Below are positions 1-64,000 of a DNA stretch of 64,000 bases, piece by piece. Source of the stretch: a virus. Numbering within the stretch: the first letter of the stretch is position 1; the number at the start of each line of letters is the position of its first letter. Both the position numbers and the translations under genes were made by a program. The notes under the pieces were generated by a model that was not told the DNA's origin, searched no databases, and worked only from the letters and a program-made list of their open reading frames with translations. The stretch lies in the IMG/VR virus record IMGVR_UViG_3300035180_001452, positions 1 through 64,000 of that record, one strand, 5' to 3'.

Positions 1-1797
1 GTATAAGCCCAGAGGCTGTAGTACTAATAGCCAGTTTGGTAGCTATACTGCCTGAGGAAGTAGCGCCTAAGGTTAGTTGAGTAGCTATATTCCCCTGAGG
101 CGTAGAGCTTAGATCAAGGCTAGTAGGAATTAGGCCAGAGGCTGTAGAACTTAAGGCTAGCTGAGTAACTATACTGCCTGAGGAAGTAGCGCCTAAGGTT
201 AGGTTAGTAGCTATATTTCCTTGAGGTGTAGAGCTTAGATCAAGGCTAGTAAGTATAAGCCCAGAGGCTGTAGTACTAATAGCCAGTTTGGTAGCTATAC
301 TGCCTGAGGAAGTAGCGCCTAAGGTTAGTTGAGTAGCTATATTCCCCTGAGGCGTAGAGCTTAGATCAAGGCTAGTAGGAATTAGGCCAGAGGCTGTAGA
401 ACTTAAGGCTAGCTGAGTAACTATACTGCCTGAGGAAGTAGCGCCTAAGGTTAGGTTAGTAGCTATATTTCCTTGAGGTGTAGAGCTTAGATCAAGGCTA
501 GTAAGTATAAGCCCAGAGGCTGTAGTACTAATAGCCAGTTTGGTAGCTATACTGCCTGAGGAAGTAGCGCCTAAGGTTAACTGAGTGGCTATATTCCCCT
601 GAGGCGTAGAGCTTAGATCAAGGCTAGTAGGTATAAGCCCAGAGGCTGTGGAACTTAAGGCTAGGCTAGTGATTATAGAGCCTGAAGATGTAGCGCCTAA
701 AGTTAACTGAGTGGCTATATTTCCTTGAGGCGTAGAGCTTAGATCAAGGCTAGTAAGTATAAGCCCAGAGGCCGTAGAGCTTAGATCAAGGCTAGTAGGT
801 ATAAGCCCAGAGGCTGTAGTACTAATATCTAGCTTGGTAGCTATAGAGCCTGAGGTAGTAGCGCCTAAGGTTAGGTTAGTAGCTATACTTCCTGAAGCCG
901 TAGAGCTTAGATCAAGGCTAGTAGGTATAAGCCCAGAGGCCGTAGTACTAATAGCTAGCTTGGTAGCTATAGAGCCTGAGGTAGTAGCGCCTAAGGTTAG
1001 CTGAGTAGCTATATTCCCCTGAGGCGTAGAGCTTAGATCAAGGCTAGTAAGTATAAGCCCAGAGGCCGTAGAGCTTAGATCAAGGCTAGTAGGTATAAGC
1101 CCAGAGGCTGTAGTACTAATAGCTAGCTTGGTAGCTATAGAGCCTGAGGTAGTAGCGCCTAAGGTTAGGTTAGTAGCTATACTTCCTGAAGCCGTAGAAC
1201 TTAGATCAAGGCTAGTAAGTATAAGCCCAGAGGCTGTAGTACTAATAGCTAGCTTGGTAGCTATAGAGCCTGAGGTAGTAGCACCTAAGGTTAGGTTAGT
1301 AGCTATACTTCCTGAAGCCGTAGAACTTAGATCAAGGCTAGTAAGTATAAGCCCAGAGGCTGTAGTACTAATAGCTAGCTTGGTAGCTATAGAGCCTGAG
1401 GTAGTAGCACCTAAGGTTAGGTTAGTAGCTATACTTCCTGAAGCCGTAGAGCTTAGATCAAGGCTAGTAGGTATAAGCCCTGAGGCTGTAGTACTAATAG
1501 CTAGCTTGGTAGCTATAGAGCCTGAGGTAGTAGCGCCTAAGGTTAGGTTAGTAGCTATACTTCCTGAAGCCGTAGAGCTTAGATCAAGGCTAGTAGGTAT
1601 AAGCCCTGAGGCTGTAGTACTAATAGCTAGCTTGGTAGCTATAGAGCCTGAGGTAGTAGCGCCTAAGGTTAAGTTAGTAGCTATACTTCCTGAAGCCGTA
1701 GATCTTAGATCAAGGCTAGTAGGAATTAGGCCAGAGGCTGTAGTACTAATAGCTAGCTTGGTAGCTATAGAGCCTGAAGAAGTAGCGCCTAAGGTTA
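1..1797 (-). repeat. Tandem 42-bp coding repeats with 126-bp and 252-bp higher-order periods
   Basis: A 42-bp unit encoding 14 residues repeats without frame loss. Two higher-order patterns are visible. Between about 1128 and 1780 the period is 126 bp (three unit types in order). At the left end a 252-bp block (six units) starting at 1 recurs at 253, apparently base-for-base, and again at 505 before diverging after about 80 bases. Identity at silent positions points to recent duplication or gene conversion rather than old repeats held by selection. Confidence 0.95.
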
Positions 1798-2350
1798 GAT
1801 TAACAGGTAGATTATTTAAGCTTTTAGTGCTAATAAGATACATCGGGAGTAAGCCAAAGGTTTGATTGACACTCCCTGATGTAGTAACAGCACTATGAGA
1901 AACGCTAGTAACCTTAGGAATAAGAGGGGCTAAGGACACATAAGGTGAAGCTCGGCCCCCTAAGACAAACCCACCTCCTTCAAAAGCAGATATATAAGGT
2001 ACTGGTCCAGGGTTAGTTATATATAGCTTAATATCTATACTGCTAGGAGCTATATTATCCGTAGAAGCTACATGTAATGTTACAGCATCGGATATAGGAC
2101 CATATCTAGCTGTAAAGGATCCAGTAGTAGTACCAGATGGAATAGTAAATGCAGTTGGAGCTACAGTTATTGTATGTCCAAGAGCAGCGGTATAGCTTAC
2201 TGTAAAGCTATGATCAACCGTACCAGTAGAGGACAGAGATATGTTGTACTGGACGCTACCTGATATATCTGGCGTCAGTACAGGTATAAGTCCAGATGAA
2301 GTGCTAAAAGATGCGCTAAATGTTAGCTCGCCATCCGGGATGACCGCCAT
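1..2350 (-). CDS. Repetitive tail fibre protein, 3' end beyond window
   Basis: Open minus-strand frame starting at ATG 2350 (AGAGGG about 8 bases upstream) with no stop to the left edge, so the C-terminus is missing. The first ~185 residues are a unique domain rich in Ser, Thr and Val, with a stretch around SFTVSYTAALGHTITV that resembles Calx-beta or Ig-like strands. From about position 1797 leftward the protein is nothing but ~43 tandem 14-residue units of pattern xTxLxLxxTxSGxI, for example TKLAISTTASGLIP and TNLTLGATTSGSIA. Alternating hydrophobic positions with a Ser-Gly turn suggest a beta-solenoid or fibrous shaft. It is the last visible gene of the adsorption block, immediately after two fibre-like paralogues, so a tail fibre is the best inference. 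The Thr/Ser density would also suit glycosylation. No family was recognised with certainty. Confidence 0.75.
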   Translation of the reverse strand, partial: MAVIPDGELTFSASFSTSSGLIPVLTPDISGSVQYNISLSSTGTVDHSFTVSYTAALGHTITVAPTAFTIPSGTTTGSFTARYGPISDAVTLHVASTDNIAPSSIDIKLYITNPGPVPYISAFEGGGFVLGGRASPYVSLAPLIPKVTSVSHSAVTTSGSVNQTFGLLPMYLISTKSLNNLPVNLTLGATSSGSIATKLAISTTASGLIPTSLDLRSTASGSIATNLTLGATTSGSIATKLAISTTASGLIPTSLDLSSTASGSIATNLTLGATTSGSIATKLAISTTASGLIPTSLDLSSTASGSIATNLTLGATTSGSIATKLAISTTASGLILTSLDLSSTASGSIATNLTLGATTSGSIATKLAISTTASGLILTSLDLSSTASGSIATNLTLGATTSGSIATKLAISTTASGLIPTSLDLSSTASGLILTSLDLSSTPQGNIATQLTLGATTSGSIATKLAISTTASGLIPTSLDLSSTASGSIATNLTLGATTSGSIATKLDISTTASGLIPTSLDLSSTASGLILTSLDLSSTPQGNIATQLTLGATSSGSIITSLALSSTASGLIPTSLDLSSTPQGNIATQLTLGATSSGSIATKLAISTTASGLILTSLDLSSTPQGNIATNLTLGATSSGSIVTQLALSSTASGLIPTSLDLSSTPQGNIATQLTLGATSSGSIATKLAISTTASGLILTSLDLSSTPQGNIATNLTLGATSSGSIVTQLALSSTASGLIPTSLDLSSTPQGNIATQLTLGATSSGSIATKLAISTTASGLI

Positions 2351-2391
2351 AACTTATACCCTCTTAACTAAGATGCCCTAGATAAGGTACA

Positions 2392-3906
2392 CTAAACCCC
2401 AGTATCTGTTGCTCTAAACTCTACATTCATCTCCACAAAATCAAACTCATTAGAGGGTAGTACATTCTCTAGGCGAATACCATACTCTGTCGGAGTGCTG
2501 GCAGTAAAGAAATTATTAAAGTAATCCTCCACATATTCATTCACATAGTTATTACCAACGCCCGTCAAGCTACGAGTAGGCCCTTGTGTAAGACTTACTT
2601 CATCATTACTACCTACCCCTGCTGTATACATAGAAAATCTTGCCTGTATTCCAGTTGCTGATGTATTCTGTGTCTTCCACTTTAGTCTTAGCCTAAACTG
2701 ATCTCTAATAGCTCCATTATTAAATAAGCACCAATCTGATCTTTGTGCTGTAGTAGATGAAAATCTTAGTAGCCATCTTACACCACCATCACTATACTGA
2801 ATTGGTACAAATTGAGAGCCACTTGTAGCAAACGTAGACGACATGCTAGGAGTTAGTATTATAATAGAAGGAGTTCTTATATACTCTGACCAGTATACAA
2901 AGGATCCATATAAATCTTCTTGAACAGTTGCTTGATCATTTCCAGGTCTGTTAATTCTAACCAGCAGCTCATCTCCAGGATTACCTAGTGGTATACCCAT
3001 TGACAGTATTCTACAAATTCCTGCAGTAGAATGTAGCACACACCCAGATCCGATAAACGTTAGTGTTGGAGTACTAGTAATATTTCCAGTAGCAGGTATA
3101 GCAGTAGCATATATCATGTATGTTCCACTTACTGCTGCGGATGGAGCTGCTGTTGTACACCAATAAGTATTATAAATTGTGGTACTATTGGGTATAGCAT
3201 TTGTAGGAAGCCTAAATCTAAAATCTACATAGGAGTCTGAGCTACCATCCAGTTTTATAGTTGGCATGGTATACCAAGCCCAGCCTATAATATTAGAGTA
3301 AGTTGCTGCAGTTCCACTAGTAGGTAATAAATAGGCATTACCGGGAATAAAGAATCCGGCATATGGGTAGGAAGAGTCCTGAATAAAAGGCATTATTACG
3401 GCAAGGACGTCTATAGGTTGTGGTAAGTTATTTCCCGCTGTTCCGGATGAAGCTACATCTCTTTGTAAGTGAATATTTTCGATGTGGCCTTCTGGATATG
3501 AAGGAGGAACCCATGCGTTAGGAGATGTAACCTCAAATATAGTGCCGGAAGGAGTCCCCGATGGAACAGTTACAACTATAGGACCCATAGTACTTATAAC
3601 AGCCCAGCCACCATAGTTATTATAACTTCTAGCAGCATCAAACTTAAACCCTACGTTTCCACTTGCAGAAGCGTATGCTGTAGTCCTAAAATATATCTTG
3701 GGATAGTAATTGACATTATATCCAGACGCATACCATGGAAATATAATTGGCCATCCCGTATGTTGGCTAGTATCGTATGGAAATCTTACAGCATATTTGC
3801 TAAATTTCGAGTCGTTTATTTGTACTATAGTGGCTTTTGGGTAGGTAGGATCAGCAGGTGCCCAATATGCCTGTTCTGGTAGAAGTATAATATGTGAATA
3901 TGTCAT
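2392..3906 (-). CDS. Tail fibre/receptor-binding-type structural protein, ~505 aa
   Basis: A Ser/Thr/Tyr-rich, all-beta-looking protein without a recognisable enzymatic motif. It looks like a paralogue of the next upstream gene (4049-5611): similar length, similar beginnings (HIILLPEQ here, VIIHPLQ there), two-part layout with repeated jelly-roll-like segments, and endings containing 'EYVEDYFNNFF...EFDFVEMNVEF'-type strands. The start is uncertain. The open frame reaches back to a GTG at 3957, but that codon overlaps the AGGAGG sequence, which cannot then serve it. ATG 3930 and ATG 3906 are alternatives; 3906 aligns with the start of the paralogue and is used here. The AGGAGG lies in a small hairpin (see separate entry). 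Role as an adsorption protein is inferred from position at the distal end of the tail operon. Confidence 0.7.
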   Translation of the reverse strand: MTYSHIILLPEQAYWAPADPTYPKATIVQINDSKFSKYAVRFPYDTSQHTGWPIIFPWYASGYNVNYYPKIYFRTTAYASASGNVGFKFDAARSYNNYGGWAVISTMGPIVVTVPSGTPSGTIFEVTSPNAWVPPSYPEGHIENIHLQRDVASSGTAGNNLPQPIDVLAVIMPFIQDSSYPYAGFFIPGNAYLLPTSGTAATYSNIIGWAWYTMPTIKLDGSSDSYVDFRFRLPTNAIPNSTTIYNTYWCTTAAPSAAVSGTYMIYATAIPATGNITSTPTLTFIGSGCVLHSTAGICRILSMGIPLGNPGDELLVRINRPGNDQATVQEDLYGSFVYWSEYIRTPSIIILTPSMSSTFATSGSQFVPIQYSDGGVRWLLRFSSTTAQRSDWCLFNNGAIRDQFRLRLKWKTQNTSATGIQARFSMYTAGVGSNDEVSLTQGPTRSLTGVGNNYVNEYVEDYFNNFFTASTPTEYGIRLENVLPSNEFDFVEMNVEFRATDTGV

Positions 3907-3944
3907 GAGTTTTTGGCAGGAAACCACCATACCCTTATGGTAAT

Positions 3945-3961
3945 GGAGGAATGCCACCTCC
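3945..3961 (-). promoter_or_regulatory. Hairpin sequestering a Shine-Dalgarno sequence
   Basis: On the minus strand GGAGG (3961-3957) is followed by a 7-base loop and CCTCC (3949-3945), a perfect 5-bp stem. A second imperfect stem (CCATTACC with GGTATGG) follows immediately. The structure would hide the only good ribosome binding sequence ahead of the fibre gene at 2392-3906. Function is inferred. Confidence 0.4.
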
Positions 3962-4048
3962 TTCCTCTAATATGTTTTTTAGCCACACAACACTTAGCGC
4001 TTTTATTAATTACAGCTCTGTCTAGTTTTCTTAAATTAAAGTATACGA

Positions 4049-5611
4049 TTAAGCACCTTGAGGAGGAGCCGTAGGAAGACCTGTTACTACTGGGCTATAC
4101 TCAAGTAATACTTCTGATATGTCTATAGAATACGGAAAAGTATCTGTGTCCCCCTGCCTTATTATATGTAGAGAAGCAACCGATCCTGCTGTTAAAAGCG
4201 CTGGTAGCTGCATATCTATATACTCTAACATAATATTAGGACTATTACCGGGATATAGAGTCAGCAGTATACCAGTAGATGCTATTGTGGAGTCTACAAC
4301 TACCCCGGTACCGGCTACTGAAGTTAGTAGCCTTAGTAAGGCATATCCAGCAGTTCCAGTAGGACATCTGGTTGTGTAATATATCTTATATCTGCCCTCT
4401 GAGCCATAGTTATCAGGAACCGTAAAGTTTATAGTTGAGGCTCCAGCCTTACCTGGATTAAATGCTATCCAGTTTCTGGTGATAGCGCTATTAGTATCGC
4501 TGACTTTCATATTAGCAGCATACCCAGATGATGTTACTGCAGCGGAAGTTCCTAGTAGCCCTAAAGAACATACTTGTGCACTGGGAGTCCACTCTAATGA
4601 AGCCCCAAGGAATAAGTCCGCTCCAGCCCATGTGCTAGAATCCGCCCCTACAGATCTTACGACCTTTAAGAATAGCTGCTGATTCCCAGCTACAGCACCT
4701 GTTAGAGGGACCGCAAAAATAATTATTGGAGTCATGCTAATCTCTGTCCAAGAGGCTGTGCCAGCAAGATTAAATGGAAGAGTGCTACTAGATACTACAG
4801 TACCTATAGGAAATGAGCAGTAATAGAATTCATAGTTTTCTTGCTTAGTACCATTTGCTCCTACAAATACCGTGGATAGAGTTGCTGAAGAGTTAAAGCT
4901 AGAGGGAGGAATGATGCTACTTAATACATAAGTGCTCGTATTATTAGGCTGATTCCACCCAGACCATACTCCATTACCAGCAGGTCCTGTTAGAGTAACA
5001 GGGGTATACAGCTGAGAATTATAGCTATAGCTATCAGGTACAGTTGCATTATTAGGTATCCATATAAACTGTTTTGGTATAGAATTATCTGTATCAAATT
5101 CATACACCACATTTAATATTTCTATATCACCATTTAAAGTATCACTAGCATTATTTTCTCTTTCTATATAGAAGGGTATATAATAAGATGGCTGAATATG
5201 ATTAGAGTCTGTAAAGGTTACCGTAGTCTTATGAACTTTTCCAGCGCCTAAATATGTGCCTCCACTAAAATACGCACTTGCTGATATAGTTGTAGTTGTT
5301 GAAGAATAAGGACTACTATAAGTTAATCTAAGTACTTTAAAATATGGACTTCCAGAAGAAGCGTTCTTAGATCTCCATAGTATATCAAGCCAAGATGTAC
5401 TGGATGTTAAAGCAGAAGAAGGCAATAAAAAATCAGCGTACCATCTATATGGTCTAGTATCTTTTGGCATTCCAACTACCCATCTAGATGTACCTGAAAC
5501 AGAATCTTCTGATTCATAAACACGGGCAGCAGTAGGAGTAGAGGAGCTTGATGCTCCTTCTGAGGTCATTCCCTTACTCTGTAAAGGATGTATTATTACC
5601 TGTGCTCTCAT
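4049..5611 (-). CDS. Tail fibre/receptor-binding-type structural protein, 520 aa
   Basis: Ser/Thr/Gly/Tyr-rich protein predicted to be nearly all beta strand, with no signal peptide, membrane segment or catalytic motif visible. It appears paralogous to the downstream 2392-3906 product (matching N-termini around VIIHPLQ/HIILLPEQ and similar overall build). The start ATG at 5611 overlaps the TGA of the upstream gene in an ATGA junction, so translation is probably coupled to it; no separate strong ribosome binding site is present. A 91-base gap with no clear signals follows it. The position among large beta-rich proteins after the baseplate genes suggests part of the host-adsorption apparatus. 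The specific function is unknown. Confidence 0.75.
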   Translation of the reverse strand: MRAQVIIHPLQSKGMTSEGASSSSTPTAARVYESEDSVSGTSRWVVGMPKDTRPYRWYADFLLPSSALTSSTSWLDILWRSKNASSGSPYFKVLRLTYSSPYSSTTTTISASAYFSGGTYLGAGKVHKTTVTFTDSNHIQPSYYIPFYIERENNASDTLNGDIEILNVVYEFDTDNSIPKQFIWIPNNATVPDSYSYNSQLYTPVTLTGPAGNGVWSGWNQPNNTSTYVLSSIIPPSSFNSSATLSTVFVGANGTKQENYEFYYCSFPIGTVVSSSTLPFNLAGTASWTEISMTPIIIFAVPLTGAVAGNQQLFLKVVRSVGADSSTWAGADLFLGASLEWTPSAQVCSLGLLGTSAAVTSSGYAANMKVSDTNSAITRNWIAFNPGKAGASTINFTVPDNYGSEGRYKIYYTTRCPTGTAGYALLRLLTSVAGTGVVVDSTIASTGILLTLYPGNSPNIMLEYIDMQLPALLTAGSVASLHIIRQGDTDTFPYSIDISEVLLEYSPVVTGLPTAPPQGA

Positions 5612-7833
5612 AGCGTAACCATAAATCTATAAGAATTTATCTTAGGAGGTTGGTTAGCATACTGCTCTCTTCTTAGTTCTGCTTTATAGTAGATAGTATT
5701 TATTGGGCTATCTATATAAGCATACTTAAGATTAAATGAGGGCATAGAGCCGTTATGTACTCCATCTATTGTATAGTTATCTAGTGCTGGGTTATGATTT
5801 AATAGTACATATGCTGGATTGCCGGAGGAAGAATCCAGTCTCCATGACCAGTAACTATAGTCCCATGGAGCAACATTCCATTTTAAATAGAACTCAGATA
5901 CTCTAGACATTGGCTTACCATCAGCCCATATAGGATACTCTGCAAGTTTAGGAGCAAAGCTAAATTGATCGCTAGTAGCTAGACTAAAGTTAAATAGGTT
6001 TGGCCTAAATAGTAGGAAGGCATTATATCCATTAAACCCAGGATCGATAGTACTAGGAACGTATAAAAGTACTTCTATCTTATTCCAGCCAGCCTGTATA
6101 GATACCGGGAATGTTTTTCCTTTAGTAGACACAAGGCTACCAGATCCAGGTACAGCTTCAGAATAGAACTTATTGTCTGAGGCTACTTTAGCTTCATTAA
6201 TATAAACTGCCCACCCCCAAGCATTAATACTATTAACATCTGGTACACTTGGTACATTATCAGTATTATTTGGATTTCTTACATATACTCCACCAGCAAA
6301 GTTTTCTATTAAAATATCTCTATCGCTATAGAGATAAGTAGTTAGCTTATAGTTGTAGCTAGGTACAGTTATATTACCGGAGGTGCTCTTTAGCGCGATA
6401 CCCCACCAGTCCTGTTCTGTGTTTATGTAGTTAAATATAAATGTACCAGTACCTATAGTTGGAAGATTATCTCCGCTATTAACTCCAGCGCTTTCCATAT
6501 AACAGCTGTGTATACTTCCTAACTTCCCATTCCAATCCTCAACGTCCGGTATATGATATGTATCAGAGTACACATCAAAGTTAAACTGGAACGCGTTAAC
6601 TTTAAACTGACCAATCCCTCTCCACAGCTCACCGCTATTAGCAACAATAGAAGAGCCACTACCTACACTATAGGACCATAAAGATCCAGGATCCCCAGTA
6701 CTATCTGCTGTAAAGTTATTAGCATAGAATGCTACGCTATTATATATTGCTTTGTCTAGCTTAATAGGACCAGGAAATATCTTTAACCATCCAGCATTTG
6801 AATCTGTAGATAAGTAGTGATTTATAGTAGTTCCATATGGTAGATCTTGTGATACATCAAACTCTAGGTTATATAGTGGAACATCTGTAGTTAGTGCCTT
6901 ACTAAAGAATAATGCGGTATCTGCGGTGCCTACCTTACTAACCTCTATTCTTCTTATACCTACAGTAGTGTTATCTGTTATAGTAAATCTTAAGAACAGT
7001 ACCCACGTTGGGTCTAGCTCAAATACTTTAGTGGTTGACACCTTATCATTAGCTAGCATCGTCCAGTTTAGACCATCGGTGCTTCCCTCGATAGAAATAG
7101 TTAGAGGAGATATAGGATCTACTACTATCTTATTAATCTCTACTTCATTAGCATGGCCTGCTATAACATCTTTACCTGTTATATTAATTTCTATCTGATA
7201 GAACCCGCCCTCTGGAAGTTGTGCCTGCCAGGTTTGATCTATAAAATCGTTAAATACATTTAAGAAAGGCCCTCCTACAGACTTATAGCCTGGAGAATAT
7301 CTTTCTGTACTTAACTTCATTGAGCTAGATGAGTATCTTATAGAGGAAGATGGAGATACCGGAAGAGTAACATACCCGTTAGTAGTATCTACATAGGCAG
7401 TTGTATTCTGTAGATCAACTTTATCACTATTTCTAAAGTTATCAAATAAAACTTCAGATCCTCCTTTATACTCTCTGAGTAATAAGGTATCAAGATCCTC
7501 ACTTAAGGACTGTAGCTTCTGTCTAAGCTGTAAAAACTCTCCATAGCTACCATCAGAAGTTACAATCTGGTGCGCCAGCATATCGTTTAAGTCAGAAAAA
7601 GCTATCTCTAAATCCTCTTTTATCTCTTGTACATTTTCTTTAAGAAGTACTGGATCAACAACAAGTCCACGTGCGGCTCCACGTGGCATAAAAAATGGCT
7701 TCCCAAATTCCTTGAATCGAAACTTTTGGGTTAGAAGACTTATAAATTCTTTATAGCTAGGAATATATCCCTTCCTATAAAAAATGGAAAGTAGCTTTTC
7801 TGCTATTCTTTTACGCTGAATGTTATCTATCAT
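5608..7833 (-). CDS. Large baseplate/fibre-type structural protein, 741 aa
   Basis: The first ~120 residues are helical and charged (EDLEIAFSDLNDMLAHQIV, LQSLSEDLDTLL) and could be a coiled-coil attachment segment. The rest is beta-rich. It carries the motif TTAYVDTTNGYVTLPV near residue 145, which is also found as TTAFVDISNGIAML in 8253-10178 and AFIDTADGILKLP in 10182-13862, so these three form a paralogous family with helical heads and beta bodies. The region 'GPFLNVFNDFIDQTWQAQLPEGGFYQIEIN' followed by an I-rich strand pattern resembles a discoidin-like (F5/8 type C) galactose-binding fold. The start ATG 7833 overlaps the TGA of the preceding gene by four bases. Inferred to be an adsorption-apparatus component. 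Confidence 0.75.
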   Translation of the reverse strand: MIDNIQRKRIAEKLLSIFYRKGYIPSYKEFISLLTQKFRFKEFGKPFFMPRGAARGLVVDPVLLKENVQEIKEDLEIAFSDLNDMLAHQIVTSDGSYGEFLQLRQKLQSLSEDLDTLLLREYKGGSEVLFDNFRNSDKVDLQNTTAYVDTTNGYVTLPVSPSSSIRYSSSSMKLSTERYSPGYKSVGGPFLNVFNDFIDQTWQAQLPEGGFYQIEINITGKDVIAGHANEVEINKIVVDPISPLTISIEGSTDGLNWTMLANDKVSTTKVFELDPTWVLFLRFTITDNTTVGIRRIEVSKVGTADTALFFSKALTTDVPLYNLEFDVSQDLPYGTTINHYLSTDSNAGWLKIFPGPIKLDKAIYNSVAFYANNFTADSTGDPGSLWSYSVGSGSSIVANSGELWRGIGQFKVNAFQFNFDVYSDTYHIPDVEDWNGKLGSIHSCYMESAGVNSGDNLPTIGTGTFIFNYINTEQDWWGIALKSTSGNITVPSYNYKLTTYLYSDRDILIENFAGGVYVRNPNNTDNVPSVPDVNSINAWGWAVYINEAKVASDNKFYSEAVPGSGSLVSTKGKTFPVSIQAGWNKIEVLLYVPSTIDPGFNGYNAFLLFRPNLFNFSLATSDQFSFAPKLAEYPIWADGKPMSRVSEFYLKWNVAPWDYSYWSWRLDSSSGNPAYVLLNHNPALDNYTIDGVHNGSMPSFNLKYAYIDSPINTIYYKAELRREQYANQPPKINSYRFMVTL

Positions 7834-8237
7834 ACTGTGTTGTCTACCCTACCATAGACTACTCGTGAATAAGATGGGCTACTAGGATCCCAGGACCCTG
7901 CAGGATAAATAGCTCTGTACCTTAGCTTATCACTAAAATTAGGTATAGAAGATACTGTTGCATTAATATTAGGCAAAATAAAAGAAACAGTACCATTAGA
8001 GTTAGTTGTCCCGGTATACGTACCTGCTCCAGGAGCTATATTATTTGGGTTATCCTTAGGTGTGTATAGATCTACAACTACGCCTGCTACAGGAGAAGTT
8101 GTTGGTTGGCTACCTCCACTAGTAGAGATTGGCTGTACAGCATTTGGATTTAAAGGATCTACAGATACATTAGTATCTGTTCCTGCTTGTATAACTGGCT
8201 TAGTTAAGAATGGGCCAAGTGTAAGTGTGAAAGGCAT
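7830..8237 (-). CDS. Small Ig-like/CNA-B-like structural protein, 135 aa
   Basis: Short Pro/Thr/Ser-rich protein. The central part (VAGVVVDLYTPKD ... TGTTNSNGTVSFILPNI) has the pattern of a prealbumin-like or CNA-B-type Ig fold in which a 'TDSNGTVSF'-like turn is typical. Such domains are common decorations on phage tail proteins and often bind carbohydrate or cell surfaces. A good ribosome binding site (GGAGG) precedes ATG 8237, and its stop overlaps the start of the next gene. It lies between two members of the helical-head/beta-body family, so it may bridge or decorate them. The fold assignment is by eye. Confidence 0.65.
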   Translation of the reverse strand: MPFTLTLGPFLTKPVIQAGTDTNVSVDPLNPNAVQPISTSGGSQPTTSPVAGVVVDLYTPKDNPNNIAPGAGTYTGTTNSNGTVSFILPNINATVSSIPNFSDKLRYRAIYPAGSWDPSSPSYSRVVYGRVDNTV

Positions 8238-8252
8238 ATACTATCCTCCAAC

Positions 8253-10178
8253 CTATGTCTTAGGTAATGCTTTGATTGCATAATGCTTAAGTATAGGAGA
8301 TTCGTTAGGCTTATCTGCAGGCCTCTTTAATGTTATTCTTACCAGTACTCTAGTACCTGTAACAAATACCGTATCACTATCCCCCTTAGATCTATTCTGA
8401 GGTACTATCTTTTGCCAGGTATGACCATCGGTAGATACTTCATAAGAGATCCACTCGGTATTTGTGTCCCACCCATCCGGAATTTCTTCGGTAGATATTA
8501 TAGAAACAGCGGAGATTTCTCGTACAAAGTAATGAGGAGTAGAAACTATAATACTTTCTTGGGCATATTCTCTAATTGAAATATCAATATCTTTTATTCC
8601 AATAACTCCTCTTCTACCATCAAATACATCCCAAGCATCACCTTGTCTTACTACTGAGGTAGAAGATCCCCAACTTAATAGGCTTCCTGCTATCTGTCCT
8701 ATAGCTCCTCCAACAACTCCGCCTAATATAAGACCTGCGAGCTCTCCTACTGTAGCAAGGCTATTATTCTTACTACCAGTAGATACTCCTTCATCCGGAT
8801 TTGGTAATCTTTCTGTCAATTGTTTATGTGACACAAAAGACACAAAACCTATCTTAATCTCAGACCTTTTATCTATAATACGGAAGTAATAATGGTGGCC
8901 TAGTCCAAGATCTGGAACATAAGACACACCAGACTCCAGAGAAAAGTTAATATACTTTATCTCCTTATCCGGGATTGTCCATATACCAGTACCGGTATAA
9001 TTACCCTCCGGTACTCCTGCTCTATTAGCTTTTAATGATTCATTAAGCTTACTAGTTAGATAGGCATCTTTTACTACAGTTCTAGTATATCCACTATCTC
9101 CTTCTCTACTTACAGATATCTGTCTAACTATAGGATAGGAGCCGCCAAGAATTTGAGGAGAGATTTGTATAGTAGATATTTTTCTAGGCTGATCAAACTC
9201 TAAAGTAAATACTAACTTAGCTGGTTTATCCTCAGTAAAGTTAGCTATGTAGTATCCCTTTCCATCAGGACCTCTATCATACTCAGCTGACCCTGGCCAC
9301 TGTACAAACTTTCTCCATCCAGCGGGCTGGTTAGAGGTGTCATTAGTTGAAGCTATAACATCAATGTTCTGCCCAGCTGCGTCCTTATGCCAAGCAGTTC
9401 CTATAGCTTTACATTTTTGATACCTTGGTACAAAGTTCATCTCCCATTCCATCCATGTATTAGGTTGGGAGTCAAACATATAAGAAACTTGGGATCTAAG
9501 ATCTGTCTTACCTACAAGGGTTACTTGTGGTTCTGGGTTTTTATCATCTGGGCTGCTAGGACCACCTTCACTAGCAATCTCCATATTATTACCTGGGATT
9601 CCGTAGCTGTTCCCATGATCTATGGTAAGCTTAGTTACATACTTAAGTAAGCTGTCTAGAGAAGTTGCACTAAGCATGGCAATACCGTTAGATATATCTA
9701 CAAATGCTGTTGTAGCTTCTCTATCTACTTTATCATAGGAAGTAAAGCTATCTGAGGACCAGAGGAATAATGACTCGCTATCAGAAGAGAAGAGCTGAAA
9801 CTGAGAGGTTTTGTTTTGTACAGTACCTATTAAATTACTGATAGATATATTCTCGCTTTGTACTCTGTTAAATAAATCTCTTAGACCCGATCTTACTTTT
9901 CCTAGCTGGTCCCAGAGGGTATTAATATCATTTTCTGCAGAGAACACAGGATCTTCAAGCATTGACTTTATAGGTAGCTCACCGTACCTAAAGTCTGGTA
10001 CTTCTACTGAAGTTCCTAGTTTGACAGAGAATACATTTCTCCAGTCGTTTTCTATGTTAGCTAAAAGATCTGCTTGTGAGGAAATTTCTCCTCTATCAAG
10101 CTTTTTTTCTAGCTCGTCTAAAACTTTTTTAGCTCTATCTTCTATTATAGCACGCGTCTGATCTGTATTTAAAAGCAT
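8253..10178 (-). CDS. Large baseplate/fibre-type structural protein with glycine-rich hydrophobic segment, 641 aa
   Basis: Helical N-terminal ~130 residues (QTRAIIEDRAKKVLDELEKK), then the family motif TTAFVDISNGIAML shared with the neighbours at 5608 and 10182. The segment 'SQVSYMFDSQPNTWMEWEMNF' resembles the core of F5/8 type C/discoidin domains, which bind sugars. An unusual feature is a hydrophobic glycine-zipper-like stretch at about residues 478-500 (LAGLILGGVVGGAIGQIAGS), which could insert in a membrane or pack helices in the baseplate. AGAAGGACC precedes ATG 10178. Only three bases separate it from the upstream gene. Role in adsorption or baseplate periphery is inferred from position and paralogy. 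Confidence 0.75.
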   Translation of the reverse strand: MLLNTDQTRAIIEDRAKKVLDELEKKLDRGEISSQADLLANIENDWRNVFSVKLGTSVEVPDFRYGELPIKSMLEDPVFSAENDINTLWDQLGKVRSGLRDLFNRVQSENISISNLIGTVQNKTSQFQLFSSDSESLFLWSSDSFTSYDKVDREATTAFVDISNGIAMLSATSLDSLLKYVTKLTIDHGNSYGIPGNNMEIASEGGPSSPDDKNPEPQVTLVGKTDLRSQVSYMFDSQPNTWMEWEMNFVPRYQKCKAIGTAWHKDAAGQNIDVIASTNDTSNQPAGWRKFVQWPGSAEYDRGPDGKGYYIANFTEDKPAKLVFTLEFDQPRKISTIQISPQILGGSYPIVRQISVSREGDSGYTRTVVKDAYLTSKLNESLKANRAGVPEGNYTGTGIWTIPDKEIKYINFSLESGVSYVPDLGLGHHYYFRIIDKRSEIKIGFVSFVSHKQLTERLPNPDEGVSTGSKNNSLATVGELAGLILGGVVGGAIGQIAGSLLSWGSSTSVVRQGDAWDVFDGRRGVIGIKDIDISIREYAQESIIVSTPHYFVREISAVSIISTEEIPDGWDTNTEWISYEVSTDGHTWQKIVPQNRSKGDSDTVFVTGTRVLVRITLKRPADKPNESPILKHYAIKALPKT

Positions 10179-10181
10179 TTT

Positions 10182-13100
10182 CTAGGTCCTTCTAACGTTT
10201 AATAGTAATTTAAAATCATCTACATATGGAGTTTGGTTAGTAAATGATGGCCTAGATAAATCTATTATTATTCTAGGATTAATTCCTAAGGTATCATACC
10301 CGACAGTTATGACAGCAGGAGTATCAGAATACTTATGCATGTTTTCCGCAAATACTAGGTATCCATCAGAATGTACATAGTATTCATATACCGGGTAGTA
10401 GTCTCCGTCTAGCGGGTCCAGTACTGGAGGTTTAAGAGTTGGTATTTCTCCTGTTAAGTAGTTAGTCATATTTCTAGTGACAGGATATTTTTGTGGGAAT
10501 AGCTCTTGTTGTATAAATAAATAACTTCCACTACTAGGTAAGTTAAAGAAGTTTTCTCTAGGTGAATCTTCTGTTACCATGTACCAGTAGGTAGCTTTTA
10601 CTTGAGTATAGCTAGGATCTGGTGGGGCCTGTAGTACTTGTACCAGTCCTAGATCAGCATCGATAATAATCTTTAATGGGTCTATATTAACATCACCAGA
10701 TGGACTGCTCCATTTAGCTGTGAAATTAATTCCACTCTTTCCTGCTGCTATATTTTTATACCTAGTTTGCCATAGTTGAAAACTTCTGGTGGTAGTAGCC
10801 TGCTTAGAGCTAGGTGTAGATTTCCACGTGTGTGTATTATTACTATTATCAGACAGCACATTTGAGGTAGTAGTGGTTGAAGAGGAAACTTCTTGGAAGT
10901 GGTTCTTTTCAATTACAGAACTACTTACCTGAGTCATATCAGCAGGAGCTAGTATCTCATCTACAGACTGTAGGAAATCTTCTGGTTTTGGTTTTCCAAT
11001 AGAGTCTGGGTTTACTGTTAGTCCAGTATCAGGAAAGTATAGCGTAGCCTCTATAGGCCTATATCCTTCTATAGATTTTATGGTTCCCTCGTCATCTAAA
11101 TACTTGGGTCTTATAGCGTTTGGATCAAATAACGCTTTTCTACCACCCAGGTTAGAAGACAGGCTTTCAATAAGACCTAATATTCTTGTTCTATTAATGT
11201 ATGGGTAGTTAGAGATATATACTCTTCCATATCTATCTGTTCCATCTATACTTTCTGATATATGTTTAACTGGAATAATAAAATCCGATCTTTCTCGTAC
11301 AGTAAATCCTATATCATCAGAAGGATAGAATCTCAGAGTACCTACTCCACTATAGTATCCTTCTGTTTCTAATCTTCGTAGCATCATATAAGTACTATAT
11401 GAAGTATAGTAGGTAGGAGTTTCTGCGGTTATTCTTATATGCCGTATATTATTTTTAAGATTAGCATCTATATTTGCTATATTTATTACAAACGGAGTCA
11501 TGATTATATCACGTCTGCTCTGATCATAATTGTAGTTATCATAAAACACATCGCCAAAGGTTCCAGTAATAGGCCAATTATATCCATCTGATGAAAAAGC
11601 TATAGTAAACTTAAATTCTTTCTGGTCTTGTTGTTTATTAGCAGCAAATAGAAAAAACTCTCCAACAATAGCAGTAGCTCCTCTAAGATCTAGAGGAGTG
11701 TCTAGATTCTTTTGTATATACATCTTAGGAGCTAGATCTTTACCTAGCCGTACTAATAGTATATCTGCTGTTTCTGGTATATATTGCCATGTTATTGCTT
11801 GGAGCGCTGAACTGCCATATGTCCAGGTAGAATAATCTAAGTATGGAATAGTAGGTGGGGGCATTGGAAACTCATCTGTATCACTATAAGCTGTATTACT
11901 ACTAAAGATCTTACCATTTAATAGCTGCTTTCCTTTTTCTGGAGGATCATTTTCAGTTAAAGTAATAGTATACTTTATACTATCTGGTCCAGTTGTTCTC
12001 TTAGCAACACTATCATTACTCTCTAGTCTTATCTCTCTGATTTCTCCATTAACTTTAATAGGAAGACTTACATACCTAGCAGATGGAGCATATTCTCTAT
12101 GCCTTAGATATATCTCAAAAGCGCCCATCTGGTATTCATATACCGGGTAGTCTGTGGTACTGTTTTGTGGATAGGCGTACTTCTCTATTTCCTCAAGTAA
12201 TTGCCATGAGGTACCTTCTATATCTCTTAGCATTCTTCCAGAGTCTATAGAATATCTGCTAGTAACTGGTACTCTAAGCTCACTACCTCTATTTATTTCT
12301 TTATCCCAGTCTAGTATTTGAGGTAGAGTATTTATTCTTCTAGTTAGCCTTTCCCATCTGGACTGCTGTTGCTGATACTCATCTAGAGAATAATGCTTAA
12401 ATGTATAATTCTCCTGTGAGAATATCAAATATATTCTGCTAGCATTAATAGGATATGGTAGAAATATAGTTCTTCTGCCATCAACTTTTTCGTATATTAT
12501 AAATTCTTTTATAGCTTCTATAAATATATCTGATAGCCATAGCTCAGACTTTCTTTTGAAAAATGGCGGAATTCCTATTCTAAAAGAAACAGTTTCAGTA
12601 CCAGGCGGTGGATCGAATGTTATTACAACTCTAGTCCAGCCAAGACTATCTAGATGTATAGTTTCTACCTTATCTCCAAGTACTCCACCAGAAGCTATAA
12701 AGGATACTCCTACCATTATAGGAGTATCTCCATCAGTTTTTGCTAGGAAGCTAACCTCAAGACCTTGTGTTACGGAAATACTAAAAGCGCCATGGTTTAA
12801 GAATATAGACCCAGAAGGAGAAAACGTATAAAGCCTAACAGCAGGCAGACCATCAGGACCGCTATCGCTATATAGATCAGCATCCCCGGTATTTCCTGTA
12901 CCAAACATTGAGCCGTCTTTATACCATAGCTCACTTGGGTTAGAGTTTATTCCATATAGAAATGTTGGATCTGTAAGACTATTACTTTCTCTATTAGTCC
13001 AGCCTACTGCTATTAAACTCATTGGATGTTGGCCATATGGTCTTATATCCAGCTCTGATACTTGTGTGTTATGTTCTAGTTCTACCTTTATTCTGCAAGC

Positions 13101-13862
13101 AGCTCCACCCTTATACCCCCTTGGATTTGTTGGATCGTCATTATTAACTATTGGTAGCCAGGGAAATTGATCTGTAGTACAGTATATTGGAGCACTAGCA
13201 TGAACTACCTCGTTCCAGAAATTAGTAATAGTTCCATCAAAGGCATTGTTTACTGTATGTCCATCAGATACCGGAAGCCCTATGATTCTATCTAGATATA
13301 CATTACTCGGAACTATACCGGGGGATGAGAGCTGGTTTAGGAACTCTCCATCTATTGGGAGCTTTAGTATTCCATCGGCTGTATCAATAAATGCTTGCGG
13401 TATAGTACCGGCTCCATAAAATGAGGGGCTATCCTCTTTGGTAGTCTGAGCATTAAATGTTTCTATTATGGTGTCTGTATAGCTTATCTTACTAGACGTT
13501 GCATTGTTTTTAGCCTGAGATACTTTAGTTTCTAGATCTTCTACAGATAGCCTTAGCTTTTTTATTTCGTTTTGCGAGAGAGCTTCAATAGAGCTCATAT
13601 ATCTCCATAGGTTATTGCTCTCAGCATATATAGATCCTAGGTCTGCATAAATAGTAGTTATAGCAGAGTTATACTCAGGTATTCCAGCTACAGTATTACC
13701 TAGCTGTGTTAATGGGCCAGGAGACTCGTTTATAAGACTTTGGATTTGATCCTCTGAAGTTATGAGACCAGTCTCCTTGCTTCCTAAAAGCTTATTTAAG
13801 GCACTCTCTCTACCTTTAGTAAGAGCAGACTGAAACACATCTATGAAACTAAATAACGCCAT
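10182..13862 (-). CDS. Very large beta-rich tail structural protein with discoidin-like region, 1226 aa
   Basis: Helical head with a coiled-coil-like stretch (ALSQNEIKKLRLSVEDLETKVSQAK, about residues 95-120), then the family motif AFIDTADGILKLP. This is followed at about residues 195-290 by a convincing discoidin-like pattern: 'VNNAFDGTITNFW' followed by 'ACRIKVELEHNTQVSELDI', matching the DG...tnFW...i.iDLg..v.v..I layout of galactose-binding F5/8 type C folds. A second jelly-roll-like region (about 320-430, 'SVTQGLEVSFLAKTDGDTPI') resembles carbohydrate-binding modules. The C-terminal half has no recognisable family. Likely a structural protein of the adsorption apparatus that contacts surface glycans; the sugar-binding idea is inferred from fold resemblance only. 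Confidence 0.8.
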   Translation of the reverse strand: MALFSFIDVFQSALTKGRESALNKLLGSKETGLITSEDQIQSLINESPGPLTQLGNTVAGIPEYNSAITTIYADLGSIYAESNNLWRYMSSIEALSQNEIKKLRLSVEDLETKVSQAKNNATSSKISYTDTIIETFNAQTTKEDSPSFYGAGTIPQAFIDTADGILKLPIDGEFLNQLSSPGIVPSNVYLDRIIGLPVSDGHTVNNAFDGTITNFWNEVVHASAPIYCTTDQFPWLPIVNNDDPTNPRGYKGGAACRIKVELEHNTQVSELDIRPYGQHPMSLIAVGWTNRESNSLTDPTFLYGINSNPSELWYKDGSMFGTGNTGDADLYSDSGPDGLPAVRLYTFSPSGSIFLNHGAFSISVTQGLEVSFLAKTDGDTPIMVGVSFIASGGVLGDKVETIHLDSLGWTRVVITFDPPPGTETVSFRIGIPPFFKRKSELWLSDIFIEAIKEFIIYEKVDGRRTIFLPYPINASRIYLIFSQENYTFKHYSLDEYQQQQSRWERLTRRINTLPQILDWDKEINRGSELRVPVTSRYSIDSGRMLRDIEGTSWQLLEEIEKYAYPQNSTTDYPVYEYQMGAFEIYLRHREYAPSARYVSLPIKVNGEIREIRLESNDSVAKRTTGPDSIKYTITLTENDPPEKGKQLLNGKIFSSNTAYSDTDEFPMPPPTIPYLDYSTWTYGSSALQAITWQYIPETADILLVRLGKDLAPKMYIQKNLDTPLDLRGATAIVGEFFLFAANKQQDQKEFKFTIAFSSDGYNWPITGTFGDVFYDNYNYDQSRRDIIMTPFVINIANIDANLKNNIRHIRITAETPTYYTSYSTYMMLRRLETEGYYSGVGTLRFYPSDDIGFTVRERSDFIIPVKHISESIDGTDRYGRVYISNYPYINRTRILGLIESLSSNLGGRKALFDPNAIRPKYLDDEGTIKSIEGYRPIEATLYFPDTGLTVNPDSIGKPKPEDFLQSVDEILAPADMTQVSSSVIEKNHFQEVSSSTTTTSNVLSDNSNNTHTWKSTPSSKQATTTRSFQLWQTRYKNIAAGKSGINFTAKWSSPSGDVNIDPLKIIIDADLGLVQVLQAPPDPSYTQVKATYWYMVTEDSPRENFFNLPSSGSYLFIQQELFPQKYPVTRNMTNYLTGEIPTLKPPVLDPLDGDYYPVYEYYVHSDGYLVFAENMHKYSDTPAVITVGYDTLGINPRIIIDLSRPSFTNQTPYVDDFKLLLNVRRT

Positions 13863-13875
13863 AGCTAATTTTTCC

Positions 13876-16800
13876 TTAGACGTAGCGAATTATCCAATGA
13901 ACTCCAGCAGCCACGTGCTTTTGTACCGCCTCTTCAACTTGCTGAGAGGTCATCTTTCTGTATCCATTTGTACCTGTTAATACTGCAGCTGGAACCTCAA
14001 ACACAACCACACCATTAATCATTACCGGGTCACCGTCATTACTTCCTATGTCCCAGTTCCACCCCTCGAATAGCCTCCTCTTAATTCTTATAATAGCAAA
14101 GAGATCACCAGATCCCGGTATACTACTATTAACTTTTAAGAACAGTAATCCAGTACTAGCTTGATTAGCAGCTAGATACCAGTTACCAGAAGAATCTTGC
14201 GTATATCCTATAGTACGAGACCAGCTATTTCCTACTTGGAACCCACTCGCTCCAGAGCTCGGAGTAGTCATTGATATATTTCCAAATAGGGAGTTAGAAG
14301 GTACTATAGCATATGGATCACCAGAGGAGCTAGCATATCCAAGGCCTAGTATAGTAACAACATCATTATTGTAAAATTGAACATGTGTATTTATCCAATC
14401 GTAACCAACTGGTATACGAACTCTGGCTTCTTCCACAAAGTCTACTGGTTTATAATTAGGATCACTACCCCAATCTTCTGGTAGTCCTCCTCCTCTGGAT
14501 CTAATATCTAATACACTTACATCATTAATACTTCCTGGAGGAACAATAAATACCTTTCCTATAATAGCTGCACTAGGATATCCTGGTACTTCTCCTTCAT
14601 TTGTATGAGTACCGACAAGGTGTCTTACAAAACAGGTAGGCCTAGTTTCTGGAGGAAGTTCAAACGCAGAGTGGTATGTATAGTTTCCACTAGCAACACA
14701 GCTAGCATAATAAGCAGCTGTGGGTATAAGGTAAATTACCACTGGATTGTTTAGTATATCAAACCCCGCCTTACCTTTATTGTCTGCACATAAGTTAAAT
14801 CTATGCCCGGCTGATGGATTTAGATCCAGATCGTGCCAGGATTTCCCATCGTAATATCCTCTATAAATATATCTAGGTTCTATATATATATAACTAGCAT
14901 ATATTACATCAGTATCATTAAAGCTTCTCTTAAACTTTAATATACCTGCATCAGGATCTACAGACTCTAGTAAGTCCGGATACTCTGCTACTACGTCTTG
15001 AACTGATACTACCCAGTGACTTTCACGGGTACCTGTAATTACCGAAACGCCATTTATTGATACTCCGTAGATATATCTAACATCGGTATTACCTAACCAC
15101 ACAGTTTTATTATCGATTAGCTGGCATCTGCCTCCACTGCTCTGAAAATGCCTTAAGAAGTCTGGACTATCCCCTACCCTAATTTGACTTACTAGATTAT
15201 ACTCAGGTACTGTATATATAAGTACTATATCGTCCCCATCATTAAAGCCAACAGTCCTTAACCAACTACCACTTGGCTCACTACTGCTCATAGTAAATCT
15301 TCTTTCGAAGATTCCATCTTTTATACCCAGTCTCCAACCACCTGTATTATCCATGTATACTCTATCTACAGTTATTCTATTAGAGAACGAGTATACATTG
15401 ATATTAGAGAAGCTACCACTTAAGTCACCGCTAGATGCTGGCGCATAACTATTTAGAGATACAGTATTTATACCAGCTATAGTAGCACAAAACTTAAACG
15501 TTACCCTAGCCTGTTTTGTAGCAGTATTAGAGAACCTAAATTTTGGAGTAGATATTACAATAAAGTACCATCCAGTTCTATCATCATGTAATACTTGATC
15601 ATATCGTAGTGTCGTGTTCCGTGGATCTATAGTATATGTAAGAGGAGTTTCTGTCACGTTCCCGTTTATATCTAACCCTTCCACTATTGCAGTAACATAC
15701 CCATAACCAGACACAGTCTCTGTTCTCAAACCCCACGGGGTATTTACATATATACTAAATGGCTCTGCAAATGCTCCTCTTAGGGTTGAATCCATATTTA
15801 AAGTTATGCCAGACTTTGCTCCAGGCCATTGTAGTGCATAACTTAGACCATAAGTGCTACCTGTAGAAACTGAGACTGGATCAGCCACCGCTATATGTTG
15901 GGTATTAAAATACTTATTACAAAAATCTTCTGTTAGCTGAAAGGTACCATTCTTATATATAGTTTTCCATGAATAGATATAGTGTAGGTTATCAGTTGAA
16001 GTACGTTTATTGTATACGCCAAAGGCAAACTTATTATTTGCCTCGTTATAGTCTAATACACCTGTTGAAGGATTAATAGCTTGAGATGGATAGAATGTCC
16101 AGTATGGAATAGGAGGAGCTACAACTTCCTTTAGCTCCATGTTATCCCATATCTCTTTTGTAAATGGATTTCTTACTGTACTATCATTACAGTAAATAAC
16201 TAACTGCCACTTAGTAGTAGCTGAATACCCACTAGAACTAAATGTTAGGCTTACTTTTTGGTATGATGACGTACCAGTTATTGGTGCTGAACTTACCTCT
16301 CCAATTACATTATTAGTAGCATCTAAGAACCTTACTTTTAACTGACATCTTGACCATCCCTCACCAGTATTATTGGGGTCATATACCATTACATACATCC
16401 ATCCCCCAAAGCTATATAATTTGTTATTGTCTAGGCCAGTAACATCTATACATGCCTCACTATCAAGATACCCTAACCATAGATAGTTACTGCCAGTTCT
16501 GGGAGTACCTCTACTAAAAGGTATATTGAACATCTCCTCAAAGTAATATTCTTCCCAAGTTCTACCACCAACAGACCACTCCCCATTTTCAAATCCTGGA
16601 TCAGGACATAGGTTCATAAATGAAGTATCAAAGTCACCATCGCCATATCTATTATCTACAAACTCTGGATTAATAATAATGTTAGGGGATGGAACTGTTT
16701 CACCTAAGCCAGTATCACTTGACCATATTGTATCTTCAGATGAAGGAGGATACGCCCACGGCTTATAAGTATAACTTCTTAAGCGTACATCATCAAAGTA

Positions 16801-17643
16801 TACGCCCTGAATTGCTTCTCCACCAATTACTATTCTAAAGCTTACTATTGAAGGATCATCTATTTTAAAGTAGTCTGATCTAAACCTAAGAAAGTTCTTT
16901 GTGCTTTGTGTAAGGTAATTGCTAGTATCTCCATACTCCTGGTTTATACTACCTGACCACATAGTAGCTACAGCATTACCACTAGCATCGTAACCTATAA
17001 CGCTAAGATCAATACTGGTTTTAGTAATATCCTGATACTGCCAGGACTGAGCTCCTCTTCTATAGCCATAGTTATCTACCGGGTCGGTTGCTATCCACAG
17101 ACTTAGTTGGTAGGCTATTTCCGCCCTATCATATTGATCTTCTTTCCCAGCTTCTCTAGCTACTATATAGTCACTAATAATTGAGGCGGATACAGTTCCT
17201 GTGTTCCAGTCGACAGTAACGCATTTTGGTGCTGCTGATGGATCTTGGTCTACAGCAGGCGTGTCTTCTGTATCATATAAACTGTTTAATGAGGTTCTGC
17301 CCCCATTAAGGTCCCAGTTCCATACTCCTCCTAAAACACTCCAGGAAGCTCCTGTGCTAGGTGCAATTCCATACATAAAACTAGAGTCTAATACCTTGTT
17401 AACCGACACTAGCTCGGATACAGATCTACTTATAGCTATAGCCTTTCTAGTAATGTTAACATTAGGTACAGTACTCTTTACTGTTAGACCATCTGTATTA
17501 TATGTAGTATATTTTCCAGTACCTACTAGCTTTAAGTGCTGTCCAATATCAGAAGTAGGCACATTAATGTATGCCAGAGGAACTGCTCCATCCGGCACAC
17601 TTCTAGCAAAATTAAACTGTAGCTGTTCTAGTTGACTGGGCAT
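13876..17643 (-). CDS. Very large beta-rich tail structural protein with CBM-like domains, 1255 aa
   Basis: No helical head; the protein is beta-rich throughout. Two regions look like CBM4/9-type jelly rolls: about residues 70-290 (ending 'GVYFDDVRLRSYTYKP') and about 320-510 ('NLCPDPGFENGEWSVGGRTWEEYY ... KVRFLDATNNVIGEVSS'). The phrase 'NPGFExG-W' followed by a 'D-V-L' strand is the classic signature of such modules. The remaining ~700 residues are unassigned. AAGGAATAG precedes ATG 17643 and the gene sits 13 bases from the next. It belongs to the block of large adsorption-type proteins after the baseplate genes. Sugar-binding is inferred, not shown. Confidence 0.8.
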   Translation of the reverse strand: MPSQLEQLQFNFARSVPDGAVPLAYINVPTSDIGQHLKLVGTGKYTTYNTDGLTVKSTVPNVNITRKAIAISRSVSELVSVNKVLDSSFMYGIAPSTGASWSVLGGVWNWDLNGGRTSLNSLYDTEDTPAVDQDPSAAPKCVTVDWNTGTVSASIISDYIVAREAGKEDQYDRAEIAYQLSLWIATDPVDNYGYRRGAQSWQYQDITKTSIDLSVIGYDASGNAVATMWSGSINQEYGDTSNYLTQSTKNFLRFRSDYFKIDDPSIVSFRIVIGGEAIQGVYFDDVRLRSYTYKPWAYPPSSEDTIWSSDTGLGETVPSPNIIINPEFVDNRYGDGDFDTSFMNLCPDPGFENGEWSVGGRTWEEYYFEEMFNIPFSRGTPRTGSNYLWLGYLDSEACIDVTGLDNNKLYSFGGWMYVMVYDPNNTGEGWSRCQLKVRFLDATNNVIGEVSSAPITGTSSYQKVSLTFSSSGYSATTKWQLVIYCNDSTVRNPFTKEIWDNMELKEVVAPPIPYWTFYPSQAINPSTGVLDYNEANNKFAFGVYNKRTSTDNLHYIYSWKTIYKNGTFQLTEDFCNKYFNTQHIAVADPVSVSTGSTYGLSYALQWPGAKSGITLNMDSTLRGAFAEPFSIYVNTPWGLRTETVSGYGYVTAIVEGLDINGNVTETPLTYTIDPRNTTLRYDQVLHDDRTGWYFIVISTPKFRFSNTATKQARVTFKFCATIAGINTVSLNSYAPASSGDLSGSFSNINVYSFSNRITVDRVYMDNTGGWRLGIKDGIFERRFTMSSSEPSGSWLRTVGFNDGDDIVLIYTVPEYNLVSQIRVGDSPDFLRHFQSSGGRCQLIDNKTVWLGNTDVRYIYGVSINGVSVITGTRESHWVVSVQDVVAEYPDLLESVDPDAGILKFKRSFNDTDVIYASYIYIEPRYIYRGYYDGKSWHDLDLNPSAGHRFNLCADNKGKAGFDILNNPVVIYLIPTAAYYASCVASGNYTYHSAFELPPETRPTCFVRHLVGTHTNEGEVPGYPSAAIIGKVFIVPPGSINDVSVLDIRSRGGGLPEDWGSDPNYKPVDFVEEARVRIPVGYDWINTHVQFYNNDVVTILGLGYASSSGDPYAIVPSNSLFGNISMTTPSSGASGFQVGNSWSRTIGYTQDSSGNWYLAANQASTGLLFLKVNSSIPGSGDLFAIIRIKRRLFEGWNWDIGSNDGDPVMINGVVVFEVPAAVLTGTNGYRKMTSQQVEEAVQKHVAAGVHWIIRYV

Positions 17644-17665
17644 TATGTACTATTCCTTAGATCTA

Positions 17666-19399
17666 TCAGCTTGAGATATTTTGGACTTCAAGTGGAGCAC
17701 TTTCAAAAGTGTATCCAAGGTATGTCCATAGCGAAGGATTATTAGAGTCCATATTACCAGTGGGCCATGAAGTTATTCTATCACCTTCTACTGGAAAATA
17801 CTTACATGTTGCTACTCTAAGCATATTAGTATTAGATTGAGAAAAAGATACCACTATAGACTGACCCGATATAGATCCAGAAGAGCCTTGTGTAGTTGTT
17901 TGGTATAACCTACCAAGCTTACATTGAACAACTGCGTTTAGGTCATCTAAATATGGAATACCACACTGATCAGTTAGGTATACGTATAGGTCATGTAATC
18001 CATCTGGTCCTTTATTAGGGCTTAAGTATAAGTAAGTTTTAGCTAGTCTAATTACATCAGAATGTATTAGGCTTTTTGTTACCCAGAAACCAGCTGTACT
18101 ACTGCGTATAACTCTAGATGCTGACATAGCAGAAGCATAAATAGTAAATCCTTGTATTAGTTCTGGTTTGTTTTCCCATATAAAGTATCTATTTCCACTA
18201 AAGTCAGTAGTACCTCCCATAGGAGTATCATCATCTAGAGCTATTGGCCTATAAATAATACTTTTATTATCGTTCTTTGTTATCCAAACATCTACCTTAA
18301 CTTTTGGTAAAGGCATATTATTATAGTCTAGAGCAGTTACTACTATCCTAACAGCCTCTCTATACACTCCTTCTGGAAAATCTGGAGTTTCACTTATTAC
18401 AATTTTACTAAGATTCTCAGCTGGATGTCTAGGTTTACTTAAATAAACAAATCCAGAATCTGCTCCTGACATAATAGGATTAATCTGTACATAGCTAGAA
18501 TCAGATGTACTAAATACACCAGTATCAAAACAACTATTATACTGAGCTTCTTCCCATCGTATAACTGCCTTCTCGTTCTTAAGTCTTAATATGCTTAGTA
18601 CAGTATTTTCTACATTAGTATCGTCTTCTGTAATACAAAACGAGCCATCTACATAGTATCTGACTGCAGTGCGAGTGCCTTCAGGTAGTAAGGTAGATGG
18701 CGTTATTACGTTCCTATCAACAGAGGCAACGTTAATAGGTCCATAGCCTATAGCATATATAACTGGTGACCATGCTCCAGTAGCTACTCGATCAAGCATG
18801 GTTCTAAGCTTACCGTCAGAGTCTACTAATAGTATCTCTTCTTGTAAAAGAGAAGGCTTATCCTTTAAATAGGTAGCAAATAAAGCTTCTTGCCTATTTG
18901 GATCATTAATATCTCTAGCAATCCACGCTCTTCTATTTATAAAATCCCAGTAATAATAGTTCCTATCTATTAAGTGCCCTGTGCTTGGCACTGTTACCAT
19001 ATCTACTCCGCTTGCATTAGTTAAGGCTACTAATTCACCGGGAACGTCTATGTACAGAAAGTTATTATCATATGCTGTTGGAGTTACTTGATTAAGCACA
19101 GATAGATTAGAGGTAGCTCTTGTGTACCTAAACTCTTCTCCATCTATAATTATAGGCCCTTGCCTGGACGCTGCTCTGAGATCTGGGCTGCTAGCAAGTA
19201 TAAGATTATCTGTTTCCCCAAACGGTACCTGAATATCTTCATAACCTTCTTGGGCATACAAATAATCCTCCTGGCCATTTAAATAGAACCAGCCGGATCT
19301 TACTTGTGGATACCATCTGTTTTTAGTACTTTGGTGAATATATACCTTTAGATCGTCTTCCCACCCAACGCCTGGTTGTACAGGATGAGTATTATACAT
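17666..19399 (-). CDS. Tail/baseplate-associated structural protein, 577 aa
   Basis: Begins MYNTHPVQPGVGWEDDLKVYIH after TAGGAGCCTGAC. Mostly beta; the central section 'VRIVVTALDYNNMPLPKVKVDVWITKND' followed by 'TDFSGNRYFIWENKP' has the layout of a bacterial Ig-like or carboxypeptidase-regulatory-like domain. No enzymatic motif is visible. Its ATG directly abuts the stop of the gpI-like protein 19401-20801, suggesting co-translation and perhaps a physical partnership, for example as the fibre or connector attached to that baseplate component. The function is not recognised. Confidence 0.7.
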   Translation of the reverse strand: MYNTHPVQPGVGWEDDLKVYIHQSTKNRWYPQVRSGWFYLNGQEDYLYAQEGYEDIQVPFGETDNLILASSPDLRAASRQGPIIIDGEEFRYTRATSNLSVLNQVTPTAYDNNFLYIDVPGELVALTNASGVDMVTVPSTGHLIDRNYYYWDFINRRAWIARDINDPNRQEALFATYLKDKPSLLQEEILLVDSDGKLRTMLDRVATGAWSPVIYAIGYGPINVASVDRNVITPSTLLPEGTRTAVRYYVDGSFCITEDDTNVENTVLSILRLKNEKAVIRWEEAQYNSCFDTGVFSTSDSSYVQINPIMSGADSGFVYLSKPRHPAENLSKIVISETPDFPEGVYREAVRIVVTALDYNNMPLPKVKVDVWITKNDNKSIIYRPIALDDDTPMGGTTDFSGNRYFIWENKPELIQGFTIYASAMSASRVIRSSTAGFWVTKSLIHSDVIRLAKTYLYLSPNKGPDGLHDLYVYLTDQCGIPYLDDLNAVVQCKLGRLYQTTTQGSSGSISGQSIVVSFSQSNTNMLRVATCKYFPVEGDRITSWPTGNMDSNNPSLWTYLGYTFESAPLEVQNISS

Positions 19400-19400
19400 G

Positions 19401-20801
19401 TCAGGCTCCTAATGTTCTAGGAATATATTCCAACTCTGGCTTAATACTATCGTCTGTAAACCAGACTACCTTTTCCCATTGAACTTTACCTAAGGTAACT
19501 TTAACTGAGTTTGATATGCTATTAGCTATCTCATATAGATAGCTTGTTCCACTACCATCTGGGTTATACAGCTTATTCTTATACTCATTTGATGAAAGAG
19601 TATAAACCTTAGCTGCCCTAGCTACGTATACTAAATAGGCCTGGTTAGCATCGATATTACCAGAGACTGGAGAGAGGAGGGTTATATAGCCCTGAGAGTT
19701 TCTAGTTATACTGTATGAGGAATATCCGTAGCTTGCAGTAACCGAGGTGTTAGAAGGAGAATTAAAGATAATAGTATTACCTACAATAGCAGAAACAGGC
19801 TGTGTAGAATACCCTCCTACTATAATCCTTAAACTTTCTGATTTAGGAATTTTAGTAGACTTATATATATTATCGCTTATTTTTCTTAGATCTTCAACCT
19901 TAATACTATCCTTATCTACCCCATAAACTATTAGCTCTACGGCATCTGTAATACCAACATCACTTAGTGCTACGGCTCCTGTTGGTACCCATGAAAAGAA
20001 TGAGATTAAATCTATTCTTCTAGCTACTTCAGCAGATAGCTTGGGTATAGTAGGACCACCATTTATATAATAACAGGACTTCTGTCTGTTGTAATAATCA
20101 AAGTTATTTTCCCTAGGTAATCTAGGAAGATCTCTAGTTAGTCCAATAGCATCCCATGCATTATATAGATCATATTTAGATAATGGTTGCCATGGACCTC
20201 CATTTATTTGTATAGAGCCTGATGCATCAAGAGCTTCTACCATGTATACCGGGGAGTATCTTACTACTATAGGCGTATCATATGGTAGGTATATTACTCC
20301 ACTAGAGGCTGATATATAATGAGACTGGCATGGGAGTCTTTCGAAGGCAGCTCCAGCTTTGTACCAAACATCACTATCTGGAACCAGAGGACTAAGCTGT
20401 ATAGAGAAATCACTTCCCGGTACAGCTGTTGTTTCTAGTACCTCCAGATTCCTAAGTACGATACTACCATTCCACACAAAGAATATAGGCAGTGTAGAAT
20501 GTGTAAAGTCAAACAGGTCTGTAGCTCTAGCTACAGTACCTGATCCTGCAGGACAGCTAAAGTTTATAGTAAGATCTGTACTATCTACATTTTGAGTATA
20601 TGCTATCCATCCTAGCCTAGGATGCCCCCAACTGGAGAATGTGCGCTCTCCTAGATAATCATCAAGGTCTCTTCTTATATTTACGTATTGATCTAACCAA
20701 GCTGATATCCAGAACGTAGCAAGAAGAGAGCCAGATGTTGGAGGGTATCTTACAGACATCCATCTTGGCCAGTACTGTATATACTCTATATCGTAGGGCA
20801 T
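19401..20801 (-). CDS. Baseplate gpI-like/tail protein, paralogue 2, 466 aa
   Basis: Clear paralogue of 21360-22814: both open with a '[YF]-[FW]-P-[RQ]-W-M' motif (YWPRWMSVRY; YFPQWMDIHY), contain 'DLPRxxxExNxxYxxRxK' in the middle (about residue 235), and end with 'V-x-V-T-L-G-x-x-x-WEKVxWFTxDxIxPxLxYIP'. In P2- and PBSX-like tail clusters the gene following baseplate J is gpI/XkdU, which joins the wedge to fibres; the position here matches. GAGAGGAGAG precedes ATG 20801. A strong hairpin lies just upstream (20828-20858), separating it from the small gene before it. Confidence 0.65.
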   Translation of the reverse strand: MPYDIEYIQYWPRWMSVRYPPTSGSLLATFWISAWLDQYVNIRRDLDDYLGERTFSSWGHPRLGWIAYTQNVDSTDLTINFSCPAGSGTVARATDLFDFTHSTLPIFFVWNGSIVLRNLEVLETTAVPGSDFSIQLSPLVPDSDVWYKAGAAFERLPCQSHYISASSGVIYLPYDTPIVVRYSPVYMVEALDASGSIQINGGPWQPLSKYDLYNAWDAIGLTRDLPRLPRENNFDYYNRQKSCYYINGGPTIPKLSAEVARRIDLISFFSWVPTGAVALSDVGITDAVELIVYGVDKDSIKVEDLRKISDNIYKSTKIPKSESLRIIVGGYSTQPVSAIVGNTIIFNSPSNTSVTASYGYSSYSITRNSQGYITLLSPVSGNIDANQAYLVYVARAAKVYTLSSNEYKNKLYNPDGSGTSYLYEIANSISNSVKVTLGKVQWEKVVWFTDDSIKPELEYIPRTLGA

Positions 20802-20827
20802 TACTCTCCTCTCCCGGTATTATTCAA

Positions 20828-20858
20828 ATGGGGGCCTAGTATAGGACTAAGCCCCCAT
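20828..20858 (-). terminator. Intergenic GC-rich hairpin, possible terminator
   Basis: ATGGGGGC and GCCCCCAT pair perfectly over 8 bp, extended inward by four more pairs after one mismatch, with a 5-base loop. On the minus strand it lies just after the stop of 20872-21303 and is followed by ATTTG, a weak U-tract. It may terminate, attenuate or protect the mRNA end between the small gene and 19401-20801. Confidence 0.5.
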
Positions 20859-20871
20859 ATACTACTCATTA

Positions 20872-21303
20872 CTAGCTTAGCTGAAGGGTACCTTTTGCAG
20901 GTAGCGGACCGACATTTACAGTAGCTTCACCCGTGTTCGCATTAAAGAGGGTGAACCCAACAGAAAACTGGTCACCAGTCTTTATTACCACATATCTAGC
21001 AGTAGCCCAATAATACTTAATACCGCTAGAATAACCAGGTACCCAGTTAGTTAGATCAGTATAGGAAAACTTACCACTATCAACAATACATACTGTAGTA
21101 TCGCCACTACTAAATGAGCTCGCATTTGCTACATTAGTTAGTGCTACGCCTCTAAATGGGCCAAACCACGCCATGATATTTACATACCCGCTAATAAGGG
21201 TTGGTGTCTTGTTGATATGAAACCCAACTGCAATAGTATTCTTACCATCAAGAGAGATAGCCGATGCGCCATTCGGAACTAGTACGTCTGTATAAATTGC
21301 CAT
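20872..21303 (-). CDS. Small beta-rich virion-type protein, 143 aa
   Basis: Starts MAIYTDVLVPNGASAISLDG. An in-frame ATG at 21336 is possible, but ATG 21303 has an ideal AAGGAG seven bases or so upstream (AAAGGAGAAGCAGAAA), so it is preferred. The product is beta-rich, has no signal peptide or charged tail, and looks like a small decoration, fibre-tip or adaptor domain. It is the only gene in the block bracketed by two hairpins (21332-21350 upstream, 20828-20858 downstream), so it may have a separate transcript level from its neighbours. No family recognised. Confidence 0.7.
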   Translation of the reverse strand: MAIYTDVLVPNGASAISLDGKNTIAVGFHINKTPTLISGYVNIMAWFGPFRGVALTNVANASSFSSGDTTVCIVDSGKFSYTDLTNWVPGYSSGIKYYWATARYVVIKTGDQFSVGFTLFNANTGEATVNVGPLPAKGTLQLS

Positions 21304-21331
21304 TTTCTGCTTCTCCTTTAATAAAACCACT

Positions 21332-21350
21332 ATCACTTTAATAAAGTGAT
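21332..21350 (-). terminator. Perfect 8-bp hairpin with U-rich 3' flank
   Basis: ATCACTTT and AAAGTGAT pair over 8 bp around a 3-base loop. On the minus strand the stem is followed within a few bases by GGTTTTATT. AT-rich, so a weak terminator or attenuator at best. It lies between the stop of 21360-22814 and the ribosome binding site of 20872-21303. Confidence 0.35.
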
Positions 21351-21359
21351 TAGTTTAAC

Positions 21360-22814
21360 TTACGTGTCCATAGGTATAGGAATATAATCTAGCTGAGGAG
21401 ATATTTCGTCTTGTGTGAACCAATGAACCTTTTCCCATCTAGCATATCCTAATGTTACATTAACCTTCTTTCTAATGTTGTTAGCAATATCCAGGAATAG
21501 TGAAGTAGGGAGACCGTCTCCAGTTAATAGTTTCTGTTCTTTATATTTCTTCTTGCTTAGTGTATTAACCTGGATTCCTGTAGTCCATGCTACTTCGTAT
21601 ATGTCCTCTGCAGTATTACCGGTTCTTTGAAGTACTGTAATATTACCGGATGGTTGAACCACGTAGTTAGTATATCGATAGTTAGCTATCAGAGAATTGC
21701 TATATGCACTGGAGGCATATATTCTTCCACTAGCTGGAGTAACATTTAGTAGAGCACCCTCGTTGAAAATATACGGCTGTTCGATTTCTCTTTTAGTCGT
21801 ATAGTAGATAAGTCCTTGCTCCTTCATCATCTCTTCTAGAGAATAGCTATACTTAGGTAATTCGTGAATCCACACATCAGCTATCGAGGAGCTGTTCCAT
21901 GTAAGTAATACCATTCCATTCCAGTAACTGGTGTCCAAAACCCCGAGTCTTCTTCCTACGGCCTGTTTTAGTCCATCTTCTGTAGAACTTCCTGGGAATG
22001 GGTATACGGACTTTAGTCTCTTCCAGTAAGACTGGTTGTCTTCTCCTAAAAATCTAGGTAGATCTACTACTAGGCCTATCTCATCTATTGAGCTCCAATA
22101 GTCCATATACTCCAGTGGTACTGCTGGGCCATTATTTATAGATACTGTAGCATTAGTAAGATCAGATAATAAAGAATTAGACTGATAAACAATAGTTACT
22201 GGCCCAGTAATGTTAGATATAGTAGATGTAGTTTCTGTAGTAGGTCCTGATCGATTTAAGCTTCCTGGCTCTTCTATATGCCAAATACCTGTGGCATCTT
22301 CTCTCCAATAGATATCCGTTCCGCTAAGTATTTCTCCATCTGGAAAAGTAACTGTGCCAGTAGCTACTACAGATAGTACACTTATAGTTAGTCCCATAAA
22401 GTATATAGCATAGTTATTATTATCTACTATATACGCGGGTCCTACAGCTGTAGTAAATTCCCACTCTGTTGAGCATATGGTGGGATAAATAGTTCTACTA
22501 GGAGTAGTTATAGAAACCGATGTTATTTGATTACTAGAAAGATCGGTACCTACATACCAACCTCTACTAGGTTCTCCTAACCAATTATTAAGAAACTTCT
22601 CTCTTTCTACCTTATAGCTATAGTATGCAGATGACAGTAGCTCTCTACCAGGAGAAACTAGAAACCTTCTTAATAGAGACCCAGTGGCTGGATCTGTATT
22701 ATAATGTATATCCATCCACTGCGGGAAATAGCTGCCTATAGTATCTGCTCCAGAAGATATGATATCTGGAATATATATTAAAACAGAAGAGGCAGGTGTT
22801 CCGACTACTGGCAT
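21360..22814 (-). CDS. Baseplate gpI-like/tail protein, paralogue 1, 484 aa
   Basis: Paralogue of 19401-20801 (see shared YFPQWM, DLPRFLGEDN and WEKVHWFTQDEI...YIP motifs). Located two genes after baseplate J, the usual place of gpI/XkdU-like proteins that form the outer baseplate wedge and anchor fibres. ATAGGAGATATAG precedes ATG 22814. No membrane segment or catalytic motif. The assignment to the gpI-like role rests on position and the conserved 'DLPR...E....Y..R.K' core rather than on strong sequence identity. Confidence 0.65.
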   Translation of the reverse strand: MPVVGTPASSVLIYIPDIISSGADTIGSYFPQWMDIHYNTDPATGSLLRRFLVSPGRELLSSAYYSYKVEREKFLNNWLGEPSRGWYVGTDLSSNQITSVSITTPSRTIYPTICSTEWEFTTAVGPAYIVDNNNYAIYFMGLTISVLSVVATGTVTFPDGEILSGTDIYWREDATGIWHIEEPGSLNRSGPTTETTSTISNITGPVTIVYQSNSLLSDLTNATVSINNGPAVPLEYMDYWSSIDEIGLVVDLPRFLGEDNQSYWKRLKSVYPFPGSSTEDGLKQAVGRRLGVLDTSYWNGMVLLTWNSSSIADVWIHELPKYSYSLEEMMKEQGLIYYTTKREIEQPYIFNEGALLNVTPASGRIYASSAYSNSLIANYRYTNYVVQPSGNITVLQRTGNTAEDIYEVAWTTGIQVNTLSKKKYKEQKLLTGDGLPTSLFLDIANNIRKKVNVTLGYARWEKVHWFTQDEISPQLDYIPIPMDT

Positions 22815-22823
22815 CTATATCTC

Positions 22824-23336
22824 CTATACTACCTTTAGGACAATATTAGTATTTGCAAATTCCTTTACATAAGTACTTAGCAGGTTCCATGGATAGTCTA
22901 CTGGATCTACCTTTCTTCCAGGCGGAAACGCTATTTCTGCATGAGATTTGACAGATACCGTGTTTCCAAACTTATGCCTGAGATAGGCTACTACAAGAGC
23001 TGTAGATTTAACAAGAGCATCTGGCCAGGCCTCTTGCCCATCTATATGCTCCTGTTCTATACCTACTGTATATGTATTACTATACCTCCAGTCAGAAACG
23101 GTTCCACAATGAAAAGCTATATCCTTATCCTGTACGAAGTGATAGATATCCCCGGTAATGGTTGTGTACCAGTGCACGCTTACACGCCTATCTGTTTTTC
23201 CTGATAGAACTTGTATATCACCATTCTTCCTTCCATCAGTAGAATGAAGGATTATTCCATATATAGATGTTCTATCAGATGGAAGGTAATATCCACTCTT
23301 GCACTGAACCCAGTTATACTTTAGTACTGTGTCCAT
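22824..23336 (-). CDS. N-acetylmuramoyl-L-alanine amidase (Amidase_2 family), 170 aa
   Basis: A single-domain, T7-lysozyme/PGRP-type zinc amidase that cuts the bond between N-acetylmuramic acid and L-alanine in peptidoglycan. Visible signature residues: H31 in GIILHST, H55 in VSVHWY, the core strand VGIEQEH (E94), H132 in KSHAEI and D144 in PPGRKVDP, which give the expected His/His/Asp zinc set and general-base region. Length is typical. There is no signal peptide, so it would act from the virion or with a holin encoded elsewhere. Being between baseplate J and the gpI-like gene argues for a structural lysin acting during cell-wall penetration. TAGGAGGGCTAG precedes ATG 23336. It adds to two other peptidoglycan hydrolase domains in the hub protein. 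Confidence 0.88.
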   Translation of the reverse strand: MDTVLKYNWVQCKSGYYLPSDRTSIYGIILHSTDGRKNGDIQVLSGKTDRRVSVHWYTTITGDIYHFVQDKDIAFHCGTVSDWRYSNTYTVGIEQEHIDGQEAWPDALVKSTALVVAYLRHKFGNTVSVKSHAEIAFPPGRKVDPVDYPWNLLSTYVKEFANTNIVLKVV

Positions 23337-23345
23337 CTAGCCCTC

Positions 23346-24449
23346 CTAACTAACATTAATAACTCTAGATACAAATCTCTCTCCTGGATCTAATAGTTGA
23401 TTTGCTTTTAAGGATGGTAGCCCATCTATAGTCATACTAACATCACTATCAACTATATCTGAAGAAGCCTCTTGAACTCTCGCTGCTAGCTCAGAGTATA
23501 TAATACTACCATTACCAGAAGAATCTTCTATTGGTAGGTTGTCTAGATATCCACGAACTGCAGCAGATACCATAGACTTTACGCTAGATACAGCTGCTCC
23601 TGGTTTTACTACAAGCTTAACTGTTACATCAACAAACTTGACTACTGGAGCTTTAGCTATAGCAGATATACCAGCAGCGGTATTTTCATCCAGTACCCTC
23701 TGGCATTCTTGAATGACTGAGTCAGGAACAACTCTATCATAGCCATAGATAAGCACATCTAGAGTTCCTGTTCCTCTAGCTAAGTTCAGTATCTGGACAT
23801 CCCTAACACCGGGAACGTCTAACAGATATGACCTAATGGCTGTTAGGTTAGCTCCTTCTTTTCTATAGATCTCCTGCTGAATTCTAACCCTATAGTTAGC
23901 ATCAGATTCCAGGTCACTACCAGTAGTGATTGGTAGTTCGTTTGTAACAGATAGGTCTAGTAGTCCTACATCATGAGAGTCAATCCTACCTGCTCCTATA
24001 TTGTAGTACTCTCCTGGAGCAGCTGCCACAACGTCTACGTACTCCCTACTTCCAGGCTGTATAACAATTTGAAACGCAGTGTAGTAAGATATAGATGGAT
24101 CTGAAGAGGGCCATACTCTAGTATGAATAGGAACAGTAACTGATACAAGTCTATTGTTAGTAAAAACTACAGATAACGCTCCTCCAACAGTACTAGAAGC
24201 TACAGCTGCCCTTCTAGCTACTCCAAAGAATTGTCCTATCTTATCTAGATTGGTACCAGTAGCACTAGACAATAGTCCTTGGGATTCTATAAATTCTAGC
24301 TCATCCCACAAGTCTGTAAGCTCCTGACAAAATACCCTTAGTATATTAGCTGCAAATCCAGACTCACTATCATTAGTAAGTCCTGTTTGAGCGGATACTT
24401 TGTTCCAGGTTCTACGTAGCATTTCATCGAATGTAGGACGAGTAATCAT
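23346..24449 (-). CDS. Baseplate J/gp47-like wedge protein, 367 aa
   Basis: Well-preserved Baseplate_J family protein. N-terminal helical region (DEMLRRTWNKV ... GTNLDKIGQFFGVAR), the conserved middle section with 'AAAPGEYYNIGAGRI' (the family's G-x-x-x-N-v-x-x-G-x-i signature), 'DANYRVRIQQEIYRKEGANLTAIRSYLLDVPGVRDVQIL' and the C-terminal beta segment 'SELAARVQEASSDIVD'. This protein forms the triangular wedge of the baseplate with the gp25-like protein (28161-28574) and the gpI-like protein. ATAGGAGATTTTTT precedes ATG 24449. Length is usual for the P2 gpJ/XkdT group. Confidence 0.9.
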   Translation of the reverse strand: MITRPTFDEMLRRTWNKVSAQTGLTNDSESGFAANILRVFCQELTDLWDELEFIESQGLLSSATGTNLDKIGQFFGVARRAAVASSTVGGALSVVFTNNRLVSVTVPIHTRVWPSSDPSISYYTAFQIVIQPGSREYVDVVAAAPGEYYNIGAGRIDSHDVGLLDLSVTNELPITTGSDLESDANYRVRIQQEIYRKEGANLTAIRSYLLDVPGVRDVQILNLARGTGTLDVLIYGYDRVVPDSVIQECQRVLDENTAAGISAIAKAPVVKFVDVTVKLVVKPGAAVSSVKSMVSAAVRGYLDNLPIEDSSGNGSIIYSELAARVQEASSDIVDSDVSMTIDGLPSLKANQLLDPGERFVSRVINVS

Positions 24450-24463
24450 AAAAAATCTCCTAT

Positions 24464-24505
24464 AACCTGCAGGCTAGTAGCCATTAGCTACTAGCCTAAA
24501 AGGTT
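24464..24505 (-). promoter_or_regulatory. Long intergenic hairpin ahead of baseplate J
   Basis: AGGCTAGTAGC and GCTACTAGCCT form a perfect 11-bp stem with a 5-base loop (24471-24497), extended after small bulges by AACCT/AGGTT. There is no U-tract on the minus strand, so an mRNA processing or stability element fits better than a terminator. It sits between the 130-residue gene and the J gene's ribosome binding site. Confidence 0.5.
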
Positions 24506-24896
24506 ACGATGGTCTTGGAATTACCGGGAACCTAACTTCGCTTCTCTTAAACTCTAGGTTAGTTAGGAACTCTTCGACACTATACTTTAAGTCCCACCTG
24601 ATGGGGGATATTTCTATAATATAGTCGAAACAGGAAATACTTCCAGATATGTATGGACCATCCTTTTCGTCAGTTACCTTAAGATTAACATATATAGGTC
24701 TGCCCATTAAAGGAAGAGGTTCCATACTATCTATAGGGCTGTCCTTTCTATCTAAAGCAGCTAGAAATAGCCCCTGTCTTACTCCAGAATCTAACATAGC
24801 CTTAGAAATAGTTGTCATTGGAGTAACTGTCTTAGGGAGCAAAGACTTTACTGTTACTAATACTTCAAGTAATGTCTTTGCTATTTCATGATTCAT
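24504..24896 (-). CDS. Hypothetical baseplate-cluster protein, 130 aa
   Basis: Small protein starting MNHEIAKTLLEVLVTVKSLL, with a helical N-terminal third and a beta-rich remainder (PIYVNLKVTDEK, GSISCFDYIIEIS). No recognised family. It sits between the glycosyltransferase and baseplate J with a good ribosome binding site (GAAAGGC). Given its neighbours it may be a small baseplate or wedge component. The stop is followed by the long hairpin at 24464-24505. Confidence 0.6.
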   Translation of the reverse strand: MNHEIAKTLLEVLVTVKSLLPKTVTPMTTISKAMLDSGVRQGLFLAALDRKDSPIDSMEPLPLMGRPIYVNLKVTDEKDGPYISGSISCFDYIIEISPIRWDLKYSVEEFLTNLEFKRSEVRFPVIPRPS

Positions 24897-24912
24897 ATTT
24901 AATAGCCTTTCT

Positions 24913-27141
24913 TTACCAAGCTGGATAGCACTCGCACTTCTTATACTTTAGCCCAGAGCCACAAGGACATGGATCATTACGACCTACGTTACCCCATAGT
25001 ACCGGGTATTTTCTATAAATAGGTCTGTTTGATTTAGCCGTTTCTATAAGCTGATTCCATACTTTAGGCCATAGATGGACATTCTTTCTCATGTCAAAGT
25101 CTTTTTCTACTATGGCTTTCATAGTAGCACCCATCCTCTTTCTTTCGCTCTCGTTCTCAATTAGATAGGCAATATTTTCGTAAGTAATATCGTTAAACCC
25201 ATTCTTGCCATTTCTAATAGTAGTAACGTATGGAGGAATCTTACTGGCTACACATGGAATTCCCCAGGCACCATACTCTAGTACCTTCAAGTTGCTGTTT
25301 AGAGTAGCAATTCCACCGGCTACGAACTTCTCTCCGGCTACCTGAATATTATATGGAGTAAGTTCTACTTCTTCTATTGAAGTAATTTGATCATAGACTA
25401 TAGGATCTTCAACTTCATACTCTAACGTTTGAATATTTGTATGGAACTTATCTATATAGGAACCTACTATTCGTAGTAGTCCACCGTTATCTGGTTCTTC
25501 AAGCTTAATCGATACAATACCAAACCCTAACAATAGTTCCTGTATGCTACTAAGAATACTAGAGTCTAACGACCTCATATCTAGAGTGCCTTGATCGCCA
25601 TCTTCCGTGTGTGCATAAACAAAGGAAGCTACTACATATCCTTTAATGAAGGCAGCTACTACTTCTCTTGGAGATCTAAAGATAATCTCTGGAACACGAT
25701 ACTCCTGCTCACCTTCCGGTAACACTAGCCCTAGATACGATAAGAAATCTAGTAGCTTAGGATTATTAACTACTACTCTATCATCAGACTTAGTTAGATT
25801 ATCCTGATCACAAATACCTAGGCTATTAAGTAATGCTACCAATCTTTCTGTAGCGCTCTTATTAGAGAGTATCTTTATAGTTAAAGGAGCAATACTTTCT
25901 ATACTGCTACCACAGATTATCCCTAGTACTTCAGCCCAATCCTCATTTATAATAGATGGGCTAGGAGGATCTTCTAGAGGAAAGATAACAGAACATTTAC
26001 TGTGAGAGAACTGATAGCTAGATATAGGAAGCTTATCTCCAACCTGAAGCTCTTTAGCTAGCTTAGTACCATTCTCTGTTAGCTGCCTATGCTCTTCTGT
26101 CATAGTAAGGGTATAGCCACACCTAGTAACAACCTTTACTCCCTTCTTTCTTGATTGGGGGTCGGTTGCTATAACTTCTACAAACTCGCTACCATTCCAT
26201 ACTTTATCACCGGATAGTAGTGATATGATCGGCTTAATCCCGGTTGGAGTTGATACTCTAGTTCTCCAGTCTAAGCACTTAGATGCATTAAATCTACAGT
26301 TGATAGTAGGCGCTAGACCAATATCAAAGTTAGCAAGACCTGTTGGATATTCTTCAAATGGTCTTGGTGGTACAAACAAAACTCTTTCTGGGTCTAGTTC
26401 CCACATATCTACTATAGCCTGCATGAGCTGCTGACTAGTATAGATCCCAAATTTTACGTAATCATATTTCTTTAGAATTCTTGGAATGATGGACCTTAGT
26501 AGCTGAAGATCTTCTAGGTGGGTAGTTCCGCCCGACCATCCTACTACAAGATAGTTTGGATCTTTATCCTCAGGTAAAGTCTTCCAGTCTCTTAGATCAA
26601 AGTCAATCGAGTTAGGAAGCACCTCTATATTAAGATTAAAGTTACTATAATCACCAGCAAGCTCTACAGTACTAACAGTCACTCCGGTAACTTTATTTAG
26701 TAAAGTACTTACCATCTTTAGCTCTTCAGTACCTTGGTGATATACACTATATACTGGAGAGCTAGGTAGTACACTATGTAAGTTGTCATCAACTTCATAA
26801 ATGACAGGCTTACCATACTTTAGTGCTTCATAAAGCATGCGCTCAGCAACATTTTTATCGTACTGTCTCTGAGCTATGATAATATCAGCATTTAGAACTT
26901 CTTCTAGTGAGCATACCTGTACATATCTACAATTAGCACCAAGTCTATTTAGATAGGTAAATGGATGTACCATCCTATAGTTGCCGCATGCTGTATCATC
27001 AGCAACTAGCCCTAAAACATTTAATCCTTTATAGACATTATTTACTACTGGAGGACACTCAACTTTAGGCAGATTAGTAGTATCCACTTTAGGCAGGCTA
27101 GTAGTATCCACTATACTAGTGGCACTATTTTCTAGAGGCAT
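24913..27141 (-). CDS. GT4-like glycosyltransferase interrupted by an intein, with SEC-C zinc tail, 742 aa
   Basis: Residues ~38-288 and 616-700 together make a GT-B-fold glycosyltransferase of the GT4 type: [13 protein letters not shown], a second domain beginning [15 protein letters not shown], then the donor-binding helix region [18 protein letters not shown] carrying the conserved E of the EX7E-like motif. An intein (residues 289-615) splits this motif exactly between NASK and SNLK. The C-terminus has [14 protein letters not shown] (C725, C727, C736, C738), a SEC-C-type zinc-binding motif. After splicing the enzyme would be about 415 residues. It would transfer a sugar to an unknown acceptor; tail proteins or host wall sugars are guesses. 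A promoter-like element lies upstream at 27220-27228, and AAGGAAGTCAG precedes ATG 27141. Confidence 0.82.
25297..26277 (-). other. Intein 1 (in glycosyltransferase), 327 aa, degenerate LAGLIDADG region
   Basis: Residues 289-615 of the host protein. Block A: C289-L-D-W...V-S-T-P-T-G...GDKVW. Block [10 protein letters not shown] with the T-x-x-H motif. The C-terminal block is '[19 protein letters not shown]' followed by S616 as the +1 nucleophile. The usual penultimate His is Leu. The endonuclease helices look like [10 protein letters not shown] and [12 protein letters not shown]: the catalytic acidic residues of LAGLIDADG are missing, so homing activity is probably lost while splicing is plausible. 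Confidence 0.85.
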
Positions 27142-27219
27142 CTGACTTCCTTTCTTATCACACCGTCTTTCAGGTGAGGCTTTTTCAAAGACAGGGAAAT
27201 TTTTATAGACCCTACTGGT

Positions 27220-27228
27220 ATTATGGCA
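27220..27228 (-). promoter_or_regulatory. Extended -10-like promoter element upstream of glycosyltransferase
   Basis: Minus-strand TGC-CATAAT in the 92-base gap before ATG 27141, within GTATGCCATAATACC. It matches the elements at 29550, 49351 and 60137. No convincing -35 box is seen. Confidence 0.5.
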
Positions 27229-27233
27229 TACGT

Positions 27234-28148
27234 TTAAACAGGATCCGGTGACCCCGCTACAGTTCCTATAGCCGGTCCAGGAGCAGTGAATGGATTAGGA
27301 TCTGGTGCATGTGCTGGAGGATTGTCTCTAATGTTATCGGCATCATACCCAAACGTATGATCAGCCCTACGCTTTAGATAATCCCTAAAGTCATCAGCAT
27401 AAATACCATGAAGCTCTGCTATATTATTATATAGTTCATATAAGCTTTTAGTAACATCAAGAACTTCTTGTAAACGAAGTCTTTTTGCTGGAGGAGCTTC
27501 TGGATCTAGAGAATCAAGCTTTGCTCTAACCTGTTCTCCAAACTGTCGAAAATGATGGGCTTCTAGGATAGCTTCTCCATGTAGAGTCTGATGGTAATGT
27601 AGTGCTTTATCTGGGTCATGCTCTGTAGCATCAGGATGTAGATCAAACATACTTGGTAATCTACCGGGGTTGGCTGATGGCATGTCGTCATCGGCATCAT
27701 CCGTGGCTACACTCTTAGGTGCGCCCTTTGTAACGCTTTCTTTTGCTACTGCCATAGCTAGCTGGGTATGCAGTCTGGCCGCTTCCCAAAAAGCCATGCC
27801 TCTCTTTGAGTGAAAGTCTCCCATGGCTTCATGAGTTTTAATTACCGGGTCGTATTTGCTGCTGCCATCAGGTGCTAGAGGAACGTCTACAAACTGAGTC
27901 TCTGCATCAGGAGCTTCGCTCTTAGTAAACTGTAGAGGATTACCAGGATTAGGCACCATATCCGGAACCTGCGCAGGAGGAGCACCCACTCCGGTAGTTC
28001 TTGCCTTCTTTAATGCATCATAGTGCTGCATAGCAATTTTCAAGTCCTGGTTATACAGCTTGATAGTATACTTCCTAGCTTCCCCATGACTGATCTTACC
28101 CATATTACCTGTATCTAAACGAACAGGTCTATAACTAAACTTACCCAT
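27234..28148 (-). CDS. Hypothetical hydrophilic protein, 304 aa
   Basis: Unrecognised protein whose composition differs from its neighbours: rich in Asp, Ala, Pro and His, with long helices ([25 protein letters not shown]; '[24 protein letters not shown]') separated by Pro-rich linkers ([19 protein letters not shown]) and a Pro/Ala-rich tail. No signal peptide or membrane segment. AGGAGAATACT precedes ATG 28148. Its position between the gp25-like wedge gene and the glycosyltransferase suggests an accessory inserted in the baseplate cluster; a structural or scaffold role is possible but unsupported. Confidence 0.6.
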
Positions 28149-28160
28149 AATAGTATTCTC

Positions 28161-28574
28161 CTAACTAAGCTCTCGAATTTTTCCTTCTTTAAGATCTAAG
28201 GCTACTGATAAAGTAGACTGCTCTCCATCATAAGTAATTATAATGGTTGACATTATAGTAAACTTATCCACTGGTATTGTAACTATTTCTATCTCTTCTG
28301 ATGTTAGAAATCCATCATGTGTTAAAGCTCCAACAATTAGCTGCTCCATAAGATCGCCAGTATCCTTACTATTAGGCTCTCCTACTAGCTGTTCTAGGGA
28401 TGCCCCACACTCTGGCTCTAGTATCCAGTCTCCTATAACTGTTTTTAGTCTAAACATGCAGCTTTGTAATAGAGCATCCACCCCTTCGCTATGTAAGAAA
28501 TCTCCGTCTGGTCCAATCTCTGGCTCACCATCAATGTTCATCCATATATCAGACAATATATTAGAGCTAGGCAT
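28161..28574 (-). CDS. gp25-like baseplate wedge protein, 137 aa
   Basis: Matches the gp25/GPW (DUF2634-like) wedge family in size and pattern: an N-terminal strand region (DIWMNIDGEPEIGPDGDF), then ALLQSCMFRLKTVIGDWILEPECGASL with the family's 'R..t..GEw.ld...G' core, then 'LIVGALTHDGFLTSEEIEIV' and two beta strands. This protein forms the core wedge with baseplate J. The ATG overlaps the last base of the upstream stop. AAAGAGG precedes the start. Length is typical. Confidence 0.75.
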   Translation of the reverse strand: MPSSNILSDIWMNIDGEPEIGPDGDFLHSEGVDALLQSCMFRLKTVIGDWILEPECGASLEQLVGEPNSKDTGDLMEQLIVGALTHDGFLTSEEIEIVTIPVDKFTIMSTIIITYDGEQSTLSVALDLKEGKIRELS

Positions 28575-29146
28575 TATTTTGTAACCTCTTTTAGTAAGTC
28601 CTTTATTCCAGATAAGAAGTCAGGAACTACAGCTACATTAAATAAAGGCTTACTATTAAATATTTCTGAAAACTTAATAGGATGCTGGTCTCCATAGGGC
28701 GTACCAGTTAGAAAGTATGCGTCTCCTCCTAACCATTGTTTAAAAGTTACCGGAGATAGATCTGGTATCTCGCTCTTGGGGCCTAGAGTAGACGTAGAGA
28801 AAAGGTTAGCTTTATAAGTTAGCCATTTAGAGTTAAGGGGAGTATTGTTTATAGCGAAGGAATTACTTTCAGTAAGATTTATGTTAGCATCTGAAGTACT
28901 AGTTACTAAATGGTTACCTATTATTACTACAGCTCCAGTCTCTCCATCTAATATTATTCTAGAGTTTCCGGCAAATAGTTCTAGAGCACCATCTTCTCTG
29001 ATATGTACCCCAACATTTTGTGTCGGATGTTTTAGCCCTATTTCATTAGGTAGGGTAGTTTTAGCTGACTCAGAAAATTCCTTAAGTAATTTCTCCTTAG
29101 GCTTCTTTAAATCTTCCAGCTTTTTTTCTAGTGTTGCCTTGTCCAT
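28574..29146 (-). CDS. Baseplate/spike-associated protein, 190 aa
   Basis: Helical, Lys-rich N-terminus (KKLEDLKKPKEKLLKEF), then a run of short strands: VGVHIREDGALELFAGNSRIILDGETGAVVIIGNHLV, typical of spike or needle beta-structures in which 'I-x-x-D-G-x-[IV]-x-[IL]' units stack, followed by a mixed C-terminal region. It sits directly between the OB-fold protein and the gp25-like wedge, the place where central spike components are encoded in comparable clusters. AAGGAATTGAT precedes ATG 29146. Assigned to the spike by context and strand pattern only. Confidence 0.6.
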   Translation of the reverse strand: MDKATLEKKLEDLKKPKEKLLKEFSESAKTTLPNEIGLKHPTQNVGVHIREDGALELFAGNSRIILDGETGAVVIIGNHLVTSTSDANINLTESNSFAINNTPLNSKWLTYKANLFSTSTLGPKSEIPDLSPVTFKQWLGGDAYFLTGTPYGDQHPIKFSEIFNSKPLFNVAVVPDFLSGIKDLLKEVTK

Positions 29147-29147
29147 A

Positions 29148-29528
29148 TCAATTCCTTAGCCTTCCAGAAACTGCTATAGTCTTACCATCTCTAGGTAAGG
29201 TATCTTCATCAGGTCTAGATGTTACTGTATAATACTCTCCAGGTGGTTCTATAGCTACAATCTTTGCGTGAGTATACTGCCCTTGTGGGCAGCTCATAAC
29301 CGCTACAGCCCCAACTCTCACCTCACCCGGTATAACACCCTTTGGGGGTTCTGGAACGGCTCTATTATATAATCGTATATGCCCTGCTCCTGTAGGATTA
29401 CTTATTTCTACCGTACATAGTTTATTCTTATGATCATAGTCTACTATTATTCCAGAGAAGGAAGTAGCTCTACCTTCTATACTTTTTGTTATTAGTTTTT
29501 CTATTTCCAGCTTAAACTCTGATGGCAT
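29148..29528 (-). CDS. OB-fold baseplate/spike protein (gpV/gp5-like), 126 aa
   Basis: Short protein whose central region has the phage baseplate OB-fold pattern: SFSGIIVDYDHKNKLCTVEI, then HIRLYNRAVPEPPKGVIPGEVRVGAVAVMSCPQGQYTHAKIVAIE, with 'vG..V.v....G....a.Iv' at the end as in the gpV/gp5 N-domain. In tailed phages this domain sits between hub and needle. Its gene follows the hub gene, as expected. GAGGG precedes ATG 29528, and an extended -10-like element is located at 29550-29558 in the 42-base gap. Confidence 0.65.
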   Translation of the reverse strand: MPSEFKLEIEKLITKSIEGRATSFSGIIVDYDHKNKLCTVEISNPTGAGHIRLYNRAVPEPPKGVIPGEVRVGAVAVMSCPQGQYTHAKIVAIEPPGEYYTVTSRPDEDTLPRDGKTIAVSGRLRN

Positions 29529-29549
29529 TAGTACTATCCCTCTAATTTT

Positions 29550-29558
29550 ATTATAGCA
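29550..29558 (-). promoter_or_regulatory. Extended -10-like promoter element before spike/wedge genes
   Basis: Minus-strand TGC-TATAAT inside TATTATGCTATAATAAAATTAG, about 20 bases upstream of ATG 29528 and just after the hub stop. Nearly identical to the element at 60137-60145 (both TATGCTATAATAAAAT). Confidence 0.55.
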
Positions 29559-29570
29559 TAATACATATTT

Positions 29571-32500
29571 TTATAGCCTACCATATGCATCTGGGTTGAA
29601 TTTTCTTAATGGAGTGTTTAAAACTACAACTGAACCTGTATGAGGAGCCTCCATAACCATACCATCTCCAGCATATATTCCTACATGAGTAGCTATTCCG
29701 TTGCTTAATTTAAAGACTAGATCTCCTGGTTTCAGATCTTTTTCTTGTATTTTTGTACACATCTTATACTGTACATTAGCAGTTCTTGGTATATCTCTAC
29801 CAAGATTTTTAAAGACTGCTTGAACAAATCCAGAGCAATCTAGTCCATTATTACTGCTAAGATTAGACATATCACCGCCATACACATATTTCTTACCCTC
29901 AAAAGATTTAGCCGCATTAAATAAACTGTCTTTAGTGATAGGTTGTACTGGTATATTTCCGGTTGTACCATCGTCCATAATAAGATCTGTATTAGTACCA
30001 GTACTATTAATAGTTTCATTTAGTTTATCAATATATTTATTAAAGTTGTCTTCTTGAATTTCTGGAATCTTAGGAAACTGCATATTGTTTTCTTCAGGAT
30101 TGTTTGGATTCCACCCACTATCTGATCCAGGAAATACAAGATCAGCTAGAAATGGAACAATAGAACCTAGAAAATCTTTATCGGCAGAAGAGAGTATACT
30201 TGCCCAAAACCAATCGCTAGTAGATATTGGGTCTCCAATTACAGCCCCCATGTGTCCTTCTATACCAGCGGAAAATTCTAGATCATTAACTTTAAGTGGC
30301 ATTATAACTACACTTTGGCTACTAGATAACCATCTACCTATCGTATCTCCTATAGTTGACGTTAAGAGAATGCCTACTGCTGCCGCTGCAATATCAAGAA
30401 GATCTATAGCTCCTTTTGCTCCGCTAGCTACACCTTTAGCAGCAGCTTTAGCTTTTTTGCTCCCTTTAACAACCTCAGCTGCTTTTACAGTTTTAGCTGC
30501 CTTGCCTGCTTTGTTAGCTGCAGCAGTCTTAACGGCCTTACCTGTCTTTTTAGCTGCGGCAGCTACGGCTTCTTCATCTTGAGCTTCTTTACTCATAAAT
30601 TCAGCGACTTTCTTACCCGCTTTAGAAGAAGCCCAAGTAGTCTTTGCATAATTTATAATATTAGTAGTATGTTTTCCAACCTCTGCTTTCTTTATCAGCC
30701 CATATATCTTATTACCCCACTGATTAGCGGTAACCCTAGCGGTTACCATATCTTTTACTTCAGGAGCATATTTTTCTATAAACTCTGATGTCTTTACTAC
30801 TACACCATTAGACTTAAGTTTATTTTTAATAGATTCGTATGCCTTTAATAGCCCATTTCTAGTTTTTATAAGATCCTTCTCAGTTACATTTTTCGAGAGC
30901 TTCGCTGCTTTACCAACAATAGCACTTTTAATCTTAGAGTTGGACAGTCTTCTAATTATATGCCCAAGTGAGTATCTCCATATTCTATATGAAGCATAAC
31001 TATAGCCTATTCTAGCTAGAGAAAACCACATAGAAGACTCTACATGACCTGCAGTAGCTACTAAACAATCTGGAGAGACTACAGTAATATATCCAGCATC
31101 TAATGAAAAGTGGTTAGTAACTTCTTTTACCTGTACTAGTCCATTCATTAGTGTAGAAGCGTCTATAAGATAAACATAGTCCCATGGAAAGATATAAGGA
31201 TCCCCAGATATAATAGATCCACCTTGATACATATCTGCTAGAGAATCTCTAATAAGCATAACTGAAGTAGTATTAGCTGCTGTATTAACAGTATTAATAT
31301 TTCCAAAAGATATTGCATTAGCAATGCTTTGAATTCCTTCAAGTCCATATAAAGTACCAGACAATAGCCCACTGTTATTTACAATAGTTTTCTGGTGCTC
31401 TGGAAATATGTCAGAGTCTGCTTTCATTATATCGCCTTCTCTGATAACCGTCCTTATTGCCCCTCCATATATATACTTACTTTGACAGTTAGTTATAACA
31501 TTTTCATCAGTAGCAATAATATTACTAGCTATAAGATTATGCCCACTGCATATAATATGTATCTGAGAAAAAGTCTTACTGTCCATAAGAGCCATATATT
31601 TTTCTATATTATCATTAGGAAGCTTACTGGCGTTAACATTTCCATCTTTATACTTGTAATAGAATGGGAACGAGCTTTTACCAAAGAATAGCGTGCTTCT
31701 ATAATCAAATGGCCTAACTGCAGCTATAAAATCAGGTATTGCCTTCCTACATGTTTCAATTACTTTCCAAGGAGAAGCATCTTCTATCTGCACTCCTATT
31801 AAAGTTTGTCCTTGTAAATGGGCAAGCATTCCATTAACAGTAAGCCAGTTTTGCCATGCAGTACTGTTATTATCTGGATCCTGCTTACTGTTATATAAGT
31901 TTACTCCTATCTCACCTAGAGAGTAAGTAGGCATGAAATTATTATCAGAGCTCCATGCAATAGAATAGTCTAGTGATCCAAAGTGAGATATGCCATAGGG
32001 GTTATTATATTGCCATCGACCAGCTGATACTGCTGATACTAAATCCCAAGATGGCCTGAACAATTCTCCTATAATATTTCTAGGCTCTTTACCATGAAGA
32101 GCAAAGATTCCAGTATTTTGAAACATGTTGTGCTCTTTTTGTTTTTGTACTGAACTATCATATATCATATAGGAGTCTGTATCTGGAAACGGCTTCATAA
32201 GTTCTATGGCATCACCTAAGGCTATTACTTGACAATACCTATCTGCTACAGGTACTTCTGATATCACACCATTAAACTTTACAGGGTACTTAGATGCATC
32301 ACTATTTCCTGTATAGTAAGTTGTTCCTCTTCTTCTAGCAAACCACGTGCCATTAGGCGTGGTTGGACACCACACTATCCCAGTATGTTTTATCTTTACC
32401 GGGAAGTGCTCTCCAACTTTAAGGTGTGGGGTATTACTAAAGGTTAGTATATATTCTAGACAGTTTGCTTTTCTGTTATACCGCTGGCGAAGGTTAGTCT

Positions 32501-35500
32501 TCTTACCAGCAAGAATACAAGCAAGCTCTATAGGAACTAGTTTCTCTGGTTCTTTTTGTATTATAGAACCTTCTTCCTTATCTAGATCTTTACCAGCTAT
32601 TACTCGTAGTAAAATCTCTAGCTGACCTAGCGTTAGTTCTTTTATCCAGTCTGAGGAGATTATTTTTCTAGGAGCAATTTCTAGTAGATCTTTAGAAGCA
32701 GAACGACTTAAGCAGAAGAACGGAATATCCTTATACGAGCCTTTCTTTTCCGTCCATCTAGGAGGAGAGTTCTTTGTACTTGGACCTCCCTTACTAAGAG
32801 ACGAGGAGATAGGCCCAAATAGTTTTTCTAGTAGATGGCTTATTCTATTACGACTTTCGTTACTTAGTCTTGCTCTCTTAGCTAGCTCAACCTGCTTTCT
32901 GTCTTGGTTAGGCTTTATAGTTCCTGCTACTATAAACCATCCTACTAGTTCTACTAGCTCGTCAGAATACTTTTTATCCTTAGGTAAATCATTATTAACC
33001 GCTGCTACAGGAATACTTTCGCTAGGCAACAGCTCTTTAGACGTAGTCCACTTCCTAGCTACGGATTCATCTTTCCCGGTATCTAAATTAATAACAGGCC
33101 ACTTATGATCTAATGTAGTAAGAGAGGAGTGCTTAGGCCCATCTAGATATAGTAAATCCTCTCCTTCTACATCGTAGACGTTAACTCTAGATACTTGTTG
33201 CCACTCAGACTTTCCTGTGCTATGGTTTAGTGTAAGAACAGTGTCTCCTTCTTTTAGGTCTGTGTACTTACACCAGCCATTACTGGTTAATATTTCAGTT
33301 TCTTCATCCGCACAACCGTACCCTAGCCGTATATGTAGCCTAGCTCCTGGTCTAAGCATCATAGATCTTGCCCATTGGCTCCAACGTCTTTCTAGATCTT
33401 CTCCTATAAGTCCTGAAAGGAACTGTGATACACCACTAGTAACAGCCTCCATAGTCCACGTATTTATAGTGTTTTGTCTATCTTCAAGAGCTACACTTGT
33501 AGCGGTTGATGTGAGCTTACCGTATAAGTTTGAAAATGTTATAGTAGCTACATCTACCGGATCTTTTCTAGACTGTACTATGTCTATAGAATTTATTCCA
33601 TGGGCTCCGTACATATGATCCCATACTCTTTCTACTCCAATCCACCTACCACCATCAACTATAACTACTAAGTACGCTGGGAAAGCTCCAACTAGTCTGC
33701 TTTCATGTGACTTATTCCTAAGATCATTAAACATATTTCTAATTCTATTAGTAATATTACCTATATCATCATCGGATTCTAGTTTTATATCAAAATTATT
33801 ATCATCAGCAGATATTTCTACGTTATACTTTTTTGTATAGTCCTCAGGCATTTTAGCCATGTAGCTGTATAGCACACCATTACCACCATCAACACATCCA
33901 GGTGGAAGATCTTTCTTGAGAATTTTAGAATAGTGCTCTTCACCTTCCATTGTCCTCCACGAGCCATCTACAGGAATAAGCTCCTCTTCGTGTACATCAT
34001 ATGCATCATACTCAGAAAAAGCGGATTTTGGTATAAATGATGCTTCAAAACATAGTCTTGTTATATCATAAATCTTAATTTTTCTATTCATAAGATCATT
34101 TAGTAACTTTGTCTTATATGGTTCTGGTACTTTAGCTTTTGTTAAAACGTTATAATAACTATCATGTCTTTTCCTTTCTCCATTACTTGCACTTGGAGTA
34201 TTATGTAGAGAAGATACATTTCCTCCTTGATTCCACCAGTCTTTCATTTCTCGTATATCGTCAACATAATTCTGAGCCTCAGAAGACATATGACCTCTAG
34301 CTACTGTACCTGTTCCAGATAAATGCGCCCATAAAGCTTTTCTAACATCACCATTATACTTTTCTAGGTATCCAGCTATTCTAGCTATTCCTACAGTTAC
34401 ATTGACTATAGGATCTTCTAGATTATATATGTTATGGTTTTTACTAAACCCACTATTTACCAAAAATGATTTTACTGCATTAACATCGTCTTTATTAAGC
34501 TGCATTAAACCTATATAACCTTTTTCATTTGCAGATAAAGATCTACCGTCAGACTCTCTAAGTATTATTCCTACTATCAAACCATCATCTAGTCCTTTTA
34601 CATTATTAAAGTATCTCTGCCTAATTTCACTAATCTGATTTCGTATAGGACTAGTTATTCTATTGACTCCGCCCACATGAGCTGAAATACCTGTTGGTCT
34701 CGAATACTTAGATCTATCTACTCCATTAGCAGCTGGTACATTACTATTGCTAGATGCAGAGGCTTTATTAGCAGCTGGTACATTACTATTGCTAGATGCA
34801 GAGTCTTCATCATCATCTTGTGTATCTTCTTTATTTCTACTTCTAGCTCTAGCATCTAGTACCTTGTCATAGTACTCCTTTAGTCGCTTCTCTTGATACT
34901 TCCTAAATTTCTTATCCTTATCTTTAATATAGTCGTTAGGTGGCTCCTCCTCTTCTTCAAATTTTTTTCCGGGAGTAAGAAAGAACCTGCCTCCAAAGTC
35001 ATCATAGCATAATAGGCTACCAAAACCGGGGCTAGTCTCTCCAATATTAGTATCTAATAACTCCTTAGTTATTTTTCTTGGATCTTTATGTGGCGGGCAG
35101 TAAAAGTCAGGATCCACGTATCCTAATGGATCTCCTGAAATATCTAGTAAAGTTATTGTTTCTAAGTTATCTTTAGATAGATCTATATTCTTTAGCATAG
35201 AAGCTAAATAATGCTCTCCCTCTACACCTCCTGCTGCGCGTCCCGTACTATAAAAATACTTAAGTAGACTAATCCAATAGTCTAGTTTTCTATTTGAAGG
35301 AAGGTACATATCTGGGTACAGTTCTATCATACGAAGTCTAGTAGCTAGTGTAGATGATTTCCACATTCTATCTATAGGAGATTCTCCTATTTTTTCTATA
35401 AGAATGTCTTTATAGTTATTGGTAGTTTTATTTATAATCTTTTTTATATCTTCTGGAGTATTACCACTATATGGTTCAGGAACTATATCTTTATATTTAG

Positions 35501-37922
35501 GGTTATGCATCAATTTAACAATAACCCTATCCATTTCGTCAAACTCTTCTCTGTTTCTTTGTGCTGGTCTAAACTCCATCAGGTCTAATTGAAAACTATA
35601 TACATGTGGGTACCCTTCCATAGTAGAAATGGACAGACTAATAGGAATAAAATTGCTTACTCCTAATGTATTTAGAATAGTATTATCTATAGTCATAAAG
35701 CCTGCGTAAGGAATGTTCCAAGGTCTTGGTCTCCATTCTCTCGCAACTTTTCTTACTGTCTCTACCATATTAGTAAGCAGGTCTACATCGTCCTCACCGA
35801 CTAGAGTCCCTTGTATTGATACAAAGGCATCTCCACTACCAAGATACTGATGTTTAGGTAAAGGATCTTGTTGTACCTGCTGAGTAGCCAGGTTTGTAGT
35901 AAACTGAACCGAAATATTACTTATTACAGATTCTGGAGATAGTGTATATTCATCCATATCAGCAATACTTATTTCTGGTTCATCGCTTCTATCAATTCTC
36001 TGAGCTATATATGCCCATATAGAAGAATTTCTTGGTACTAGAAAATAAGGGGAGTTATTATAAACCGCATCTGATTTATACGTTTCTGTTTTTAACAGAT
36101 CGTATATATTTTTAGATATCGCTAACTTTTCAGAATCTTTTAGCCCACCATTAGGAAGCAGTTCTATCTGTTCAAAGGATTTATTTTTAACTGCCTCCTG
36201 TATACTTTTACTGCCTATAAGCTTATAGCTAGAATAGGCTGTTATAAGCGGGTCTTGTAAAGCCTTAATAATATTTCTAGCTAGCTTAAACTTAACTAGC
36301 GCATAGTCCTGACCATCAAGCTTTAAAGTTATTAGGTCTCGTCCATCTTCAAGTTTATATACAGAACTAGTATCAAGATCTATTATATTCGATACTATAA
36401 GAGCTATAGTAGCATCATCATCCATTATAAAGGTGTGTCCTTTAGAATCCTTCTTTTCTATATCTACTAGAGTAGGATTCTTATTAGAATATCTAGCCTC
36501 TAAAGTATCGTTATTAGGTATAAGAAATGTAGTGTCACCTGCTATAGAATCTACTGCTGGCTTGGGTCCTCTTACATTATCATTTCCATACGTGTCTTCA
36601 CACCAAGCCCTGAATAATGGCCAACACCACGAATCACCAAAGCTATCATTCTCCGGTAAATACTGCCACCAGGCAAATGGTTCAGCTATTATCCTAACTG
36701 CAACTCCTTCAGGTGTACTGTCTAAAGTTTCTAGATGGAACTCCTTTATTGCAATAGCGCTTATATTCCAGTCTTCATTAAGATATACATTCTCAATAGG
36801 AAGAAACGGAGTTCTATTGTACTGCTGCATTAAAGGTATAACTACTGAGTTATACTGATCCTGTCCTATAGCAGTAAAAGATATCTGTATTTGGGTTATG
36901 GTATTATAATCGACTGCTTTAATAGATCCTTGATTTCTTAGAATCTCTATATTATCCATACCATTATCTGTTCTAATGGCAATGGACTGCGGAGGTATCA
37001 TAAGATTAGTATATCCTATTCGAGTATAGGACTCTGGGTGTAGAAACTGCTCCTCGTCCTGTGCTAGTTCTATAGGCATTACTACATGTTTTCTTTCAGG
37101 CCTATCTTTACTAGAAGCCTGGTCACTACTAATAGAATCTAAAAACTCTTTCTCTGCTTCTACTAATATATCATTAGGGCTAGGAAACGCTGCTGAAGAG
37201 AAAGAATGTCCTGCTTTTAACATCTGATTCATTACTCTATCAATAATAGCTCTATCCTCTTCAGCAGTTCTTGTTCTACTATTTATTGGATTTTTTGCAA
37301 CAAGTATTAGTCCTAAGTTCTTTGGAGATCTATTTATAGAGCTAGTGGTTTGTATAATATCAGTAATGTCAGTACTATTAGAGTTATTGCTATTAGAACC
37401 CTTACCACTAGACCTCATATCTATTATGCTTTTAGGTGAAGAAGTCGAAGTTGATATATAGCTATCTGCTAGCTTAATCTCTACCCTACCTTTTTGTTCA
37501 ACGAGATACTTAGCTATAGTAGGACTAGATGATTTTGCTGGTAAGGTAATCTCTATACTATAGAAATTACCGGGGACTAGTTCTCTGGTCGCGTTGTAGG
37601 CTTGGTTAAGCTTAATCTTTCTTACTAAAACATTGCTACTCTTAAATAGGGATTGTTCGGGCTCGCACTCCCATATAACACCACCAAGATCTATGGGAGA
37701 GCTATTAAATATGGAATAGCTGTTATCTGATACCGATATACCAGCCCGTGGATAACTATCTATAGTAGCGCTGTCGGCTTCTATACTAAATGCGCTAGTA
37801 GCACCATTTGAATTATTATCTAGGGGATAGTCATTAATGCTAGAAACATTAAAATACCCAAACCCATCTTCTACTTTAGTTAGTAGCGCATACACACGAA
37901 CCCTTTTCTGATTAAGCGACAT
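29571..37922 (-). CDS. Giant baseplate hub/tail lysin with SLT, intein and NlpC/P60 domains, 2783 aa
   Basis: Multidomain baseplate hub protein. Residues 1-~1000: tail-hub/LysM-adaptor-like region including 'NIPYAGFMTIDNTIL' and 'HVYSFQLDLMEFRPAQ'. About 1041-1065: tandem linker SASSNSNVPAAN. About 1100-1215: lytic transglycosylase (SLT) domain with catalytic E1123 in ILRESDG and GYIGLMQL. After that, a gp27/XkdQ-like hub region ending IRLGYG, split by an intein (1537-1873) and resuming SDASKYPVKFNGVISEV. About 2447-2508: Lys/Ala-rich stretch, then hydrophobic IAAAAVGILL. About 2670-2783: NlpC/P60 peptidase with C2696 (DCSGFV), H2746 (THVGIY) and H2761. It would cut both glycan strands and stem peptides at the cell wall. 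The start overlaps the preceding gene by 11 bases; AGGAGACTAAAGAGAA precedes the ATG. Confidence 0.88.
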   Translation of the reverse strand: MSLNQKRVRVYALLTKVEDGFGYFNVSSINDYPLDNNSNGATSAFSIEADSATIDSYPRAGISVSDNSYSIFNSSPIDLGGVIWECEPEQSLFKSSNVLVRKIKLNQAYNATRELVPGNFYSIEITLPAKSSSPTIAKYLVEQKGRVEIKLADSYISTSTSSPKSIIDMRSSGKGSNSNNSNSTDITDIIQTTSSINRSPKNLGLILVAKNPINSRTRTAEEDRAIIDRVMNQMLKAGHSFSSAAFPSPNDILVEAEKEFLDSISSDQASSKDRPERKHVVMPIELAQDEEQFLHPESYTRIGYTNLMIPPQSIAIRTDNGMDNIEILRNQGSIKAVDYNTITQIQISFTAIGQDQYNSVVIPLMQQYNRTPFLPIENVYLNEDWNISAIAIKEFHLETLDSTPEGVAVRIIAEPFAWWQYLPENDSFGDSWCWPLFRAWCEDTYGNDNVRGPKPAVDSIAGDTTFLIPNNDTLEARYSNKNPTLVDIEKKDSKGHTFIMDDDATIALIVSNIIDLDTSSVYKLEDGRDLITLKLDGQDYALVKFKLARNIIKALQDPLITAYSSYKLIGSKSIQEAVKNKSFEQIELLPNGGLKDSEKLAISKNIYDLLKTETYKSDAVYNNSPYFLVPRNSSIWAYIAQRIDRSDEPEISIADMDEYTLSPESVISNISVQFTTNLATQQVQQDPLPKHQYLGSGDAFVSIQGTLVGEDDVDLLTNMVETVRKVAREWRPRPWNIPYAGFMTIDNTILNTLGVSNFIPISLSISTMEGYPHVYSFQLDLMEFRPAQRNREEFDEMDRVIVKLMHNPKYKDIVPEPYSGNTPEDIKKIINKTTNNYKDILIEKIGESPIDRMWKSSTLATRLRMIELYPDMYLPSNRKLDYWISLLKYFYSTGRAAGGVEGEHYLASMLKNIDLSKDNLETITLLDISGDPLGYVDPDFYCPPHKDPRKITKELLDTNIGETSPGFGSLLCYDDFGGRFFLTPGKKFEEEEEPPNDYIKDKDKKFRKYQEKRLKEYYDKVLDARARSRNKEDTQDDDEDSASSNSNVPAANKASASSNSNVPAANGVDRSKYSRPTGISAHVGGVNRITSPIRNQISEIRQRYFNNVKGLDDGLIVGIILRESDGRSLSANEKGYIGLMQLNKDDVNAVKSFLVNSGFSKNHNIYNLEDPIVNVTVGIARIAGYLEKYNGDVRKALWAHLSGTGTVARGHMSSEAQNYVDDIREMKDWWNQGGNVSSLHNTPSASNGERKRHDSYYNVLTKAKVPEPYKTKLLNDLMNRKIKIYDITRLCFEASFIPKSAFSEYDAYDVHEEELIPVDGSWRTMEGEEHYSKILKKDLPPGCVDGGNGVLYSYMAKMPEDYTKKYNVEISADDNNFDIKLESDDDIGNITNRIRNMFNDLRNKSHESRLVGAFPAYLVVIVDGGRWIGVERVWDHMYGAHGINSIDIVQSRKDPVDVATITFSNLYGKLTSTATSVALEDRQNTINTWTMEAVTSGVSQFLSGLIGEDLERRWSQWARSMMLRPGARLHIRLGYGCADEETEILTSNGWCKYTDLKEGDTVLTLNHSTGKSEWQQVSRVNVYDVEGEDLLYLDGPKHSSLTTLDHKWPVINLDTGKDESVARKWTTSKELLPSESIPVAAVNNDLPKDKKYSDELVELVGWFIVAGTIKPNQDRKQVELAKRARLSNESRNRISHLLEKLFGPISSSLSKGGPSTKNSPPRWTEKKGSYKDIPFFCLSRSASKDLLEIAPRKIISSDWIKELTLGQLEILLRVIAGKDLDKEEGSIIQKEPEKLVPIELACILAGKKTNLRQRYNRKANCLEYILTFSNTPHLKVGEHFPVKIKHTGIVWCPTTPNGTWFARRRGTTYYTGNSDASKYPVKFNGVISEVPVADRYCQVIALGDAIELMKPFPDTDSYMIYDSSVQKQKEHNMFQNTGIFALHGKEPRNIIGELFRPSWDLVSAVSAGRWQYNNPYGISHFGSLDYSIAWSSDNNFMPTYSLGEIGVNLYNSKQDPDNNSTAWQNWLTVNGMLAHLQGQTLIGVQIEDASPWKVIETCRKAIPDFIAAVRPFDYRSTLFFGKSSFPFYYKYKDGNVNASKLPNDNIEKYMALMDSKTFSQIHIICSGHNLIASNIIATDENVITNCQSKYIYGGAIRTVIREGDIMKADSDIFPEHQKTIVNNSGLLSGTLYGLEGIQSIANAISFGNINTVNTAANTTSVMLIRDSLADMYQGGSIISGDPYIFPWDYVYLIDASTLMNGLVQVKEVTNHFSLDAGYITVVSPDCLVATAGHVESSMWFSLARIGYSYASYRIWRYSLGHIIRRLSNSKIKSAIVGKAAKLSKNVTEKDLIKTRNGLLKAYESIKNKLKSNGVVVKTSEFIEKYAPEVKDMVTARVTANQWGNKIYGLIKKAEVGKHTTNIINYAKTTWASSKAGKKVAEFMSKEAQDEEAVAAAAKKTGKAVKTAAANKAGKAAKTVKAAEVVKGSKKAKAAAKGVASGAKGAIDLLDIAAAAVGILLTSTIGDTIGRWLSSSQSVVIMPLKVNDLEFSAGIEGHMGAVIGDPISTSDWFWASILSSADKDFLGSIVPFLADLVFPGSDSGWNPNNPEENNMQFPKIPEIQEDNFNKYIDKLNETINSTGTNTDLIMDDGTTGNIPVQPITKDSLFNAAKSFEGKKYVYGGDMSNLSSNNGLDCSGFVQAVFKNLGRDIPRTANVQYKMCTKIQEKDLKPGDLVFKLSNGIATHVGIYAGDGMVMEAPHTGSVVVLNTPLRKFNPDAYGRL
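30400..30585 (-). other. Lys/Ala-rich histone-H1-like segment within hub protein
   Basis: Codes residues ~2447-2508 of the hub, a run dominated by AAKKTGKAVKTAAANKAGKA-type KA repeats, followed by a hydrophobic helix. Such sequence is typical of nucleic-acid or membrane-active tails and unusual in a hub protein. Confidence 0.7.
32304..33314 (-). other. Intein 2 (in baseplate hub), 337 aa
   Basis: Residues 1537-1873. Block A: C1537-ADEETEILTSNGW...L-x-x-GDTVL. Block B: LTTLDHKWPV with T-x-x-H. The C-terminal end is GTTYYTGN with S1874 as +1 residue; the penultimate His is replaced by Gly. Endonuclease-like helices LVGWFIVAGTI and ILLRVIAGKDL lack one or both catalytic Asp positions. The flanks join as LGYG-SDASKYPVKF, a natural hub sequence, supporting correct boundaries. 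Confidence 0.85.
34726..34803 (-). repeat. Two 36-bp copies, 42 bp apart, in hub linker
   Basis: A 36-bp segment at 34726-34761 recurs at 34768-34803, apparently identical. It encodes SASSNSNVPAAN twice, a flexible linker just before the transglycosylase domain. Confidence 0.85.
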
Positions 37923-39654
37923 TTCTCTTTAGTCTCCTAACTAATATCCTATCCAGCTTTTTTGTACTTACTGCACCGTCTGATATTTTAACATGAACAT
38001 GGCTCTTCACTGGAGATATAACCGCCTCCTGTCTATGCTCATGTACTATATCAGAATCCATAGAGGGTTCTGATACTATATTTATTTCGTTGCTTACTTC
38101 TGGCATAGGAGTATGTAATGCAGAATCTTTCTTACCATATACTTCAGGAGCCTTTACGGCTGTACTATCAAAAGCAATTCTGTTGGAATACTCCTTGCCG
38201 GAAAGCATACTTTGTATCTGTCGTTTATCTAGTTTTACTAGATTCTTTTTTTCTTTAGGACTAAGAAATACCCTTTGTTCTGTTGCACTGGAAGAACTTT
38301 TTATGGGGGAGGCACTAAGTTCTTGTGATACCTCTTTTAAGTTAATCCCTCTTTTTCTTAGCTTGGAACTTAGTCTATCAGTTCTTAGCCAGTTAGATAT
38401 CTCTCTTTTACTAACGGCATACTTATCAAATACTCTACGCATTATACTATCTAAATTTTCATAGGCAGTATTTTTATATGTAGAGGCTAACTTCATTTCT
38501 GCCAGTACGGCTGATTTTATTGGATTAGATATTCTTCTCTTAACTGTTTTGCTTACAATTCTTTCTGCATATTCAGCGGCTCTTCTAACATCAACAACTG
38601 ATGAATCTTTATATGTTCCTAGTCTATTTGCCTGCTCTCTTGACGCTGGTCCTTTCTCTCCAACCCCAGCATGGCCATATGCATGTCTACTAGATCTGTA
38701 ACTTGCATCTACAACATTTGCTATTTGGTTAAGCACTAGTCTAGTAGCACTAAAAGCCATTATATCAATAATAGGACCGCCTATTTCTTGAAATATAGGA
38801 GTTAGTTTTCGTACAGTATCTGCTCCTAACTTATTCTCTAGCTTTCCTATTGGTATAGCTTTATTGCCAATACCCTCCAATATCTTAATATCTTTTTCCC
38901 ACTCAGCAGCCTTATTAGTAAACCATGAGCTATCTAGGCTATTGCCAATCCATTTATATAAATCCGATCCTCTGCTGACAATTCCACCAGCAATATTTCT
39001 AGCAGTAGGACTTGATAGAGCAGCTCTACCAAATGCTCTAGATAAAGGATAAGATACTATCTCATGAAGAGCAAATGGTAACGATCTTATAATTCCTCCA
39101 GGACTTCTATTATCCTCTTTATAGTCTATATAAGCTCCTATAGACCTTCCTATTCCATAGTATAAACCAAATACAGGATAAGCATTAGCTGTAGTAAATA
39201 CAGATGCTAAAGATCTAGCTATAAATGGATCTCCTACAGACTGACTAAATGCAATTCCAGCTGATCCAAGTATAGGTATGCCTAATCCAATCGCTCCACC
39301 TATATTAGCATAGCTAGCAGCCTTATGAGGATCTACTCTTGACTGCTCTTCATAGGTTCCTAACCACTCTGACATGGTTCTAGAAGCAGGACCTTTTTCT
39401 CCTACACCCCAGTGACCATAGGCTAGCCTATGAGAATACTGTAAGGATGAATCTATACTAGGAAGTTCTCTTGGTACAAACTCTAATAAATATCTTAGAG
39501 GAGTCATACGTACAGGAGACTCCATACGGAAGTTACCAAGATGTGTTCCTACTATTTTCCTGGCAGACTCTGGATATGGTTGAGTATTCCAACCAATGTC
39601 TGATTTATTTATATAGGTTCCGCGTACCGACCGGTCATCAAATACACTAGCCAT
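37912..39654 (-). CDS. Hypothetical tail protein with duplicated YGHxGVGEKGPASR motif, 580 aa
   Basis: Unrecognised. Two copies of a ~35-residue element are visible: 'LAYGHWGVGEKGPASRTMSEWLGTYEEQSRVDPHKAASYA' split over about residues 75-115, and 'HAYGHAGVGEKGPASREQANRLGTY...VDVRRAAEYA' at about 322-360. Each is followed by a helical stretch; the first one is glycine-rich and hydrophobic (IGGAIGLGIPILGSAGIAF), so it may touch a membrane. The C-terminal half is basic and helical. GAGGTAGAAA precedes ATG 39654. It is placed directly between the exonuclease-bearing giant and the hub, so a tape-measure cap or ejected protein is conceivable but not shown. Confidence 0.65.
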   Translation of the reverse strand: MASVFDDRSVRGTYINKSDIGWNTQPYPESARKIVGTHLGNFRMESPVRMTPLRYLLEFVPRELPSIDSSLQYSHRLAYGHWGVGEKGPASRTMSEWLGTYEEQSRVDPHKAASYANIGGAIGLGIPILGSAGIAFSQSVGDPFIARSLASVFTTANAYPVFGLYYGIGRSIGAYIDYKEDNRSPGGIIRSLPFALHEIVSYPLSRAFGRAALSSPTARNIAGGIVSRGSDLYKWIGNSLDSSWFTNKAAEWEKDIKILEGIGNKAIPIGKLENKLGADTVRKLTPIFQEIGGPIIDIMAFSATRLVLNQIANVVDASYRSSRHAYGHAGVGEKGPASREQANRLGTYKDSSVVDVRRAAEYAERIVSKTVKRRISNPIKSAVLAEMKLASTYKNTAYENLDSIMRRVFDKYAVSKREISNWLRTDRLSSKLRKRGINLKEVSQELSASPIKSSSSATEQRVFLSPKEKKNLVKLDKRQIQSMLSGKEYSNRIAFDSTAVKAPEVYGKKDSALHTPMPEVSNEINIVSEPSMDSDIVHEHRQEAVISPVKSHVHVKISDGAVSTKKLDRILVRRLKRNVA

Positions 39655-39657
39655 TTT

Positions 39658-42600
39658 CTACCTCAACAGCTTTTTTGCTATTTTATTAGCTTCTTGTTTA
39701 GTAATCTTTCTTCTATCATTAGAAATGACATGGCTTTTATCTGAGGCTCCAGTAGAATGCATATCTATAGCAGCATGAACCGCATTTACTATTTCATTAG
39801 GATCTACGTTACTATCTACAACACCCTTTATTCTTCCATGTATTGATTTGTGTATAGGAACTTCCTTTCGTACTACTCTATTATCCATCTTGGGCTCATT
39901 GATTTGGTCGTCTTCTGTCAATATACTAGGAGCTGACTTACGTATGCCAATACGAGAAGACATGACTCCTAGAGTAAGTAGAGCCCCTCCTATGGCTAGT
40001 ACGCCTGAACCCTTAAGTAATCCTCGTAGTTTATTTCCTAAATTATCCATACTTGATGGCATTATTCCAGAAATAAATTTACCAAAGTCTTCTGCCTTAC
40101 CAGAATTTATTATCCATGCCTGACCCACAGCATTAGCAGACCTAGCAACAGATGGCCCCTTTGGTGCGCTATTCGCTATTGCAGCATTGGCTGCAGCAAC
40201 TGTAGCCTTAGCAACTGACGGACCGTTTTGAGTACTATTTGCTACAGCAGCACTAGCTATATTAGCCGCACCTTTATTGACAGTACCACCTACAGCAGTT
40301 CTAGTTGCTTTAGCTGTAGCTTTAGTAGCTGCTCTACCCACAGCATTACCGCCTATTGAAGTCGGTGCTCCACCAACCGCTCTTGGTTCAGCGTTACCAA
40401 AATACCTATGTACTGCTTCATAAAACATATTATTAGTATAGCTACTTTTATCTAACTCTTCTAATATTTTATCTTTTGCTTTACTTGCTAGAAGATCTCT
40501 TAGGTAGTATGACTTTCCTCCAAGAGGTACGATAGCTTCTCCAATATTTCTGGTAATACCGTTAACTTCTACTGGCTGTATACTACCTTTTGTTATTCCT
40601 TTAATAGATTCAGACATATCTTGCCAATTAAGTACTCTTTTTATTTCCTGTCTTTGTATGTCTGTAAGAAATCCACCATTAGCTCCATATCTAGATTCTT
40701 CAATATCTCTTATTAGTATCTTAGCAAGCTGTGTTTGTCCCTTAGCTCCATGAATTGATACCACCTGTCTTGGTGTTAGGTTAAGAACTGATGGTGCGTA
40801 TTCTCCAGACATAAAAGCATTAGGTATCTCTAAGCTAGAAAGTCTAAGACCTGCTTGTCTAAGTTCAGGATTGGCTTTATACATAGCTTCTTCTTCGCTA
40901 CGTATCATTTTGCTTAGCTCTGCAGGATCGTGTATTCTTTTCTGGAAGTTATTTAGGTAATCGAGCATTATACTTCTATTAACAGCTCTGCTTTTATATC
41001 CTCTTTGTTCTATTCCTTTCCACCAAAGAACTCCCTCAAACTCATTGTTAAGAGACGGGTTCGTAGCAAGCTGCTTCTCCATATTTGTCTGCATATAGCT
41101 TCTTATACCAAACGCTAAATTTCTAGTTGCGTCCATTCCAAGCTCAAGAGACACATTGTCAGGTACACCAGCAGCTTTTCTAATTAGATCTACTACACTC
41201 TTCCCTTCAAACTTAAAGTTGTTTTCTATTAGATGTCTTGATAAAATTTCCCTATATGCTACTTGATTATTTCTAAATACTCCTCCGTTCTCAAAGAACC
41301 CAATTAGGTCTTGTTCATTAGCAACTTTTCCTAGGGCTGTTCTCATTATTCCTAAAGCTTTACCGGGATCGTTTTCGTGTGCTCTATAGAAAGTTCTGAG
41401 TACGAATTCTTCGATGCCATACTTAGTAAGCTGTGGAGTTGCTAGTCTTATTCTATATGAGTTAGTTATATCTGGAGTTATGGTCCATTCATGGAAAGGC
41501 TTTTGTGCTACCTCTTTCGCAAAATTAAACAAAGCCCCTTCAGTATTCTGTGCTCCATATACCTCTTTCCAACGAAGCCTGATTAAGTGCTGGGCCTGCT
41601 CTGCATTTATACTACCAGCTTTCATTTCTTTATCTATTAGATTAAAGAATGGTCTATCATATATTTTATATTGGTTATTAAACCAATCTAAACCAGATCT
41701 ATACTGTCTACGTATTCTAGGGTCCTTAAGAAACTGCGTATCAATCCACTTTAGTCTTTCTCTAAGCTCTGGGCTATCACTACTTTCTACGTACTGTGCA
41801 AAAGCATCTCTGGTAACCTTAAGTTTTTCTTCTGGAACTTCGGCCAGTTTCATCTTCCATTCAATATCTTCAAACCCAAACTTACCAGTTCCACTCCTTT
41901 CACCAGACAGTATCTCATGTATTCTTCTATTAAATAGATCTTTAGCAATTCTATCTTCTTCTTTTGCTACTTGTGTAGTATTAAGATTAGCTTCCCTAAG
42001 ATTTTGTAGAACTGTAGATAGCTGCAGAGCATCTTCTGCAAATACTGTTCTTCTAGTGGTAGTATTTGCGTCTACTAGATCTACAGCCCACTGTTCACCC
42101 CCGGTACTTGGATCTATGCCTTTTCTAATACTTTCTACAGCTAGCATTCTATTGCTAATATCTACTGGAATGTTATTACCATACGGGTCTCTCATTCTAG
42201 TGGGGTGGCCATATAGTATTTTATCTTTAAACTCTTCTGCAGATAACTGATGCCACTTGCTAATATCAACTTTTAGATAGTCATTAACTCCCGCTTCCAT
42301 AACCTTAGCAGTTAATAAAGCATCTTCTGCACCGGTGTGAGACTGTGCTCCTTTTAGTATGCCTCTTCTTGCTGCTGCGGTAGATAAAGCCTGGAAGCCA
42401 CCTTCAGGAGCTATAGCAGACTCAAGGAACATCACGTTTATAGCTCTATTTTTATTAGCTTCTACAAACGTATTATAGGCTTTCTCCATCTCTGCTAGTC
42501 TTTTAACTAGTTGTGCAGCCTCAGGAGTTGTAGGTACTTGAGATGCTCCTGCTGCCATTTCAGCTATTTCTGCTTTTATACGATCTTGATGCTTTTTAGC

Positions 42601-45600
42601 CATCATAGCCATTTTCATAAGGTCAACGTTTTCGTTATACACAGCAATTTTAGCTGTTGGGTGCTTATTTATTATTTTAGCTGCTTCAGTTAACATTTGC
42701 ATATCAGCTTTATTCATAGCAGCTATGTCATTAACATTACCAAGTATATCTGTTGTGGCTTCTTGTATTCTACGAGTATTCTTCCACCCTCTAAAGGACT
42801 TGTCATATATAGTAGTTCCCTGTTTCTCTCCAAACTTCTTTTTAACTATACCAACATTTCCTAGTCTCGTATATCTAGGACCGTATGTTTCAATATCTAG
42901 AGCTAAGTACTCTTCTTTATTTGCTGCCACCTCTTTTAATCTAGCTAGCTGTGCTTCTGGTCCACCCTCCATAGATGAAGCTATATACGAGTCATCATTA
43001 ACTTTCCATATTGGAAGAGGGCCATCAACAGGTTTCATACCAAGTAGTCTTTCTTCATCTGTGAAAGTAGCGCTCCTCATCAGCTGATCAAAAGTCATCT
43101 TGGTAGTATAGCCTTCTTCTGTTGTAAAACCAGTTCCATATTCATCATAAACTATATGAGGAGCTGATGGGCCGTTTATATTAGCTATCTTAGCTCCAGA
43201 AGGACCCTCTTGTCCCATACCGTACTGGCCTTTTGTTTTTGCAGAAGGAAAGTCCTTTTCCCAATTTAGGGATAGCCCTTCCATAGGTACCACAAGATTC
43301 TTATCTTCTCCTGCTATTACAACTCCAGGTTTTCCAGCTACCTCTTTAGTTTCAAAGTTTTCTTTTCCTAATGTATTAATAATATTTTCTACATGGTTTA
43401 TATCCTCAACATTCCAAAAAACTTTACCGTTCTCAATACGCACACCTCCCGGTAAAGCATTACTATATCCTACGGTCTTATCTATAAATTCTAATAGCCA
43501 GTTAGCTACTTTTGTATTGTTAATATCTGATTCGTCTTCAGCATATTTAGAAGCTAGTCTTAGTGCTACAGTCTTAGCATATGCTTTTTCTTCTTCAGAT
43601 TCAGCGACTACTAAGTTACCTACTGCCTCTTCTAATAGAGGATGTTTATCATTTAAAGATTTATTCCATAATCTTGTATGTTCATTAAACCTTATCTTAT
43701 CGCTATCATTAATTTCTAACCAATTTTCTTCGTTTCCAAGCTTCATGTTATATGTTTCTAGTAAATTATTAAATTCGCTATTGTACTTATCAATTTTGGC
43801 TATAATCTCACCATACTCTTTATGTTTATCGCTTTCTATAATTTGGTTAACATACCAATCATATTGGTTATTCAACTCAGCCAATTGGGTAATATATCTA
43901 TTATTTTGTCTACGATACTTATCATATTGAGCCACAGCCTTCTTCAACTCTATTGTTTTATCTTTAAACTTATTCTTTATATCAGGATCATTATCTGTTA
44001 GAATATCCATAAATTCTATAATATGTCTATGTATACGTGGGATATTTTCACTTTCATTAAAACTAATATTATTATATATAGATGAATAGATATTATTTAC
44101 AAGTTTCCACTTCTTGTAATTTATTTCTAGTAAATCATCTAGTCCTTTTAGTATACCTTTATTCTGTGTAAGTTTTTCAGCATTATCTTTAGCTTTTTTT
44201 ATAATTTGGTTAATATACCAATCATATTGTTCACTATACCTATAGTATTGGTAAGCATAGTAATTATATTGTTTATTATACTCGTTCTGTTCGGCTATGA
44301 TATTACTTACTTCTGCTAGTTTATCTTTAAATATCCTTCTTGTAACAGAATATTTATATTCTATAGTGTCATCAAATTTTATAAGTCCTCTTTTAAGGTA
44401 CTTGTTACGTAAGCGAACTTTACTTCGGGTAAGCTTAATATTGTTAAATATAGACATTTGTATATTATTCATAGGCTCTTTAATATTTGCTATATATTCT
44501 TCCATATCTTCTACTCTAAACCCTATTATATCTTCTAGCCTATCTATAGATTTCATTATACTAACAGACTCTTCTGTATTTCTATTAGGAAGATTAAAAA
44601 TTCTTCTATGTGTTCTTTTAATACTAAGCTTAGTTCTTAGTAGAGATTTTATAGAAGCTCCTTCACCAGTAGGCCTACTTTCCATACCTACTGCTTCTAG
44701 TAAATCTTCTTTTTCCCATCCACCAGCAGCTACAGATGCGCTAAATATCTTACCATAGGCACCCATTTCTCTATAGAACAGCTGTTCGGCATTTTTTCTG
44801 TGCAGTTTTCCAGCTGTTGTAGATATTAACTTAGCTATACTCTTTGCCTCTTTACTACTAAGGTTATTAAACAAGCCTAGTAAGTGGTCTTCTATAGCTT
44901 TACTATCTGTTAAACTAACTTCCTTTGGTATAGAGTTTATAAACGTTTCTATTATAGAAGTACTTCCGCCTCTTTTCCTTATCTCTCTTAAGATTCTTTT
45001 TTTACTAGGTAGGCTAAATATAGTACGATCTATAACTTCTTGTGCATATCCACCCTTAGAGGCCGATTCAATAGCTTGCATAGCATAGTCTGTAGGATCC
45101 GCTATAGTGTCGGCAATAGTTAAGCCTTCTGTATCAGCAATCTCTTTAGATAGAGATACAGTTCCTTGGCCTGAAATAGGCTTACCTATACGAGTAAATA
45201 CATCTTCTCTTGAACCTAGCCTTCTACGAGTAATAGATGCTACTTCTTTCACAAACTTTTCGTTAAAGTTTTCTGCGGAAAACTTGGACTGGTTACTAGT
45301 TAAGGCAGCAATAATTTCTGTTGCTAGCTCTGACTGTAAATCTTCTAGTTCGTTTATATCCATAGAAGCAATAGTAGCGGGCGATATTCCAAGACTACTT
45401 AATATCTGCTCTCCTACTCTTGACTTTAGTACTTTTCTAGGGTCAATTGTTCCATTTGTGGCTACTCCTAACAGTTCATATACTCTTGAAAGATCTAGCG
45501 CTTTATCTCCTAGAGAAATGGAGGTTCTATTAAATACTTCTTTAGCACCACTAGTAAGGCTACTTATATCTGCATCAGACATATCTAAAGTCTCGCCTGC

Positions 45601-47472
45601 ATTAGACATAATCCTTAGTAGAGCTTGTGCTGGTGTTTCACCCTCATGGTTAGACATATATAATCTATATAGTGGCTTTGATACAGTTTTACCTGCTTCC
45701 TCAACTTCAGTACGAAGAGGCATAGTTACCGGAGAAAGTGTTACCTTAGGCCCTCCATCAGCTAGTGGATCAAACTCAGTTATACGCATAGCAACATTAT
45801 ATGGTCTTAATATTACTGTGTCATTTACTCCTTTAACATCCTCTAACATTGGGCCTAAAGTATTTGTATATTTTCCAAACTCGCCTATACCACCTCCTTG
45901 TGCAGCTGTTGGAAATTTGGTCAGAGCTCTTCTAATTTTATTAATATTATTCGGTGTGTGGCTCCCCCATATACCAAGGCATATCTCTTCTTCTGTTGGA
46001 GGCATACCATTAGACTGTTTATACTTTTCTATAAACTCTCTAATCATTAAGTTATTTATAGAATCATTATTAGCTATAGACCCGTTAAGATATTGAGTCA
46101 TTTTAAATCCAGGCTTATCTATTTTACCCTGTAAATAATCTCTAAACTCTCTAATTAATAAAACATTAGAACTATCCATAGGCTGCATTAGCTCGCCCTG
46201 TCTCATTACAAATTCATTCCATTCTCTAAGGTTCATATCTCTAGAAAAGCCATAAGTATAAGACTGTTCTCTTATGTCCTCACTAAAGAACTCTCCTAGA
46301 GAATCTTTACCCGCTATAGATTCGCTAAGAGATTCAGCTGTTCTAAATCCATGAATATTTGCTATTTTTCCAAACCTATCTATATCCTGTAAATACTCTC
46401 TTAACATCCTCTCTCTACTCTTGACTTCTGGATTTAACATCTCAGAAAGAGCTATAGCAGTTTTACGTACTCCCTCTCTTTTAGGGTTGAGATAACCTAT
46501 TCCAGCCCCCTGGCCTAAACCGGTATGCTGTGAGAAAAGCTGAGAGGCTTTTGAGTGCCCACCTATATATTTTCTAAACTCTTCTATTAAAGATTCAGCA
46601 TCTTGTTCTCGGCCCATCTGCTTAGCAACAGCCCTTATATCTTCAATTGCTTGGGCTACTTTGTCTGCTACTTCTGGTACATACTCTTTACCGGAGTAAA
46701 ACTCTCTGAGTATTCTTTGTGTTTTTTTAATCCTAAGAATATAGTCTCTACGTCTTCTTGCTCCTCGCTCTAGCCAGGATAGTACATCTAAAGGTTCGTT
46801 ATCAATTAATAGCCCCTCATTAAACCTAGCGTTAGGTCTATTTTTAAAAGTAACCTCTAGCTGTAGTCCATTTTCGTCTATCATTTCTGATAGAACTTTT
46901 TTTGCTATAGAACCTATTATCTTTTTTTCGTCATTATTAAGTACTGACGATACTCCTTCTATACCATATATCTTTTTAATTTCTTCTTCTAAGAAGTATC
47001 TAGATTTACGAATAAGCTCTCTTTTTTCTCGTTGCGAAAGACGTGAGGTATTATATACTAATAGTTTAGGATCAACTGGAACAGGTTCAGGCGGTGATTT
47101 AGGTACTCGCTTAGAGCGAGTAGGCTTAGCTGGAGTAGGTGGAGTAGGTGATGTAGGGGCTGGCCTAGGAGTTCCATGAGAAACTCCTACTTCATGAGCA
47201 GGACGAGGCACTTCAGGATGTGGATTTCTTAGCGCTCTATCTATAAATCCTCCAGCAGCTCTGTTAACGCTCCCTACAATATTAAGAGCACGTAGCTGTA
47301 TCCTAGCTACATACCCCTTACGTATAAGGTATACAAATGCAGCTGTATTAATCCCAGCCCAGGCAATATTCTCTATTCGCTGGATAATACCAATTTCACC
47401 GCTCTCTGTATCTTTAACGGTATCTCCAACTCTAAAGTCTCTTGGGTTTTCTGAGTAGTGCTGTTTTCTCAT
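39658..47472 (-). CDS. Giant tail-operon protein with internal DEDDh (DnaQ-like) exonuclease domain, 2604 aa
   Basis: A tape-measure-sized protein in the tail operon. N-terminus: short SH3/KOW-like strand region (FRVGDTVKDTESGEIGII), then a hydrophobic segment (about 34-50) and a Pro-rich linker. The middle is long, charged and helical, with aromatic coiled stretches YDWYINQIIKK and YDWYVNQIIES (about 1060-1215). Residues ~1515-1735 form a 3'-5' exonuclease domain: D1526 and E1528 in LALDIETYG, D1617 in NVDLMKM, and H1712/D1717 in HTGAED, the full DEDDh set. Ala-rich repeats and a hydrophobic helix (about 2484-2507) lie near the C-terminus. It may combine tail-length or ejection functions with nuclease activity. 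The ATG follows a 14-bp-stem hairpin and has no strong ribosome binding site. Confidence 0.8.
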   Translation of the reverse strand: MRKQHYSENPRDFRVGDTVKDTESGEIGIIQRIENIAWAGINTAAFVYLIRKGYVARIQLRALNIVGSVNRAAGGFIDRALRNPHPEVPRPAHEVGVSHGTPRPAPTSPTPPTPAKPTRSKRVPKSPPEPVPVDPKLLVYNTSRLSQREKRELIRKSRYFLEEEIKKIYGIEGVSSVLNNDEKKIIGSIAKKVLSEMIDENGLQLEVTFKNRPNARFNEGLLIDNEPLDVLSWLERGARRRRDYILRIKKTQRILREFYSGKEYVPEVADKVAQAIEDIRAVAKQMGREQDAESLIEEFRKYIGGHSKASQLFSQHTGLGQGAGIGYLNPKREGVRKTAIALSEMLNPEVKSRERMLREYLQDIDRFGKIANIHGFRTAESLSESIAGKDSLGEFFSEDIREQSYTYGFSRDMNLREWNEFVMRQGELMQPMDSSNVLLIREFRDYLQGKIDKPGFKMTQYLNGSIANNDSINNLMIREFIEKYKQSNGMPPTEEEICLGIWGSHTPNNINKIRRALTKFPTAAQGGGIGEFGKYTNTLGPMLEDVKGVNDTVILRPYNVAMRITEFDPLADGGPKVTLSPVTMPLRTEVEEAGKTVSKPLYRLYMSNHEGETPAQALLRIMSNAGETLDMSDADISSLTSGAKEVFNRTSISLGDKALDLSRVYELLGVATNGTIDPRKVLKSRVGEQILSSLGISPATIASMDINELEDLQSELATEIIAALTSNQSKFSAENFNEKFVKEVASITRRRLGSREDVFTRIGKPISGQGTVSLSKEIADTEGLTIADTIADPTDYAMQAIESASKGGYAQEVIDRTIFSLPSKKRILREIRKRGGSTSIIETFINSIPKEVSLTDSKAIEDHLLGLFNNLSSKEAKSIAKLISTTAGKLHRKNAEQLFYREMGAYGKIFSASVAAGGWEKEDLLEAVGMESRPTGEGASIKSLLRTKLSIKRTHRRIFNLPNRNTEESVSIMKSIDRLEDIIGFRVEDMEEYIANIKEPMNNIQMSIFNNIKLTRSKVRLRNKYLKRGLIKFDDTIEYKYSVTRRIFKDKLAEVSNIIAEQNEYNKQYNYYAYQYYRYSEQYDWYINQIIKKAKDNAEKLTQNKGILKGLDDLLEINYKKWKLVNNIYSSIYNNISFNESENIPRIHRHIIEFMDILTDNDPDIKNKFKDKTIELKKAVAQYDKYRRQNNRYITQLAELNNQYDWYVNQIIESDKHKEYGEIIAKIDKYNSEFNNLLETYNMKLGNEENWLEINDSDKIRFNEHTRLWNKSLNDKHPLLEEAVGNLVVAESEEEKAYAKTVALRLASKYAEDESDINNTKVANWLLEFIDKTVGYSNALPGGVRIENGKVFWNVEDINHVENIINTLGKENFETKEVAGKPGVVIAGEDKNLVVPMEGLSLNWEKDFPSAKTKGQYGMGQEGPSGAKIANINGPSAPHIVYDEYGTGFTTEEGYTTKMTFDQLMRSATFTDEERLLGMKPVDGPLPIWKVNDDSYIASSMEGGPEAQLARLKEVAANKEEYLALDIETYGPRYTRLGNVGIVKKKFGEKQGTTIYDKSFRGWKNTRRIQEATTDILGNVNDIAAMNKADMQMLTEAAKIINKHPTAKIAVYNENVDLMKMAMMAKKHQDRIKAEIAEMAAGASQVPTTPEAAQLVKRLAEMEKAYNTFVEANKNRAINVMFLESAIAPEGGFQALSTAAARRGILKGAQSHTGAEDALLTAKVMEAGVNDYLKVDISKWHQLSAEEFKDKILYGHPTRMRDPYGNNIPVDISNRMLAVESIRKGIDPSTGGEQWAVDLVDANTTTRRTVFAEDALQLSTVLQNLREANLNTTQVAKEEDRIAKDLFNRRIHEILSGERSGTGKFGFEDIEWKMKLAEVPEEKLKVTRDAFAQYVESSDSPELRERLKWIDTQFLKDPRIRRQYRSGLDWFNNQYKIYDRPFFNLIDKEMKAGSINAEQAQHLIRLRWKEVYGAQNTEGALFNFAKEVAQKPFHEWTITPDITNSYRIRLATPQLTKYGIEEFVLRTFYRAHENDPGKALGIMRTALGKVANEQDLIGFFENGGVFRNNQVAYREILSRHLIENNFKFEGKSVVDLIRKAAGVPDNVSLELGMDATRNLAFGIRSYMQTNMEKQLATNPSLNNEFEGVLWWKGIEQRGYKSRAVNRSIMLDYLNNFQKRIHDPAELSKMIRSEEEAMYKANPELRQAGLRLSSLEIPNAFMSGEYAPSVLNLTPRQVVSIHGAKGQTQLAKILIRDIEESRYGANGGFLTDIQRQEIKRVLNWQDMSESIKGITKGSIQPVEVNGITRNIGEAIVPLGGKSYYLRDLLASKAKDKILEELDKSSYTNNMFYEAVHRYFGNAEPRAVGGAPTSIGGNAVGRAATKATAKATRTAVGGTVNKGAANIASAAVANSTQNGPSVAKATVAAANAAIANSAPKGPSVARSANAVGQAWIINSGKAEDFGKFISGIMPSSMDNLGNKLRGLLKGSGVLAIGGALLTLGVMSSRIGIRKSAPSILTEDDQINEPKMDNRVVRKEVPIHKSIHGRIKGVVDSNVDPNEIVNAVHAAIDMHSTGASDKSHVISNDRRKITKQEANKIAKKLLR
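42250..42930 (-). other. DnaQ-like DEDDh exonuclease domain inside the 2604-aa protein
   Basis: Codes residues ~1515-1741. Motif ExoI D1526-I-E1528, ExoII N-E-N-V-D1617, ExoIIIε H1712-x4-D1717, with spacing typical of proofreading-type exonucleases. All five metal/catalytic positions are present, so activity on DNA or RNA ends is plausible. Confidence 0.85.
43830..44290 (-). repeat. Imperfect coding repeat (aromatic coiled segment) in 2604-aa protein
   Basis: A ~35-bp segment around 43853 (ACCAATCATATTGGTT region) recurs around 44213 with few changes. It encodes QYDWYVNQII and QYDWYINQII within Tyr/Asn/Gln-rich helices. Confidence 0.6.
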
Positions 47473-47485
47473 GGCTTATTAATAT

Positions 47486-47530
47486 AGGCCTCTATTTGCA
47501 ATCACAATAGTGAAACGCAAATAGAGGCCT
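47486..47530 (-). promoter_or_regulatory. Strong intergenic hairpin (14-bp perfect stem)
   Basis: AGGCCTCTATTTGC (47486-47499) pairs perfectly with GCAAATAGAGGCCT (47517-47530) around a 17-base loop. On the minus strand it ends 11 bases before ATG 47472 of the 2604-aa gene and buries its only GAGG. It is followed by ATATTAATAA, not a U-tract, so a translational control or mRNA processing element is more likely than a terminator. The rest of this 99-base gap shows nothing convincing. Confidence 0.55.
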
Positions 47531-47571
47531 TAAGTGTGTAGTACTATAAATAACTATAGGTATTACCGTGG

Positions 47572-47829
47572 TTACTCAGTATCGTATAGGTCGCTAAGTG
47601 TAATCTTCATGCTACGTAGTCTAGCTCTTCTACTTGGTAGAGGTCTGGAAGCAGCCCTCTGTAATAAGATATTTTTCCTTAGATTTTCTACGGCTTTTCT
47701 GGTTTCTTGATAAGAAGGCCTAGTAGACGGTTCCGTCTTTTCTGCTGATTCTTGTATAGGCTTTTTCCACGGTCTAGGAACCTTTTTATTAACTAGCTTG
47801 TGTAACCTATCAGCTCTTCCTCTTCTCAA
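47572..47829 (-). CDS. Small basic protein, 85 aa
   Basis: Arg/Lys-rich protein (MRRGRADRLHKLVNKKVPRPWKK) ending in an acidic tail LSDLYDTE. The start is TTG 47829, chosen because AGGAG lies seven bases upstream and no ATG is available near. No family recognised. The strong positive charge suggests nucleic-acid or acidic-partner binding. It forms a small-gene group with 47840-48052 ahead of the 2604-aa gene, and may be a chaperone or cofactor of one of the giants. Confidence 0.55.
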   Translation of the reverse strand: MRRGRADRLHKLVNKKVPRPWKKPIQESAEKTEPSTRPSYQETRKAVENLRKNILLQRAASRPLPSRRARLRSMKITLSDLYDTE

Positions 47830-47839
47830 TTGATTGCTC

Positions 47840-48052
47840 CTAGAAGGGCAGTACTTTGTTATATACCTGGTTGTCTAGCTGGGTAACGACTGCAGTAGCA
47901 ATCTCATTCTCCATTGCTCTAACAACATCAACAGATACCTTATACTTTGATGCTAAAGACTGTAGTTGCTTTTCAGGAATTCTTAAAGCTCTACCGTGTA
48001 CCCAGTCTACTAACATTGGTCTAATTGCGCTATAAACGAATTTAAGCCACAT
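47840..48052 (-). CDS. Small helical protein, 70 aa
   Basis: MWLKFVYSAIRPMLVDWVHGRALRIP followed by a helix-turn-helix-looking region (EKQLQSLASKYKVSVDVVRAMENEI). The N-terminal ~17 residues are hydrophobic. No family recognised. The ribosome binding site is weak; expression may depend on the structured 80-base leader at 48068-48120. Neighbours are a GT9-like gene upstream and the 85-residue basic protein downstream (10-base gap). Confidence 0.5.
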   Translation of the reverse strand: MWLKFVYSAIRPMLVDWVHGRALRIPEKQLQSLASKYKVSVDVVRAMENEIATAVVTQLDNQVYNKVLPF

Positions 48053-48067
48053 TGTTTTATGCTTTAC

Positions 48068-48120
48068 TAAGACTCTTTATAGAGTAGTCTTAGAAGGCCG
48101 CTCCTTATCGGCCAGTCTTA
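48068..48120 (-). promoter_or_regulatory. Intergenic leader with two mutually exclusive stems
   Basis: On the minus strand TAAGACT occurs at 48120-48114 and again at 48092-48086, with a single complement AGTCTTA at 48074-48068. Between the two copies a GGCCG...CGGCC hairpin (48113-48096) can form. The arrangement permits alternative pairing, as in attenuators. No strong U-tract follows. Function is inferred. Confidence 0.4.
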
Positions 48121-48132
48121 ACATCTATATTA

Positions 48133-49098
48133 CTAGGCAATAGCTGCTGCAGGATGTTTGAAAAACTCTTTTGTGTTAAAGGCTATAAGGTCTCTAAATA
48201 TTTCCTTAACACTACTAAGTGGTCTCTTGTCTAATGCCCATATTATGGCATTGGTTGATGATATGCCCTTCCAGGGGATATTACTTTCCTTGTCTATAAG
48301 CTGGAAAGTGAGCGGCTTCGAAAAGATCCAGGATAGATAAACTCGCCAATCTTCTCCAATGACTCCCAAACAATTAGGGTTTTCAATTAGAGCAACCTGC
48401 TCAGCAGTAGTTAGTACTTCACTACTACCCCAAATAGTACCATTAGACTCTACATATACAGAAGCAATTCCTGTCTTATGTACTTTACACCACTCCCATA
48501 CAGTATCCCGGTATTCTTCACTAGCGTCCTCTGATATGGGAAATACCATATAGTAGTCATCTCTAACAGGCTTTCCATCCTCAGCAGCTATACTAGTCCT
48601 CAATTTAGTCTTAATAGACTTTTTAGTCTTACCCCTTACATATGCGTAAGGTATCATATAAGATGGTTCAAGATAATCTGTAATGTCATAGCTAGGTCGT
48701 AGGCCCTGTAAAGCCCTAGCAAAATCAGTAGTTACTGTAGAGAATATGCCATAGATATCTCCTGGAACCCCGCCTTCTGGAGCATTTCCAAGAAACTTCA
48801 TCATATCCTCTAGCTTCTTAGCTTTCGACTCTTCTGAATAAGTATGGGCCATTTCTAGTGTTGGATCAACAGTATATACAAGGTCATAGCCAATATGTGA
48901 GGCTTCAGAAAAATCGTCTAGACTATATATGTTACTAGCTAACGAAGACTCAACTACTAGCTCTTTACACGATTCAGTAGAAACTGCCGCATCCATAAAA
49001 ACTTGGTAAGGAAAGTACTTAATAGTTTCCCTCATAGCTCCTAGAGCAGCTAGCGTTTCTACTTCTTTTCCTGGAATCTTTACTAAGATCTTGATCAC
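48133..49098 (-). CDS. GT9-like (heptosyltransferase-type) protein, possibly degenerate, 321 aa
   Basis: The N-terminus MIKILVKIPGKEVETLAALGAMRETIKYFP and the C-terminal stretch LTTAEQVALIENPNCLGVIGEDWRVYLSWIFSKPLTFQLID follow the layout of GT9 family GT-B enzymes ('I-L...G-D-x-l-a-t-P-a-l-r-x-l-k...P' and 's-l-x-e-l-a-x-L-i...a-x-l-x-i-g-x-D-s-G-x-x-H-l-A-a-x-x-x-x-P-x-v-x-l'). However, the DTGP-H type catalytic/binding residues are not evident (EDWRVYLSW), so it may be inactive or belong to a different GT-B branch. Start GTG 49098 is supported by AGAAGG seven bases upstream. It lies inside the giant-protein region, next to the second glycosyltransferase-like enzyme's operon. Confidence 0.45.
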   Translation of the reverse strand: MIKILVKIPGKEVETLAALGAMRETIKYFPYQVFMDAAVSTESCKELVVESSLASNIYSLDDFSEASHIGYDLVYTVDPTLEMAHTYSEESKAKKLEDMMKFLGNAPEGGVPGDIYGIFSTVTTDFARALQGLRPSYDITDYLEPSYMIPYAYVRGKTKKSIKTKLRTSIAAEDGKPVRDDYYMVFPISEDASEEYRDTVWEWCKVHKTGIASVYVESNGTIWGSSEVLTTAEQVALIENPNCLGVIGEDWRVYLSWIFSKPLTFQLIDKESNIPWKGISSTNAIIWALDKRPLSSVKEIFRDLIAFNTKEFFKHPAAAIA

Positions 49099-49099
49099 T

Positions 49100-49318
49100 C
49101 TAAGCCTTCTTTCTTATTGGAGGTTTAGTCTCTACAATATATAGATCATCTGTGGCCAAACAGTTACCTGAAACTTCTATAACAGAACCGTTTACTGTAT
49201 AATCTTCTTCTGGAGCCAGGTATCTTCCATTGAAAAATACTATACAGTTACTAGCATCTACTCCCTCTGGTACTAGATATCTTCCAGGTCCCAATAGTTT
49301 TAGTTTTAATTGTAGCAT
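49100..49318 (-). CDS. Small beta-strand domain protein, 72 aa
   Basis: LGPGRYLVPEGVDASNCIVFFNGRYLAPEEDYTVNGSVIEVSGNC resembles the small beta-domain common in phage fibre and baseplate proteins ('v-f-v-N-G-x-x-L-x-p-g-x-D-Y-t-v-x-g-x-x-i'), here as a free-standing gene. It ends with a basic tail (PPIRKKA). AAGGATAAAAC precedes ATG 49318 and a promoter-like element is located at 49351-49359. A small structural adaptor is the best inference. Confidence 0.6.
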   Translation of the reverse strand: MLQLKLKLLGPGRYLVPEGVDASNCIVFFNGRYLAPEEDYTVNGSVIEVSGNCLATDDLYIVETKPPIRKKA

Positions 49319-49350
49319 GTTTTATCCTTATTGCACGTTCTTCCAGAGAT

Positions 49351-49359
49351 ATTATGGCA
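49351..49359 (-). promoter_or_regulatory. Extended -10-like promoter element before small genes
   Basis: Minus-strand TGC-CATAAT within TTTGTGCCATAATATC in the 55-base gap after the 2259-aa gene, upstream of ATG 49318. Same motif as at 27220, 29550 and 60137. No -35 box seen. Confidence 0.5.
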
Positions 49360-49373
49360 CAAATTCTACTAGG

Positions 49374-52300
49374 CTATATCTTTGATGCTACCTCATTAGT
49401 TCGGTCATGAGATAGGTTAACTTCTATATTAGACTCACTACCCTTAGTAGAATTTGACATATTAAGTTCTATGGAAATATCTCTAACTCCCCTACCCTTT
49501 AGTAGGGTTTCTAGTGTTCTATGTACATCGGCTACCTCTCCATGAATTACGGGAATAGGAACCTCTCTAGTTGCTATCTTAGCATCCATAGAATTTATAG
49601 GATATATCCCCATTTCCATAGGAGTAACGCCTTCTTTCTGCGCAGTTACTACTCTAGCGTTCTCTAGGTTAAACTCTTCTTTCCATCCGGCCCAGGTATC
49701 ATCTGGAAGTTGATAATTCTTAAAGAACTCTTTTAACGATTCTTTCTGTGGTGTATCTTTTTTACGTATACCTAAGTACTGTCCTAGTACTGATTTCTGT
49801 CTCTTAGTAAGTAATGAAAAGAACTCCTTCTTCTCTCTAGGACTTCCATTAGCTACTATATCCATCGCTAGCTCTCTTTCATACCTAGGCAATCCGCCCA
49901 TCACATTATTTAACGGATCACCTGGAATAGCACCAGTTATGGTCCTTTTAGCTAGCCCTCTATATAACAAAGCTCTAGCCGCTAATGGTCCTATATCATA
50001 CTCTTTTCTATTGGACTCTACAATCTTATTTATTTCTCTATTAATTCTCTTAACTTTTTTTCTCTTCCAGTCTACGCTAGCATCAGATAACATTATAGCT
50101 CTTTTTCTATTCTCTAACTTATCCAGCTCTTTTTTAATTCTATCTCCTTCTAGATCTTTTTCATCCGCAACCTTTAGAATATCTATACCTTCCTTTTCTA
50201 AAGCGGCATCAGCGTATTGTTTAGATAGTCTGGTATACTTTACATATCTTAGTGCATCATAGTACTCTTCTATTTCTCTTCTCTTTCGTACTCTCTTTGG
50301 AATGTACTTCTCACCGGTAAACACTTCTCCTAGAACTCTTCTTATAGACATTTGAGCAGCTAGCGCTCCTCCTACTGCAGCGCCTATCTTTTTACCGCCT
50401 ACCAGTCTTCCAAATAGAGATCCTATAAACGCACCAGTAAGAGTTGCTAATATTGGATTGCGAGAAGCTATAGCATCCATAGTCGGTCTAACGTAGGTTT
50501 TTATCGGTGCTGCCCAGTCTCCTGCAGTAGTACCATATACCTGAGATCTTTTATATTCTTCGAGAGCCGATCTAACTCTTAATAGCTTAGTATGAAATGG
50601 AGTATCTAGATGAGCAAACTTTTCCCATAGTAGGCCATATAGTCTTGACAACTTACCATATCTTGCTACTATACCGGGAGCGCTGTTGTCTCCTGTCTTT
50701 TCTATACCTACGCCTGTATCTATTAGAGCTCTGTTTACATTAGTACCGCCAGCAAATACTGCTGCCCGCTTAGTTTGTAGCATATCATCAGAGATCTGGT
50801 CATCATCCTTTGTAGCCATTACGGCTCTTATCTTAGCGCCAGGTTCTATGCCAAAGGTTCTGTAGAATGCGGTTATTGAATCATCGCCCTTTTTTACTCT
50901 AATATTTTGTTCCTTAAGATACTTACGTATTCTATCTTTACTTACTCTAGTACCAGCCAATCGTATCGGATGCTCGTCCTCCTCGACTATAAAAGTATTA
51001 GCATCTAGTATAGACTTTATAGTATATTCCCTGGACTCCGTTTTTTGATTAAACCTATAGTCTCTTATTTTATATATTTTCTTCTGCTGACTTGCCCTCT
51101 TTACTGCCTCATTAACTCTTTTTTGCTTATACTCAGCTACCTCTGGAGTATCCTCCGCTATCTCTGCTCTTACATTAGCAAGCTCTGTTTTTAGTTCATT
51201 AGACCACGGAGCAACGTCAGATAGAATCTCTACTCTAGTTAAAGAACCATATCCTGATACACCGTGTATTCTTTCATAAGCCTCTCCCGGTAATCTTATC
51301 TCACCGGCAGGAATCTTAACGTAAGGATCTCCAGTCTTAAAGTTTATAAAGTAGTCTTCTCCAGGCATCCAATCAGGCATTTTGTTAGGAACTGGGTTAT
51401 ACTCATGTATATTTCTATTTCTATGTGGAATAATTCTACGCCAGAATTCTGAAAGATCACCGGGGATACCACCCAGATTTCTGTCCCAAAATCTTCTTTC
51501 GTATCCATACCCTCTATCTGCTGATTGTATTACCGGGGTGTTTATAGTCGGAGCAGTTCCTAGTGCTGTTGCTGCTACCTTTTGAGCATAGCCATAGATA
51601 CCAGCAAGATCCCAGAACTGTTCTGTTAGCTTAGTACTCTGTACCTTAAAGGACTTTGAACTAATAGCATTACTATAATCAAAGCTACTATCAACTAAGT
51701 CTCCGCCTTTTATAGGAGTCCAGGTACCAGAACCTCCGGATTGTCCTCCGCCTGCACTAGAGTACGGCCCTTCTCCTCCTGTTCCAAGTCCTGTTTGTAA
51801 AGCACCTCCTCCTTGTAGTACTTTATACTCGCCACTCTTAGTGAAGCTGACTCTAGTAGCACTTGGAGCGCCATATCTACCGCTATCAGAACCTTCCTCT
51901 ACGCCCTCTTCTAGATATTCGGGATGCATGATTCTTGTAGGTTTAAGTATCCTACCAATAGTCATATTACCTATATTACCTAGGAAAGTATCTGGGCTAA
52001 ATAAAGTACCAGTTTCTATATACGGACGATCTTCTTTGTGCTTTTCTTCCCACCAATATGGGTCTAGTAGCTTCTTTATAGGAGAAAATGGATGTGATGG
52101 TGTTGGTATAGCACTATGCCCCCAGTACTCATCACTATTTAGATCTACATTAGAGGCTTCTTGCCACTTACTCTGAGATAGCTGATACCATGACGGGGAA
52201 TAATACTGAATCTTATCTCCTACAAAAGCCTGTCTGCTATTATGAACCGCCTGTGCTATAAGGCAAAAACTTTCTCCTTCTGCTACTTCAAAGTCATACA

Positions 52301-55300
52301 CAGTCCCACTATACTTAGTTGTATCTATACTTTTTATTTGAAAATAAACATAGTCATCTGTAAATACTGTTATGCTAGTATCGCGCAAGTTTATACAGTA
52401 GGGATATACTGTGCTTTTATTTTTTACTTTATCGTCATACTGTAAGGGCTTTTCAATAGAGCACTGTATACCAAGCTGTAGACAAATCTTTTGTATAAAT
52501 AGCTGTAGTTGTCTGTTTGTTGTGCTACCGTTTATTATCCCTTCACCAGAAAAATCAGCCCCGCTCTCTAGTAAGTAGGACATTAGCATGAACAGTATAC
52601 AGTCGCTAGGCGCGTTTAACAACTCATCCGGTATTCTCTTTTCATTATCTTCTCTAAGTAAAGTCTTTATAGATTTAGCAAGAGTACTATTATATAGAGT
52701 TACTTTTAGTACTGTACCAAGATCGCTTATATCTACTTGATATTCGGTTATTTCTTTTAGTAGGCTAGATATAGTATCAGCGTGCTCTTTACTTAAAGTA
52801 AATGATATACCGGAGGGTTCTCCTTGGTCGTATATTATTATTCCGTTGGCTAGATACCATCCAAATATGGGGAATAGGTCTGTAGTTAATTCTAATGTAT
52901 CCGTGTTAGAAATAGTAATATTCTTAAGCTGCCCGGTTCCTACTGGTCTTGGATATGCTAGATACTGCCCCTCTTTTAATTCATCTGCTCTTACCCATTC
53001 CCAGGATATATAGCGCGAATAATTAGGCCGTGTTCTTTGCACTGCTACAGGAACAGGATGGTTTCCTGTTACTATAAAGCTAGCCCCATCTCCTGCATAT
53101 GTTGTTATAGAGTATACAGGCTCATCTACGCTTCTTGTAAATACGTGAGTAATAGTAGTGTCTATTCCATAGATGTTCTTTACTGTATCGCCAATAGCTA
53201 CTTTATCTGCTCTAACAGGGTTACCTTCTACCATAACTTCTACGTCTGGTAGTAAGCATCCAGTTAGCCACCATCTGCCTCTTCTTACTGGCTCTCTTCC
53301 TTCTGATAGATACTCCTGCTGTTCTTCATAGCTCCTAGGCTGCCAATAGTCCTCAACCCCAGGCATTAAATCAACAAGAGCCTTAGAGCGGTTAGTTATT
53401 CCAAGTATATCAGCGGTCCACGATCCTGCTAGTGCAGCATGCGCTCTAATATTACCAATAGCCTTATCTGGCGTAAAGCCTATTGTATTACTAGAAACAT
53501 AGTTAGCATATTTCCAGGCTTCAACTGCACCAAAAGCTGGAAGAACTCTCTTTAGAGCTAGATTTTTGTATATCGAAGCAGTATTTTGTAGGTCTGAGTC
53601 TGGAAGTCCTAGACCATACTCCGCAAGCATTTTATTAAGTCTATATGCCATGTGGTATCCAGGACCTGGGTTGACGGCTCTACCCATTCCCGGTACTGTT
53701 TCCCCATATATATAGGAGACTATAGGATTTATACTTCTGTCTTTGATCGCCTCTAGCGTAGCTCCTACATAATTACTACCAGCAGGAACTGCATATAATC
53801 TAGTTCCTACACCTTCTATACCTTCACCATTAATCCATGGAGTAGCGCCTCCATGCCATCTATTTAGTACGTCTTTTAATATGTCTCCTACATTACTACC
53901 GGGACTCCTAATGATATTAGCTATTTCTTCTGCTCTAGCGCCTTGATCTAAGAACTTATTACTTAAGTATTTTTCATTAAATAAGCCCCAGATACTAGCC
54001 ATCAGATCATTCTTAGCACTTTTAGATAGCTTAGGAATACTGTTTATATTCTCTCGCATCACATCAAATATATAGGGGGCGTCTGGATTATCGGCTATGT
54101 GAGAGAATATCTCATCATAAAATACTTCTCTAATCTTATCGAACCCTGCTACTGGATCCGATTCTCCTAACAGTCCGCTAAGATTAATTATACTAGGACT
54201 TGGATTCTTTAGTATCCCTTGAGATAACAGTCCTATATCATTTTGTACAAATCGTCTAGCATTAATTTTAGTATGTAGCCCACTAAATATTCCTGCTGAT
54301 GCTCTATCAAAAAATCTAACGTTGTGTAGAATTTCTCCTCCTACTGCAGCATCTATTTCTCTTAGCGCAGTAGCGAGAGACTCATCAGAAAAACCTTCAT
54401 TAATAAGACCTATAAATCCTGGATGAAGATTGCTGTGCTTTATTATTTCTGGGCTAAATATCTGGCTAGGTTTAATACCTTTAGGTATAGAGGTATACTT
54501 ACGTACTGTTCCAAGAATATTTTCTATATCATCTATGCTATTACTTCCCTGCATAACTCTATTTAGTGAGTTTACTGGGTTGCTCGCATACTTATCTGCA
54601 TTAGGCCATAGCCATTTTCCTATAGCGCTCCAGGCTTTTCCAAATTTAGACGGCTCCCCCTGCCTATCTAGGCCCATAACATCCATTATTTGGCCTAGTG
54701 TATTGTAACCTACCCACTTTCTTAGATTACCTTTTTGTGAATAATAAAGATTTGGGTTAGATCTTATGCGAGAAAACTCCTGCATAAGTCCAAATCTAGC
54801 ATCTTTAATATTCCATTTATTAATTTCATCTGGAAATGGAACAGAACCTACTACTCTATTTCCACCTTCTCCTACCTCTTCCGTTCCAAATATTCTATTA
54901 CCAACATAGTATACGTCTCTAAGAAGTTCGCCTTTATTATTAAATAGCTTAGAACGTAGTTTTTGTGGTGCAGCCTCATAAATTTCTCTTTGTAGGCTTC
55001 CAGCTCCTAGAGTACCAGCAAAGTCTTTTGCTCCCCCTCTTAACCAAGGCATGAACTTAAATGGCATTAGACCACCAAGTCCTGGAGCTACTGGTACAAT
55101 GAAATTATTAGATAGTATATTAAACCCGGCCTCTGCCATATTCATAAGAGGCCCTAGATTAAAAGCTGACTCTCCTGTGCTTACTATATCAGTAGGCAGA
55201 TTTTCTATAATGCTTCTTATAGCTAAAGTGTCTATACTCTTAGTAGTTGCTTTTACTGCGTGCTCTTCAGCTAGTGCTAAAGAATAGGCAGCTTTTGCAG

Positions 55301-56153
55301 CCATAATATCCGCTTTAGTTAGACCCTTCATACGATGCTGAAGAACTTTTATAAACACTTCTTCGCCAGCGCTTGGAGAAGAATAGAAATTGTTTCTAAT
55401 AGTAGGATGTCTTAATATTCCTTCTATCTCAGGTAGAACGCCCTTAGAGGTTAATTCTCCTAGTCTCAGCCGTTTTATTCCGAAGGCTCCGAGAATTCCA
55501 CCTGTTTTATTACCAGTAGCAATTTCTTTAAGATGAGCGGCAAATAGTTTATTAGCTTCTAGGAACGCTTGTCCAGGAACTACATGTACGAAGTTACTAG
55601 CTTTAATCCTGGCTTCTTCTACGTCTACTAGCAGCTGTTGTTGATTATGTGCCCTTGCTTGGGTTAGCTTAGAAATAACGTTCTTTCTATAGAACGGACT
55701 TGATAGTACCTTATCTGTAGTCAGGCTACTCAAGATATCTTGAGATGTACCACTAGCATTAAATAGTAACCTTGCTTCTTCTTCAGACCACCCTTTAGAA
55801 ACAAGGTGCCTCATGCCTATAGCTCTCATAGACTGCTTAGGTAAGTCTATACCTACAAGTCTATTAAAGCTACGAAACGCTACCCCTAATCTACTTTCTT
55901 CTATAGCTAGTCTAGAAGCCTGTTGTATAGGAACTTCTCCGGCACGTACATTTCTTAGGGTACCAGAGTATACTCTTCTTTCAACAAACTTACCTAGTCT
56001 CTGAGCTCCTCTAATTACTTGATTTCCTATATACCGTCTAATATTAGGAGCAGCTAAAAAAACACCAAGACCAATAGCTCCAGCGGCTCCTAAGGCCCAC
56101 CTGGTGCGTGATTGATCTTGGTCTCTATCCTGATAACTTCTAAAGTTTGCCAT
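49374..56153 (-). CDS. Giant tail-operon protein (tape-measure position) with intein and SNase-like domain, 2259 aa
   Basis: Located straight after the chaperone-like pair, where the tape measure gene is expected. Residues ~20-36 form a hydrophobic segment (ALGAAGAIGLGVFLAAP), and a second glycine-zipper-like membrane-active region is at about 1898-1930 (GAFIGSLFGRLVGGKKIGAAVGGALAA). An intein occupies 966-1305. A Gly/Ser linker lies near 1460. Residues ~1707-1810 resemble a staphylococcal nuclease fold (SILDANTFIVEEDEHPIRLAGT ... GGTNVNRALIDTGVG) but the catalytic Asp and Glu after the RLAG strand are replaced, so it is likely a pseudo-nuclease. The remainder is helical and basic. After splicing it would be ~1919 residues. 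It may line the tail and be ejected into the cell. The ATG closely follows the previous stop. Confidence 0.75.
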   Translation of the reverse strand: MANFRSYQDRDQDQSRTRWALGAAGAIGLGVFLAAPNIRRYIGNQVIRGAQRLGKFVERRVYSGTLRNVRAGEVPIQQASRLAIEESRLGVAFRSFNRLVGIDLPKQSMRAIGMRHLVSKGWSEEEARLLFNASGTSQDILSSLTTDKVLSSPFYRKNVISKLTQARAHNQQQLLVDVEEARIKASNFVHVVPGQAFLEANKLFAAHLKEIATGNKTGGILGAFGIKRLRLGELTSKGVLPEIEGILRHPTIRNNFYSSPSAGEEVFIKVLQHRMKGLTKADIMAAKAAYSLALAEEHAVKATTKSIDTLAIRSIIENLPTDIVSTGESAFNLGPLMNMAEAGFNILSNNFIVPVAPGLGGLMPFKFMPWLRGGAKDFAGTLGAGSLQREIYEAAPQKLRSKLFNNKGELLRDVYYVGNRIFGTEEVGEGGNRVVGSVPFPDEINKWNIKDARFGLMQEFSRIRSNPNLYYSQKGNLRKWVGYNTLGQIMDVMGLDRQGEPSKFGKAWSAIGKWLWPNADKYASNPVNSLNRVMQGSNSIDDIENILGTVRKYTSIPKGIKPSQIFSPEIIKHSNLHPGFIGLINEGFSDESLATALREIDAAVGGEILHNVRFFDRASAGIFSGLHTKINARRFVQNDIGLLSQGILKNPSPSIINLSGLLGESDPVAGFDKIREVFYDEIFSHIADNPDAPYIFDVMRENINSIPKLSKSAKNDLMASIWGLFNEKYLSNKFLDQGARAEEIANIIRSPGSNVGDILKDVLNRWHGGATPWINGEGIEGVGTRLYAVPAGSNYVGATLEAIKDRSINPIVSYIYGETVPGMGRAVNPGPGYHMAYRLNKMLAEYGLGLPDSDLQNTASIYKNLALKRVLPAFGAVEAWKYANYVSSNTIGFTPDKAIGNIRAHAALAGSWTADILGITNRSKALVDLMPGVEDYWQPRSYEEQQEYLSEGREPVRRGRWWLTGCLLPDVEVMVEGNPVRADKVAIGDTVKNIYGIDTTITHVFTRSVDEPVYSITTYAGDGASFIVTGNHPVPVAVQRTRPNYSRYISWEWVRADELKEGQYLAYPRPVGTGQLKNITISNTDTLELTTDLFPIFGWYLANGIIIYDQGEPSGISFTLSKEHADTISSLLKEITEYQVDISDLGTVLKVTLYNSTLAKSIKTLLREDNEKRIPDELLNAPSDCILFMLMSYLLESGADFSGEGIINGSTTNRQLQLFIQKICLQLGIQCSIEKPLQYDDKVKNKSTVYPYCINLRDTSITVFTDDYVYFQIKSIDTTKYSGTVYDFEVAEGESFCLIAQAVHNSRQAFVGDKIQYYSPSWYQLSQSKWQEASNVDLNSDEYWGHSAIPTPSHPFSPIKKLLDPYWWEEKHKEDRPYIETGTLFSPDTFLGNIGNMTIGRILKPTRIMHPEYLEEGVEEGSDSGRYGAPSATRVSFTKSGEYKVLQGGGALQTGLGTGGEGPYSSAGGGQSGGSGTWTPIKGGDLVDSSFDYSNAISSKSFKVQSTKLTEQFWDLAGIYGYAQKVAATALGTAPTINTPVIQSADRGYGYERRFWDRNLGGIPGDLSEFWRRIIPHRNRNIHEYNPVPNKMPDWMPGEDYFINFKTGDPYVKIPAGEIRLPGEAYERIHGVSGYGSLTRVEILSDVAPWSNELKTELANVRAEIAEDTPEVAEYKQKRVNEAVKRASQQKKIYKIRDYRFNQKTESREYTIKSILDANTFIVEEDEHPIRLAGTRVSKDRIRKYLKEQNIRVKKGDDSITAFYRTFGIEPGAKIRAVMATKDDDQISDDMLQTKRAAVFAGGTNVNRALIDTGVGIEKTGDNSAPGIVARYGKLSRLYGLLWEKFAHLDTPFHTKLLRVRSALEEYKRSQVYGTTAGDWAAPIKTYVRPTMDAIASRNPILATLTGAFIGSLFGRLVGGKKIGAAVGGALAAQMSIRRVLGEVFTGEKYIPKRVRKRREIEEYYDALRYVKYTRLSKQYADAALEKEGIDILKVADEKDLEGDRIKKELDKLENRKRAIMLSDASVDWKRKKVKRINREINKIVESNRKEYDIGPLAARALLYRGLAKRTITGAIPGDPLNNVMGGLPRYERELAMDIVANGSPREKKEFFSLLTKRQKSVLGQYLGIRKKDTPQKESLKEFFKNYQLPDDTWAGWKEEFNLENARVVTAQKEGVTPMEMGIYPINSMDAKIATREVPIPVIHGEVADVHRTLETLLKGRGVRDISIELNMSNSTKGSESNIEVNLSHDRTNEVASKI
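50700..51035 (-). other. Degenerate staphylococcal-nuclease-like domain
   Basis: Residues ~1707-1818. The D-x-x-T strand (D1717-ANT) and the conserved Arg of the I-R-L-A-G strand are kept; the following D-x-P-E is T-R-V-S-K, and the D-x-Y-G-R loop is replaced by M-L-Q-T-K-R. NVNRALIDTGVG matches the family's NxxLVxxGlA helix. Confidence 0.6.
52239..53258 (-). other. Intein 3 (in 2259-aa protein), 340 aa
   Basis: Residues 966-1305. Block A: C966-LLPDVEVMVEGNPV...GDTVKN. Block B: FIVTGNHPVPV (T-x-N-H). C-terminal block YDFEVAEGESFCLIAQAVHN has the canonical penultimate His and terminal Asn, with S1306 as +1. The LAGLIDADG-like helices FGWYLANGII and FMLMSYLLESGADF have Asn or Ser/Gly in place of one or both catalytic Asp. 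Splicing looks intact; homing looks weakened. Confidence 0.88.
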
Positions 56154-56158
56154 AATTA

Positions 56159-56749
56159 CTATCTACTTATTACGGAACTATGCTCTTCCTCCCATTGTCT
56201 TAACTTGTGCTCAGGAATTTCTCCGGGTCCTACTAGAATAGGAGGAACAACTCGTCCACTTGGATTATTAGGAGCAGGAGGTACCGGCTTTTTATTTGAC
56301 CTACGTTCAAACGGGTTCATGGTTATAAACTTATCTACGTCTAGCCCATACATAGAAGCTGCTAATAACTGTGCTGCTCCGGCAGACTTAAACCAATCTA
56401 TAGGATCCATATTCCTTATCTGGTCTAAAGGTAGATGAAGTACTCCCATCATTAATATTTCTAGTTTGCCAGAGGATGAGATTATCCATTCTTCTACTTC
56501 TTCTTGTAGAAGTTCGGTACCCTCTTCCGTCATACCAGAGGCTTCTAGAATCTTTCTTGCTAGTGTGGTTGGTATTCCAGCCAGACAGTTGTCTAAATCT
56601 ATATCTGGATAGACTACACAAGCTCTACAAAGAGAGTCTTCTATATCTACCTGAAATTCACACCTAAGGGCTTCTTCTAGCTCTGCACGAGTAGCTCCAC
56701 GGTATTTATATAATGTACCAAGAACCTCTGTTTTGTAGACACGGGGCAT
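56159..56749 (-). CDS. Tail assembly chaperone-like protein 2, 196 aa
   Basis: Contains CRACVVYPDIDLDNCLAGIPTTLARKILEASGM, the same motif found twice in the preceding gene (LLWPQLAPP...LPAGAIPTLAKHI and LIWPENVDWSATGAGVPTILAAQIMLLSGF). The C-terminal half is helical then Pro-rich. In contractile phages two chaperone genes separate tube from tape measure; the position here matches. ATG 56749 is preferred over an in-frame TTG at 56767 because it is a better codon with GGATTAAAATAC upstream. No ribosomal-frameshift link to the previous gene was found. Function is by position and paralogy. Confidence 0.6.
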   Translation of the reverse strand: MPRVYKTEVLGTLYKYRGATRAELEEALRCEFQVDIEDSLCRACVVYPDIDLDNCLAGIPTTLARKILEASGMTEEGTELLQEEVEEWIISSSGKLEILMMGVLHLPLDQIRNMDPIDWFKSAGAAQLLAASMYGLDVDKFITMNPFERRSNKKPVPPAPNNPSGRVVPPILVGPGEIPEHKLRQWEEEHSSVISR

Positions 56750-56778
56750 GTATTTTAATCCGTACAAGTTATGGGCCA

Positions 56779-56802
56779 GCCCCTATCATAATAGATAGGG
56801 GC
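56779..56802 (-). terminator. Intergenic 9-bp hairpin between chaperone-like genes
   Basis: GCCCCTATC (56779-56787) pairs perfectly with GATAGGGGC (56794-56802) around a 6-base loop. No U-tract on the minus strand (followed by TGGCCCATAAC), so an attenuator or mRNA stability hairpin rather than an efficient terminator. Confidence 0.4.
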
Positions 56803-56815
56803 GACCAAATATTAT

Positions 56816-57484
56816 TTATAGCTCTTCTACTTTGCTAGGATCCGAGAACCCAGAAAGTAGCATAATCTGTGCGGCCAGTATTGTAGGAACTCCTGCGCCA
56901 GTAGCAGACCAGTCTACATTCTCTGGCCAGATAAGACATCTCTTGACGCCCTCTACCTCTCCGTCCATTTCTCTTGGTAGCTTTTGTAAACTAGAGTACT
57001 CGGGTCTTAGCATGGGTCTAATAACATAGGTGCTATTACCAATAGTAACAGCTCTCATTGGGTAAGAATACTTTTTCTTTAGGGTTTCTTTGTCCTTATC
57101 TGTTAGTACCTGTACAGTAGGCATCTCTGTAAGATCTTCAACATCTAGATCCTCAAAGTCATTCATACCAGATGCATCTAGATAAGACTTTTCCTGGATA
57201 TGCTTAGCTAATGTTGGAATAGCCCCGGCAGGAAGCGTAGCCCAATCTGGTGGGGCTAGCTGAGGCCACAATAAAGCATAGTCTACGATCTTTTCTTCTA
57301 TGTCCGATAGCCTTACTCCCTGTCCATTCTCATCAATCCATCTTTGAATCTTAGCGTACTCTTCCCTATTTATATAGGTAAATACAAAATCCTGCCCAAA
57401 TAACGTTTTCTTATACAGAGGCCTATTTGAAACCTGTTCTTTTAAGCTTGCAATGATCTCCTCTGTAAGTTCCTGTCTAGTCAT
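56816..57484 (-). CDS. Tail assembly chaperone-like protein 1, 222 aa
   Basis: Two tandem copies of a domain: residues ~50-110 (EEKIVDYALLWPQLAPPDWATLPAGAIPTLAKHIQEKS) and ~150-220 (YSSLQKLPREMDGEVEGVKRCLIWPENVDWSATGAGVPTIL...LSGF). The start region TLFGQDFVFTYINREEYAKIQ resembles repeated TYVIRPMLRPEYSSLQ in the second half, so the gene arose by internal duplication. It sits between the tube-like genes and the tape-measure-like giant, the usual chaperone slot. TAGAAAGGATTAAGT precedes ATG 57484. Soluble, with no membrane segments. Confidence 0.6.
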   Translation of the reverse strand: MTRQELTEEIIASLKEQVSNRPLYKKTLFGQDFVFTYINREEYAKIQRWIDENGQGVRLSDIEEKIVDYALLWPQLAPPDWATLPAGAIPTLAKHIQEKSYLDASGMNDFEDLDVEDLTEMPTVQVLTDKDKETLKKKYSYPMRAVTIGNSTYVIRPMLRPEYSSLQKLPREMDGEVEGVKRCLIWPENVDWSATGAGVPTILAAQIMLLSGFSDPSKVEEL

Positions 57485-57517
57485 ACTTAATCCTTTCTAT
57501 TGATAATATTGTGAACT

Positions 57518-58375
57518 TTAAGGTAAGTCAATACTCTTACCAGTTTCCGGAATAAGGTCTCTAGCTATAAAGCTATATATTTCTAGTATATTTCTACCGC
57601 TGTCGTCTATGGACTTACCTGCTACATTGATCTGAACCCCATCCAATGCCTCAATAGTTCCCGCAGTCTTTGATGGAAGGCCTGTTCCTATCTTACCAAA
57701 TACTGCTCTCTCATCAATATTTAGTTTAATATCACCGTACTTTATATATATGGTAATCCCATCGCTGCCTACATCATATAGTGGAGAGTTAGTATTTCTA
57801 GCAGAGGTTTCTACTGACCTATCTTCAGCCCCCCAAAACTTTTCTATATTCTTCTGTCTGATCTCATCTAAGATAGCGTAGTTAAACCCACCAGTACTGT
57901 TGTGTCTTGACGCTCCTAATATCTCCTCTGGCGTGGAAGGAAACTGTGATATTATAGAAGACTTCATCTTATTACTTGTTCTTACGTCTTCTTTAGAGGA
58001 GCCGGCTTTTATATTTTTAAGTTCTTTCAGTACTAGTGGAATATAAAACGATCGCTTGAAGTTAATACTAAATGATCCTTGAATAATCCTACTTCCTCTA
58101 GCTACTGATCTATATGTATAATCTCCATAAGAATATAATGGCAGAGTATTTTCAGACACCTGATACTGTATATTTACAATATCATCTATATACATATCAT
58201 TAAAAAATATAGAAACATCGACACCTGACCAATAGGCCGAGTTAAACTCATCTACAACAGTTTGGTATTCTCGGTCATTAGTCTTAGAATAAAGATATGG
58301 AGCAGTCTGAACTCTTTCGCTGCGGGATGTTTTAAATAGTCTAGATAGAGTAGAGGGGACAGATGTTGGTAGCAT
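57518..58375 (-). CDS. Tail tube-fold paralogue 3 / tube-baseplate adaptor, 285 aa
   Basis: The segment SAYWSGVDVSIFFNDMYIDDIVNIQYQVSENTLPLYSYGDYTYRSVARGSRIIQGSFSIN has the same order of elements as the two other tube-like proteins (FSGADIVAY ... VFVMGDPNPKAFVKGKRAIAGNLVFTQF). The C-terminal part is beta-rich (GDIKLNIDERAVFGKIG). In T4, gp19-like folds recur in gp48 and gp54, which start and cap the tube on the baseplate; this third copy fits such a role. AAGGAATAAATAATATA precedes ATG 58375. Confidence 0.6.
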   Translation of the reverse strand: MLPTSVPSTLSRLFKTSRSERVQTAPYLYSKTNDREYQTVVDEFNSAYWSGVDVSIFFNDMYIDDIVNIQYQVSENTLPLYSYGDYTYRSVARGSRIIQGSFSINFKRSFYIPLVLKELKNIKAGSSKEDVRTSNKMKSSIISQFPSTPEEILGASRHNSTGGFNYAILDEIRQKNIEKFWGAEDRSVETSARNTNSPLYDVGSDGITIYIKYGDIKLNIDERAVFGKIGTGLPSKTAGTIEALDGVQINVAGKSIDDSGRNILEIYSFIARDLIPETGKSIDLP

Positions 58376-58394
58376 TATATTATTTATTCCTTAC

Positions 58395-59273
58395 TTACCA
58401 TAGAGTAACAGGAGTAGCTCCTCCTGTACCGTCATCTATTGGTGTTGCTAGAGGAGGAGGCCCCCATGCCCAAACATTAGGGTTGGGTTGAGGAGACGAG
58501 GGGTATTGGGAAGGATCTGTATTTGATGTCACTCCAGGAGGCAGAGGAGTTTGCCCAGTCATACTAATAGCAGTATTAGTAGGATCTAGAATAGGCACAC
58601 TACTTTGTGAAGTGTTAGAAAAGTGACTACTATCTATTGGTTCCAAATCCTCTTTTTCTCTTCTCTTTGAGTCTATAGCTCCTGTATCAGGCATAATATC
58701 AAGAGGTTGAAACGGTATTCTATCAACTGCCATATAGGAGTAGGTTTCCATAACAGAGATATTATCTAGAGAGTACGTTTCTCCTTCATCTAAGATACTT
58801 ACTCCCAATACCCCAGTATAAGACACTGTACCTGCTTCATTAACAAATGTAACGCTTACGTCAAATGGAGGAAGCTCGTCTGGTAAGAACATCTCTAATG
58901 GCCTATTAGAGCTTCCTCTAGGATCAAGAGGCTTAGGATTTTTATCTCTGTCTTCAGTAGCCATTACCATTCTATGCCATACAGTTCTATCAAACGAGGA
59001 GAATACCATAGTACCACCACAGGTTCTATGCCCTGCTGTAAATCCTCTAACTCTTATTTTACCTAGTGCTGTTACCGGGAACTTGTCTCTATGCGTAGAG
59101 ATAGAGAGCATGTTTAGAGTGCCAAGAGTATAGCTTTTTCTTCCTGGAAGAACCACATAAGCGACTATATCTACTCCAGAGAACACCTTAGCAGTAGAAT
59201 AATCATCTTCTGCAACATATCTATCTAGCATCTTTTCGTTGCTTACAAACATGTACTTATTAGTTTCAGCCAT
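58395..59273 (-). CDS. Tail tube-fold paralogue 2, 292 aa
   Basis: Shares 'VFSGVDIVAYVVLPGRKSYTLGTLNMLSIS', 'GFTAGHRTCGGTMVFSSFD' and 'PPFDVSVTFVNEAGTVSYTGVLGVSILDEGETYSLD' with the main tube protein at 60195-60989. A Pro/Ser/Thr-rich C-terminal extension of ~80 residues is unique to this copy and could face outward. It could be a tube initiator, minor tube subunit or baseplate tube. GGAAGAATAAG precedes ATG 59273; a 5-bp hairpin lies at 59288-59300 in the short gap. Confidence 0.7.
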   Translation of the reverse strand: MAETNKYMFVSNEKMLDRYVAEDDYSTAKVFSGVDIVAYVVLPGRKSYTLGTLNMLSISTHRDKFPVTALGKIRVRGFTAGHRTCGGTMVFSSFDRTVWHRMVMATEDRDKNPKPLDPRGSSNRPLEMFLPDELPPFDVSVTFVNEAGTVSYTGVLGVSILDEGETYSLDNISVMETYSYMAVDRIPFQPLDIMPDTGAIDSKRREKEDLEPIDSSHFSNTSQSSVPILDPTNTAISMTGQTPLPPGVTSNTDPSQYPSSPQPNPNVWAWGPPPLATPIDDGTGGATPVTLW

Positions 59274-59313
59274 CTTATTCTTCCAACGAAGCCGTGCTTC
59301 TCATTATAAGATA

Positions 59314-60093
59314 TTAGCCCTTAGTTGCTTCGACCTGTCTAATGGTCCAGAAGTCAGAGCATAGATCCGGGCTGGTTATGTAGGCATAGGGCATCATGAA
59401 GTACCCTGCCAGTCCCCACTTTGCACCCCAAGAATTTCTAACGATAAACATTTTCTTACTATCATCATATCCAACAGCCATAACCGCATGCCCGCCAACA
59501 AGGCCTTCGGTTGGGCCAGGCATTGGTAAGATACCGGTCTTAGCAACAGCATCAGACTCAAAGCTTTCGTATACTGACATTCCAAAAACAAATGGGTATC
59601 CTTCTACAAGACATGACTTTAGATGATCTAAATCCTGTACTATAGATAGATACTTAATAACAAGATGCTTTAAGCCGTCTGTATATGCAGATTTGGTAGG
59701 CTTTCTTGCAAACTTCTGAATATCATAAGGCATAAACTTTTCGTGGCATGCTCCCTTTGAAGCCATAGCCTTCATTGTATCTCTAAGGCTTGCACCACTA
59801 TCTTGTGAGGCTGTATTCTCTAATACTCGAGTATTGTAATATACGAATAGTCTGGAGGGCAGATAATCCCCAAGACTAGATTTATCCTGTACAAATTCGT
59901 ATAATGCACTACCAGCGTTAGCTGTACAGCTCCCAAGGTCTCCCTGGTCATATACAGGAGGACACACAGGTCTAAGATCAACTACTCCCGGTAGTGTTTT
60001 CTTAGGCGCTGCATCTTTTAATGGGAAATACTTAAAGTCACGATGGTCTGGTAAATCTGGCGTCCATCCATAGCGAGCTATTTTACGAACCAT
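59314..60093 (-). CDS. Papain-like (C1 family) cysteine protease, 259 aa
   Basis: Complete C1-family catalytic set: Q50 and C56 in DQGDLGSCTANA, H202 in GGHAVMAVGYDD and N220 in RNSWGAKWG. The N-terminal RYGWTPDLPDHRDFKY is the short leader typical of bacterial cytosolic C1 peptidases; there is no secretion signal. ATG 60093 is chosen because GGGAGGG precedes it; an in-frame TTG nine codons upstream would overlap that site. It sits between two tube-like genes, with a terminator and promoter-like element ahead of it, so it may be expressed apart from the tube genes. It could mature tail or head proteins, or act on the host; the substrate is unknown. Confidence 0.88.
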   Translation of the reverse strand: MVRKIARYGWTPDLPDHRDFKYFPLKDAAPKKTLPGVVDLRPVCPPVYDQGDLGSCTANAGSALYEFVQDKSSLGDYLPSRLFVYYNTRVLENTASQDSGASLRDTMKAMASKGACHEKFMPYDIQKFARKPTKSAYTDGLKHLVIKYLSIVQDLDHLKSCLVEGYPFVFGMSVYESFESDAVAKTGILPMPGPTEGLVGGHAVMAVGYDDSKKMFIVRNSWGAKWGLAGYFMMPYAYITSPDLCSDFWTIRQVEATKG

Positions 60094-60136
60094 TGCACCC
60101 TCCCGAAAAATACAGTACAAATTTAGGAATCATTTT

Positions 60137-60145
60137 ATTATAGCA
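60137..60145 (-). promoter_or_regulatory. Extended -10-like promoter element before protease gene
   Basis: Minus-strand TGC-TATAAT in TTTTATGCTATAATAAAATG, directly after the terminator hairpin and about 45 bases before ATG 60093. The -35 region is not recognisable. Confidence 0.6.
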
Positions 60146-60151
60146 TAAAAT

Positions 60152-60180
60152 AGGGGGAGAGCATTACCTGCCCTCCCCCT
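60152..60180 (-). terminator. Intrinsic terminator after tail tube gene
   Basis: On the minus strand AGGGGGAG pairs with CTCCCCCT over 8 bp (13-base loop), followed by ATTTTAT. It lies in the 101-base gap between the tube gene and the protease, the only textbook-like terminator in the window. Confidence 0.75.
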
Positions 60181-60194
60181 TTATTACTTAAGTG

Positions 60195-60989
60195 TTAGGC
60201 GGGAATCCTATCTCCAGCAGAATCGTTCCAAGACGTATTAGGATCGTTTGGATTGAGAATACTATCAAGAGGACTTACCGCTCTTGCTACAAACGTAAAT
60301 GCAGCTTCTGAGTTTAGATCGTCTAGAGTATACCCCCATCCTTCATTAACGAGCTGTACATTATGGATAGCAGTATATGCTACCTGTCCTAGCTCATTTA
60401 CCATTGTTATGGTAACATCGAATGGAGGAACCTGGTCAGAGTATCTTACTCTTCGAGTAGCAACTAAGGCGTAGGTTTCAGCAAGCTCTCTAGCAATTGC
60501 ATTATATATTCCTGCATCATCAGTTAGAGATACCCTTGTAGAATTTACATTGCCACCTGCTCCAAACTGAGAAGCTAGGCTCTGAACATTGACGGTCTGA
60601 GACTGTAGGTTATTTAGTTTTATATTATTAGGAATTTGAAAATAGTCTATGTCACCAATAAAGTTAACATTCTGGTCTAGTAACTTAGACATCTTCAAGA
60701 TAGCATGCTTATCGAACTGAGTGAATACAAGGTTACCGGCTATAGCGCGCTTACCTTTAACAAAGGCCTTTGGGTTAGGATCTCCCATTACAAAGACAGG
60801 CATTACCTCTCTAGTAATGGAAACCGTAATACCCTGTAAGCTAGCCACTCTCTTGTGCCCCATATAAGCAACAATGTCTGCACCAGAGAATGCACTAAAC
60901 GTCTTCTCAGCCTCCTCAAAAGATTGCTTAGCTTTAGGATTGTTCTGAATGGTATTATAAATTGAGCCACCAGCTCCGATCTGTCCCAT
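60195..60989 (-). CDS. Tail tube protein, 264 aa
   Basis: Follows the sheath gene by 13 bases, as expected. Contains FSGADIVAYMGHKRVASLQGITVSITREVMPVFVMGDPNPKAFVKGKRAIAGNLVFTQFD and, near the C-terminus, PPFDVTITMVNELGQVAYTAIHNVQLVNEGWGYTLDDLNSEAAFTFVARAVSPLD, the beta-strand pattern of myovirus tube proteins (gp19/XkdM-like). It forms hexameric rings inside the sheath. A strong AAAAGGAGATAAAAT precedes ATG 60989, consistent with high expression, and a good terminator follows. Two paralogues lie downstream. Confidence 0.82.
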   Translation of the reverse strand: MGQIGAGGSIYNTIQNNPKAKQSFEEAEKTFSAFSGADIVAYMGHKRVASLQGITVSITREVMPVFVMGDPNPKAFVKGKRAIAGNLVFTQFDKHAILKMSKLLDQNVNFIGDIDYFQIPNNIKLNNLQSQTVNVQSLASQFGAGGNVNSTRVSLTDDAGIYNAIARELAETYALVATRRVRYSDQVPPFDVTITMVNELGQVAYTAIHNVQLVNEGWGYTLDDLNSEAAFTFVARAVSPLDSILNPNDPNTSWNDSAGDRIPA

Positions 60990-61002
60990 ATTTTATCTCC
61001 TT

Positions 61003-62697
61003 TTAAGCCGTTATGTTAACAACGACCTTTACGTACTTAATCTGAAGAGCCGGTCTTAAGAACAGAGTAACTGTAATCTGTCCTAGAAGAGTTTCTACTG
61101 GGTCGGAACTAATAGAGAACTTAAAGCCATTCCCGTCTCCTCCAAGCAGAGCTCCTGCATCAACTAGTCTTTGTAAGGCAGAGCCTAGCTGAGTACGCAT
61201 AGCCGTTCTCGCTTCAATACTGTTAGGCTCTCCAATGAATGGATACATAACAGCCTTAGTCATAACAGCAGCAAGATTAGCGATTCTGAGAACCTGTAGA
61301 GTTCTAAAGTCAGAGGTTCTTGCAGAACAGGTATTATCTGCTACGACAACAGGTCTGTTAACAACATTATTTGTCTTAAATGTTACATAAGCAGCCTGTC
61401 CATAGTCACCTGTAGAATCGTCTCTACCAATACCCTGGTTAAGTAGCTCATGAATGGTCTTTGTAAAGTTACCATTAAGAAGCTTAACTGTACCTAAGGC
61501 CTTATTAGTTGTAGCAGACTGAGAAGGAAGATTTGTTATCATTCCTGCGTATACTGCGGCACCATTTTCAATATAGTACCCAATCTCTTTCTGGGTAAGA
61601 ATTAAATCAGGCCCCGCAACAACACTAATAAATCTACCAATATCTACAGGTGCGGTCTCGTCTGGATCATTATAGTAAAATCCCTGATTCATAAAGTACC
61701 CGAACTTAAGCTGCTTAGAGTTAGCATCATAGTACCCAGACGTAGTGCTTAGTAGAGAAGCCTGTGCATAAGCAGCTAAGTCAGCAGGGCTCTTAAGACC
61801 AGTTGGTCGTAGTCCTATAACACCGTGGCATGGACTAGTTTCCTTGCTTACTGTGTATAGGAACTTAGCAAAGTCCTGTGCTACAGTAGTAGTAGTATTT
61901 CCTTGGACAGCCTCATCATCCGCATAAATACCTACTAATACTGCTACATCAAACTCAGTAGTAGCGAGGGTATCAAACGTACCAAATGGCTGTGTTAGAA
62001 GCGTATAGTATCCGTTCTTGCTAGATGCAAAGTCTTCACCAGCAGCAGAGGTACCGTTTGTTCCAGCTACAGTGCCAGATAGCGCAACTGTACCAGACTT
62101 AATACTACTAGCTGGGCTAGTTACATTAGCTGCAGGTATAGTCATTACGATACTTCTGTTTCTATTATCATTGTTGATAGTAGATACAACATCTCCTAGA
62201 GTTTTAGTTGTATCAAATGCCCAGGAGATAGTACCTCCCTTGCTAGTAGGCTGATTAAGAGTAATTGTACATCCAGTAGCGCCTGTGGTAGCAACAGCAG
62301 TAACCGAGTTATATACTCGACCTGGGTTAGCAGCAATAATATTAATTACAGTCTGCCAAGCTCCAGTAACCTGAGCTGTTTTACCTCCGACTCTAACACA
62401 AATGATATTACCACCACCACCCTGTAAAGCCTCATTTACTGCTTTAGTAAGGTTGTTATCCGCATATGCACCATCTGCGGTTCCCGTCTGGGGATTGATA
62501 TAATCACCAGTATAGGTTAGTGGACCAAAAATGTCCTCAGCGTCCGAAAGATTTCTAATGAATATTGGCGAGTTAACAGGACCATCAAGAGCATTACCAA
62601 TAATCAGTAGCCTTTCAGTAACAGGAATCATAACAGCAGGAACTAGCCCACCATCCCTATAAGTAAAGATAACCCCCGGTAGTTTTTGATTTGCCAT
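61003..62697 (-). CDS. Contractile tail sheath protein, 564 aa
   Basis: Begins LPGVIFTYRDGGLVPAV...RLLIIGNALDGPVN, the typical sheath N-terminus ('P-G-V-Y...G...G-x-A...GPxNxP...'), with ALQGGGGNIICVRVGG as the first domain end. The C-terminal domain 'DFRTLQVLRIANLAAVMTKAVMYPFIGEPNSIEARTAMRTQLGSALQRLVDAGALLGG' and the final strand 'QIKYVKVVVNI' match the conserved sheath core that links neighbouring rings. It defines the phage as contractile-tailed. GGAGGAAATAGTT precedes ATG 62697. Confidence 0.92.
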   Translation of the reverse strand: MANQKLPGVIFTYRDGGLVPAVMIPVTERLLIIGNALDGPVNSPIFIRNLSDAEDIFGPLTYTGDYINPQTGTADGAYADNNLTKAVNEALQGGGGNIICVRVGGKTAQVTGAWQTVINIIAANPGRVYNSVTAVATTGATGCTITLNQPTSKGGTISWAFDTTKTLGDVVSTINNDNRNRSIVMTIPAANVTSPASSIKSGTVALSGTVAGTNGTSAAGEDFASSKNGYYTLLTQPFGTFDTLATTEFDVAVLVGIYADDEAVQGNTTTTVAQDFAKFLYTVSKETSPCHGVIGLRPTGLKSPADLAAYAQASLLSTTSGYYDANSKQLKFGYFMNQGFYYNDPDETAPVDIGRFISVVAGPDLILTQKEIGYYIENGAAVYAGMITNLPSQSATTNKALGTVKLLNGNFTKTIHELLNQGIGRDDSTGDYGQAAYVTFKTNNVVNRPVVVADNTCSARTSDFRTLQVLRIANLAAVMTKAVMYPFIGEPNSIEARTAMRTQLGSALQRLVDAGALLGGDGNGFKFSISSDPVETLLGQITVTLFLRPALQIKYVKVVVNITA

Positions 62698-62730
62698 AAC
62701 TATTTCCTCCAGTCAGTTGAAGGTAGTCCT

Positions 62731-63645
62731 TTATGTAGGACTAGTCTTTGTAGCAGGAAACTTGAGTCCTATATCTCTATAGAAGTAAGTCACATAATAC
62801 ACCTCTCCAGGTAGTGGATGTTTTCCTCGTGGCAGCCATTCTATATACGAGGCACCATCCGGTATAGATAGAGTAATCTTAAAATCAACCCCTTCTAAGT
62901 ATTGAGTACCGGAAGATGATATACTACTGTACTCAAGTTTGTACTCTTTGGTAATAGACCATACACTAGATATCCAGTTCTTAGCCAGTCTATCTTTAGT
63001 AAGAACATCGCTTCTAACTACTGACTCGTTCTCAACCATATGGTTTGCTTCTATCCCAAGTTGTGTCCATATGGACTGGATAATTGGTACGGACTTAACG
63101 AATTTCCTCTCAAGAATACATCTAAAGCGTAGAGTTCTTTTGTATATTTCTTGAGATACAGCTCTTTCTAGCTCTTTATCTACTAGCTGCTCATCAAATA
63201 TCCATTCACTTACTCCTAGCTCTCTTAGTATAGGAGTTATGTGAAACATGAGTTCATCGAACTCTTCAGTTAGATCATTAGTAGACTCGTTATCTATATC
63301 ATAAATATCGAACTGATATATTATTGTCATCCACTGAGCGTATTGATCATAAGTTATAGTAGGATCTTCTTCGTCTGGAACAGTTCCTCTTAGCCTAGGC
63401 TTATTGATTTCTAGACCATCTCTACCAGGAACTCTTCTATATATACTCCATACTATAGTAGGCGTACCTACATTTTCTCGTGGGTGGGATTGTGTGAATA
63501 CAACTCCCTTATCTGCCCAGTTAGCTTCTATTAGGTCCCATATAGCTATAGGTAGACTATATGGAGTTAGCGGTAAATGCTTATTAAGGTCAAAGTGCAG
63601 TTCTACATTGGCCGATGAACTTAATATATTGGTTATATTAGGCAT
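62731..63645 (-). CDS. Tail completion/neck-type protein, 304 aa
   Basis: Encoded directly before the sheath. Mixed alpha/beta; the region TITYDQYAQWMTIIYQFDIYDIDNESTNDLTEEFDELMFHITPILRELG has the layout of tail terminator/neck proteins that handle the end of the tube ('w...i..f.i...s...a..l...l...l'). The C-terminal half 'GTQYLEGVDFKITLSIPDGASYIEWLPRGKHPLPGEVYYVTYFYRD' is a small beta domain similar to those in fibre/neck proteins. ATG 63645 overlaps the TAA of the preceding gene by eight bases; AGGAGG precedes it. The assignment rests on position and general pattern. Confidence 0.55.
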   Translation of the reverse strand: MPNITNILSSSANVELHFDLNKHLPLTPYSLPIAIWDLIEANWADKGVVFTQSHPRENVGTPTIVWSIYRRVPGRDGLEINKPRLRGTVPDEEDPTITYDQYAQWMTIIYQFDIYDIDNESTNDLTEEFDELMFHITPILRELGVSEWIFDEQLVDKELERAVSQEIYKRTLRFRCILERKFVKSVPIIQSIWTQLGIEANHMVENESVVRSDVLTKDRLAKNWISSVWSITKEYKLEYSSISSSGTQYLEGVDFKITLSIPDGASYIEWLPRGKHPLPGEVYYVTYFYRDIGLKFPATKTSPT

Positions 63646-64000
63646 TCTCTGGCCTCCTGCTTATTAAGTTCATCTGTATGTATTGAGTTTCGCCATATAC
63701 TATAACATACACAGTTATAATTATATAGTAAGTCCCTATCTCGCATGTATATTGTATATCTCTAACATTGTCTAAATCTTCTAGAGCTTCACCAGTGATA
63801 TCATATACTCTATCAGGCAGTATTCCCTGCTCCCCTATAATGTACTCAAAAGCTGATCCTATTCTATTAGCTATATCTATTTTTACTTTAGTTATTAGAG
63901 GATTCTCTCCATTAGTTGGACAGCTTCTCCATGGAGAAAGATTACTAATAATGTACTTATTAAATACACAGTACTTATTCCCAAGAGAGTGCAGCTGATC
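63638..64000 (-). CDS. Partial tail/neck protein, 5' end beyond window
   Basis: A 120-codon open frame entering from the right edge (first full codon at 64000) and ending at TAA 63640-63638. Visible sequence includes ANRIGSAFEYIIGEQGILPDRVYDITGEALEDL and strands TYYIIITVYVIVYGE, ending LISRRPENA. No family recognised. Its eight-base overlap with the next start (ATGCCTAA) shows translational coupling with the tail-completion gene, so a neck or head-tail joining protein is a fair guess. Confidence 0.65.
   Translation of the reverse strand, partial: DQLHSLGNKYCVFNKYIISNLSPWRSCPTNGENPLITKVKIDIANRIGSAFEYIIGEQGILPDRVYDITGEALEDLDNVRDIQYTCEIGTYYIIITVYVIVYGETQYIQMNLISRRPENA

Follow-up and report, generated by a model that had tools for sequence, protein, structure and literature searches.

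A DEDDh-type exonuclease domain in a giant tail-operon protein of a 0305phi8-36-like phage lineage

Introduction

Why should a giant protein from the tail operon of a phage carry the active site of an exonuclease? Known enzymes delivered with the virion include the RNA polymerases (RNAPs) of N4 and crAss-like phages, the tape-measure RNAP of phage P23-45 and tail lysozymes. The protein that raises the question, w2604 (2604 residues), is encoded in the 64,000-base stretch of DNA analysed here (the window), which is the start of a 122,380-base virus record. An initial annotation ascribed to it the residues of a DnaQ-type nuclease and knew of no described example of such a fusion. Likewise, in the open literature that we searched, we found no description of an exonuclease domain in a phage tape-measure or tail protein, or of one fused to a two-barrel RNAP, which is not proof of novelty.

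Results

The hub, sheath and capsid proteins relate the source phage distantly to Bacillus phage KLEB27-3, Moorella phage MTATph1 and Acinetobacter phage ME3. It is a contractile-tailed, 0305phi8-36-like phage, the tie to 0305phi8-36 running via the annotation of ME3. The tail operon (Table 1) follows the order sheath, three tube-like genes, two small genes, the 2259-aa protein, the 321-aa protein, w2604, the 580-aa protein and hub. The w2604 gene therefore meets the membership test of position, which asks for a gene flanked by the tail chaperones on one side and the hub on the other within a conserved tail operon. The 2259-aa neighbour and w2604 are equally possible candidates for the tape measure. 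A hydrophobic segment about 110–130 residues before the C-terminus is found in w2604 and in most of the relatives examined.

Table 1. Features of w2604 and of the surrounding tail operon (positions in the window).
Feature	Position	Strand	Basis or remark
w2604, 2604-aa giant tail-operon protein carrying the exonuclease domain	39658..47472	-	ORF; syntenic with KLEB27-3 gp034, MTATph1 CDS0027, ME3_36
w2604, variable N-terminal half, aa 1-1346	43435..47472	-	hardly any conservation, even against L046
w2604, conserved half, aa 1347-2604	39661..43434	-	35% identity to L046 orthologue
DEDDh exonuclease domain, aa ~1501-1735	42268..42972	-	invariant catalytic columns; AlphaFold2; most conserved stretch against L046
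Motif I, D1526 (42895-42897) and E1528 (42889-42891)	42889..42897	-	context YLALDIETYG
Motif II, D1617	42622..42624	-	context AVYNENVDL
Motif III, H-x4-D, H1712 (42337-42339) to D1717 (42322-42324)	42322..42339	-	context AQSHTGAEDA
Hydrophobic, membrane-like segment of w2604, aa 2485-2503	39964..40020	-	~120 residues before C-terminus
2259-aa conserved tail protein with intein ('RLPGEAYE' giant protein)	49374..56153	-	synteny anchor
321-aa protein between anchor and w2604	48133..49098	-	size and place matched in L046
580-aa protein downstream of w2604	37912..39654	-	function unknown
Baseplate hub, 2783 aa	29571..37922	-	SLT transglycosylase, NlpC/P60, intein
Tail sheath	61003..62697	-	
Three tube-like genes	60195, 58395, 57518		
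Two small genes	56816, 56159		chaperone position

The initial annotation proved accurate both on the protein, whose reading frame, encoding 2604 aa, lies amid the sheath, tube-like and hub genes, and on the residues, since D1526, E1528, D1617, H1712 and D1717 are all where it had placed them. They satisfy the membership test of D-x-E, D and H-x4-D in three colinear motifs. A strict regular expression for DEDDh, spacing included, matched w2604 once (start at residue 1523). The strict pattern, however, also arose in 6 of 2000 composition shuffles, and the motif by itself is thus suggestive only.

Searches with w2604 alone returned no match to RNase_T or any other family in Pfam, none in PHROGs, none in the PDB (phmmer) and none by tblastn among 50,697 phage records. 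IMG/VR scans, run with full w2604 and with the domain, found solely one partial identical copy (aa 1–1487). Pfam Peptidase_S78 and DUF5344 scored under the cut-off in w2604 and were disregarded.

We fetched relatives from IMG/VR and GTDB genomes using the well-conserved 2259-aa neighbour as a synteny anchor, and took the gene adjoining the anchor as the positional homologue of w2604. The relatives fetched in this way include contigs of Oceanobacillus, Alicyclobacillus and Paenibacillus assemblies. In the closest of them, L046, the anchor is 50% identical, and the orthologue of w2604 keeps all five DEDDh residues at 35% identity across aa 1347–2603. Within the conserved half, aa 1501–1735 form the most conserved 235-residue stretch (49.5% identity to L046; flanks 23–41%). 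When the 1258-residue w2604/L046 alignment was compared with the family domain by hhalign, two colinear matches (scores 33.3 and 30.3) covered motif I and motifs II and III; the best score among 100 column shuffles was 26.0. A scan with the w2604/L046 pair returned the L046 contig alone.

We aligned 23 positional homologues with MAFFT in three modes and without motif guidance. The five catalytic residues fell in invariant columns, and the only other invariant columns held one Gly and the motif-II Asn. The profile of these 23 sequences matches solved DEDDh exonucleases, with PolC the best (1.8e-6), together with Cas2-DEDDh, ExoI, RNase T and TREX2. Pfam finds RNase_T in 7 of the 23 members and RNase_H_2 in 8, and CDS0027 of MTATph1 clears the RNase_T gathering score (24.2 versus 24). 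A seven-domain profile recovered the same exonuclease domain in further loci at 62–143 bits. The motif-III histidine was not found in L010 and L060, and motif III is unclear in L059 (218,948 bp; probably 0305phi8-36, we assume), where motifs I and II are present; catalysis may thus be dispensable in some relatives. The remainder of the exonuclease domain is recognisable in these three loci.

A family HMM built without w2604 failed to detect w2604 (0.2 bits), which is why separate proof was required for this protein. Because its homology to relatives that do match Pfam was established by profile–profile comparison and by the 23-sequence alignment, we read the missing curated-profile match for w2604 alone as a limit of sensitivity and not as failure of the definition. 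It is homology to L046 and to the 23 homologues, and not the motif alone, that settles the DEDDh identity of w2604.

AlphaFold2, run on the 23-sequence family alignment, modelled the domain with a pLDDT of 81.5 and a pTM of 0.81; with just two sequences (w2604 and L046) the pLDDT was 42. Since the alignment contains the relatives, the model is not fully independent of the homology. RNase T ranked first in a Foldseek search of the PDB (probability 0.99, E 0.04), and Pop2/CAF1, 3'hExo, ERI3 and TREX1 were among further matches, with unrelated ones interspersed; these statistics are modest, every E-value being at least 0.001. Annotated exonucleases are among the viral matches. The domain model made with the family alignment meets the membership test of an RNase H-like fold, and we regard the fold and active site of the w2604 domain as well supported. 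Absence of such a fold had been named beforehand as the result that would refute the nuclease assignment; the prediction instead gave a confident fold whose best PDB matches are DEDD exonucleases, inter-residue distances remaining unmeasured. As to the HMM search that had been proposed as a check, w2604 alone has no RNase_T match, but its relatives match RNase_T and the family profile matches DEDDh exonucleases.

Most positional homologues carry, in addition, an R-x-P-T motif followed by a DxDGD loop in their C-terminal part, about 1,500–2,270 residues in. This combination typifies the catalytic barrel in two-barrel RNAPs. Eleven columns, R-P and D-D-D included, are invariant across 14 RNAP-like sequences, whose profile finds as its best PDB matches RNAP largest subunits (phiKZ PHIKZ055 best, E 0.0018; also ASFV, bacterial and archaeal). 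Pfam Rpb1_2 gives weak matches in 5 of the 14, and PHROGs places a polymerase exonuclease and an RNAP region both within the L025 protein. Members left out of the RNAP profile score 131–580 bits against it (L017, L049, L051–L053, L058 and L033). Nevertheless, the putative RNAP assignment in the relatives has behind it a conserved stretch that is short and PDB E-values that are weak.

In a survey of these modules, scored with HMMER, about 26 non-redundant loci carry both the exonuclease and the RNAP-like region on one polypeptide. About seven (the window phage, L046, L010, L018, MTATph1, L059 and L060) have the exonuclease domain without the RNAP signature, and in about nine there is only a polymerase-like signature or a weak match, without the exonuclease. 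No DxDxD two-barrel motif and no polymerase match was found in w2604 or L046, nor was an RNAP remnant found in w2604. In a quick tree of the anchor, a branch with support 99 has the exonuclease-bearing loci together on the same side, where the exonuclease-only state originates on more than one occasion; the polymerase signature was thus probably lost repeatedly while the exonuclease was retained. Outside the window, at 95.4 kb of the virus record, a 522-aa gene has an RYP...DCDGD signature and is a candidate for a separate polymerase, as yet only weakly supported. Judged by these comparisons, the exonuclease is a conserved feature of the whole phage lineage and not a one-off fusion; the initial annotation had missed both the lineage and the RNAP-like region.

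Discussion

The domain in w2604 is genuine and probably an active DEDDh 3'–5' exonuclease in a giant tail protein, its activity and substrate being inferred. It shares with DEDDh (DnaQ/RNase T-like) exonucleases the five catalytic residues, Hx4D, the motif-II Asn and a predicted RNase H-like fold. Unlike DEDDh proteins of replication and repair or stand-alone RNases, it is a module of a tail-operon protein and, unlike known DEDDh exonucleases, w2604 by itself lies below Pfam detection. Among its positional homologues with the same domain, gp034 of KLEB27-3 differs in that the domain is N-terminal and is joined by an RNAP-like C-terminal region, and CDS0027 of MTATph1 in that a transposase gene follows and the C-terminal part lies in a later ORF.

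On balance we favour the view that w2604 bears the tail-delivered 3'–5' exonuclease module of an ancestral virion RNAP–exonuclease protein. According to this proposal, w2604 would be stored in the tail and ejected along with the genome, and its C-terminal segment would anchor it at the host membrane; at the onset of infection the exonuclease would trim 3' ends of nucleic acids by two-metal catalysis. The ancestor was probably a virion transcription protein, in which a two-barrel RNAP and an exonuclease would have acted on the entering genome and the first transcripts. In the window phage the polymerase signature would have been lost from the tail protein and the exonuclease retained, to act by itself or together with a polymerase from a separate gene. 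The virion location, ejection, membrane anchoring, catalytic activity and substrate of w2604 are all inferences. There is no direct evidence for w2604 in the virion, for its ejection or for its activity; gp034 of KLEB27-3 is annotated as a 'structural protein'. We put forward more tentatively, as a possibility short of even confidence, that the lineage loads its tail with a giant exonuclease and two-barrel RNAP polypeptide, a transcription apparatus that would be ejected and would bring a nuclease for end trimming or proofreading along with it, and of which the window phage would have a derived, exonuclease-only form.

The delivery step of this proposal has a precedent in gp96 of Thermus phage P23-45, which combines a tape measure and a virion RNAP in one fusion protein and is thought to be active at the entry pore (PMC10770324). 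Both gp96 and w2604 are giant tail proteins that have a membrane segment and a module for an enzyme of nucleic acids, and the relatives of w2604 share the DxDGD two-barrel signature with gp96. P23-45, however, is a siphovirus with an N-terminal RNAP, whereas w2604 has an exonuclease and no RNAP signature; the text of PMC10770324 makes no mention of a nuclease in gp96. In 0305phi8-36, gp146, directly before the hub gp147, is assigned as the tape-measure protein; like that of w2604, its gene lies between the chaperones and the hub. The passages searched in the source of this assignment (PMC2147016) mention neither an exonuclease nor an RNAP domain for gp146. The same phage encodes a YonO-like RNAP separately (PMC7824862). 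Tailed phages also inject 'polyvalent' proteins, which are large, multidomain and thought to enter the host with the phage DNA (PMC7824862); w2604 is likewise large and multidomain, but a relationship, including one through the tail-chaperone/hub position, is not established.

It is possible, although we consider it unlikely, that the tail-delivered exonuclease mainly degrades DNA or RNA of the host, or of a competing phage, soon after ejection and apart from transcription. The domain persists in lineages without the polymerase signature (the window phage, L046, MTATph1/L018), and therefore can work without the polymerase. Furthermore, BtI1, a relative of 0305phi8-36, has a staphylococcal-nuclease-like domain in its hub (PMC2147016), which makes tail nucleases a recurring feature of this lineage. 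In most relatives, however, the exonuclease and the polymerase-like region share one polypeptide, and we infer that an intact host chromosome would poorly offer the free ends that an exonuclease requires.

Another possibility, which we hold to be quite unlikely and for which there are no data on genome termini, is that the domain works on the phage genome as it enters and processes its 3' ends, for instance by removing damaged or overhanging termini ahead of replication. DEDDh enzymes do work on 3' ends, and the established view of tape-measure proteins leads one to expect proteins of the tail interior close to the end of the genome that goes first at ejection (PMC10770324); protection of the RecBCD type, however, would need a binding protein and not an exonuclease.

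We think it improbable that the fold is a structural relic, kept for tail assembly with catalysis no longer needed. The missing motif-III histidine of L010 and L060 and the unclear motif III of L059 would fit such a relic, but 23 other homologues, among them that of the window phage, are invariant at precisely the catalytic residues, and no stretch of the conserved half is better conserved than the domain. Finally, a chance occurrence of five well-spaced residues in a very long protein, which the shuffles and the lack of a family match for w2604 alone might have suggested, can be ruled out for practical purposes by conservation in L046, profile–profile scores above those of all shuffles, invariance in the 23 homologues and the confident fold obtained with the family alignment.

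Distant relatives keep the exonuclease at the same gene position, mostly joined to an RNAP-like domain, and we take this to suggest that the tails of these viruses are loaded with a machine for processing nucleic acids. If this is confirmed, a widespread phage lineage would keep, inside its tails, a store of enzymes that act on nucleic acid in the first moments of infection. The giant 'hypothetical' or 'structural' tail proteins of KLEB27-3, MTATph1 and 0305phi8-36 would then gain testable functions, and the lineage would provide a new class of candidate virion RNAPs.

Polymerase-like signatures and the giant tail protein

At the gene position of the 2604-residue tail protein, a polymerase-like DxDxD signature is present, and an exonuclease domain absent, in Acinetobacter phage ME3 (ME3_36) and in several relatives. 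Elsewhere in the window phage's record, a 522-residue protein has a motif similar to that of the catalytic barrel in RNA polymerases of the two-barrel type, with a marginal hhalign score (24.9). The 2604-residue protein contains an internal repeat around QYDWYxNQII (residues ~1060-1215), within a Tyr/Asn/Gln-rich stretch preceding its exonuclease domain.

Other features of the genome

As can be seen from the table, at least five intein-like insertions were found within the single 122-kb record; the one in the hub lies in a region that shares 39% identity with a protein from a mycobacteriophage. The record starts with a long tandem array, whose units are multiples of 21 bp (mostly 126 bp), and an ORF at the opposite end has a similar repeat motif. 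G+C is 0.48-0.53 at ~80-100 kb (L003-L004), compared with ~0.39 elsewhere, and small ORFs in this region are numerous and alike.

Features and their positions (L003-L005, stretches of the same record; L006, Moorella phage MTATph1; others, relatives)
Feature	Location	Coordinates
Intein-like insertion	Tail protein	49374-56153
Intein-like insertion	Hub	29571-37922
Intein-like insertion	Large terminase	L003:11813-14338
Intein-like insertion	Helicase	L005:6475-9024
Intein-like insertion	Ribonucleotide reductase	L005:12380-15856
RYP...GDCDGD	522-residue protein	L004:11407-12972 (record 95407-96975)
DxDxD, no exonuclease	ME3_36	L008:15173-19984
DxDxD, no exonuclease	L027, L029, L080, L100, L107	
QYDWYxNQII repeat	2604-residue protein	43800-44300
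Tandem array	Record start	1-1802
Repeat-motif ORF	Opposite end	121648-122001
Papain-like peptidase	Between tail-tube genes	59314-60120
CDS0027, transposase	MTATph1	L006:16513-23869

In MTATph1, CDS0027 is followed by a gene annotated as a transposase, and the giant tail protein's C-terminal portion turns up in CDS0031. Between two of its tail-tube genes the window phage encodes a papain-like peptidase, and MTATph1 has an S-adenosylmethionine decarboxylase between the matching pair, suggesting that this spot is a site of cargo-gene insertion.
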